Shown: piece after piece, positions 1-33,459 of the stretch
Position numbering within the stretch: position 1 is the first letter of the stretch
Layout: every line of letters begins with the position of its first letter
Source of the DNA: a virus
Strand: one strand, 5' to 3'
Length of the DNA: 33,459 bases
IMG/VR virus record: IMGVR_UViG_3300049255_000086
Coordinates: 1 to 33,459 of that record
The notes under the pieces: model-generated
The model's input: only the letters and a program-made list of their open reading frames with translations
What the model was told of the DNA's origin: nothing
Databases searched by the model: none
Translations under genes and position numbers: made by a program

Positions 1-27
1 TCCTAGCGAGCAGTCTCCAGCACCGAT

Positions 28-198
28 ATGAAAATCCAATTCCTGTCGGGCCGGCACGACTTATCCGTCGTTTTAAAGGGAGAGCTACGGAATGAAAACG
101 CCGAGTGGTTGGTTGCGGGGGCGCGTTTTGGTCGAACCCCACATACGATTAAGGCGGCAAATGACGGTCTGTCGTTCTGGCTACGGAAGGTCGGTTGA
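28..198 (+). CDS. possible small protein (56 aa)
   Basis: Short reading frame starting MKIQFLSGRHDLSVVLKGEL and ending SFWLRKVG. The composition looks protein-like, and the second half (RFGRTPHTIKAAN) could be a small helix-turn-helix, but no ribosome site is visible upstream of the ATG. An in-frame stop at 4-6 means it cannot be the end of a longer gene. A competing frame at 92-280 has a GGGAG site but an arginine-rich, shadow-like sequence. The rest of 1-351 holds no other gene that I can support. Function unknown. Confidence 0.3.
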   Translation: MKIQFLSGRHDLSVVLKGELRNENAEWLVAGARFGRTPHTIKAANDGLSFWLRKVG

Positions 199-307
199 TC
201 TCGGTGTGCGGCTGAAAACCCGCATGGAAAAATTTTATCCAAAAATCGGCAACTGTTATGCCAGTTTAGTATTCCATTAAGTATCAAGATCGTATCAGTC
301 TGTGTCG

Positions 308-321
308 CGCAATTAACTGCG
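308..321. repeat. weak operator-like palindrome (3 mismatches)
   Basis: CGCAATTAACTGCG differs from TGCAATTAATTGCA at three positions. With one more base on each side it forms a 16-base dyad (GCGC...GCGC). It lies about 30 bp before the start at 352, the same kind of position as the exact copies elsewhere. It is the weakest member of the family. Confidence 0.4.
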
Positions 322-351
322 CGAGCTAGGACTTAAGCTGGGGCAAAAATA

Positions 352-825
352 ATGGTCACAAAAACGAAAAGAAAGTCGGCTCGGTTCGACTTGGCAGAGC
401 AGGCGGACGGCTCCCTCGTGGCGGCATGGGGATTCCAAGGCGGCGCGCGGGAGTTCATCAAGGAATACCTCGCTTCGGTCTACAGCATCCCTGAAGACGG
501 GGTTGTGGAGGTCGAAGGCGCTAATTACGAGTTCAAGCTTTTCATGCTTCACCCGACCGTCAAGATTTCCTTCAGGAAGCCTCTGTTTGCTCAGCACAAG
601 CTGAAACCGATTGTACCAGCCGTGGCTGGTTTCCAGTTCACCGCCGAAAGTCACGATGAAGCATTGGCTCAAGCAGAATCTGTTGTCGAGGCTGTTAGAG
701 CTTTCGAGCGTATGCGTAGCCTAAACGTCCTTTCGCCCGAACAAGTCATGCGGCGCATTGCGAGCGCCTGTTTTACTCCGGTTCAGGTCGTCGGCGATCT
801 GGCTTCCGCTCTCGTTGCAAGTTAA
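352..825 (+). CDS. hypothetical protein (157 aa)
   Basis: Not recognised. It starts with a basic stretch (MVTKTKRKSARFDL), then has a mixed alpha/beta sequence and a helical second half with alternating acidic and hydrophobic residues (about residues 100-150). No signal peptide or membrane segment is visible. A weak GGGG ribosome site precedes the ATG. It is followed at once by a good rho-independent terminator, so it is probably a monocistronic unit, possibly controlled by the operator-like dyad at 308-321. It is likely cytoplasmic and its function is unknown. Confidence 0.65.
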   Translation: MVTKTKRKSARFDLAEQADGSLVAAWGFQGGAREFIKEYLASVYSIPEDGVVEVEGANYEFKLFMLHPTVKISFRKPLFAQHKLKPIVPAVAGFQFTAESHDEALAQAESVVEAVRAFERMRSLNVLSPEQVMRRIASACFTPVQVVGDLASALVAS

Positions 826-850
826 TCGCTCCGAATTAGGGTCGATCTTC

Positions 851-872
851 AGGGGCTTAGGCCCCTTTTTTC
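851..872 (+). terminator. rho-independent terminator
   Basis: Stem AGGGGC / GCCCCT with a TTAG loop, followed by a run of six T. It ends the gene at 352-825 and is directly adjacent to the next promoter (-35 at 873). Confidence 0.9.
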
Positions 873-901
873 TTGACTTCATTCGAAGATGCAATTAATT
901 G
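873..901 (+). promoter_or_regulatory. sigma70-like promoter overlapping an operator at -10
   Basis: TTGACT (873-878), 17-bp spacer, TAATTG (896-901). The -10 hexamer lies inside the palindrome at 890-903, so a protein bound there would block the promoter. It drives the GNAT and XRE genes. The -10 match is moderate. Confidence 0.6.
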
Positions 902-903
902 CA
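890..903. promoter_or_regulatory. exact operator palindrome TGCAATTAATTGCA
   Basis: Perfect 14-bp palindrome covering the -10 region of the promoter at 873-901, about 25 bp before the GNAT start. Confidence 0.85.
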
Positions 904-928
904 AATGCCGCATACCAAGGAGGGGGCA

Positions 929-1360
929 GTGCAAGTTAAGATCAAGTACAGCCGCTACGCGAGTAGGACGGAGGCTTTCGAGCTTATCAGCGAGGGCTGG
1001 CACGAAGCGGTCCAAGACGGACTCACGCCCGATTTCGTCGGCGTGTGCCCTGTCGGCCCTACTTCCGAGGTTGTTTACGCGGTAAGCCCGGATGACGACA
1101 TCGTGGGCGTCCTGGCCTGGAATCACGACGACCCGCAAGGGGTCTTTGACGTGGTGCTCTACTACGTCGAGCCGACCAGTCGGAAGCAGGGTGTCTTCAA
1201 GGCGCTCTTTGCCGCTGTCTACGAGCACGCCAGAAAGCGCGGCGTCCGCGCCGTCCGAATAGCAATTCCTTCGGCGAGCGGTGCGCATAAGAGCGCTGTC
1301 GAAAGCCTCGGGTTCCAAGCTGTGTCTGTCATTTACGAAGCCGAATGCGCGGCGACTTAG
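929..1360 (+). CDS. GNAT-family N-acetyltransferase
   Basis: Predicted acyl-CoA-dependent N-acetyltransferase of about 143 aa. The acetyl-CoA loop of the family (R/Q-x-x-G) is visible as SRKQGVFKAL, followed by the usual helix (FAAVYEHARKRGVRAV) and the late strand with a C-terminal GF motif (SAVESLGFQAVSVIYE). I chose the GTG at 929 because AAGGAGG lies at 917-923 with normal spacing; a TTG at 899 is in frame but sits inside the operator. The substrate is unknown: a small molecule, a peptide or a host protein are all possible. It is followed after 9 bp by the XRE gene, so the two are probably co-transcribed. Confidence 0.8.
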   Translation: MQVKIKYSRYASRTEAFELISEGWHEAVQDGLTPDFVGVCPVGPTSEVVYAVSPDDDIVGVLAWNHDDPQGVFDVVLYYVEPTSRKQGVFKALFAAVYEHARKRGVRAVRIAIPSASGAHKSAVESLGFQAVSVIYEAECAAT

Positions 1361-1369
1361 GGATCGGGT

Positions 1370-1576
1370 ATGGGCACAAAACGCTGGGGAGGAATAATTC
1401 AGTCGATCCGAAAAGAACGTGGCCTGTCTCAGCGCGGCCTTGCCTTAAAGAGCGGTGTAAATCGAAACACGCTTCGCAGAATAGAGCAGGGTGTTACCAA
1501 CGGGACCGTTGACGTTCTCACCCTTTTGCTTAAGCATCTTGGGCACGATCTCGAAGCTATTCCTCAGAATTTCTAG
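1370..1576 (+). CDS. XRE-family helix-turn-helix protein (68 aa)
   Basis: Compact DNA-binding protein. Residues 9-60 form a Cro/C1-type helix-turn-helix: SIRKERGLSQRGLALKSGV, then NRNTLRRIEQG as the recognition helix, then two more helices. It has no extra domain, so it would act as a small dimeric repressor or an antitoxin-like regulator. It sits downstream of GNAT in a unit whose promoter carries an exact operator copy. As the only stand-alone HTH protein in the window, it is a candidate binder of TGCAATTAATTGCA, with autoregulation as the model. That link is inference from position only. The protein is similar in size to antitoxins, but no toxin partner is evident unless GNAT plays that role; GNAT toxins normally pair with RHH antitoxins, so this is less likely. 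Confidence 0.85.
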   Translation: MGTKRWGGIIQSIRKERGLSQRGLALKSGVNRNTLRRIEQGVTNGTVDVLTLLLKHLGHDLEAIPQNF

Positions 1577-1650
1577 AAATTTTATTCTGTACTTCCGTGA
1601 GCTTTGCTGTAGATTGAATTACATAAGCAGTTCACCACGGAGGGTCTACG

Positions 1651-1689
1651 TAACATCTTCCCCGCCCTAAAGGACGGGGCGTCCTTCGC
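1651..1689. repeat. hairpin repeat, copy 1 (left of the pentapeptide gene)
   Basis: 39-bp element beginning TAACATCTTCCCCG, with a stem around a C(TAAA)G tetraloop. It matches the element at 2877-2915 at 33 of 39 positions. The stem has one C-A mismatch. It follows an orphan ribosome-site-like ACGGAGGG (about 1637-1644) that has no start codon. Confidence 0.7.
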
Positions 1690-1734
1690 TAGGTTCAGGT
1701 GAGAGCGGCTAACCTTGCGGAACGATCCGGGGTT

Positions 1735-1763
1735 TGCTTTATTGCTTGACGTGCTTTGATAAA
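1735..1763 (+). promoter_or_regulatory. possible promoter of the pentapeptide gene
   Basis: TTGCTT (1735-1740), 17 bp, TGATAA (1758-1763), about 27 bp before the ATG at 1791. The -10 match is weak. No operator palindrome is present here, unlike most other promoters in the window. Confidence 0.35.
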
Positions 1764-1790
1764 GCAGCAGCACACACACGGAGAAACAAA

Positions 1791-2879
1791 ATGAAAATTA
1801 GAATCAAACGCCGGATCACTGGCCAGGTTCTCTTTGAAGCCGAAATCGAGGCCGAAGAAGATACGAGTTTAAATAGAATGCTTGGGCTGGCCGTGGAGGC
1901 CGCCGTCAAAGCCAGAGCGGACCTCTCGGGGGCAAATCTCGAATGGGTGAATCTTGAAGGGGCCGATCTTGAAGGGGCGTATCTTGCGGGCGCATCTTTT
2001 GAAGATGCGTATCTTGAGGGCGCCAAACTCGCGTATGCCGATCTTGAGGGCGCAAATTTCGAAAGCGCGTACTTGGCGTACGCGAATTTCGATGATGCGA
2101 ATCTCGCGCGTGCGTGTTTAGCGCGCACGGAGCTCAAGGGGTCGAGCTTCGCGCGTGCCAATCTCACGGGTGCAAATTTCGAAAATTCGAATCTTGAGGA
2201 CGCGAATTTCGAGAATTCGCGCCTTGAAAACGCGAATTTCGCAGATGCGGACCTCGAAGACGCAAATTTCGAGGGCGCGCGCCTTGAGGGCGCGAATTTC
2301 GAGAAGGCCCATTTCAAGGGCGCGAATTTCGCGGGGGCGTGCCTTGAGGACGCGAATTTCGAAAAGGCGCCTTTCAAGGGCACAAATTTCGCGGGTGCGA
2401 ATCTCAAGGGTGCGAGTCTCAATGGTGCCAGACTCGCGGGGGCGAATTTCAAGAGCGCGAGTCTTAAGGGCGTTGATCTTGAGGGCGCGAGTCTTGAGGG
2501 CGCGAGTCTTGAGGGTGTATACCTTGAGGGTGCGCGCTTTCGGCGAGATTACGAGGTACCGGTCGTGCCCAATATCGACTTGGCGATCCTGTCGGCCCTC
2601 GAAGCCGGAGGTACGCTTGACATGTGCACATGGCATGGCCCGGACGGTGCTTGCGGCACGACGCATTGTCGCGCTGGATGGGCGGTGCATCTGGCCGGAG
2701 AGGCTGGCCGGGAGCTGGAAAAGCGGTTTGGCACGCAAAGAGCCGCCGCGATGATTTATCGCGCATCGAGGCCCGGGTGGTCCGCGCCATGGTTTTTCGC
2801 GCCGAATGACGTCGCACTCGCCAGTATCCGGGAGTGTGCGCGGCTGCAAAAAGAGGCGGCCGCCCGTCAGCAAAAGTAA
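1791..2879 (+). CDS. pentapeptide-repeat protein with phage-type C-terminal domain
   Basis: 362 aa. Residues 1-42 are a basic/acidic lead-in, about 43-250 are tandem A(N/D)(L/F)xx pentapeptide repeats that should fold as a right-handed quadrilateral beta-helix, and about 251-362 are a separate domain with TWHG, CGTTHCRAGW and APWFFAPND motifs, a domain I associate with phage pentapeptide proteins. The ATG at 1791 is preceded by CGGAG (1779-1783); an upstream in-frame ATG at 1734 lacks a ribosome site. Some pentapeptide proteins mimic DNA and bind gyrase, but the repeat alone does not prove this. Repeat codons are strongly periodic, producing long false reading frames on both strands. The gene is bracketed by the hairpin repeats at 1651 and 2877, suggesting a transferred cassette. 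Confidence 0.9.
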   Translation: MKIRIKRRITGQVLFEAEIEAEEDTSLNRMLGLAVEAAVKARADLSGANLEWVNLEGADLEGAYLAGASFEDAYLEGAKLAYADLEGANFESAYLAYANFDDANLARACLARTELKGSSFARANLTGANFENSNLEDANFENSRLENANFADADLEDANFEGARLEGANFEKAHFKGANFAGACLEDANFEKAPFKGTNFAGANLKGASLNGARLAGANFKSASLKGVDLEGASLEGASLEGVYLEGARFRRDYEVPVVPNIDLAILSALEAGGTLDMCTWHGPDGACGTTHCRAGWAVHLAGEAGRELEKRFGTQRAAAMIYRASRPGWSAPWFFAPNDVALASIRECARLQKEAAARQQK

Positions 2880-2915
2880 CATCTTCCCCGGCCTAAAGGC
2901 CGAGGTCTCCTTTGC
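2877..2915. repeat. hairpin repeat, copy 2 (right of the pentapeptide gene)
   Basis: Begins TAACATCTTCCCCG at the pentapeptide stop codon (TAA 2877-2879). It has the same C(TAAA)G-loop stem as copy 1 with one mismatch at a different stem position. It may also act as a weak terminator, but no T-run follows. Confidence 0.7.
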
Positions 2916-2924
2916 GCAAAGAGG

Positions 2925-3278
2925 ATGAAAACTGTGCAATTAACTTCATTCGGCTACCGCAACGGCGCGCCGCTTCACACCACGTTCATTGTGGATTGCC
3001 GCGCGATGCGCAACCCGCACTTCGACCCCGAGCTGAGAGCGCTCACCGGGCAAAGCGAAGCCGTCAAAGACTTCGTTGCTGCCGACCCCCGCTTCAACAG
3101 TTTGTTCGATCTCGCGCTTCGTTACGCCGACGAGGACAACGCCCATATCGCTTTTGGATGCTTCGGCGGTCGTCACCGTTCCGTCGCCATGGTCGAGCTG
3201 CTGGCCGCGCGTCTCCAAGAAGACGGTTACTCCGTACGTATCAACCACCGCGAACTCAGGATCGTGAAAAATGTGTAA
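2925..3278 (+). CDS. stand-alone RapZ C-terminal-domain-like protein
   Basis: 117 aa. The sequence matches the C-terminal domain of the RapZ/YvcJ family: DCRAMRNPHFDPELRALTGQ (about 25-43) and the anion-binding loop GCFGGRHRS (78-86), then HREL near the end. Full RapZ is about 285 aa with an N-terminal P-loop ATPase domain, absent here. In enterobacteria the RapZ C-domain binds the sRNAs GlmZ/GlmY and senses glucosamine-6-phosphate, steering amino-sugar synthesis. A phage copy could bind RNA or the same metabolite; this is inference. The ATG at 2925 is only one base from AGAGG; a GTG at 2934 has better spacing. A two-mismatch copy of the operator overlaps codons 4-8. Confidence 0.8.
   Translation: MKTVQLTSFGYRNGAPLHTTFIVDCRAMRNPHFDPELRALTGQSEAVKDFVAADPRFNSLFDLALRYADEDNAHIAFGCFGGRHRSVAMVELLAARLQEDGYSVRINHRELRIVKNV
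2935..2948. repeat. degenerate operator palindrome (2 mismatches)
   Basis: TGCAATTAACTTCA at the start of the RapZ-like gene. It is read in the same codon phase (GTG CAA TTA) as most other intragenic copies. Confidence 0.4.
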
Positions 3279-3462
3279 GGGCGTCACGATCCTGGAGTAC
3301 CGCTGGACCCCCGAAAAAACCGGTAAGACCGGCGTGCGCCAGTGCGAAGTCACCAGCCGCAAGCAGTCTGAGCAACTGCTTCACCGCTGGAACTTAATCG
3401 GTGCCATGAGCAGCCCGCACCGTTGGCACTACGAAGCAATCCGTATTTTCACCGGCATCTAA
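3271..3462 (+). CDS. hypothetical protein (63 aa)
   Basis: Small basic protein beginning MCKGVTILEYRWTPEKTGKT, not recognised. Its ATG overlaps the last 8 bases of the RapZ-like gene, and an AGGA lies 10 bp upstream, so translation is probably coupled. No membrane segment or known motif; tryptophan- and histidine-rich second half (HRWNLIGAMSSPHRWHYEA). Cytoplasmic location is likely. Confidence 0.6.
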   Translation: MCKGVTILEYRWTPEKTGKTGVRQCEVTSRKQSEQLLHRWNLIGAMSSPHRWHYEAIRIFTGI

Positions 3463-3474
3463 GGAGGACTATCC

Positions 3475-3648
3475 GTGCTTACAATCTTTGCAAATTGGTG
3501 GTGGGCTTTCGTTCTGGCTGGCTTCGTATTCTGCTTCTGGAGTGCTCTGCGCGCTGGGGCGCTCTACGACGCAGGCACCGAACTGCTCTTCGATATGGAG
3601 CTTCGTGAAAACGAAGAGGCTGCCAAAAAAGCAGTGTCTGCTCAGTAA
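3475..3648 (+). CDS. small single-span membrane protein (57 aa)
   Basis: GTG start with an excellent AAGGAGG site (3461-3467) right after the previous stop. The product begins MLTIFANWWWAFVLAGFVFC: one hydrophobic segment (about residues 4-24), then a short acidic and basic cytoplasmic-type tail ending KKAVSAQ. It may be an inner-membrane accessory protein; size and topology are also compatible with a small holin- or superinfection-exclusion-type protein, but nothing specific supports either. Confidence 0.75.
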   Translation: MLTIFANWWWAFVLAGFVFCFWSALRAGALYDAGTELLFDMELRENEEAAKKAVSAQ

Positions 3649-3655
3649 CTTAGGC

Positions 3656-3684
3656 TTGACAGTCAGCTCTCAATAACCTAGAGT
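3656..3684 (+). promoter_or_regulatory. sigma70-like promoter without operator
   Basis: TTGACA (3656-3661), 17 bp, TAGAGT (3679-3684), leading into the DUF488 gene. Good consensus match. Unlike most others it has no palindrome copy within 250 bp. A small dyad (AGCTCT / AGAGTT) straddles the -10. Confidence 0.75.
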
Positions 3685-3710
3685 TGCATTGTTCAGGAGG
3701 AGCACACCAG

Positions 3711-4220
3711 ATGGAACTTTTCAGCGTCGGCCACTCAAATCACAGCGCCGCAAAATTCGTGGACCTGCTCAAAAAGCACAACATCACCCTGCTGGTTGAT
3801 GTGCGCTCCAAACCCTTCTCTCGCTTCGAGTGGTTTCGGCGCGATAACCTTGCAAAGCTCGTTCGCGAGCATGGCATCGATTATCGGTGGGGCGGCGCTC
3901 TCCTCGGCGGCATGAACCCGGTCTCCGTTTACGCCGACCTGTTCGTCATGAAAATGGACTCAGTGCTGCAATTAATTGCAGACGGTCATCGTGTCGCGAT
4001 CATGTGCAGCGAAGGCAAGCCTTGCGAGTGTCATCGTGCGGGCAAGCTGACGGCTTGGCTTCACCGCGAGCGCCCGCACGTCAAGACAACTCATATTCTG
4101 CCGGATGGCTCTCTTGTCGATGGCCGCGAGTATGAGCCGAAAATCTTGAAGAAGATATGGTGGCGCGAGTTCAACACCAAAATTCCGCCAGCGCCGGTCC
4201 AAGCAGAATTGCCCTTTTAA
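3711..4220 (+). CDS. DUF488 family protein
   Basis: 169 aa. The family signatures are clear: SVGHSNHS near the N-terminus, LLVDVRSKPFSRF (about 28-40), and the late CSEGKPCECHR motif with paired cysteines and a histidine. The biochemical role of DUF488 is not established to my knowledge. The ATG at 3711 follows AGGAGG (3695-3700); an ATG further upstream at 3684 lies in the promoter and is rejected. An exact operator palindrome lies inside the gene (3967-3980), coding for Gln-Leu-Ile-Ala. Confidence 0.85.
   Translation: MELFSVGHSNHSAAKFVDLLKKHNITLLVDVRSKPFSRFEWFRRDNLAKLVREHGIDYRWGGALLGGMNPVSVYADLFVMKMDSVLQLIADGHRVAIMCSEGKPCECHRAGKLTAWLHRERPHVKTTHILPDGSLVDGREYEPKILKKIWWREFNTKIPPAPVQAELPF
3967..3980. 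promoter_or_regulatory. exact operator palindrome inside the DUF488 gene
   Basis: TGCAATTAATTGCA read as CTG CAA TTA ATT GCA (L-Q-L-I-A). No promoter is evident at this position. Outer bases extend it to a 16-bp palindrome (C...G). Stoperator-like placement. Confidence 0.8.
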
Positions 4221-4254
4221 TTCGAGTGAGTGAATGCCAATTATCGTGCGCAAC

Positions 4255-4325
4255 GCGGGTGCCAGAGCGGCCTGGGACTCCCCTTCCAAGGGAGTTCGCC
4301 CTTTCGATGGGAGCCACCCGCTCCA
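4255..4325 (+). tRNA. divergent tRNA-Gly (anticodon TCC)
   Basis: 71 nt. The acceptor stem GCGGGTG / CACCCGC (4255-4261 / 4315-4321) pairs 7 of 7, followed by discriminator T and encoded CCA. The anticodon stem CTCCC / GGGAG is perfect around loop CTTCCAA, with anticodon TCC at 4285-4287 (Gly, GGA). The T-loop TTCGATG fits TTCRANN. The acceptor stem and CCA end match typical bacterial tRNA-Gly(UCC). Oddities: there is no T8, the D-arm is short (CCAG / CTGG with a 6-base loop), the variable region is 3 nt, and the T-stem has one mismatch and one G-T pair. It may be a functional divergent phage tRNA or a decaying one. It overlaps the extended N-terminus of the next reading frame. Confidence 0.7.
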
Positions 4326-4350
4326 ACTCTTCACCAAGCACATTCCGGCG

Positions 4351-5157
4351 ATGCGCACGGCGATGGATAAATGCCGAGCCTCTGCTTTTGCTTTCTCGCC
4401 CCTGAACGCCCTTCCCAAGATCGCCCTCGATAAATGGACCGTCACTGAGCTTAAAGAAGCGCTCATGCTTGTGGACGGAGAGGGCAAGGCTCGCGTCGTT
4501 CCGCTCGGAAGCCAACAGACCTACTATGACGCAACTCTCCAGGTCGCCACGCAGCACCCCGTCAAGCTGGTTCCGGCTTGGCTGGCGGAGCACGTCAGAA
4601 AAGCAGGCTACAAGGTCAAGAAGCAGCACGACGAGTACATAATCAAGACCGCCGACACCATCACGATGCCGGGGGGCAGCCTTAAAAGCCTCCGCAAGCG
4701 CGTCAAGCACGCCCGCGCGGCGACGGTTGTCGAAGAGTACAGCCTCGGGAAGACTCACGAATACAAAGCCCTGAATGCCCTCTGGTACAAGCAGAACGCA
4801 GGGCGCAAATTCAGAACTTACGACAAGACCTCAATCGACTGGCTAATCATGAACTGGGCTTCTGTGGTTCAGGCCGATCCGACCGCCCGGTTCATTGGCA
4901 TTCGTGACGCTCAGTATTTGCAATTAATTGCAATAAACATGGGTTGCGTTCTCTCCGATGGCGTATGGACTGCTTACACGCGGCGTTTCGACCGAGAAGC
5001 CGAGATACAGGGCGCGGGCGCGCTCGGCCACGTCATCCTTGCCGAGTCCTTCTCCGAAGCGATGGAGAACAACGGCACCGCCGACACGAAAGAAATCAAA
5101 GAGAACAAGGCGCGCATCGCTGCGGGCACGCTCAGCTTCTACGAGATCGGGAAATAG
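4351..5157 (+). CDS. GNAT-fold acyltransferase-like protein (DUF2156/FemAB-like)
   Basis: About 268 aa from the ATG at 4351. The frame is open upstream to an ATG at 4234, but that extension would translate the tRNA-Gly at 4255-4325 and has no good ribosome site, so I prefer 4351 (4363 is also possible). The core LKSLRKRVKHARAATVVEEY, ALNALWYKQNAGRKF and a later domain resemble the C-terminal GNAT-like domain of lysylphosphatidylglycerol synthase/DUF2156 proteins. Substrate unknown. An exact operator copy (4919-4932) lies inside. It is followed after 3 bp by a methyltransferase-like gene and then a DUF4338-like gene, suggesting one cassette, possibly for DNA modification. Confidence 0.6.
   Translation: MRTAMDKCRASAFAFSPLNALPKIALDKWTVTELKEALMLVDGEGKARVVPLGSQQTYYDATLQVATQHPVKLVPAWLAEHVRKAGYKVKKQHDEYIIKTADTITMPGGSLKSLRKRVKHARAATVVEEYSLGKTHEYKALNALWYKQNAGRKFRTYDKTSIDWLIMNWASVVQADPTARFIGIRDAQYLQLIAINMGCVLSDGVWTAYTRRFDREAEIQGAGALGHVILAESFSEAMENNGTADTKEIKENKARIAAGTLSFYEIGK
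4919..4932. promoter_or_regulatory. exact operator palindrome inside the GNAT-like gene
   Basis: TGCAATTAATTGCA read as TTG CAA TTA ATT GCA (L-Q-L-I-A). It extends to a 16-bp palindrome TT...AA. No promoter is seen around it. Confidence 0.8.
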
Positions 5158-5160
5158 CCT

Positions 5161-6198
5161 ATGTCCTCGTCACTCGACTTGATCGGAAAAGGTCTGCTGC
5201 CGTTTATGGGCGGTATGCGCCGGTTTATTCCCTTCCTACTGAACGCGGCTCAGGAAGTCGTTCCCATGCGCCAGTGGCCCGATTGGTCGTTTCACGACAT
5301 GACGTGCGGGAGCTGCGCCGGTTCCGCGACGTTTGCCTTCTACGGAATGAGCATCACGGCTAACGATCTGGCGCTCCGATCCATCATCCCGGCTAACGCG
5401 CTGTTCTACGGTCAGGCCAGCTCGGGCGCTCTGATAAGCAAGGTCATTTCCAACCCTGCAAAATTGCCTCAAGGATTAAAGCCTGCCGTCGAACTCGCGG
5501 AAGGAAAACTTCACCCGATTGCGTGCGATATTTTCGACCGTCTCTACTACGCTTCGTCTTCAGAGCCGCTGAACATGAAGCAAAAGCTGTTTTTCGAATA
5601 TCTCGCGATCAGGTGGGTGCTGCTTAACAAAAATTATATGTACTTTCTGAAGCTGCCAACTCTCGATCTGGACCAGCTCGCCATACAGTCCCCGACTTGG
5701 AAAAAGACGGTGGACATGCTTCGCGATCCGCTGCCCGCGCTTCTTAAGGTCAGGGAAGAAATTATGGACCTCTCGGTTGCGCTGCAAAGCGCCAACCCTC
5801 AGCGCCTGCCTTTCATCATCCAAGACGACTGCCGGGAAAGCATCAAGCATATCCTATGGGACCGCCCCAGCTTCGTGAACCTCAATCCCCCCACAGACGG
5901 CAACGCCAGGTTTATGCAGTCTAACCGGATGCTTGACGCGCTTCTGTATAACGAGCCTCAGCCTCAGAAGGACGGCATGATGCCGGGCGATCTTTGGCGC
6001 TCGCTGATTCTCGACACTTGCAAGCACATCCCGACCGGCCATTACGTCTTCAGTTTCGTCGGTGACGGCGCGGTAAGCTGGGAGGAAGGCTGCTCAGAAG
6101 TCTTTTCGAAAGTCGGCCCGATCATCAAAGAATGGTCGTTCCCTTGGCACGGCTCAGAAACCAGGAAAGCCGGTCTCGTTCTAATGAGGAAAGCCTAA
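5161..6198 (+). CDS. D12-class adenine methyltransferase-like protein
   Basis: 345 aa. The N-terminal layout is that of Dam/D12 N6-adenine methyltransferases: a GGMRRFIPFLL segment (compare GGK...LIP of motif X), then FHDMTCGSCAGSATFAF (compare EPFxGSGAxxF, the SAM-binding motif I), then TANDLALRS (compare NDIN). The expected catalytic DPPY appears as FVNLNPPTDG (about residues 237-246), NPPT instead of DPPY. It may therefore be an active divergent enzyme, or a target-binding relative that no longer methylates adenine. It lies 3 bp after the GNAT-like gene, and its stop overlaps the start of the DUF4338-like gene (TAATG), indicating tight co-expression. Confidence 0.6.
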   Translation: MSSSLDLIGKGLLPFMGGMRRFIPFLLNAAQEVVPMRQWPDWSFHDMTCGSCAGSATFAFYGMSITANDLALRSIIPANALFYGQASSGALISKVISNPAKLPQGLKPAVELAEGKLHPIACDIFDRLYYASSSEPLNMKQKLFFEYLAIRWVLLNKNYMYFLKLPTLDLDQLAIQSPTWKKTVDMLRDPLPALLKVREEIMDLSVALQSANPQRLPFIIQDDCRESIKHILWDRPSFVNLNPPTDGNARFMQSNRMLDALLYNEPQPQKDGMMPGDLWRSLILDTCKHIPTGHYVFSFVGDGAVSWEEGCSEVFSKVGPIIKEWSFPWHGSETRKAGLVLMRKA

Positions 6199-7130
6199 TG
6201 CCCAGGAAAAGAAAGAACGTCGGCGTCGTCAAAGGCCCTTACTATGGCAAGGTGCTCAAAAAGGCCGGTTCCAAGCACGACATTTCGTTTCTGCGAGACT
6301 GGATGGTAAACCTCACCTGCCTGGAGACTGCGGCGCTCGACCTCATTCGCCCGTTCGATCCGTTCCAGATCATACCGGTGCTCACGAAATGCACGACCCC
6401 TTATGAGAAGCGCATCTTCGATTATTTCCGCGTGACGCTTTCTTCGGAGGACCAAAACTACAGGCTCAGGAACACCGGGCGCGGCTCGGAATGGCTCGTG
6501 ACCGACGAGAGCAGCGGAGCTTTCCTCGGCCTATTCGTGCTGAATGATTGCGCTCTTCCGTGGGGACCGTTTACGGAATGGGCTGGTGGCCCGGTCGGCG
6601 TCAACGGTAAAGGCGAAGGGCACAACACTCACCATATGGTCGTGGCGCTCAGCCGCTGTATTCCGCTTTACGACTTCGGCAAGATCACAGGCGGCAAGAT
6701 GTTGGCCTTGGCCGCAACCTCGACAGAGGTGCTGAGGCTCCACGAAATCGAATACCACCTTTCCGTTTGCGCGATCATCATCAAAGCGCTTCACGGCAAG
6801 TCCAGCCAATACAATCGCCTGCACCCGCGCGGGATCGAATACCGGGGCGAAGTCAACAGCGGGGCAGGCTTTTACGTGATGCTCTGCCGAAAGAACGGGA
6901 AAGCCCACCTCCTAGAACAAGCAGACGATCCGGGGGCCAGGATCACGTATTCTCTCGGCGATCAGGTGCAATATTGGAAAGAGCGCTGGCTCCCGAACCG
7001 CGTTGACCTCTTGACGAACGGCCTTGTGGTGCCCGATCCGAAAGCCTATCGGCTCTCAGACATGATCGAAAAGAAAATCCAGCAGCGGCGCGAGCACGAT
7101 CTCGCCAAAGAACCTCTTGCCGCGCAGTGA
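6198..7130 (+). CDS. DUF4338/Mom-like GNAT-fold protein
   Basis: 310 aa. The ATG at 6198 overlaps the preceding stop (TAATG). Features recalling DUF4338 (Druantia DruA) and related phage proteins are the central SSGAFLGLFVLND, the long helix region GGKMLALAATSTEV, the signature HGKSSQYNRL and the closing YRGEVNSGAGFYVM. Phage Mu Mom, an adenine-modifying protein, has a related GNAT-like fold; DruA proteins occur in anti-phage defence. A role in modifying phage DNA with its neighbours is inference. The stop codon lies in a one-mismatch operator copy (7128-7141). Confidence 0.55.
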   Translation: MPRKRKNVGVVKGPYYGKVLKKAGSKHDISFLRDWMVNLTCLETAALDLIRPFDPFQIIPVLTKCTTPYEKRIFDYFRVTLSSEDQNYRLRNTGRGSEWLVTDESSGAFLGLFVLNDCALPWGPFTEWAGGPVGVNGKGEGHNTHHMVVALSRCIPLYDFGKITGGKMLALAATSTEVLRLHEIEYHLSVCAIIIKALHGKSSQYNRLHPRGIEYRGEVNSGAGFYVMLCRKNGKAHLLEQADDPGARITYSLGDQVQYWKERWLPNRVDLLTNGLVVPDPKAYRLSDMIEKKIQQRREHDLAKEPLAAQ

Positions 7131-7141
7131 AATTAATTGCA
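7128..7141. promoter_or_regulatory. operator palindrome, 1 mismatch
   Basis: TGAAATTAATTGCA; its first three bases are the stop codon of the DUF4338-like gene. It sits before the ParB-TerS-TerL operon, in the spacer of a possible weak promoter (TTGCCG 7117-7122, 17 bp, CAATAT 7140-7145). Confidence 0.7.
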
Positions 7142-7169
7142 ATATCAGGCCCCAGCACGGAGGCAAGTC

Positions 7170-8075
7170 ATGGCATTGAACCTGAAGAAAAAACCGGAAC
7201 CTATTACTGCGCCCGCTCCAGTTTCGGATATTCCGGCAGAAGACCAGATCGATTTTCGTTTGGTTCCCATCGATAAAGTCGAAAAGAACGACTACAACCC
7301 CAACTCGATGGAAGCCGAGTTGTTCGAGGAGATCACCCGGCAGGTCAAAGAAGAGGGCATGAACCAGCCGCTTCTCTGCCGCGTGAACCCGGCCAAGGAA
7401 GGCTATTACCTTATCATCGACGGCGAACACCGGTACGAAGCGGCGGTTATCGCGGGCAAGAAGTTCATTCCGATCATCGTGGTGCCCTTCGATGAAACGC
7501 GCGCCAAGGTGCGCACGCTATCTATGAACGGGCTTCGCGGTCAGAACATACCGATCAAGCTCGCCCGACTTCTGGTGGACCTTCACAAAGAGTTCAGTTC
7601 CGCTGAGATCGCGCGCATGACCGGCGTGAAAGAGGACCAGCAAGTCTCGGTCCTGAAGCTTCTTGAAGTGCCTGACTTCAAGCCAAGCGATGGGGTGAAG
7701 CTGACACCCACGACCCAGGCCGCGCCTCTTCCTGTCATGCTTCTGCTCATGCCCGAGGAGCACCTTGCGTACACGACTGCCATGAAGCGAGCCATGAAAA
7801 TCTCAGGCGACGACGTGGTGGCGCTTATCGGCCATGAGGTCGAAAGCTACGACAAGGCGATGAAGGGGTCTATGGGCATTGCCGGTGCCAAGCTCCGCAA
7901 CGTGGCGCTCGCCCTTATCTGCGAGACGTTCAATTCGCTTTCGAAAGAGCAGCAGACGCAGATCGCCGCAGCAGCTCATAAGAAGATTTACGACAAGCTG
8001 GCTAACGACGCCGAGGCCAAGGAAGAGGCCAAGGAAAAGTCCGGCAAGAAGGTCAAGCTCGCTAAGGCCGTCTGA
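7170..8075 (+). CDS. ParB/Srx-fold protein upstream of terminase
   Basis: 301 aa. Residues about 28-110 match the ParB N-terminal nuclease-like domain: RLVPIDKVEKNDYNPN, GMNQPLLCRVN, then the nucleotide-binding motif IIDGEHRYEAAVIAG (GEHR at 85-88). The middle has a helical segment (SSAEIARMTGVKEDQQVSVL) resembling the ParB helix-turn-helix; the C-terminus is lysine-rich. ParB-like genes next to terminases are common in phages, where roles in packaging regulation or transcription are suggested; partitioning is unlikely without a ParA. The ATG at 7170 follows ACGGAGG. The stop TGA shares its A with the next start (TGATG). Confidence 0.85.
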   Translation: MALNLKKKPEPITAPAPVSDIPAEDQIDFRLVPIDKVEKNDYNPNSMEAELFEEITRQVKEEGMNQPLLCRVNPAKEGYYLIIDGEHRYEAAVIAGKKFIPIIVVPFDETRAKVRTLSMNGLRGQNIPIKLARLLVDLHKEFSSAEIARMTGVKEDQQVSVLKLLEVPDFKPSDGVKLTPTTQAAPLPVMLLLMPEEHLAYTTAMKRAMKISGDDVVALIGHEVESYDKAMKGSMGIAGAKLRNVALALICETFNSLSKEQQTQIAAAAHKKIYDKLANDAEAKEEAKEKSGKKVKLAKAV

Positions 8076-8710
8076 TGACCAAAGTCAAGATCAAGAAAAA
8101 GCGCGTTACCACGACCGAGTTGCGCAGAAAAGTGCCAGCGGACGAGCGCCCTTTTCTACCGGCCTACGTGGATGTCCCCGAGCAGCCGATCTATGGCCCG
8201 GAAGGGGACGAAAAAGCCGAGCACGAAGAGCAGCAGGTCGCGCGCGTCGAACTCATGATGCTCAAGGGCATTCGTCAGAAGCGCACGCTCATGACCTTGC
8301 TCGAAATCCCCGACCATCGAAAGATGGACCGGTTTATCCGGCGCGTCTACGCGCGCTGGGAAATGACCGGCGCGACTCAGGAGCATATGCGCCACCGAGG
8401 CGAGGCCCTAAACCGGCTGGACCTCATTGAAAGCGAAACGTGGTCAAGGCTATCGAACCTGGACCCCAAGGCTGCTCCTCAGGTCAGTCTCAATTATCTC
8501 GCCGTCCTGCTTAAGATACAGGAGCAGCGGTCTCAGATGCTTGGGCTAACGCCGAAGGTCATTGCTCACATTGGCGTCGGCGACGACGCAAACGGTGACT
8601 TCGCGAGGCGCGTTGCTCGGCAGGAGTTCTTGGCGAAATTCGCCGCACGGATGAACGAACTTATTCAAGAGAGAACACGGTTCATCGAACATGAAAGCTC
8701 TCCCGAATAG
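8075..8710 (+). CDS. terS: probable terminase small subunit
   Basis: 211 aa. A basic N-terminus (MTKVKIKKKRVTTTELRRKV) and a helical middle with a possible helix-turn-helix (QKRTLMTLLEIPDHRKMDRFIRRVY) fit DNA recognition; the second half (LNYLAVLLKIQEQRSQMLGL) resembles the oligomerisation segment of many phage TerS and TerS-like proteins. The assignment rests mainly on position: its end overlaps the TerL start by 20 bp and its start overlaps the ParB-like gene. It would select phage DNA and load TerL for packaging. Confidence 0.7.
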   Translation: MTKVKIKKKRVTTTELRRKVPADERPFLPAYVDVPEQPIYGPEGDEKAEHEEQQVARVELMMLKGIRQKRTLMTLLEIPDHRKMDRFIRRVYARWEMTGATQEHMRHRGEALNRLDLIESETWSRLSNLDPKAAPQVSLNYLAVLLKIQEQRSQMLGLTPKVIAHIGVGDDANGDFARRVARQEFLAKFAARMNELIQERTRFIEHESSPE

Positions 8711-11561
8711 GCTGTCCCGAGAGGACATGGACGAGATCGCATCGATCCTGCTCACGGAGGTCGCAAACGACTTTCCCGAGAATATGGGGCTGCTCACCTC
8801 GTTCATTCAAAGAGCGGCTGAAGACCCGCGCGCCATAACCAACGTGCTCAAGTACACGCATGAGCCGGTCGGGCCGCGCGAGTTTGTCGAAAGCCCCACA
8901 TACATGAACAAACCCGGCGCGCTGTGGCCGCGCGTCATGGACGAGTTCTGCGAGCTTAATTCGGGTAAGTACGTCGAGAGCGTGCTTACGGGCGGGATAG
9001 GCTCGGGCAAGGCTTTAGACGTTGATACGCCAATACCAACACCGTCCGGTTGGACGCGCATGGGTGACTTGCAAGACGGCGATACGGTATTCGATGAACA
9101 CGGAGAAATGTGCTCTGTGTTGTCGGCCCACCCCGTTATGTTGAACCGGACTTGCTATGAAATTAGATTTAGCGACGGGTCGTCTATAGTTGCCGATGAA
9201 GACCATCTTTGGCGTGTTTGGTCAGCAAGTCAGCGTCATACTAAAACTCACCCCGAGGTGCTCAGTACAAAGCAGATAGCTTCAACTATTTACCGGGACT
9301 ACGGCATTGAGGTTGCGGGAAGTTTGAAGCTAGCGGATGTTCCCGGCCTCGGTATTGATCCGTATGTTCTTGGGGTCTGGCTCGGAGATGGAAGTTCAGA
9401 CGGAAACCGGATAGGGTCAGTAGATGAAGACGTAATTCTGGAATTGCGGCGACATTACTGGATAACGGAGCAACCGCGTCCTAATGCCGTTCCGGCCCGG
9501 ACGATACACGGTATTGGACCAGCTCTTAGAGCCTACAATCTATATGGCAATAAGCATATACCACCTGTTTTTTTGCGCGCCTCAGAAGATCAGCGTTTAG
9601 CGTTGCTGCAAGGTCTTATGGATAGCGACGGGACAATTGATAAAAGACAGGGTAATTGCGAGTTCACTCAGAAGAAAAAACGTCTTGCGTATGATGTTCT
9701 TGAGCTGGTCCGCTCTTTAGGTCTAAAGCCTACTATTCGTGAAAGGACGGCAATGCTGCGAGGCAAAGATTGCGGCCTAGTTTACACTGTCGCGTTCACC
9801 CCCCGAGACAAGAAAGTGTTTCGGCTACCAAGAAAGGCTAAGTATCTCAAGCCGTGTGTCAGCAAGGTTTCCCCTGCGGGCTGGCGATACATTAAGGAGG
9901 TTGTGCCGGTTCCGTCCCGCCCTGTACGCTGCATAACCGTTGACAGCGACTCTAAGCTTTATCTCGCAGGCGAAGCGATGGTGCCGACTCATAACACAAC
10001 CCTCGCACTCTACACGCAAGCCTATCAGCTTTACCTTCTTTCCTGCCTGCGCAACCCGCACGCCGAGTTCGATCTGGACCCTGCCTCCGAAATCCTCATC
10101 GTCTTTCAATCGATCTCGGAAAAACTCGCGAAGGGCGTCGATTACATGCGCTTCCGGGAAATGATCGAAAAGGCCCCTTACTTCAGGAGCCACTTCCCTT
10201 TTGAGACCAGCCTCGCAAGCGAGATGCGGTTCCCTAAACGCATCATCGTCAAACCCGTGGCGGGCACGGACACAGCCGCTATCGGTCAGAACGTCATCGG
10301 CGGCTTGATCGATGAAATTAACTTCATGGCCGTGGTCGAAAAGTCCAAAATGTCGAAAGACGGCGAGACCTACGATCAGGCCGTTCAAAACTACAATTCG
10401 ATTGCCCGACGCCGCGAGTCTCGCTTTATGCAGCTCGGCGCGCTGCCCGGTATGCTCTGCCTCGTTTCGTCCCGAAACTACCGGGGCGAATTTACGGACG
10501 TGAAGGAAGCGGAAGCCAGGACGAACCCCCGCATCTTTGTCTATGACAAGCGCATTTGGGAAATCCGGCCCGAGAAGTTCGGAGACGCGCGCTTCAAGGT
10601 CTTCGTCGGCGACGAGACGCGCAAGCCGTACATCCTGAAAGATGGGGCCGAAGTGCCCATCAAAGACGAAGCCCTGGTTGTCGAGGTTCCGGTCGAATAC
10701 CGGCATTCGTTCGAAAGCGACATGCTGGCCGCGCTCCGCGACATTGCCGGTGTGGCAACCAACGCCATCCACCCCTTCATAATGAACACCGAGGCCGTGG
10801 CGCGGTCGTTCGGCGTTGTGCAGTCCATCGCGTCCCGAGAAGACGCCGACTTTATCCACTCGAAGATCAAGCTTTTTCCGAAGCGGATCGAGAACCCTGC
10901 CGAGCCTCGCTTTGTCCACATTGACCTATCCTACCGGAAAGACAGCGCAGGCATCAGCATAGGGCACGTAAGCGGCTTCAAACACGTCCAGCGAAGCGAG
11001 CACACCGAGACCTTGCCCATCATCCGCTATGACCTCATTCTCGAAGTGAAAGTGCCACCGGGCGGCGAGATCGAGCTGGAGAACATCAGGAAGCTGCTCT
11101 ACACGCTCCGCGACACGCTCAAGATGCCGATCAAGTGGGTGAGCTTCGACGGCTTCCAATCGCGCGACAGTATGCAGATTCTCTTTCAGCGCGGCTTTAC
11201 CGTTCACTACGCTTCGGTGGACAAGACGACCGATGCCTACGACATTCTCAAGCAGGCGATCTACGATGGTCGCGTGCTGGCCCCCGAACATCCCAAGGCG
11301 CGTCGCGAGCTTATCTCTCTTGAGATCGACACAAAACGCGCAGTGATAGATCACCCGCCGCGCGGCTCTAAAGACCTCGCCGACAGTATGGCCGGGGTCG
11401 CTTACGGCCTGACAATCCTTCGCGAAATCTGGATACGCCATAGAATACCGATGAACGCGGTCCCGCTCAGCATCGCGCAGCGGGTGCCAGAAGTCGCGAC
11501 CAAGATCGTGAAGGGCGGCGCAGACATTAGCTACGAGGAGCTGACAGCCAGTGTCCATTAG
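8691..11561 (+). CDS. terL: terminase large subunit with in-frame intein
   Basis: 956 aa precursor, 628 aa after splicing. ATPase: Walker A TGGIGSGK (100-107) is split from its TT by the intein, and Walker B GGLIDEINF has D541-E542. Nuclease: RNase H-like acidic residues in HIDLSYRK (D745), SFDGF (D820) and KDLADSM (D895, D898). It cuts phage DNA and pumps it into the prohead. The intein interrupts the essential ATP-binding loop, so packaging depends on splicing. The start at 8691 overlaps TerS; an ATG at 8718 with GAGAGG upstream is an alternative. Confidence 0.95.
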   Translation: MKALPNRLSREDMDEIASILLTEVANDFPENMGLLTSFIQRAAEDPRAITNVLKYTHEPVGPREFVESPTYMNKPGALWPRVMDEFCELNSGKYVESVLTGGIGSGKALDVDTPIPTPSGWTRMGDLQDGDTVFDEHGEMCSVLSAHPVMLNRTCYEIRFSDGSSIVADEDHLWRVWSASQRHTKTHPEVLSTKQIASTIYRDYGIEVAGSLKLADVPGLGIDPYVLGVWLGDGSSDGNRIGSVDEDVILELRRHYWITEQPRPNAVPARTIHGIGPALRAYNLYGNKHIPPVFLRASEDQRLALLQGLMDSDGTIDKRQGNCEFTQKKKRLAYDVLELVRSLGLKPTIRERTAMLRGKDCGLVYTVAFTPRDKKVFRLPRKAKYLKPCVSKVSPAGWRYIKEVVPVPSRPVRCITVDSDSKLYLAGEAMVPTHNTTLALYTQAYQLYLLSCLRNPHAEFDLDPASEILIVFQSISEKLAKGVDYMRFREMIEKAPYFRSHFPFETSLASEMRFPKRIIVKPVAGTDTAAIGQNVIGGLIDEINFMAVVEKSKMSKDGETYDQAVQNYNSIARRRESRFMQLGALPGMLCLVSSRNYRGEFTDVKEAEARTNPRIFVYDKRIWEIRPEKFGDARFKVFVGDETRKPYILKDGAEVPIKDEALVVEVPVEYRHSFESDMLAALRDIAGVATNAIHPFIMNTEAVARSFGVVQSIASREDADFIHSKIKLFPKRIENPAEPRFVHIDLSYRKDSAGISIGHVSGFKHVQRSEHTETLPIIRYDLILEVKVPPGGEIELENIRKLLYTLRDTLKMPIKWVSFDGFQSRDSMQILFQRGFTVHYASVDKTTDAYDILKQAIYDGRVLAPEHPKARRELISLEIDTKRAVIDHPPRGSKDLADSMAGVAYGLTILREIWIRHRIPMNAVPLSIAQRVPEVATKIVKGGADISYEELTASVH
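9012..9995 (+). mobile_element. class 3 intein with LAGLIDADG endonuclease
   Basis: 328 aa, from Ala1 (ALDVDTPIPTPSGWTRMGDL) to the terminal His-Asn (MVPTHN), followed by Thr +1. Features of class 3 inteins are all visible: Ala at position 1 instead of Cys/Ser, and the WCT triad Trp67 (block B, two after His65), Cys307 (block F, RCITVDS) and Thr326 (block G). Homing endonuclease motifs LGVWLGDGS (D126) and LLQGLMDSDGTI (D206) are intact. Block B position 7 is Asp rather than Thr. The DNA is visibly more AT-rich than the flanking exteins, as expected for recent transfer. In class 3 inteins the block F cysteine makes the first nucleophilic attack. Confidence 0.93.
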
Positions 11562-11751
11562 CTACAGAACTTTCAGTGACCGGGCGCTTCACGACTTCAC
11601 AGAGACCCTGGAGGAGCGCGACATACCCTATTCGATCAAGAGATTCAGCGTCATCACCAATGAACAGGTTGACGAGCTGGCAGCCGAATTTGGGGTATCA
11701 AGAGAAAAGGCCAAACGAGATGACAAGCGTGACAAGCAGCATCGAAGGTAA
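11551..11751 (+). CDS. hypothetical protein (66 aa)
   Basis: GTG start overlapping the TerL end by 11 bp; a GAGGAG lies 14 bp upstream. Sequence begins MSISYRTFSDRALHDFTETL and ends in a charged tail (SREKAKRDDKRDKQHRR). Helical, soluble, unrecognised. It overlaps the next gene by 32 bp in another frame, unusually long but compatible with coupled translation. Confidence 0.55.
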   Translation: MSISYRTFSDRALHDFTETLEERDIPYSIKRFSVITNEQVDELAAEFGVSREKAKRDDKRDKQHRR

Positions 11752-12262
11752 TTACCGGCATGTGATTGAGCGGGCGGTGCCAGCGCATCTCCTGTATCTC
11801 ATGTCCGAAGAGGTTCGAAAGAAGGGCTATGAGTTCAGGCTGGACGTTGACCAAAAGCTCAATGTCGCCGCCGTGGCCCCGCTCACCGAAGTCAATCAAT
11901 TCCATGTCAGCTACGTGGCAAAAGCCGTGGATGACATAGCAGGGCAATTGATGCGCGAGCTGACCGACGACGATCCGGTCGAAGGGCTTTATACGTGCGT
12001 CATGTTCATCTTGACCCTGGTGGACGAAGGCTTCCTCGCCGACAAGACGAACATGGCAGTTCTCGTTTCCCTCATGCTCTTGGCAGACGCCGAAAACGAC
12101 TCCAAAGACGACAAGGGCAACGAGGCAGTCATCGAACAGAAGAAAGCCAAGTGGAAGGCCCGTGGGCGTCGTATGCTTGGTCGCGCCAATCGTTTCGGCC
12201 TTTACGGCGTTAGGAAGGAACTGCAATTAATTGCACCTGGAGAGGTCAGATGGAAGCACTGA
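11720..12262 (+). CDS. hypothetical protein (180 aa)
   Basis: Unrecognised, mainly helical. The start is taken as the ATG at 11720 (MTSVTSSIEGNYRHVIERAV) with AAAAGG upstream; the longer frame to 11576 is a shadow of the preceding gene. It contains a hydrophobic helix (EGLYTCVMFILTLVDEGF) that may pack in a core rather than cross a membrane, then an acidic and basic tail. The last codons contain an exact operator palindrome (12222-12235; L-Q-L-I-A). It overlaps the AT-hook-like gene by 13 bp. Confidence 0.6.
   Translation: MTSVTSSIEGNYRHVIERAVPAHLLYLMSEEVRKKGYEFRLDVDQKLNVAAVAPLTEVNQFHVSYVAKAVDDIAGQLMRELTDDDPVEGLYTCVMFILTLVDEGFLADKTNMAVLVSLMLLADAENDSKDDKGNEAVIEQKKAKWKARGRRMLGRANRFGLYGVRKELQLIAPGEVRWKH
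12222..12235. promoter_or_regulatory. exact operator palindrome near the 3' end of a CDS
   Basis: TGCAATTAATTGCA read as CTG CAA TTA ATT GCA in the gene at 11720-12262, 15 bp before the start at 12250. Confidence 0.8.
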
Positions 12263-12489
12263 GTACCGAGTCGAGTGTAAAGAGAGGTCGCGGTCGGCCC
12301 CAAGGATACCGAAAGCCCAAGTTCATACCCTTCACCCCTTTTCAGCGATTCTTACCGCGACCGGCGTGGTATATTCGCTTTACGGATTTTTGGGACGGCT
12401 TCGTTACTGAATGCACGAGCTATCCGCCGTCAGCGACTGTCAGGCATAGCTGCGATAGGCTGAGCACTGAAACGCGAGCGCAACTTTAG
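12250..12489 (+). CDS. small basic protein with AT-hook-like motif (79 aa)
   Basis: ATG at 12250 with GGAGAGG at 12239-12245. The N-terminal VKRGRGRPQGYRKPK contains the GRP core flanked by basic residues that defines AT-hooks, which bind the minor groove of AT-rich DNA. The rest is aromatic-rich (FIPFTPFQRFL, WYIRF, FWDGF) and unrecognised. It could bind AT-rich sites such as the operator cores; that is inference. Overlaps the preceding gene by 13 bp. Confidence 0.6.
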   Translation: MEALSTESSVKRGRGRPQGYRKPKFIPFTPFQRFLPRPAWYIRFTDFWDGFVTECTSYPPSATVRHSCDRLSTETRAQL

Positions 12490-12491
12490 CG

Positions 12492-12520
12492 TTGCAATTA
12501 ATTTCAAAATCCTCTAGGCT
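12492..12520 (+). promoter_or_regulatory. promoter of the RlpA-like gene
   Basis: TTGCAA (12492-12497, supplied by the operator half-site), 17 bp, TAGGCT (12515-12520). The -10 lies in the left arm of the hairpin at 12510-12548. Confidence 0.7.
12493..12506. promoter_or_regulatory. operator palindrome, 1 mismatch, over -35
   Basis: TGCAATTAATTTCA. The intact left half forms the -35 element; binding here should repress the RlpA-like gene. Confidence 0.75.
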
Positions 12521-12548
12521 TAGCAATTCCAATAAAAAGCCTAGAGGA
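12510..12548 (+). promoter_or_regulatory. 12-bp dyad hiding the ribosome site of the RlpA-like gene
   Basis: TCCTCTAGGCTT (12510-12521) is perfectly complementary to AAGCCTAGAGGA (12537-12548), with a 15-nt loop. The right arm contains the ribosome site AGAGGA. The left arm overlaps the -10 (12515-12520), so mRNA starting at about 12527 lacks it and has a free ribosome site, whereas read-through mRNA would fold and hide it. Confidence 0.75.
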
Positions 12549-12555
12549 ACCCCGA

Positions 12556-12891
12556 ATGCGATCCACTATCGCGGGCCTGACGGTCCTGAGTTTTGTTATT
12601 CCCGGCCAGCCTGTTCTTGCCGAATGCGGCATCGCCTCGCACTACCACGAAGGCAAACGCACAGCCAACGGCGAGCGCTTCGAACCGGACGGCTTATCAG
12701 CCGCACACAAGTCTCTGCCTTTTGGGACCATCGTTCGCGTCAAGCATCAGCGAACTGGCCGGTCAATCGAAATTCGCATCAACGACCGAGGCCCCTTCGT
12801 TCCCGGCAGGATTATCGATCTCTCGCGTGGCGCGGCTCGGCTCATTGGCATTAACGGTCTTGCGCCTGTCTGCATCGACGTGGTGCGCTAG
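12556..12891 (+). CDS. RlpA-like double-psi beta-barrel protein, exported
   Basis: 111 aa. Residues 1-22 form a signal peptide (MRSTIAGLTVLSFVIPGQPV, cleavage probably after VLA), so the product acts in the periplasm. The rest is an RlpA-like domain: ASHYHEGKRTANGERF, AAHKSLPFGTIVRV, and the hallmark INDRGPFVPGRIIDLSRGAA. RlpA proteins are lytic transglycosylases for denuded glycan strands in some bacteria. A phage copy is a candidate cell-wall lytic enzyme for lysis or entry. The SPOR domain of full RlpA is absent. The ATG at 12556 follows AGAGGA. Expression is probably restricted by an operator at -35 and a ribosome-site hairpin. Confidence 0.85.
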   Translation: MRSTIAGLTVLSFVIPGQPVLAECGIASHYHEGKRTANGERFEPDGLSAAHKSLPFGTIVRVKHQRTGRSIEIRINDRGPFVPGRIIDLSRGAARLIGINGLAPVCIDVVR

Positions 12892-12895
12892 ACCC

Positions 12896-12924
12896 TTGCA
12901 ATTAATTGCAAAGTTGGATAGCAT
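12896..12924 (+). promoter_or_regulatory. promoter of the small membrane-protein cluster
   Basis: TTGCAA (12896-12901, left half of the operator), 17 bp, TAGCAT (12919-12924). An orphan CGGAGGG follows at about 12935 with no start codon after it; the first gene starts at 12987. Confidence 0.65.
12897..12910. promoter_or_regulatory. exact operator palindrome over -35
   Basis: TGCAATTAATTGCA, extending to the 16-bp form TT...AA, covering the -35 of the promoter at 12896-12924. Confidence 0.85.
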
Positions 12925-12986
12925 GAGAGTGCCACGGAGGGCCAGACTAAACCCCCCAAATTCGTAACTGAGTCAGGAGTTCGAGT

Positions 12987-13151
12987 ATGCGACTGCATGT
13001 TTGCGTAATGGCAGCCTTGGCGCTGCTCTGCCTCTCATACATTGCGTTCGGGATCGTCAGCAATTTGAACGCTCCCGAGCGACCTTCGGGTAAGCAGGCG
13101 GTAAACCCTGCTCGTGTTTCAGAAACCCCATTCTCAGGAGAGAAGTTATGA
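12987..13151 (+). CDS. small membrane/exported protein 1 (54 aa)
   Basis: ATG with AGGAG (12975-12979). MRLHVCVMAALALLCLSYIA is one hydrophobic segment or signal anchor, followed by a proline- and serine-rich tail. Its stop overlaps the next start (ATGA). With the next two genes and the RlpA-like gene it may form a lysis cluster (holin or spanin-type functions), judged only from size, topology and position. No lipobox is clear, though cysteines occur in the hydrophobic stretch. Confidence 0.7.
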   Translation: MRLHVCVMAALALLCLSYIAFGIVSNLNAPERPSGKQAVNPARVSETPFSGEKL

Positions 13152-13342
13152 GAACCCCCATCGCTGGTGTCGTTTATCTGGGCCTAACCGTGCTTGCTCT
13201 TATGTTCGCGGCCCACCTCTACGCTCTGAAGGCGGGCCACGTACACCCCAGCATCATCTCGCACTGCATTGACGTGCCGCCCCACGAGAAATGGTGCCGA
13301 GACTACTTCGAAGCTTCCAAAACTCTCGTGGTGAGAAAATGA
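13148..13342 (+). CDS. small membrane/exported protein 2 (64 aa)
   Basis: MRTPIAGVVYLGLTVLALMF gives one N-terminal hydrophobic segment (about residues 5-27), then a hydrophilic domain with two cysteines (ISHCIDVPPHEKWCRDYF) that could form a periplasmic disulfide. Start and stop overlap both neighbours by 4 bp (ATGA). Possible spanin- or accessory-type protein; not recognised by sequence. Confidence 0.7.
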   Translation: MRTPIAGVVYLGLTVLALMFAAHLYALKAGHVHPSIISHCIDVPPHEKWCRDYFEASKTLVVRK

Positions 13343-13518
13343 AAACGAAGGCATTCGTTCTGCTCGCTGCCGCCGTCCTGTCTGTCGTCGGCGGAATGAT
13401 CGGCACGGAGATATACGGCCGCCTGCACGCGGCCCCTCGTGCTAAGCCTCAGCACCAGAAGACGACCTGGGTCTGCTTGCATTCCGAGTGGCTTCGTTTC
13501 GATTGTCGTTGGGCCTAA
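13339..13518 (+). CDS. small membrane/exported protein 3 (59 aa)
   Basis: The ATG at 13339 overlaps the preceding stop (ATGA). MKTKAFVLLAAAVLSVVGGM is a signal peptide or anchor, then a short tail with two cysteines (WVCLHSEWLRFDCRWA), as in the preceding protein. The shared layout (anchor plus two cysteines) suggests that proteins 2 and 3 are exported and perhaps disulfide-bonded or paired. Not recognised. Confidence 0.7.
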   Translation: MKTKAFVLLAAAVLSVVGGMIGTEIYGRLHAAPRAKPQHQKTTWVCLHSEWLRFDCRWA

Positions 13519-13524
13519 AAATCG

Positions 13525-13538
13525 TGCAATTAGTTGCA
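13525..13538. promoter_or_regulatory. operator palindrome, 1 mismatch (tandem with 13548)
   Basis: TGCAATTAGTTGCA, centred 23 bp (about two helical turns) upstream of the exact copy at 13548-13561, the only closely spaced pair in the window. Spacing suits cooperative binding. Confidence 0.75.
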
Positions 13539-13546
13539 ATTCAGAC

Positions 13547-13575
13547 TTGCAATTAATTGCACTATGCCCTAGTTT
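13547..13575 (+). promoter_or_regulatory. promoter of the PPDK-like gene
   Basis: TTGCAA (13547-13552), 17 bp, TAGTTT (13570-13575). The -35 is part of the exact operator, and an imperfect dyad (13562-13571 / 13577-13585) surrounds the -10. Confidence 0.65.
13548..13561. promoter_or_regulatory. exact operator palindrome over -35
   Basis: TGCAATTAATTGCA upstream of the PPDK-like gene, paired with a second copy 23 bp upstream, making this the strongest-looking control region in the window. Confidence 0.85.
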
Positions 13576-13601
13576 GTAGGGGTAGCCAAGGAGGGCAGCA
13601 A

Positions 13602-15581
13602 ATGACAAATTCTCTCGTATACCGCTTCTCAAAAAACCACTGCGATTGGGCTGGCAGCGCAGCCGACGCCAAGAAAATTCTCGGCGGCAAAGGCGCGGGC
13701 CTGGTCAAGATGTCTCAGCATGAAATGCCGGTTCCTCCGGGCTTCACAATCCCGACGACCGCCTGCAATGAATACCATGCAAATACAGTGACTGGCGCGG
13801 CTCTCGCCAGCTCCTACCTCGCCAAGATCATGGCCGAAGTCGAGAAGGCCGACGAGTGGCTTCACGCCCATTTCTCCTATCGCCCGCTCGTATCTGTCCG
13901 TTCCGGCGCTCCAATCTCAATGCCGGGCATGATGGACACAATCCTAAATGTCGGTCTCACGTCCGAGACGCTTCCCGACTGGATTGAGCGTCTTGGCGAG
14001 CGCGCCGCCTTGGACTCTTATCGCCGTCTCATTCAAATGCTCGGCGCTACTGCCTACGGCGTTCCGATGGAAAAGTTCGAAAAGCAGCTCGATTGGATCA
14101 AGGCCAAGGCTGACGTCAAAAACGATGCTGACCTCGATGCTGTCGCACTTTCCATGCTGGTGGCGACCTACCTCGAAGTCTTCGCCATGCACGTAGGCCA
14201 CGCTTTCCCGCAAAGCCGCGAGGAGCAGCTTAAAGCCGCCATTCGTGCCGTCTTCAATTCCTGGCACAATGAACGCGCTGTGGCTTACCGCGACTTGAAT
14301 AAAATCCCCCATGACATGGGCACCGCAGTTACCGTGCAGGCCATGGTGTTCGGCAACACCGGCAACAACTCTGGCTCTGGCGTTCTCTTCACTCGCAACC
14401 CCCTTACTGGCGAGGCGAAGATCATGGGTGAGTATCTTGCCAACGCTCAGGGCGAGGATGTGGTGGCGGGCATTCGCACTCCGCTCAATCTCGATGAAAT
14501 CGACGCCCCTTGGCGCGGCGAATTGGACATTCTCTGCTTCCAACTCGAAGAGATGTACGCCGACATGGTGGACTGCGAGTTCACCGTTCAGGACGATTGC
14601 CTTTTCCTGCTTCAGTCCCGCGTGGGCAAGCGTTCCGCACGCGCTGCCTTCCGTATCGCGGTCGATCTCGTCAATGAGGGCATGATCGACCGTGGCACGG
14701 CGCGTCAGCGCCTTACAGTCGAGCAGTTCAAGGTGCTCCGTCGCCCAAGCATCGATCCTTCATTCAAGACCAAGCCGACGCATGTTGGTCTGCCGGCTTG
14801 CCCTGGCATCGTCTCGGGCGTGCCTGTTTACTCCGCCGAAGATGCAGTTAATTGCAAAGAGCCTTGTATCCTCGTCTCGCACGAGACGACGCCCGAAGAC
14901 ATTAAAGGCATGAACGCGGCCATTGGCATTCTCACGCAGACTGGCGGCGCGACTAGCCACGCAGCGGTCGTCGCTCGCGCTATGGACAAGACCTGCGTCA
15001 CCGGCTGTACCGATCTCAAGATCGAGGCGATGAAGGGCGTCGTTAAGCGCGTCACGATCAACGGCGACACAGGCGACATTTGGTTCGATGTCGAGGTTCC
15101 GGTCATCGACAGCTCCGACGCGCCCGAACTCAATACCGTTATCGATTGGTGCCTGGAAGTCATGGGCGTCTGCGAGGCCACCGTGACCGACATTGGCATG
15201 GACAAGCCGCACACCATTCAAGCCGCGCAATGGTGGGGCAATGAAGACGTTCTTCAGGCCGTACTCGACGGCATCGCAGAGCTGCCGCAGCGCCAGCACA
15301 TCACGCTTGACCTCACCCCTCCGTCAGCTTTCGTTTCGTCTGCTGACGCCGAGCTGACAGACTGTTTCGGCGTGATCTACGACGATAAGAAGTTTGCCTA
15401 CCGCGCTTCGCAAATTCTTGTCGAGCGCGCCAGCGAGCTTAAAGGCTTAGCGCTCAGAAATTTCTATGGCAATATCAAGCTTGCCGATCTTGGCTACACC
15501 GTTGCGGGTTTTGGTCTTCAATCCGTACCTACGGCAGTTCCTGCCGACTTTGCCGCCTATACAGTGCTGGCGCGGGCGTAG
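13602..15581 (+). CDS. PPDK-like protein lacking the PEP/pyruvate domain
   Basis: 659 aa; full pyruvate phosphate dikinases are about 870-900 aa. The ATP-grasp domain is well preserved: GGKGAGLVKM, VPPGFTIPTTAC, VSVRSGAPISMPGMMDT, SGVLFTRNPLTGE, LLQSRVGKRS. The swivelling phosphohistidine domain has GGATSHAAVVAR with the catalytic His453. Instead of the C-terminal TIM barrel that binds PEP/pyruvate there are about 150 unrelated residues. It could thus phosphorylate its histidine from ATP but needs another acceptor, which might be bound by the new C-terminus or a partner. The ATG at 13602 follows AAGGAGG. No frameshift is visible, so this looks like a designed architecture rather than a broken gene. 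Confidence 0.9.
   Translation: MTNSLVYRFSKNHCDWAGSAADAKKILGGKGAGLVKMSQHEMPVPPGFTIPTTACNEYHANTVTGAALASSYLAKIMAEVEKADEWLHAHFSYRPLVSVRSGAPISMPGMMDTILNVGLTSETLPDWIERLGERAALDSYRRLIQMLGATAYGVPMEKFEKQLDWIKAKADVKNDADLDAVALSMLVATYLEVFAMHVGHAFPQSREEQLKAAIRAVFNSWHNERAVAYRDLNKIPHDMGTAVTVQAMVFGNTGNNSGSGVLFTRNPLTGEAKIMGEYLANAQGEDVVAGIRTPLNLDEIDAPWRGELDILCFQLEEMYADMVDCEFTVQDDCLFLLQSRVGKRSARAAFRIAVDLVNEGMIDRGTARQRLTVEQFKVLRRPSIDPSFKTKPTHVGLPACPGIVSGVPVYSAEDAVNCKEPCILVSHETTPEDIKGMNAAIGILTQTGGATSHAAVVARAMDKTCVTGCTDLKIEAMKGVVKRVTINGDTGDIWFDVEVPVIDSSDAPELNTVIDWCLEVMGVCEATVTDIGMDKPHTIQAAQWWGNEDVLQAVLDGIAELPQRQHITLDLTPPSAFVSSADAELTDCFGVIYDDKKFAYRASQILVERASELKGLALRNFYGNIKLADLGYTVAGFGLQSVPTAVPADFAAYTVLARA
14843..14856. 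promoter_or_regulatory. operator palindrome, 1 mismatch, inside the PPDK-like gene
   Basis: TGCAGTTAATTGCA, read in a different codon phase from the other intragenic copies (GCA GTT AAT TGC; A-V-N-C). No promoter seen. Confidence 0.6.
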
Positions 15582-15598
15582 GGGAAAGGAATTTCGTC

Positions 15599-15901
15599 AT
15601 GGCTCTTGTTCTCACTCTTCGCGAAGGCGATGACTTCTACGTCGAGGACCAACGGTTTGTGGTTCTGGAAATCTACAGCCAGACGAGTTTTCGTTTGAAC
15701 AAGGAAGGCCATTGCACGTATGAAGTGACCGAGTACGAAGGCATTGAAGTAATTCCTGATGTTTTTGTTTCATCTGGCGACTATTATCAGAACGGGGTCG
15801 TTCGGGTTGTTATCGATGCGCCGCGATCTGTTCTTATACTGCGCGGGGCAAAGTATCGGGAGATGACTAACGATGGGCACGAGGGACTGCATTGTAAGTG
15901 A
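15599..15901 (+). CDS. CsrA-like protein with an internal insertion
   Basis: 100 aa. The beginning LVLTLREGDDFYVEDQRFVV parallels the CsrA start (LVLTR..GE...I.D.I.V), and VVRVVIDAPRSVLILRGAKYREM (about 67-89) parallels VRLGINAPKEVAVHREEIY. Between them lie about 35 extra residues (EGHCTYEVTEYEGIEVIPDV). CsrA dimers bind GGA motifs in mRNA leaders and block or stabilise translation, so a phage version could redirect host carbon metabolism or phage mRNAs. The match is by eye and moderate; another small beta-barrel is possible. The ATG follows AAAGGA. It is 17 bp after the PPDK-like gene, probably in the same operon. Confidence 0.55.
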   Translation: MALVLTLREGDDFYVEDQRFVVLEIYSQTSFRLNKEGHCTYEVTEYEGIEVIPDVFVSSGDYYQNGVVRVVIDAPRSVLILRGAKYREMTNDGHEGLHCK

Positions 15902-16088
15902 CGCCGCCAAGCTGATGGCGAGAAATGCCGGAATCTACGGCGATCCAGTTGCGCGCCTACGCAGGATGGCAAGACGCTCAGCTCCGGTCACGTCCGACTT
16001 CGGAAACCGGCGCTACCTCGATTGGTTCATGTTTATTAGCAATGGCGTGATCCGAAGCGTCATGCGTGTGAACCAGCTTCGCAATTAA
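15873..16088 (+). CDS. hypothetical basic protein (71 aa)
   Basis: ATG at 15873 overlapping the CsrA-like gene by 29 bp; an internal ATG at 15915 is an alternative start. Arginine-rich (ARLRRMARRSAPV), with a hydrophobic C-terminal half (YLDWFMFISNGVIRSVM). Unrecognised. Its TAA stop lies inside an operator copy (16080-16093), so the gene end and the control site overlap. Confidence 0.5.
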   Translation: MGTRDCIVSDAAKLMARNAGIYGDPVARLRRMARRSAPVTSDFGNRRYLDWFMFISNGVIRSVMRVNQLRN

Positions 16089-16093
16089 TTGCA
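16080..16093. promoter_or_regulatory. operator palindrome, 1 mismatch
   Basis: CGCAATTAATTGCA; contains the stop codon of the gene at 15873 and lies about 10 bp before the ribosome site of the first phosphatase-like gene. No convincing promoter overlaps it. Confidence 0.7.
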
Positions 16094-16115
16094 ACTTAAC
16101 AGAAAAGGATATGGC

Positions 16116-16916
16116 ATGGCTGCCAAGACCAAGACTGCAAAGGCTGACAGCGCACAAGCTGAGCAGCTTACAAAACCGAAAAGGAAGCCGAAAGCGCCCA
16201 AGCCCAAACCGGTGCTGGTCGCCGACGCTGCTTTCGAGCCTACCGCGCCCGTCGAGGTCGTAGCGCCAATCGAGCCTGTTGTGCCGGTCGAGGCTTCACC
16301 GGCAGAACTCGAAGTCACAGCATCAACCCCCAAGCCACGGAGGGCACCAGTGAAGAAGAAAAAGCACATCGAACCTAAACCCGATCTCGTCAGGGCCGAG
16401 CCGACGCCGCGCCGCATCTTTGCCCCGCGCGACAATAAGGGCAACGGCACCCTGGAGGTTCGTCTCGGCATCCTGTTCGGGTGTCACACGCTCAAGTTCA
16501 CGGGCGGTCCTTTCGACTCTTTCGACCCGAAGCCTGGATGGTTCGGCATCTGCGTTCGCGCCGAGCGTGTGAACAAAGATGCCGTCAGCTTCCACCTACC
16601 AATCATCGACTTCTCGGTTCCGAAAGACGACGAGCTTGTCCGGCAAGCGCTTATTGCGGCTTACAGGGCGGCTCTCAGCGGCAAGAGTGTTTACATTGGC
16701 TGCATGGGTGGTTACGGCAGAACTGGACTGTTCCTCGCCCTCCTCGCCAAAGTTGCAGGGTACAGCTCGCCAGTGAGCTACGTCCGCGCGAACTACGTCA
16801 GCCGCGCTGTCGAGACGGATGCGCAGCTCAAGTACGTTACGCATTTCAATGTGCTGCCGGTGCGCATTGCGCTGCGCCGCATGGGCTGGAAGGCTCGCCT
16901 CGGCCTCAAAATATAA
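16116..16916 (+). CDS. Cys-X5-Arg phosphatase-like protein with extended N-terminus
   Basis: 266 aa. Residues 1-110 are low-complexity, Lys-, Pro-, Ala- and Val-rich and probably disordered. The C-terminal domain carries YIGCMGGYGRTGLFLALLA, the P-loop of tyrosine/dual-specificity phosphatases (Cys196, Arg202), preceded by a strand and an acidic stretch (IDFSVPKDDEL) that may hold the general acid. Substrate unknown: phosphoprotein, RNA 5' ends or small molecules are possible. The ATG at 16116 follows AAAAGGA. Inside, CGGAGGG (16338-16344) precedes an in-frame GTG at 16350, so a 188-aa product containing only the catalytic domain could also be made. Paralogous to the protein at 18133. Confidence 0.8.
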   Translation: MAAKTKTAKADSAQAEQLTKPKRKPKAPKPKPVLVADAAFEPTAPVEVVAPIEPVVPVEASPAELEVTASTPKPRRAPVKKKKHIEPKPDLVRAEPTPRRIFAPRDNKGNGTLEVRLGILFGCHTLKFTGGPFDSFDPKPGWFGICVRAERVNKDAVSFHLPIIDFSVPKDDELVRQALIAAYRAALSGKSVYIGCMGGYGRTGLFLALLAKVAGYSSPVSYVRANYVSRAVETDAQLKYVTHFNVLPVRIALRRMGWKARLGLKI

Positions 16917-16917
16917 T

Positions 16918-16931
16918 TGCAATTAATTGCA
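16918..16931. promoter_or_regulatory. exact operator palindrome upstream of -35
   Basis: TGCAATTAATTGCA (16-bp form TT...AA), ending 8 bp before the -35 at 16940. It lies one base after the preceding stop codon. Confidence 0.8.
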
Positions 16932-16939
16932 AAAAATAC

Positions 16940-16968
16940 TTGCAAAGCGCGACTTCAGGCTGTAGCTT
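16940..16968 (+). promoter_or_regulatory. promoter within a 9-bp dyad
   Basis: TTGCAA (16940-16945), 17 bp, TAGCTT (16963-16968). A perfect inverted repeat CAGGCTGTA (16956-16964) / TACAGCCTG (16974-16982) flanks the -10, suggesting a second, locus-specific control element. Confidence 0.7.
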
Positions 16969-17003
16969 AACAATACAGCCTGAAACGCACCAAGGAGGGT
17001 GGC

Positions 17004-18119
17004 ATGGCACTGACTGATCCGAAATCAACTCTTGCCTATCATAACTCGCGCGTGTTCACCGCTCACCGAGACATGAGTGACGTTCCGGTCGAGAAGGTGT
17101 CTGCTGCTGTGGCTGCCTACATGGCGAAGGACAAGGCCCCCAACACCGGCCCCGAGAGCGAAGCGCTTTGGTTCTACGCGCTCAATCACGGTCTTGCCCT
17201 TATCCGTTCCAGGCGCGCTCCGCTTGAGCCGTTATCCGAGTGGGAGCAGGAATTTGTAGAGACGTATCATTCTATTCTCGGCCCCAAAGCCGTGCGCGCG
17301 TTCTACTATCTCCTGCTCATTTGCACTCGCGAGAGCCGTCACAACAAATCACTCCCGCACGATCTGGCAAAGATCGAGGCCAAGTTCGGCCCCGAGGTTG
17401 CGCAGTTCATCAAGTCTTCGGGCGGCGCCGAGTCCAAAATTCATAAAGCGCTTCTCGAAAAGCCACCAGTCACGACGATTGGCGATTTCGTCAAGTGCCT
17501 GCAATGGCAGTTCTATCATTCCAAGTGGAGTCCCGGCTACGGCGGCAAGGCTTGGGGCAAGGTCACAGACTGTCTCGTCAGCTTTGTCACGGGCGAATAT
17601 TCGGCTGAGATGATGATGGACACGGTATGGACGCTCAGCCACAACAACGGCCCGATCTTCAACAAGGGCCATCTCTACGGTATGTATAATTCTCACAAAT
17701 TGCTGCGCATCCTCGATATTCAGCGCTCCGGTCAAATCCCGCAGGCTATTGCTACAGACAGCGCCGTAGCCCACTACGCTCACCCTGATCTGGTTAAGAT
17801 CATGGCTGCGCTGGCAGAGCACTTCCCTGAGATCAACGGTGTAGTCGATTGGTTCAAAGTCGAGGCTCTTGGCGCGGTCGGCCATTACCCGCAAGAGAAG
17901 ATGAAGCAGGCAACGCTAACCCCCGAAGGGCTGGCTAAGCTCAAAGCAGAGCAGGAAGCTGCTGCTGAACTCGCTGCCGAGAAGGCAGCCAAAAAGGCTC
18001 AGGCTGAAAAGCTGGCCGCTGAAATGGCCGCAATCTCTAAAGCCGAGTTTGAGAAGAAGCATTTTCAGATCATGCCCGAACTTTGGGTAGAAAAGATCAT
18101 CCGCAAAGAAGCCGCTTAG
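17004..18119 (+). CDS. conserved-looking protein of unknown function (371 aa)
   Basis: Not recognised. Residues about 1-300 are helical with many aromatic and histidine residues (TRESRHNKSLPHDL, WTLSHNNGPIFNKGHLYG, AVAHYAHPDLVK), suggesting a folded enzyme-like or RNA-binding domain; about 300-345 is an Ala/Glu/Lys-rich coiled coil (EAAAELAAEKAAKKAQAEKL); a short tail follows. The ATG follows AAGGAGGG (16992-16999). It has its own promoter and lies between two Cys-X5-Arg phosphatase-like genes, a set that may work together. No membrane segment or signal peptide. Confidence 0.8.
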   Translation: MALTDPKSTLAYHNSRVFTAHRDMSDVPVEKVSAAVAAYMAKDKAPNTGPESEALWFYALNHGLALIRSRRAPLEPLSEWEQEFVETYHSILGPKAVRAFYYLLLICTRESRHNKSLPHDLAKIEAKFGPEVAQFIKSSGGAESKIHKALLEKPPVTTIGDFVKCLQWQFYHSKWSPGYGGKAWGKVTDCLVSFVTGEYSAEMMMDTVWTLSHNNGPIFNKGHLYGMYNSHKLLRILDIQRSGQIPQAIATDSAVAHYAHPDLVKIMAALAEHFPEINGVVDWFKVEALGAVGHYPQEKMKQATLTPEGLAKLKAEQEAAAELAAEKAAKKAQAEKLAAEMAAISKAEFEKKHFQIMPELWVEKIIRKEAA

Positions 18120-18132
18120 CCAGGAGGGCACC

Positions 18133-18834
18133 ATGAGCAGAAAGAGCATAGACGACTTCATACACGGCGACCGCGCGGGCATTCGCAGCTATCGCTCCGG
18201 TTTTGCTTCCGACCCCTACTCAAAGGAAACGACTGTGTACGTGCCGCGCTGCTACGAAGGCCACCATCCGCTCAAGCTTCCAGGCGGCGATCTCGTCATT
18301 TATGGAGGCAGTTGCTTGACCCCCAAGATCGAAGACGCCGACATATACATCGGCTTTGACAGCAGTATGAAGCTGACGGGCAAGCAGTACCCTTGGAACG
18401 GCTCTTCGGAAGTCTTGTTCCTGATCCAAGACATGGGCGCCCCGGTTCGTGTCGGCGACTTCAAGAAGCTGGTCGAGTGGACCCTCGACAAGCTGGTTGC
18501 GGGCCAGAAAATCCACGCGGGCTGCATCGGCGGTCACGGTCGCACCGGCACGTTCTTCGCAGCGCTCGTGGCGACACTTGGCGAGAAGAATGCGGTCGCC
18601 TACGTGCGCGAGCACTACTGCAATCGGGCTGTGGAGAGCCAAGAACAGATCAAGTTCCTTGTGGAGCATTTCGGGGTGGTTGACGCCACCGGCTCTAAAT
18701 CGTCTCAGCGCGCTCACGCTCCAGTGTTCGGCAAGGCGGTTGCCAAGCCCGTCGAGAAGTCTATTCCGCCGAAGCGCAGCGCTTTGGTCGAGACGTTCAC
18801 CCCCATGCCCCGAGTTTCAATATGGGACAAGTAG
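18133..18834 (+). CDS. Cys-X5-Arg phosphatase-like protein
   Basis: 233 aa. The P-loop HAGCIGGHGRTGTFFAAL has Cys131 and Arg137; the following helix and VAYVREHYCNRAVESQEQ match the layout of the protein at 16116, which has VSYVRANYVSRAVETDAQ at the same place, so the two are paralogs. It lacks the long disordered N-terminus but has a basic C-terminal tail. PTP/DSP-type phosphatases use a cysteinyl-phosphate intermediate. Substrate unknown. The ATG at 18133 follows AGGAGGG, 13 bp after the previous gene; same operon. Confidence 0.8.
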   Translation: MSRKSIDDFIHGDRAGIRSYRSGFASDPYSKETTVYVPRCYEGHHPLKLPGGDLVIYGGSCLTPKIEDADIYIGFDSSMKLTGKQYPWNGSSEVLFLIQDMGAPVRVGDFKKLVEWTLDKLVAGQKIHAGCIGGHGRTGTFFAALVATLGEKNAVAYVREHYCNRAVESQEQIKFLVEHFGVVDATGSKSSQRAHAPVFGKAVAKPVEKSIPPKRSALVETFTPMPRVSIWDK

Positions 18835-18844
18835 AGGTAGTGTT

Positions 18845-19087
18845 ATGCCCAAGTACCGTATCGCCTACAAAGACGCCGCCGACCTGTTTCTTGACAGGTC
18901 TCCGTTTCGGGTTATCGATGAAGACTTCAAGTCCGAAGACGAAGCTCGGAGCTGGCTGACGAAAGCCTTGATTAGACCGTCCGCGTTCAGTAAGAACGCA
19001 TTCATCATCGTAGAGGAGAGCGCCCTTGTTACCCGACCTAACAGACAAAACGGTTCCGGTGGTGTATCTCGGGCGCGAGTGCTCTAA
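18845..19087 (+). CDS. hypothetical protein (80 aa)
   Basis: ATG at 18845 with AGAGG (18833-18837). Begins MPKYRIAYKDAADLFLDRSP; the first 55 residues look like a small alpha/beta domain (FRVIDEDFKSEDEARSWLTKAL, FIIVEES), and the last 25 are polar and less ordered. It overlaps the next gene by 62 bp, so the C-terminal tail may be dispensable. Function unknown. Confidence 0.6.
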   Translation: MPKYRIAYKDAADLFLDRSPFRVIDEDFKSEDEARSWLTKALIRPSAFSKNAFIIVEESALVTRPNRQNGSGGVSRARVL

Positions 19088-19295
19088 GATCACTCTCCTG
19101 CTGTTTTCCGACACGGCAAAGATCATCAAAAACCTTGAAGACCAGGGCTGCACCTTCGTCTTGACCTGCATCGATCCGGTGAAAGCCCCGGCCCAAAATC
19201 TTGGTAAATTTCGGCTCCTGGCAGTGAAATTAATTGCAAAGCTGCTAGACCTAAGCTATACTCTTGGTGTTAAGCCGAGACAACAAGGAGGTTGA
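19026..19295 (+). CDS. hypothetical protein (89 aa, TTG start)
   Basis: TTG start with GAGGAG (19013-19018). Begins MLPDLTDKTVPVVYLGRECS; beta-rich first half (KITLLLFSDTAKIIKNLEDQ, FVLTCID) resembling a small single-domain protein. Its last third contains the operator copy (19225-19238; V-K-L-I-A-K) and the promoter and ribosome site of the next gene, so the C-terminus is probably a by-product of read-through of control DNA. Moderate confidence. Confidence 0.5.
   Translation: MLPDLTDKTVPVVYLGRECSKITLLLFSDTAKIIKNLEDQGCTFVLTCIDPVKAPAQNLGKFRLLAVKLIAKLLDLSYTLGVKPRQQGG
19225..19238. promoter_or_regulatory. operator palindrome, 1 mismatch, over -35
   Basis: TGAAATTAATTGCA. Its intact right half supplies the -35 of the promoter at 19234-19262. 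Confidence 0.75.
19234..19262 (+). promoter_or_regulatory. sigma70-like promoter
   Basis: TTGCAA (19234-19239), 17 bp, TATACT (19257-19262), the best -10 in the window, 35 bp before the start at 19297. The -35 overlaps the operator. Confidence 0.8.
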
Positions 19296-19296
19296 T

Positions 19297-20097
19297 ATGG
19301 CTGTGAAATTCAAGACCGGTCTTAATGGTCTGGCCGCAATTCAGAAGATCGGCATCAAGCAGGCCAATTACGATTGGCTCTCTGTGAGCGAAGTTTCGAT
19401 CAAGCTCACGCCCGACAGGTTCATTTTCTTTCTGCCCACCCCCGATCCCGAAGCGCCGGTACAGACTTGGGAAGTCCCTGTGGCTCTCAATCAGCTTCAC
19501 GCTTTGGCCGCGAACACCCTTAGCGTTTCTCAGAAAGCTTCCCTCGGCGCAGCTATCGACAAGGTGATCGATGAGATCAAGAACTCGAAGGCCAACCTTG
19601 TACCGTTCAAGGACGCGGCTCCCGCCGAAACACATGAGGCTGTATTGAAGGCTCCTTACGTACCAGAGGCCAAGCTTCTTAAGACCGCCAAGCCGGGCGA
19701 GCAGGCGAAAGCCGATTGGTCTGAATTTGACCTCACTCAGCTCAAAACCGCGCCGACCGTCAAGCTTCGCAACGCTGACCGCCTGTACCAGCCGGTTGAC
19801 GGTTCCTCGCCTGGATCGCGCTACTATCTTGTCGCAGGCAACGCCGATCTTCGCGTTGCGGCCCGGTACAGCAGCGCCAGTCTTTCTGTCCGCATCGAAG
19901 GCCCCAAGTTCAGCACCTACGCTGGTGCCATTGCGAAGTGCGGCCTGACTGTCAAAGGCAGCAAAAACTATGCCTCAATTCACCTTTCCGTCTCTGACGA
20001 CTTGCTCGCAGCCAAGACGCTCGGCGCGATCCTTCTCGGTCTCGGCGTGAAGTTCGACAGCGCGTTCCCCGACATCCTAAAGATCAAGGAGGCTTGA
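19297..20097 (+). CDS. hypothetical protein (266 aa)
   Basis: Begins MAVKFKTGLNGLAAIQKIGI; ATG with AAGGAGG at 19285-19291. It appears to have two segments: residues 1-115 (mixed alpha/beta) and about 150-266, a beta-rich domain (LYQPVDGSSPGSRYYLVAG, LRVAARYSSASLSVRIEG) joined by a Lys/Ala/Pro linker. Not recognised. Strong promoter and ribosome site suggest a well-expressed product. Position next to DNA polymerase hints at DNA metabolism, but nothing in the sequence proves it. Confidence 0.75.
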   Translation: MAVKFKTGLNGLAAIQKIGIKQANYDWLSVSEVSIKLTPDRFIFFLPTPDPEAPVQTWEVPVALNQLHALAANTLSVSQKASLGAAIDKVIDEIKNSKANLVPFKDAAPAETHEAVLKAPYVPEAKLLKTAKPGEQAKADWSEFDLTQLKTAPTVKLRNADRLYQPVDGSSPGSRYYLVAGNADLRVAARYSSASLSVRIEGPKFSTYAGAIAKCGLTVKGSKNYASIHLSVSDDLLAAKTLGAILLGLGVKFDSAFPDILKIKEA

Positions 20098-20098
20098 T

Positions 20099-20323
20099 AT
20101 GGCAGCGGTCCCTCTTCTCACCGTCGAGGACTTCAAGAGCTTAGAGGTTGGCGATCAGGTCGAGACCTTTCCTCTCTGGCCGTCGATTACCGGCGACAAG
20201 ATCATCCTTCACACCGTACAGGCCAGCGCCGACCGGAAAGAATTTGCTGTCACCTACTGCGGCATCACAATCGGGCTTTGGGCCTGTGTATCGAACAACG
20301 GGCAACTCAAATGGCATCTATAA
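20099..20323 (+). CDS. hypothetical protein (74 aa)
   Basis: ATG one base after the previous stop, with AAGGAGG (20086-20092). Small beta-rich protein (MAAVPLLTVEDFKSLEVGDQ, IILHTVQASADRKEFAVTYC). Not recognised; soluble. It overlaps the next start by 13 bp, indicating translational coupling. Confidence 0.7.
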   Translation: MAAVPLLTVEDFKSLEVGDQVETFPLWPSITGDKIILHTVQASADRKEFAVTYCGITIGLWACVSNNGQLKWHL

Positions 20324-20733
20324 GCTCGCCTCTCATGTTCGCTCTCGCCGACGAGTTCGGCGTGTCCTTCCAGTACGACGGTGCTGTGAACAGGCTGAGC
20401 GCGGAAGCCTCGCGCCAAGTCATGCTTGGCGATCTCGTCGTCCCGTTTCACGTCCGGCTGGTAGGCTCGCAGATCATATCTCCGAAGCACGTTCTTCTTT
20501 TGTTTCGGGTCAAAGGCAATCTCGGCATCTTCATCAATGCCCGGATCATCAACGGTGTGCCGCATATCGACCTGTACTTCGTCAACCTTCCGAAGCTCAA
20601 AACAGCGCCTGAGAAGTTCTTCGACAAGCGCTACGCGACGGACGAACTCAGCATTGACGAGCTGGGCGAGGCGGTGGTGCGCGCTTTCTGCAAGACGGCT
20701 GTCGGTTGGTGCCCCATTGAAGCGAAGAAGTAG
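20311..20733 (+). CDS. hypothetical protein (140 aa)
   Basis: Begins MASISSPLMFALADEFGVSF. The start is uncertain: ATG at 20311 or 20335, both without a clear ribosome site, with coupling to the preceding gene likely. Beta-strand-rich middle (HVLLLFRVKGNLGIFINARI, GVPHIDLYFVNLP), acidic helical end. Not recognised. It lies 11 bp before DNA polymerase, probably the same transcript. Confidence 0.7.
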   Translation: MASISSPLMFALADEFGVSFQYDGAVNRLSAEASRQVMLGDLVVPFHVRLVGSQIISPKHVLLLFRVKGNLGIFINARIINGVPHIDLYFVNLPKLKTAPEKFFDKRYATDELSIDELGEAVVRAFCKTAVGWCPIEAKK

Positions 20734-20744
20734 CGGATTAGTTC

Positions 20745-23135
20745 ATGCTCACGATCTGGACTGCGGCCAACGCTGAGGTCGCTAAGAGAGTCTTCACTCC
20801 CGCCTTTCGTCCGTTTAGGCCAGAGATTCCCGAGCACAAGTTTGTCGATGTCATCGAAGAGGCACCCGCACCCGTTCCAGCACCGGGCGGCGTGATCCTC
20901 GTTTGCGGTAATAAGGCTCTCGATGTTTTGAGACGCGCTGGCACCGTCCATAAAGGGCGCACCCTCACCTCCATGCGGGAAAAGCCTATCAAGGCGGGGG
21001 CGGGCCACTACCTCGTTACATACGATCCAAGCCTCGTCGGCCAGGAACCCGACAAGCAAGAAACCATCAATTGGGACACGCAGCTTGCAGTCAGGATTAT
21101 CCGCACCGGCAGCACGACGCCGGTCCTCGGTGAATACAAGTGGGTAAACACCTACCAGCCCATGATCGAATGGATCGAGGCTCAGCACGCCAAGACGGGC
21201 AAGCCGGTAGACGTGGCCTGCGACATTGAGACGATGGGCTTTTACCCCTGGTATCCAGCCAAGGACATAATCTCCATCAGCTTTACGGCGAAGCCGGGGA
21301 CCGCCGAAGTGCTGTACCTTGGACCTCAGAAGCATCCGATCGATCTCGACCCCAAGGTTCCCCTCTACGACCATATCCGCTGGCTGCTGACCTCTCCAAA
21401 GGTCCGGCTGCGCTTGGCGAACGGCAAATACGATCTTGTATGGATCGCGGTGAAGTGGGGCATCGAATGCACGAACTTCAAATTCGACACGATGCTCGTC
21501 GGCTCGCTGCTCGATGAAAACCGCTCCAACTCTCTGAACACGCACGCCAAGCACCTTACCCCTATTGGCGGTTATGACGATTCCTTCAATGACAAGTACG
21601 ACAAGGGCCGCATGGAGGCGATCCCGGCTGGGAACGACCTTCTGACCTACGCTGGCGGAGATACGGACGCCGTACAGCGCGTAGCGGACGTTCTGAGGGA
21701 CGACCTCAAGACGGACGGGCAGCTTGCCAATTTCTACGTGAAAGTCCTTCACCCGGCAGCGCGCGCATTCGAGAAGATTGAACGGCGCGGCGTGCTGGCG
21801 GATGCGCACAAATTCCACCAGTTGCGTGACGATCTCCGCAAAGCGATTGACGAGGCCCATAAGAAGACCTTGGACGCGCTCCCTCACCGGATGCGCATCA
21901 AATACCGCGACAGGATTGACGAGCAGCTTGCGGAGGGTAAAAGCCCCATGCTGCCCAAAATCCTCAAGGAGTTCTTCTTTACCCCACACGGCCTCAATCT
22001 ACGGCCCAAGGAAGTGACCGCGAAGACCGGCGAGCCATCCCTTGCGAAGTCCCATCTCAGGCAGTTCGCGACGGTCCCGGCAGCCGCGCAAATGATCGAA
22101 GCTCTTACCGAAGCCGACAGCGCGATGAAGACGCTCTCGACTTTCGTGGACGGCTTCCTCAAGCACCTGCGTCCAGACGGGAAATTCCACCCCACCTACT
22201 TCCTCGCTCACGCTACGTTCGAGGGTCATGACGACGGCGACGGCGGCACAGTCACGGGGCGCACCTCAGCCAAAGACCCTCCCTTTCAGGTCATCCCCAA
22301 GAAGACCAAGTGGGCTAAGCGTATTCGCGAATGCTTTCCCGCGCCCGAGGGCAAGGTCACGCTGAGCGCCGATTACGTTCAAGGAGAGCTGAAAGTCGTC
22401 GCCTGCGTGGCGGGCGAAAAGAAAATGCTCCAAGCCTACAAGGACGGTCTGGACCTTCACGCGGTTACGGGGGCCAAGCTCGCTCAGGTTGACCTGTCAA
22501 CTTTCAATTCCTGGAAGTATAGCGATGACAAGGCGCTGGTGGATGCTTTTGAGAAGAACCGGACGCACGCCAAGCCCGCCAATTTCGGTCTGCTCTACGG
22601 AATGAGCGCAGAAGGTCTCATGGCCTACGCATGGGCGACTTACGGCCTGAAGCTCACTCTCGAAGAGGCGACCGTCATGCGCAATGCGTTCTTCGAGCTT
22701 TATCCCGGCTTGCTCGAATACCACGAGCGGCAGCGCAAGCTCGCACGGCAGTTCGGGGCGGTGCGCTCGCCCTTGGGCCGTATCCGTCACCTGCCTACGA
22801 TCTATTCCCGAGATCGCGAGATCAGGGCGAGGGCCGAGCGCCAAAGCATTAACTCACCGATCCAGTCCTGTCTGTCTGATATGATGCTGTGGGCCATTGC
22901 GGAAATCGAACGGGAGTACCCGAATGGCGAGATTGAAATCGTGGGTATGATCCACGACGCTTTGATCGCCTACATCCCGGACCAAGACACGATCCACTGG
23001 GCTTCACAAGTGACGCAGATTATGGCTACTCTGCCTTTCGATGCGCTAGGGTGGCAGCCTCAGTTGACGTTCACAGCAGACGCTGAGGTCGGCCCGAACC
23101 TAGCAGAACTCAAAAAGCTCAAGCTTACTGCGTGA
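20745..23135 (+). CDS. polA-like: family A DNA polymerase with 3'-5' exonuclease
   Basis: 796 aa. About 45-140 (GGVILVCGNKALDVL, YLVTYDPSLVGQ) recalls a uracil-DNA-glycosylase-like domain found at the N-terminus of some phage polymerases. The proofreading exonuclease follows: CDIETMG (D160, E162), LANGKYDLVW, YAGGDTDAV. The polymerase domain has motif A SADYVQGELKV (D543), motif B RTHAKPANFGLLYG and motif C MIHDALI (D738). Motif C has HDA instead of the usual HDE. There is no 5'-3' exonuclease domain, as in most phage Pol A enzymes. It replicates the phage genome. Sits just before the head genes. Confidence 0.95.
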   Translation: MLTIWTAANAEVAKRVFTPAFRPFRPEIPEHKFVDVIEEAPAPVPAPGGVILVCGNKALDVLRRAGTVHKGRTLTSMREKPIKAGAGHYLVTYDPSLVGQEPDKQETINWDTQLAVRIIRTGSTTPVLGEYKWVNTYQPMIEWIEAQHAKTGKPVDVACDIETMGFYPWYPAKDIISISFTAKPGTAEVLYLGPQKHPIDLDPKVPLYDHIRWLLTSPKVRLRLANGKYDLVWIAVKWGIECTNFKFDTMLVGSLLDENRSNSLNTHAKHLTPIGGYDDSFNDKYDKGRMEAIPAGNDLLTYAGGDTDAVQRVADVLRDDLKTDGQLANFYVKVLHPAARAFEKIERRGVLADAHKFHQLRDDLRKAIDEAHKKTLDALPHRMRIKYRDRIDEQLAEGKSPMLPKILKEFFFTPHGLNLRPKEVTAKTGEPSLAKSHLRQFATVPAAAQMIEALTEADSAMKTLSTFVDGFLKHLRPDGKFHPTYFLAHATFEGHDDGDGGTVTGRTSAKDPPFQVIPKKTKWAKRIRECFPAPEGKVTLSADYVQGELKVVACVAGEKKMLQAYKDGLDLHAVTGAKLAQVDLSTFNSWKYSDDKALVDAFEKNRTHAKPANFGLLYGMSAEGLMAYAWATYGLKLTLEEATVMRNAFFELYPGLLEYHERQRKLARQFGAVRSPLGRIRHLPTIYSRDREIRARAERQSINSPIQSCLSDMMLWAIAEIEREYPNGEIEIVGMIHDALIAYIPDQDTIHWASQVTQIMATLPFDALGWQPQLTFTADAEVGPNLAELKKLKLTA

Positions 23136-23142
23136 AGCGGCG

Positions 23143-23156
23143 TGCAATTAATTGCA
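23143..23156. promoter_or_regulatory. exact operator palindrome before the portal gene
   Basis: TGCAATTAATTGCA (16-bp form GT...AC) in the 61-bp gap between polymerase and portal. A possible weak promoter is TTACTG (23125-23130), 18 bp, TAATTG (23149-23154, inside the operator). Control point for the head operon. Confidence 0.8.
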
Positions 23157-23196
23157 CAGGACGGAGCGCCCAAGCTGAGGCTGTGCGAGAGGGACG

Positions 23197-25125
23197 ATGG
23201 AACAGAACGCTGATACCAACGAGGAACGTAAGTTCCCCGTGATGACGCTCACTTCAATCAAGAACCGTTTCGCAAAATGGGACGGATGGGGGCAGCCAGA
23301 CCCTGACGGAGACGTTCCAAAGAACGCCGTTGTCTCAAATGCTCTCCTCCCTGAAGACGAATTTCAGCAGTTCTACCTGTCCTCTCGCGGCGGCCTCATG
23401 GTGCTCGCGCCGCCCTACAACATCCGGCTCTTGGATCGCCTCGCGCAAGAGAACAACGCGCTGTCACCTTGCATCGAGGCCATGGTGACGAACATCGAAG
23501 AGACCGGCTACGACTTCGAAGCCAAGGCGGACGACGCCAACGCCGAAGACGATTCCAAGATTGAAGCGTTGAGGGACTTCTTTTCCCAGCCGTGGCCGGG
23601 GGAATCCTTTACCAGCATCCGCAAGCGCCTGCGCCGCGATCTCGAACGCACCGGCAATGCCTATCTCGAAGTGATACGAAATCCCCAGGACGAAATCACG
23701 TTCCTGCGCCACGTCGATTCCAAGATGGTTCGGCTGGTCACGCTAGACCAAGCGGTCCCGGTCGTTAAGAAAGTACGGCGCAACGGCAAAGACGTTTCCG
23801 TCACAATGATGATTCGGGAGCGGCGCTTCTGTCAGCTCCTGCATGGACAAACGCTCATCTACTTCCGCGAGTTCAACTCGTCCCGCGACGTTAACAAGCT
23901 TACGGGAGAATGGGCGAAGAAGGGCGAGCGACTGCCTGCTAACGTGCGCGGCTCTGAAATGATCCATTTCATGGTGCTGCCCGACACCTACACCCCTTAC
24001 GGCCTTCCGCGCTGGATCAACCAGCTCCCGTCCGTTATAGGTTCCCGTAAAGCCGAGGAATACAACCTCGAATTTTTCGACAACGGCGGCGTCCCGCCTG
24101 TTCTCATTCTGCTTCAGGGCGGCACTCTCCAACCCGAGATGCGCGATGGCCTAGAATCAAAACTCGGTCGAGGCACTGCGACTCATAGGAACCGCGTTCA
24201 AGTCATGGAGGTCATGCCCTCGGGCGGCACCTTTAACGCGCCGAACAACGTCAAAGTGACCGTGGAGCGCTTCGGGGCCGAGCGCCAAGATGATGCGATG
24301 TTCGAGAAGTACGACGACAAGTGCGAAACGCGCATTCGCCGGTCGTTCCGGCTTCCGCCCATATTCGTTGGTCAAGCTCAAGATTATTCGTTTGCAACCG
24401 CCGTCGCGAGCTACGCCGTAGCCGAAGCTCAAGTCTTTGCACCCGAGCGCTCATCCTTTGACGAGCACATAAGCATCAAGCTTATCGAAGATATGGGCTA
24501 CGCTGATTACAAGCTCGTATCCAAACCGCTCGCTATTCAGGACTCGGTTGTGAAGCTTCAAGGTATTACGGCAGCACAAGCGACCGGTGCTGTTGATCCT
24601 GAAGACGTGATTTACGAGATCAACGATGCAGTCGGCACGAACCTTAAATACCAGGCTCCGCCCGATCCTCAGCCAGCAACCGAGACCTCAGGTGACATCT
24701 TCTCTCCCGGTAACACGCCCAATGGAGAAGACCTGGCTCTTGGCGGCAACCCGAAAGGAGCGCCAAGCAAGATGGGCTTCACGGCGGGCGGCGCGGCAGG
24801 CGCTAAAGGCGGAGGAAGCAGCATAGGGGCGGTAAACGCCGCCGCCGATCCTTCGGGAGCCGCAAAAGCTGACGTTGCTGCCGGTGCGGCCTTGCGCATG
24901 ATCGCATCCCTTCGTAAACGCGATATAGAAGGGCTGGACAGCTATATCCAACTTACCCGAGGTTTCAACGACACCGCGCGGCGTGCTTTCCTCGACAGTC
25001 TGGTTACGGCGCATTTCCCGGAAACGGGCGTTGCCGTTGACGGCCTCGCCGATCTGGCTGACGCGACGATGGCCGTGATCGCCAAGAACGGCGGCGCTCG
25101 CGGGTGCGACCATGGCGCGCATTGA
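23197..25125 (+). CDS. phage portal protein (PBSX/HK97-like)
   Basis: 642 aa. Forms the dodecameric ring through which DNA enters the capsid. The core has features of phage portals: LDRLAQENNALSPCIEAMVT, the clip/stem region, PYGLPRWINQLPSVIGSRKA, and FDNGGVPPVLILLQGG. About 510-580 is a Gly/Ala/Pro-rich linker, and about 580-642 is an extra helical tail. The ATG follows GAGAGGG. Its end overlaps the MuF-like gene by 14 bp. First gene of the structural operon. Confidence 0.9.
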   Translation: MEQNADTNEERKFPVMTLTSIKNRFAKWDGWGQPDPDGDVPKNAVVSNALLPEDEFQQFYLSSRGGLMVLAPPYNIRLLDRLAQENNALSPCIEAMVTNIEETGYDFEAKADDANAEDDSKIEALRDFFSQPWPGESFTSIRKRLRRDLERTGNAYLEVIRNPQDEITFLRHVDSKMVRLVTLDQAVPVVKKVRRNGKDVSVTMMIRERRFCQLLHGQTLIYFREFNSSRDVNKLTGEWAKKGERLPANVRGSEMIHFMVLPDTYTPYGLPRWINQLPSVIGSRKAEEYNLEFFDNGGVPPVLILLQGGTLQPEMRDGLESKLGRGTATHRNRVQVMEVMPSGGTFNAPNNVKVTVERFGAERQDDAMFEKYDDKCETRIRRSFRLPPIFVGQAQDYSFATAVASYAVAEAQVFAPERSSFDEHISIKLIEDMGYADYKLVSKPLAIQDSVVKLQGITAAQATGAVDPEDVIYEINDAVGTNLKYQAPPDPQPATETSGDIFSPGNTPNGEDLALGGNPKGAPSKMGFTAGGAAGAKGGGSSIGAVNAAADPSGAAKADVAAGAALRMIASLRKRDIEGLDSYIQLTRGFNDTARRAFLDSLVTAHFPETGVAVDGLADLADATMAVIAKNGGARGCDHGAH

Positions 25126-26758
25126 ACCGAAAGCGTTCCTCGCGATTGAGGCCGGAATGTCCAAGGCGCTGGCTTCCGGCTGGGCTAAGGAAGTAGGAGA
25201 CACGATCCCCGAGCTGAAGCGGCTTATTTCGAGCGGAAGGTGGGCGCAAGCAAACCACCTTATCAACTCGCTGGACCTGTCGGGCGTTGTCCCTGACGCC
25301 AGAGAACGGCTCGAAGAGCTAGCTGTCTCGGCCCTTCTTTTCGGCGCGCATCACGCGACCGGCGACGTTCACACCACTTCCTATGCGAAGGGCAAAAAGC
25401 CGATTCCGGTCGAGATTAAACACGCGCTGACGCAGCTCGACGCTACAGTCAAATACGCGCTGGCTGACCGGCTCAGAAGCGCCCTGCACGCTCTTGTCTA
25501 CGCGGCAGAGCACGATGCAAAACACGTCATCTACAAAAGCGAAAACGGGCAGACGCTCTACGTAAGCCGCCCTTTGGTTAATTCCGCGGCACTTGTGTCA
25601 TGGGCCGCGGAGCAAGGTTTACCCTCTATTCTCGAACCTTCTGACCTGCACGTCACGGTCTGCTACAGCAAGGCCAAGGTTGACTGGGGCCGTTTCAAAC
25701 CGAACGCCATGCAGTTAATTGCAAAAGGCGGCGAGCGCGGCATGGAACGCTTCGGCAAAACTATCGTGCTGACCTTCGAAAACGAGCGCCTTGAAGCGCG
25801 TCATCGGAAATTCATTCAGGGGGGCGCATCTCACGATCACGCCGACTACCGCCCTCACGTCACCATCACGTATGCGGGCGACGATCTGGACATGTCCAGA
25901 ATCGAGCCTTTTACCGGGCCGCTGGTTTTCGGCCCGGAGAAATTTGAGCCGCTCAAGGAAGACTGGTTAGAGGGCCTAAAGGAGACATCGCTTCAGAAAT
26001 ACGACGAGGATCAGCCGAGAGACGAGCAGGGCCGCTGGGCAGCTACTGGAGCACCCTCAGAGCACGATACGACCCCGGTTAAGAAGGCCGCCGATCTCTC
26101 GCTTGCGGATAGGCTCAATCAGGCCGTCCTCGAAGGCAAGAAGTTGGTGGACGTTCACGCGAGCCTGACGACCTCGCGGCTTATCAGCCTCGGATTCCTT
26201 TCCGAGACAGTGGAGCAAGGTTCAACTCAGTACGAAATCAACGAAGTGCTGGATGACAAGACCTGTCCCGTTTGCGAGTTCATGCACGGAAAGGTCTTCG
26301 ACGCCAGCCACGAGTACGACAAGACGCTCTCGGCTCTAAGCGTCACAGACGCCGCCTCTCTCAAGAACATCGCTCCATGGCCGTCTCAATCCAAAGACGC
26401 GCTCGAAGCCCTTCAGGACATGGACGAAGACGAGCTGCAAGCTGCCGGATACGGAAGCCCTCCGTACCACCCGAACTGCCGGGGCTTTCTTGTGGCTATC
26501 GGAGGCAGCGATGGAGTTGAGCCGGGCGGCATCGATCAGGACGCGCTCCAGGGCGTTATCGACGCAGCGGAAGCATCGCGCGCAGCAGAAGGGGGTCTGG
26601 AGGGTGCGGCTGCGCTCGACACTCACACCGCGCATCTGGCCGACCTAATCGACAACATTCTGGACGACGAGACGCGCGAAGAAGCGCTTGATGCTCTGGA
26701 AGACGGAGACCTCAATACCGTCAAACAAATCCTTCGCGACGAAGGGTTCCAGGTCTAG
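25112..26758 (+). CDS. MuF-like head protein with embedded 2H phosphoesterase (Acb1-like)
   Basis: 548 aa. Three parts: 1-145 helical minor-head-like region; about 147-300 a 2H phosphoesterase-like domain (TLYVSRPLVNSAALVSWAAE, then H180-V-T182 in DLHVTVCYS and H249-V-T251 in RPHVTITY); about 370-461 a SPP1 gp7/MuF-type C-terminal motif with TCPVC (C385, C388), MHGKVF and YHPNCRGF (H453, C456). The linker has DEDQPRDEQGRWAATG, frequent in phage head proteins. The two HxT motifs at this spacing are those of 2H enzymes, including the anti-CBASS nuclease Acb1, which destroys cyclic nucleotide signals. The fusion could carry the enzyme in the virion. An operator copy lies inside at 25710. Confidence 0.8.
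   Translation: MARIEPKAFLAIEAGMSKALASGWAKEVGDTIPELKRLISSGRWAQANHLINSLDLSGVVPDARERLEELAVSALLFGAHHATGDVHTTSYAKGKKPIPVEIKHALTQLDATVKYALADRLRSALHALVYAAEHDAKHVIYKSENGQTLYVSRPLVNSAALVSWAAEQGLPSILEPSDLHVTVCYSKAKVDWGRFKPNAMQLIAKGGERGMERFGKTIVLTFENERLEARHRKFIQGGASHDHADYRPHVTITYAGDDLDMSRIEPFTGPLVFGPEKFEPLKEDWLEGLKETSLQKYDEDQPRDEQGRWAATGAPSEHDTTPVKKAADLSLADRLNQAVLEGKKLVDVHASLTTSRLISLGFLSETVEQGSTQYEINEVLDDKTCPVCEFMHGKVFDASHEYDKTLSALSVTDAASLKNIAPWPSQSKDALEALQDMDEDELQAAGYGSPPYHPNCRGFLVAIGGSDGVEPGGIDQDALQGVIDAAEASRAAEGGLEGAAALDTHTAHLADLIDNILDDETREEALDALEDGDLNTVKQILRDEGFQV
25710..25723. promoter_or_regulatory. operator palindrome, 1 mismatch, inside the MuF-like gene
   Basis: TGCAGTTAATTGCA read as ATG CAG TTA ATT GCA (M-Q-L-I-A), between the two HxT motifs in what is probably a surface loop. 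Confidence 0.65.
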
Positions 26759-26784
26759 TGGCTCACTGCTTAGTCCGATCATTT

Positions 26785-26798
26785 TGCAATTAATTGCA
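26785..26798. promoter_or_regulatory. exact operator palindrome over -35
   Basis: TGCAATTAATTGCA between the MuF-like gene and the protease gene. Its right half gives the TTGCAC -35. Confidence 0.85.
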
Positions 26799-26821
26799 CT
26801 TCGCTAAAAATTCGTTATGGT
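26794..26821 (+). promoter_or_regulatory. promoter of the protease gene
   Basis: TTGCAC (26794-26799), 16 bp, TATGGT (26816-26821), 40 bp before the GTG start at 26862. Confidence 0.65.
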
Positions 26822-26861
26822 TCCGCTGACTCGGCTTGCAAACTGATTCGGACGGACAGAG

Positions 26862-27542
26862 GTGCTTCTCGACAAAGACACAGCTAAGGGCAGGAACCCC
26901 AGCGCTTCGACGCCGGGCTTGTCTCGCGTGTCCAAAGCGGAGCGCTCGGCTGTCCAGATCAAGAAGCAAGATGACGAACAGCAACTCGTTTACGGCGAGG
27001 TGTACGCGCCCACGCTCCCAGATAGCCAAGGCGACTTCATGACTCGTGAGGAAATCCAACAGATGGCCCACGAGTTCTTGCGGAAGGGCTTGGTTGACAA
27101 GATCGACGTTGGACACTCCCGCGAACCGAGCGGCTGCTATGTCGTTGAGAGTTTCATCGCACGAGACGGTGATCCTACGTTCATCCCCGGCAGTTGGGTA
27201 CTCGGCGTGAAAGTGCCGGACCCCTCTGTTTGGGCGATGATTAAGTCGGGCGAGTTGAACGGCTTCTCTCTCGACGGCTCGGGCATTCGCGTTGATACGG
27301 TCGTAGACGTGGTGATCCCCGAATACTTTGAAGGAGAGACCGCAGAGACGGACGGGCACACGCATCCTTTTGTCGTGAGCTACGCCAACGACGGCACCTT
27401 CCTCGGTGGCCGGACGGTCGGCAGCTCAGATCACTACCACGAGATCAAAATGGGGACTGTGACCGAACAAGCTGGCGACCCGCCGCACGTTCACAGGTTC
27501 TCTTATTTGGAGGGAGTTTTGGATGCCCGAGCTGCGGCTTAA
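26862..27542 (+). CDS. XkdF-type prohead serine protease
   Basis: 226 aa, GTG start preceded by GACAGAG. The domain matches the XkdF/S78-like putative protease: QLVYGEVYAPTLPDSQGDFM, DKIDVGHSRE (candidate catalytic H85), PGSWVLGVKVPD, and IKSGELNGFSLDGSG (candidate Ser136). It would process capsid or scaffold proteins during head maturation. The C-terminal 70 residues hold three His pairs (DGHTHPF, DHYHEI, HVHRF), perhaps a metal-binding appendage. It overlaps the next gene by 20 bp. Confidence 0.85.
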   Translation: MLLDKDTAKGRNPSASTPGLSRVSKAERSAVQIKKQDDEQQLVYGEVYAPTLPDSQGDFMTREEIQQMAHEFLRKGLVDKIDVGHSREPSGCYVVESFIARDGDPTFIPGSWVLGVKVPDPSVWAMIKSGELNGFSLDGSGIRVDTVVDVVIPEYFEGETAETDGHTHPFVVSYANDGTFLGGRTVGSSDHYHEIKMGTVTEQAGDPPHVHRFSYLEGVLDARAAA

Positions 27543-29373
27543 AGCGACCGAGCTGACCGATACACAGGTTGACTTCGTGTCTCTCGTAAAGCGGGGCGCG
27601 AACCGCATCCCGTTTCGGATTGTAAAAGCAGAGGATGAAGGAATGCTCGATCTAACGAACATCGGTCGCCAGCTCTTTGCGAAAAGCGCTGAACCGAAAT
27701 CCGGCGCGGCGAAGATTGTCGCTGCTATCGTGCCCGTTGGCACAAACGAACAAGCTCTCGCCAAACTCTTCAAAAGCGCCGGCATCAAGCAGCTCGTGAA
27801 GACGGAGAGCAAAGGTTTCGTCAGCTTCGCCAAGGCCGACGCCGCTGAAGCCGAAAACACGGTTGTCATCAAGAGCGGCGACAAGATCGCGCTCGTGGTC
27901 AGCGGCGTTCGCAAGGCTTTCGATGCCTACAACGGCACGACCGGTTTCACGGACCGAGTGAAGGCTCAGACCTATTACTCGTCCTACTACACGGCGAAGG
28001 ACGTTCTTCTCGACACGATCTCTGAGGCCATGCAGTCTGCGGCCAACCCGAAGGAGGCTTCGGATGCGGTCGGCTCGATCATAGACGAGTTCAAAGACTA
28101 CGTGACGATGCTACTCTCGAACCTTCCGGCAGAAGCGTTCTACGTGGACCGCAATGCCTTCATGCCCGTTACTTCCCCTTACATGGGCGCGGGCTGCATG
28201 GACCTCGACGGCCCATTCTGCGCCCCCATGGACACCGATGACGACGATGACGATGCGCCGATCATCATCATCAACAAGGCGGACAAGAAGGCTAAAAAGG
28301 CTACAAAGCCTTCCAACACCGGCACCTATGACGTGGGCGACGACGATCAAGACGACGTGAACGACGCCGACGAAATCGATCCCCCGGCCAACGCGAAGAA
28401 GACCACGACCAAGAAGACCCTTCAGCCTCAGCAGCCGGGGCACAACCAGATCACGGGCAATGACCAACCCAACGTGAACAACGCCCCCGGCACCGACGAT
28501 GACGGCGACGACGATGCCGTCGAAGACAACCAGGGCCAGGTGGACGACAACACGAAGGGCGTTCGCGGCGTCAAGAAGTCCGACGCCGACGACGACTCGC
28601 TCGATTACAGCACGGCCATGAAAGGCAAGAAGAGGGGCGACAAGAAAACCAAGATGGGTGATTGGCCCTACGACGACGCCGTGAACACGAAGAAGGGGAA
28701 CACGGTTGACATTACGCAACCGACGAACCTCGGCGATCCTTCCGACGCCGACAATGAGGACACGGACTTTCAAGACCCGAATGGTCCTCCGCCCCGGAAG
28801 GCTAAAGCCATGATGAAGTCCCCCGAAGGCTGGGATTTGACCACGCTTTCGAAGAAGGATTGGACCGATCAAGAGCGCAAAACCGCTGCACAGAGCGGCG
28901 CGGCGATGCCTGACGGATCGTTCCCAATCGAGAACAAGAAAGACCTCAAGGACGCCATCGGCCTTGCAGGTCAGGCAAAAGACCCCGACGCCGCTCGTCG
29001 GCATATCATGACGCGCGCCCGCTCTCTCGGTGCTGCGGACATGATCCCCGATTCGTGGCGGCATGATGGTTCAAGCCCCGCTATGAAAGGAGATTCGGAC
29101 TTCAGTGCAGTCATGAAGGCAGCGCTGGGTGACATCCAAAAGTCGGTCAGTACCGCCCTGATCGGTCTTTCGGAGAGCGTGAGTAAGCAGTTGGCGGAGT
29201 TCAGTGTGCGTATCGAAGAAGTGAACCAGCGTGTGCAGAAGACGGACGAGGCGCTTAATGGCGTCGTGTTCGCAGATGCCGGTGGAGACCGCATAAAGCC
29301 AGGGCAGCTCGCTAAGAGCGCTGGTCCCGCGATTCCGCCGCTTCTCGATACGGCCTACATGCGTGCCGAATAA
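27523..29373 (+). CDS. probable scaffold / capsid-associated protein (616 aa)
   Basis: Residues 1-40 (TDTQVDFVSLVKRGANRIPF) are of a type seen next to XkdF-like proteases. About 230-430 is a strongly acidic, Asp/Asn/Lys-rich low-complexity stretch (including DTDDDDDDAP). About 445-520 has a motif common in phage proteins (AMPDGSFPIENKKDLKDAIG, then RRHIMTRARSLGA). The end is a coiled-coil helix. Position between protease and capsid, acidic disorder and coiled coil suggest an internal scaffold cleaved by the protease. The Asp-rich codons create long antisense false frames. Confidence 0.7.
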   Translation: MPELRLKATELTDTQVDFVSLVKRGANRIPFRIVKAEDEGMLDLTNIGRQLFAKSAEPKSGAAKIVAAIVPVGTNEQALAKLFKSAGIKQLVKTESKGFVSFAKADAAEAENTVVIKSGDKIALVVSGVRKAFDAYNGTTGFTDRVKAQTYYSSYYTAKDVLLDTISEAMQSAANPKEASDAVGSIIDEFKDYVTMLLSNLPAEAFYVDRNAFMPVTSPYMGAGCMDLDGPFCAPMDTDDDDDDAPIIIINKADKKAKKATKPSNTGTYDVGDDDQDDVNDADEIDPPANAKKTTTKKTLQPQQPGHNQITGNDQPNVNNAPGTDDDGDDDAVEDNQGQVDDNTKGVRGVKKSDADDDSLDYSTAMKGKKRGDKKTKMGDWPYDDAVNTKKGNTVDITQPTNLGDPSDADNEDTDFQDPNGPPPRKAKAMMKSPEGWDLTTLSKKDWTDQERKTAAQSGAAMPDGSFPIENKKDLKDAIGLAGQAKDPDAARRHIMTRARSLGAADMIPDSWRHDGSSPAMKGDSDFSAVMKAALGDIQKSVSTALIGLSESVSKQLAEFSVRIEEVNQRVQKTDEALNGVVFADAGGDRIKPGQLAKSAGPAIPPLLDTAYMRAE

Positions 29374-29418
29374 CTGCTAACGCATCGATTTCGAAACCAG
29401 AACTTGAGGAACCCAACG

Positions 29419-30420
29419 ATGTCTAGCAACGAAAGTTTGCTCCGAAAAGCAGACCTCGCGCTGTCCGATCTTACTTCCAACGGCGGCGTGCTTCTCCCCG
29501 AGCAGGGCGCGGCTTTTATCCGCAAGCTCATCAAGCAGCCTGTGCTCATCAAGCGCTGCCGCGTTGTCGAGATGATGTCGCCGAAGCGCTACATCAACAA
29601 GATCGGCTTCGGCACCCGCATCCTGCGCGCGGCCACTTCCGGCGTTGCTCTCGGCGCTCCGTCCACGACCGGCCTTGGCGGTCGCGCGAAGCCCACGACC
29701 GAGCAAATCCAGCTCTCGACCCGCGAGCAGATCGCCGAAGTCCGGCTGCCCTATGACGTTCTCGAAGACAACATCGAGCGCGCGACGGCTGCGGGCAACG
29801 AACCGCCGAACACCGGCCCCGGTGGTCTGCGCGACACGCTCATCGACATGATCGCGGAGCGCGCTGCTCTCGACACCGAAGAACTCGGCCTGCTCGCAGA
29901 CACGACTTATACGAACGGCAGCGACGCTGACGACCAAGCCTTCCTCTCTCAAGTGGATGGCTGGCTGAAGCTCACGAGCGCCAACGGCAACGTCCTCGAC
30001 GCAACCGGTCTGGCAACGTCGGGCATCACCAAGACGGTTTTCAAAGACGCCCTCAAGACTCTGCCGGTCCAGTACCAGCGGAACAAGGCGGCGCTGAACC
30101 ACTTCGTCTCGGTCAACACCGAAACCGACTACCGCGACTCTCTTGCGGATCGCGGCACGACCCTCGGCGACACGATGGTTCAGGGCACCGGCCCGGTTTA
30201 TGCCTTCGGTTCGCCTGTGACCCCGGTCGCCATGATGCCCGACTCCAAGGCGCTCTATACCGATCCGATGAACCTCATCTTCGGTATTCAGCGGCAGGTC
30301 AGCATGGAGTACGACAAAGACATCACGGCCCGCGTCTATATCATCGTTCTGACGATGCGTATCGACTTCCAGATCGAAGAGACTCAGGCTGCGGTTTACA
30401 CGGACAACATCGGCGCATAA
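29419..30420 (+). CDS. major capsid protein (HK97 fold)
   Basis: 333 aa. ATG at 29419 after TTGAGGAA. N-terminal helix MSSNESLLRKADLALSDLTS, then typical phrases of HK97-fold capsid proteins: the N-arm GGVLLPEQGAAFIRKLIKQP, the P-domain region and the late DPMNLIFGIQRQVSMEYDKD with a final hydrophobic strand (ARVYIIVLTMRIDFQIEE). No long delta domain. Followed by a terminator that also contains the next promoter. Confidence 0.9.
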   Translation: MSSNESLLRKADLALSDLTSNGGVLLPEQGAAFIRKLIKQPVLIKRCRVVEMMSPKRYINKIGFGTRILRAATSGVALGAPSTTGLGGRAKPTTEQIQLSTREQIAEVRLPYDVLEDNIERATAAGNEPPNTGPGGLRDTLIDMIAERAALDTEELGLLADTTYTNGSDADDQAFLSQVDGWLKLTSANGNVLDATGLATSGITKTVFKDALKTLPVQYQRNKAALNHFVSVNTETDYRDSLADRGTTLGDTMVQGTGPVYAFGSPVTPVAMMPDSKALYTDPMNLIFGIQRQVSMEYDKDITARVYIIVLTMRIDFQIEETQAAVYTDNIGA

Positions 30421-30437
30421 TTGAGCCGGTAGTGTTC

Positions 30438-30451
30438 TGCAATTAATTGCA
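30438..30451. promoter_or_regulatory. exact operator palindrome over -35
   Basis: TGCAATTAATTGCA after the capsid gene; its right end forms the TTGCAC -35 of the promoter at 30447-30475. Confidence 0.85.
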
Positions 30452-30475
30452 CTTCGGGGCGGCCTGTGCTACGGT
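30447..30475 (+). promoter_or_regulatory. promoter nested in a terminator hairpin
   Basis: TTGCAC (30447-30452), 17 bp, TACGGT (30470-30475). The -10 lies at the loop and right arm of the hairpin at 30455-30482. Confidence 0.6.
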
Positions 30476-30492
30476 CGCCCCGTTTCGCTTTT
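30455..30492 (+). terminator. rho-independent-like terminator after capsid
   Basis: 10-bp stem CGGGGCGGCC (30455-30464) / GGTCGCCCCG (30473-30482) with one G-T pair and an 8-nt loop, then GTTTCGCTTTT. It would end or reduce capsid mRNA; transcripts from the nested promoter start past the hairpin and escape it. Confidence 0.7.
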
Positions 30493-30514
30493 ACGGCCTG
30501 CTAAGGAGAGCTTG

Positions 30515-30967
30515 ATGCCGATTGCCACTCTTCAACATCCGCATCGCTATACCGTTCACGGAGTTGTCTTCGAGAAGGGTAAGCCCATAACCGTCAATGA
30601 CAAGCTGGCGCACACCCTCGCCAAGAATCCCCGTTTCACTGTCGATTTCGACACCCCGCCCGCTAAGGCTCCAAAGGCTCCCGCCGCCGCTTCCACTGCT
30701 ACCAGCGCGCCCACGTCGCCCAGCATCAGCGCACCCGCCGACGCAGAAGCGCCCAACGGAAACGGCGGAGCCAGAAAGAGCGGCGTGCAAATCAGACGCA
30801 GAGAGGCCAGCCCTACTGCGCCGCAGCCTTTGCCAGCGGCCACCGCACAGGCACCGAGCGCTCCGTCTGACGCTCCTGCTACTGCCGATCCGGCAGCTCC
30901 CGCTGACACCCCGGCCCAGGCTCCGGCCCAAGCCGATCCTACCACTGAAGGCGCTGTGGAGGTGTAA
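30515..30967 (+). CDS. hypothetical head-associated protein with Ala/Pro-rich tail (150 aa)
   Basis: ATG at 30515 with AAGGAGAG. Residues 1-48 (HRYTVHGVVFEKGKPITVND, LAHTLAKNPRFTV) form a small domain often found in proteins encoded right after phage capsids; residues 50-150 are Ala/Pro/Thr/Ser-rich and probably disordered. Likely a minor head or connector-associated protein. Exact role unknown. Confidence 0.65.
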   Translation: MPIATLQHPHRYTVHGVVFEKGKPITVNDKLAHTLAKNPRFTVDFDTPPAKAPKAPAAASTATSAPTSPSISAPADAEAPNGNGGARKSGVQIRRREASPTAPQPLPAATAQAPSAPSDAPATADPAAPADTPAQAPAQADPTTEGAVEV

Positions 30968-30969
30968 CC

Positions 30970-31605
30970 ATGCTGCTGGCCTCCGTCGAGACGATTCGAA
31001 ACGCACTAGGTTTCGATTCAATGACTGACATAAACGCTGCGATTACGGCAGCTCTGAACTCGGCGGAGCCGCAGTTGGCGGTTCAACTCAGCACAAATTT
31101 CGAACAGCAAACCGTCACTGACGTTTTTTGGGCCAAGGAGCCGGTTGAAAAGACCTTCCCGCACGTCAGGACTCAGTTTTGGTTTTCTCAGGGGTTCATT
31201 TCGAGTACGCCGACCGTCAGCGCGGTACAGCTTCGCGGGGGGCCTTTCGAGTGGATTGATTCCACCTCCGATCCTTTCATCATCGCGGACGGTGCTTTGG
31301 TCTACAATCTTGAGAAGGGAGTCGCGACGGATTGGATGACGCCCTACCATCATTGCCGGGTGACATTCACCTACCAAGCCGGATTCCCGTTGGATGACAC
31401 TGATGAGAGCTACGATCTCACCCAAGTTCCCGCGTGGCTTCAGGAGGCCGCCAAGCTCCTTACGCTGATCCGGCTGGCCGATTCTCCGATCATCACCGAG
31501 GCTGGCGTCAGAATCGACGTTCCCACGATAAAGCTCCAGCTCGATTCGCTCCTCGCCAAGCACACCCGTTACGCACCGCTCGCGCTAATCCCGCTGACGC
31601 TATAA
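30970..31605 (+). CDS. head-tail connector (gp6-like) protein
   Basis: 211 aa, ATG with GGAGG. Starts MLLASVETIRNALGFDSMTD, a helix layout seen in phage head-tail adaptor proteins, with a beta-rich middle (WIDSTSDPFIIADGALVYNL) and QVPAWLQEAAKLLTLIRLAD near the end, the helix that packs on the portal in this family. It would link portal and neck. Assignment by pattern and position. Confidence 0.7.
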   Translation: MLLASVETIRNALGFDSMTDINAAITAALNSAEPQLAVQLSTNFEQQTVTDVFWAKEPVEKTFPHVRTQFWFSQGFISSTPTVSAVQLRGGPFEWIDSTSDPFIIADGALVYNLEKGVATDWMTPYHHCRVTFTYQAGFPLDDTDESYDLTQVPAWLQEAAKLLTLIRLADSPIITEAGVRIDVPTIKLQLDSLLAKHTRYAPLALIPLTL

Positions 31606-31626
31606 TGGCCGAACCGCGGAAGTGAC

Positions 31627-32283
31627 ATGTCCAGCCCTTTAGAAATTTACTTCGAATTTCGGAACCAGCGTTTTCAGGACGCGGCCAAAGGGCTGCAAGT
31701 TTTTCATAAGGCGCTAAAAGCCGACTGGGATGGCTCGGCAAAGCTGCTCAGTGTCGAGCTGCGCACCTTCCTCGATTCCGTGGCCCAGGCGCTCGCCTCA
31801 AGGCACTCGGGCGGCTATCCAGGCGGCACCACGCCCCAAACTCTGTCCAAGCGCTCTGGAAGCCTTATAGAGACCATCATCGGTAGCGTCACGGTCAGCG
31901 GCAGCACGTTCGCTACGATCCAGGGCACCATCGGCGGATCAATGATTGCCGCCGTCCAAGAGTTCGGGGCGACTATCACGCCCAAGACCGCCCAATTCCT
32001 GACAGTACCTCTCCCGGCTGCGCTCGATTCGAATGGCGTGCCTCTCAAGAAATCTGCTCGGGACTGGCAAAACACTTTCGTCGCCAAAACCAAGAAAGGC
32101 AACCTCGTCATCTTTAGGAAAGACGGGGCGCAGATCGTACCGCTCTACGTGCTCAAGACGAGCGTAACGATCCCGGCCCGCCTCGGGATGCAGGCGACCC
32201 TCACGGCTGGCCTACCGTACTTCGTAGATCGCTCGATGGATAACATCGTGAAGGCCGTCCTCGCGCAACGGGGGTCAGCATGA
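31627..32283 (+). CDS. neck / tail-assembly protein (HK97 gp10-like)
   Basis: 218 aa. The phrases MIAAVQEFGATITPKTAQFL, TVPLPAALDSNGVPLKKSAR, and VLKTSVTIPARLGMQ recur in phage minor tail/neck proteins related to HK97 gp10. Preceded by a connector and followed by a tail-terminator-like gene, the usual neck order. ATG at 31627 after GCGGAAG, a weak ribosome site. Its stop overlaps the HNH gene start (ATGA). Confidence 0.75.
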   Translation: MSSPLEIYFEFRNQRFQDAAKGLQVFHKALKADWDGSAKLLSVELRTFLDSVAQALASRHSGGYPGGTTPQTLSKRSGSLIETIIGSVTVSGSTFATIQGTIGGSMIAAVQEFGATITPKTAQFLTVPLPAALDSNGVPLKKSARDWQNTFVAKTKKGNLVIFRKDGAQIVPLYVLKTSVTIPARLGMQATLTAGLPYFVDRSMDNIVKAVLAQRGSA

Positions 32284-32708
32284 GGCTGGACTATCACCGC
32301 GTTCGCACACGGCGTGCTTGGTACAACATGCACCGCGTCTGCAAGAATCCAAAGGACACGCGCTATTTCATGTACGGCGGGCGCGGCATCACCGTCTGCG
32401 AGCGCTGGCAATCGTTTGAGAACTTCCTCGAAGACATGGGGTGCGTGCCGACCGGGATGCGCCTCTCTCGCCTTGATAAGACCGGCGACTTCACTCCCGA
32501 CAATTGCCGGTGGGAAACGCCGAAGCTCTCATTCGCTCATAAGCGCTCTCCCGAGAAATTCTGGTTTGAAGGCAAAGAGCGCTCTATTGTCGAAATCGCC
32601 GATATGTGCGGCCTGGGCCGCGCGCTCCTTCGTTATCGCCTCGTAAAAAAGAAATGGCCGATTGAGAAAGCAGTCCTGCCCGCGTGGGCAACTCGGAGGG
32701 CAGTATGA
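32280..32708 (+). CDS. HNH-type homing-endonuclease-like protein
   Basis: 142 aa. The sequence RRAWYNMHRVCKNPKDTRYF, MYGGRGITVCERWQSFENFL, RLSRLDKTGDFTPDNCRWET is that of free-standing phage HNH endonucleases. Residues 100-142 (ERSIVEIADMCGLGRALLRY) form a NUMOD/HTH-like DNA-binding end. It overlaps both neighbours by 4 bp (ATGA), so it is translationally coupled within the neck operon. Probably a selfish element or a packaging-related nuclease; activity untested. Confidence 0.8.
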   Translation: MRLDYHRVRTRRAWYNMHRVCKNPKDTRYFMYGGRGITVCERWQSFENFLEDMGCVPTGMRLSRLDKTGDFTPDNCRWETPKLSFAHKRSPEKFWFEGKERSIVEIADMCGLGRALLRYRLVKKKWPIEKAVLPAWATRRAV

Positions 32709-33232
32709 CCGATTACACAGTCAGCATCAGGCAGAGCATTCTGAGTGCCATCCAGGCTGCTTTCCAGGCCGTGCAGCCGCCGAATACCAGTGCGCCAGGG
32801 TACACCCCCAGCGATGCGGATTGGCCGTTTGCGTTCTCCACGGTCGCCATCGGCCCGCTGAGCGATCAGGACCAGCGCAAAGCCTATTCGCTCGGCATCG
32901 TCGCCGGACAAGAGCGCGAGACGTTCAACTTCCCCTACATCAATTGCAAGTTTCAGATCGCTTTGGAATTTCGAGCCACGGCCAACCAGGACAGCCCCGC
33001 ACCGGGCATTCTGGCCGAGCAAGTCCTGACTGTCGTGAAGCGTGTCACCGATAACAACAAGACCTGGGGCGGCCTCGCTATCGACACCAAGCGCGTAGGT
33101 AACGAGATAGACCTCACCACCTACCTGGATCGCTCAGTCGTGGGCGTGGTTTATATCGAGGTTCAGTATCGAACAGCCCACTTCGATCCGCGCCAGCTCA
33201 CGCCCGACGCGGGCGACAATCCCACGCTATAA
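32705..33232 (+). CDS. tail terminator / minor tail Z-like protein
   Basis: 175 aa. ATG at 32705 after CGGAGGG, overlapping the HNH stop. The layout (helix IRQSILSAIQAAFQAVQPPN, strands FAFSTVAIGPLSDQDQRKAY, FQIALEFRATAN, VVYIEVQYRTAHFDPRQ) is that of small tail-completion proteins lying after the neck gene. Position supports this more than motifs. The next expected gene (major tail protein) is not seen; a recombinase lies there instead. Confidence 0.6.
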   Translation: MTDYTVSIRQSILSAIQAAFQAVQPPNTSAPGYTPSDADWPFAFSTVAIGPLSDQDQRKAYSLGIVAGQERETFNFPYINCKFQIALEFRATANQDSPAPGILAEQVLTVVKRVTDNNKTWGGLAIDTKRVGNEIDLTTYLDRSVVGVVYIEVQYRTAHFDPRQLTPDAGDNPTL

Positions 33233-33236
33233 TTTT

Positions 33237-33250
33237 TGCAATTAATTGCA
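33237..33250. promoter_or_regulatory. exact operator palindrome after the last structural gene
   Basis: TGCAATTAATTGCA, 5 bp after the stop at 33232 and 8 bp upstream of the -35 at 33259. Confidence 0.8.
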
Positions 33251-33258
33251 TTTCTGAC

Positions 33259-33287
33259 TTGTTCGCAAGCAGTGACTTTGCTATATT
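33259..33287 (+). promoter_or_regulatory. sigma70-like promoter reading to the right edge
   Basis: TTGTTC (33259-33264), 17 bp, TATATT (33282-33287). A hairpin follows (33287-33298 / 33303-33313, GAAG loop, one bulge), then AAGGAG (33321-33326) and a GTG opening only a 14-codon frame. Confidence 0.7.
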
Positions 33288-33326
33288 TGGGTAGTGGAGA
33301 AGTCCACACCTAATCAGAGCAAGGAG

Positions 33327-33459
33327 TTAAGCGTGACCGTTGCTTTCGAGTATGCGGTACACGCTCCTACGCGATAAGCCGAGCTGCTTTGCGATCTCGG
33401 TCGCGCCCATCCCTTCTTTGCGAAGGCGGTGAACGTCATCGGCCTTGGCCCGCGCTGTA
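33327..33459 (-). CDS. serine recombinase (resolvase/invertase) C-terminus, partial
   Basis: 43 codons plus stop on the - strand, cut by the window edge. The end ARAKADDVHRLRKEGMGATE, IAKQLGLSRRSVYRILES is the C-terminal helix-turn-helix of Tn3-type resolvases/invertases, which directs the catalytic N-terminal domain to its recombination site. It is the only - strand gene and converges on the phage operon; its stop codon abuts an AAGGAG ribosome site of the + strand. It may belong to an integrated or integrating element. Confidence 0.8.
   Translation of the reverse strand, partial: TARAKADDVHRLRKEGMGATEIAKQLGLSRRSVYRILESNGHA

Follow-up and report, generated by a model that had tools for sequence, protein, structure and literature searches.

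To which acceptor does a phage protein pass phosphate if it keeps the ATP-grasp and phosphohistidine domains of pyruvate phosphate dikinase (PPDK) but not its PEP/pyruvate domain? This question is raised by a gene in the window, by which we mean the entire 33,459-nucleotide stretch of viral DNA that was analyzed (IMG/VR record IMGVR_UViG_3300049255_000086). The gene, its domains, and its surroundings are listed in Table 1.

Table 1. Features of the dikinase locus in the window, with the evidence for each
Feature	Position	Strand	Evidence or remarks
Two TGCAATTAATTGCA-type palindromes, at 13526 and 13549, 23 bp apart	13526..13560		Upstream of dikinase gene
PPDK-like histidine dikinase, 659 aa	13602..15581	+	ATG start; Pfam PPDK_N and PEP-utilizers, phrog_18609, PDB PPDKs
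ATP-grasp domain, aa about 1-345	13602..14636	+	Invariant K30, R100, D324, E326, Q338, R340
Swivel (phosphohistidine) domain, aa about 395-497	14784..15092	+	H453 in TGGATSHAAVVAR
TGCAATTAATTGCA-type palindrome inside dikinase ORF (TGCAGTTAATTGCA), encoding DAVNC	14843..14856		
C-terminal alpha/beta region, aa about 528-659, replacing PEP/pyruvate TIM barrel	15183..15578	+	hhalign, AF2
Small CsrA-like protein	15599..15901	+	Retains AP..I.R motif, carries an insertion compared with CsrA; PF02599 E=7e-5, sub-threshold
g71, small conserved gene	15873..16088	+	Synteny
PTP/DSP-like phosphatase 1 (CMGGYGRTG)	16116..16916	+	PF22784 E=5e-6; N-terminal extension disordered-looking
u330, 371-aa all-helical protein, phrog_20946	17004..18119	+	Invariant polar residues, dikinase linkage
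PTP/DSP-like phosphatase 2 (CIGGHGRTG)	18133..18834	+	Motif
u267, conserved cassette protein	19297..20097	+	Synteny; labelled pyruvate decarboxylase in phage J26
u141, conserved cassette protein	20311..20733	+	Synteny
Family A DNA polymerase, bounding cassette	20745..23135	+	Synteny with annotated PolA

The ATG of the open reading frame is preceded by AAGGAGGGCAGCAA. A Pfam scan of the deduced protein detected PPDK_N (PF01326; E = 4e-44) and the PEP-utilizers swivel domain (PF00391; E = 2e-22), and it did not find PEP-utilizers_C (PF02896). The PPDK model TIGR01828 was matched with 544 bits over residues 5 to 526, which is well under its 843-bit cutoff because the protein has no counterpart to the last third of the model. 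Solved PPDKs were aligned by phmmer with E values down to 2e-122, and these alignments extended only to residue ~490-518 of 659. The match to phrog_18609 covered residues 1 to 508 (E = 6e-151); the phage dikinase family is thus previously catalogued in PHROGs, under the label "kinase".

To locate the end of the PPDK homology, hhalign was used: counted from where the last swivel strand starts, the similarity continues for ~44 residues and reaches into the linker helix, ending at about residue 528 (94%). In a trimmed comparison, the part of the protein that follows matched real PPDK barrels with a probability of 0.4%, like a reversed control. The unrelated part therefore comprises ~130-160 residues, which agrees with the ~150 that the earlier note had assigned to the replacement of the TIM barrel. 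AlphaFold2 modeling of 58 phage C-termini, in line with the AlphaFold or HHpred analysis proposed there, gave a confident small alpha/beta domain (pLDDT of 90.9, pTM of 0.82), for which Foldseek retrieved no PDB match at E ≤ 0.001. A degenerate TIM barrel was also considered, as "DKPHTIQAAQWWG" resembles by eye the "DTPEDA..A..FG" of the PPDK barrel, and was rejected on the hhalign and Foldseek results. Across the phage family, these C-termini are poorly conserved, with a mean column identity of 22%. A PPDK split over two genes, which the earlier note had named as a finding that would refute its proposal, was ruled out in the relatives because PF02896 was present in none of the 28 related phage records examined (80-112 kb each) but in all 14 control genomes; the window, as a 33-kb fragment, covers only part of its own genome.

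Phage relatives of the dikinase were found by tblastn in 57 phage records, and scans of IMG/VR retrieved many more. From the same searches, a comparison set was assembled that contained 66 distinct phage proteins of ~630-740 amino acids and 10 full-length PPDKs of 875-908 amino acids; one locus further to the 66 (L085) encodes a dikinase of 562 amino acids. The length distribution was bimodal, separating the phage dikinases from the full-length PPDKs. Identity to the window dikinase ranged from 29 to 63% in one subset of the phage homologues. In a joint alignment, K30, R100, D324, E326, Q338, R340, and H453 (window numbering) were identical in 66/66 phage homologues, so that the ATP-grasp and phosphohistidine domains are intact as the earlier note had read them, and the loss of ATP-binding residues that it had named as a refutation of its proposal did not occur in any of these proteins. 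We take the six ATP-grasp positions among these to be equivalent to the ATP/Pi residues in C. symbiosum PPDK numbering. The PEP/pyruvate barrel was retained in none of the 66. In a FastTree phylogeny of the N-terminal region, full-length bacterial-type PPDKs clustered apart from all phage proteins, with a modest support of 0.66 on the phage side. Several PPDK matches (tblastn hits H4, H7-H10, H14, H16, and H17) come from records under the names Listeria, Enterococcus, or "Bacteriophage sp."; these records resemble bacterial contigs with an ordinary PPDK, because they have no u330 match.

The dikinase sits in a rigid gene cassette in a group of large phages. Rhodobacter phage RcZahn, Rhizobium phage RHph_TM16, Stenotrophomonas phage DLP3, and several Vibrio phages have a common gene order: terminase, one or more small genes, dikinase, CsrA-like, small gene, PTP, u330, PTP, u267, u141, PolA, and portal; some members are absent in some phages. 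The CsrA-like protein is over the Pfam cutoff in one relative and below it in the window. When the distinct phage loci with 5 kb or more of downstream sequence were compared (n = 55), u330 and a phosphatase were present in all, two phosphatases in 52, and the CsrA-like gene in 51, whereas none of six full-length PPDK loci had u330, a phosphatase, or the CsrA-like gene. In the reverse test, which started from u330, a dikinase was present in 68/68 loci with enough upstream sequence, loci in bacterial assemblies included; the eight loci without a dikinase were truncated, and a few of the contigs had also been recovered when the dikinase was the query. Among phage records in GenBank, u330 was found in those of Vibrio (33), Stenotrophomonas (4), Rhizobium (2), and Rhodobacter (1) phages, and these hosts match those of the dikinase if tblastn records that are unannotated or assigned to Listeria, Enterococcus, or Bacillus are set aside. 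Terminase and polymerase flank the cassette in a conserved core of the genome, and synteny alone could consequently reflect slow rearrangement. Judged from these gene neighborhoods, the linkage is best taken as co-selection within one phage group and not as proof of a shared reaction.

Both phosphatases contain the signature C-x-G-G-x-G-R-T-G together with a conserved general-acid Asp, so that the catalytic Cys, Arg, and Asp are kept. The two phosphatase-like genes to which the earlier note had drawn attention are hence real PTP/DSP-like genes, located downstream of the dikinase and belonging to a fixed cassette with the CsrA-like gene and u330. Several of their relatives carry the label "thymidylate synthase" (phrog_17568, DLP3_141, FDJ07_gp078, and FDJ07_gp080). 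The DLP5 genes scored as PTP/DSP rather than thymidylate synthase, and PF00303 was absent from the 28 related records; the label was therefore rejected, and all four are likely PTP-type phosphatases that were misannotated. The pyruvate decarboxylase label of u267 in phage J26 (WYC17970) has no Pfam support and is likewise a likely misannotation. The u330 family consists of proteins of ~340 amino acids for which an all-helical model was obtained at high confidence (pLDDT of 95.4). About 20 positions are invariant across 52 members, many of them polar, including R109, E110, R112, H113, D206, H213, N214, N220, K221, D238, and Q240. No convincing Pfam match, no PDB sequence match, and no PDB fold match were obtained for u330, and its matches among viral structures (BFVD) were unnamed viral proteins. 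Based on the model, u330 is possibly a new enzyme fold. A role of the cassette in defence or counter-defence was rejected, as PADLOC returned no match for six of its proteins.

Some further features of this region were observed. A small DPBB/RlpA-like (lytic transglycosylase-like) protein is encoded at 12556-12891, just upstream of the dikinase, and only one other searched locus (L007) has it. Read by eye, the terminase large subunit (8691-11561) appears to have an intein inserted at Walker A (GSGK / TTLALY). A block at 4234-7130 encodes three proteins, of which one is of the LPG_synthase_C type (GNAT-like), one resembles a methylase (with an NPP motif seen by eye), and one is weakly DruA-like, and relatives carry sugar and glycosyltransferase genes in its place; it is a candidate DNA- or surface-modification block.

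The tandem operators reported upstream of the dikinase are real, but the description of this segment as the strongest control region is overstated, because the palindrome occurs 20 times in the window. These sites (positions 309 to 33249; variants TGCARTYRAYTGCA) have at most two mismatches to the 12-bp core, and 1.3 were expected. A sigma-70-like promoter was not found at the tandem pair. In close relatives, the dikinase gene is preceded at ~80 bp by a single palindrome, and u330 is preceded by another at 80-97 bp. The palindrome was detected in 13 of 17 related phages, in 1-47 copies (most with 11-47), versus none for the reversed pattern, and a literature search for the exact TGCAATTAATTGCA string produced no match. 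In the window, DLP5, RcZahn, VH2_2019, and other relatives, sites are both intergenic and within genes. In four genomes, their spacing was more regular than random (CV of 0.45-0.51, p of 1e-5 to 9e-4, based in one genome on the sites listed), while in the window alone it did not depart significantly from random (p = 0.19). This distribution points to a phage-wide site, such as one for a repressor or partition, and nothing in it singles out the dikinase for special control. The site inside the dikinase gene overlaps the codons for A-[VI]-[ND]-C, a peptide present in 29/66 homologues as counted by hand. The codons used there are strongly biased, with AAT or GAT and TGC in 29/29 and GCA in 28/29, and homologues without that Cys mostly have unrelated, GC-rich codons. 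The DNA site therefore appears to dictate the local sequence of the dikinase protein.

At the level of sequence, three points are established, namely, an intact ATP/His site, the absence of the barrel in the gene and its relatives, and a strict association of the dikinase with u330 and with phosphatases. We consider it probable that the gene encodes a PPDK-derived histidine dikinase that autophosphorylates on histidine with ATP and serves a non-pyruvate acceptor linked to the cassette. ATP would be bound by the ATP-grasp domain and a phosphoryl group would pass to His453 of the swivel domain; AMP, if the stoichiometry of the family applies, would be the other nucleotide product. The swivel domain would carry the phosphate to a site other than the PEP/pyruvate site, because that domain is missing, and the new C-terminal domain would position a small molecule or a partner protein. 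The phosphorylated product would most likely be used by u330 and the step might be reversed by the two PTP-type phosphatases, while the CsrA-like protein possibly controls expression; u330 and the phosphatases are proposed as partners because of their strict linkage. There is precedent for the individual steps: the barrel-less VadK (Rv1127c) autophosphorylates His422 with ATP/Mg (PMC13400623), and an ATP-grasp/swivel pair serves a non-pyruvate acceptor in HpeHI (PMC12167813) and in RPH (PMC4844700). We slightly favor a small molecule or nucleotide over a protein as acceptor. The low identity of the C-termini counts against this reading, as it is unusual for a substrate-binding domain common to a whole family. 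Of the phosphoryl-transfer pathway that the earlier note had considered, the module with its phosphatases is supported, and a route from substrate to product is hypothetical.

The alternative that survives best is a VadK-like regulator, in which phospho-His453 would alter the binding to host or phage proteins, the phosphatases would act in a signalling loop, and a dedicated small-molecule acceptor would not be needed. VadK is the closest functionally studied barrel-less PPDK derivative and has been interpreted as such a regulator (PMC13400623); a small and variable C-terminus is what would be expected of a protein-interaction region, and the cassette contains a CsrA-like regulator. However, VadK has no added C-terminal domain of such size, and u330 looks like an enzyme. 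A chemical step appears likelier than pure signalling because the invariant residues of u330 are polar. We therefore regard a purely regulatory function as rather unlikely.

A second alternative relates the locus to DNA precursors or base modification: the dikinase would phosphorylate a nucleotide or base, u330 would use the activated intermediate, the phosphatases would clean up, and the variable upstream genes would decorate the product. These upstream genes include glycosyltransferases, aminotransferases, and GNAT-like and methylase-like genes, and PolA adjoins the cassette. Furthermore, DLP5 DNA was cut by only 4 of 36 restriction enzymes (PMC5834331) and DLP3 DNA by none of 15 (PMC7326821). 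Among the 28 related records, the classical thymidylate synthase/hydroxymethylase (PF00303) was present in none, QueC in one, and a ThyX-like gene in 11, and modification via thymidylate synthase or 7-deazaguanine was therefore rejected as a general route. However, restriction data were found for DLP3 and DLP5 only, and each of these two phages has a divergent gene of the ThyX type; the annotation of DLP5 also lists a nucleotide kinase of its own. Modified DNA could be explained by either gene, so that the link between restriction resistance and the cassette is circumstantial, and no direct link ties the dikinase to nucleotides. We thus consider this alternative doubtful. The same low standing applies to its most far-reaching form, in which the dikinase, phosphatases, and u330 would constitute an undescribed phage pathway to a phosphorylated nucleotide or DNA-base intermediate, with new DNA-modification chemistry and u330 as an enzyme of new fold.

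A true PPDK, encoded as an auxiliary metabolic gene to enhance the glycolysis or gluconeogenesis of the host, has been published for several Vibrio phages. It can draw on the strong N-terminal similarity to PPDK and on work on phage J26, in which the last 168 residues of ORF98 were called a four-stranded TIM barrel and PEP was docked there (PMC12038007). Real PPDKs, however, have ~350 residues in this region, and PEP-utilizers_C is absent from J26 ORF98 as well as from the window protein and the 28 related phage records. In our Pfam analysis, PPDK_N and the swivel domain were the only domains of ORF98; solved PPDKs match it up to residue ~513-540 of 691 and no further, and the gene is located in the same cassette. 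The reading as a true PPDK is largely refuted by these comparisons and must be viewed as highly improbable; the published glycolytic function is not borne out by the sequences, which indicate that the gene cannot encode a glycolytic enzyme as drawn, and the metabolic claims built on it consequently need revision. That the PPDK fold is kept as a mere scaffold or idle ATPase, which the lost substrate domain and the variability of the remaining C-terminus might suggest, is hardly credible, since the invariance of all seven catalytic positions compared in 66 diverged proteins argues for purifying selection on catalysis.

A strictly conserved, putative phosphoryl-transfer cassette is thus now defined; it is shared by phages that infect Vibrio, Stenotrophomonas, Rhizobium, and Rhodobacter and includes a partner protein, u330, of apparently new fold. 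It poses a question that is testable in isolated phages, namely, what is gained by charging a histidine with ATP yet never serving pyruvate.

Comparison with known systems places the phage dikinase among, but apart from, the characterized members of its superfamily. With PPDK (TIGR01828; structures from C. symbiosum, maize, and Flaveria) it has in common the ATP-grasp and swivel domains, the catalytic His, and the same residues, and it differs in the missing PEP/pyruvate TIM barrel, the new C-terminus, and the fixed phage cassette. VadK of M. tuberculosis is likewise a barrel-less PPDK derivative with ATP-grasp and swivel domains, whereas the phage dikinase continues at its C-terminus for a further ~130 residues, for which a fold was predicted, and has the cassette in addition. 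Its score with NF004531 (PRK05878), a model that presumably covers VadK, was 433.5 bits and thus under the cutoff of 456. Rifampin phosphotransferase and the small-molecule dikinases HpeHI/CreHI/PpsAB likewise combine an ATP-grasp domain and a swivel His with a non-pyruvate acceptor, but this group has a different domain order or split subunits and is closer to PEP synthase. The large acceptor domain of the RIF-binding type is absent in the phage dikinase, in which the ATP-grasp and swivel regions alone match (NF041857, 50.9 bits of 999). The phage "PPDKs" of Vibrio phages J26, SIO-2, Virtus, and LV6, Stenotrophomonas phages DLP3 and DLP5, Rhodobacter phage RcZahn, and Rhizobium phage RHph_TM16, in contrast, share the family, the cassette, and the missing barrel with the protein of the window; the family is known already and has been misread as true PPDK in repeated publications.
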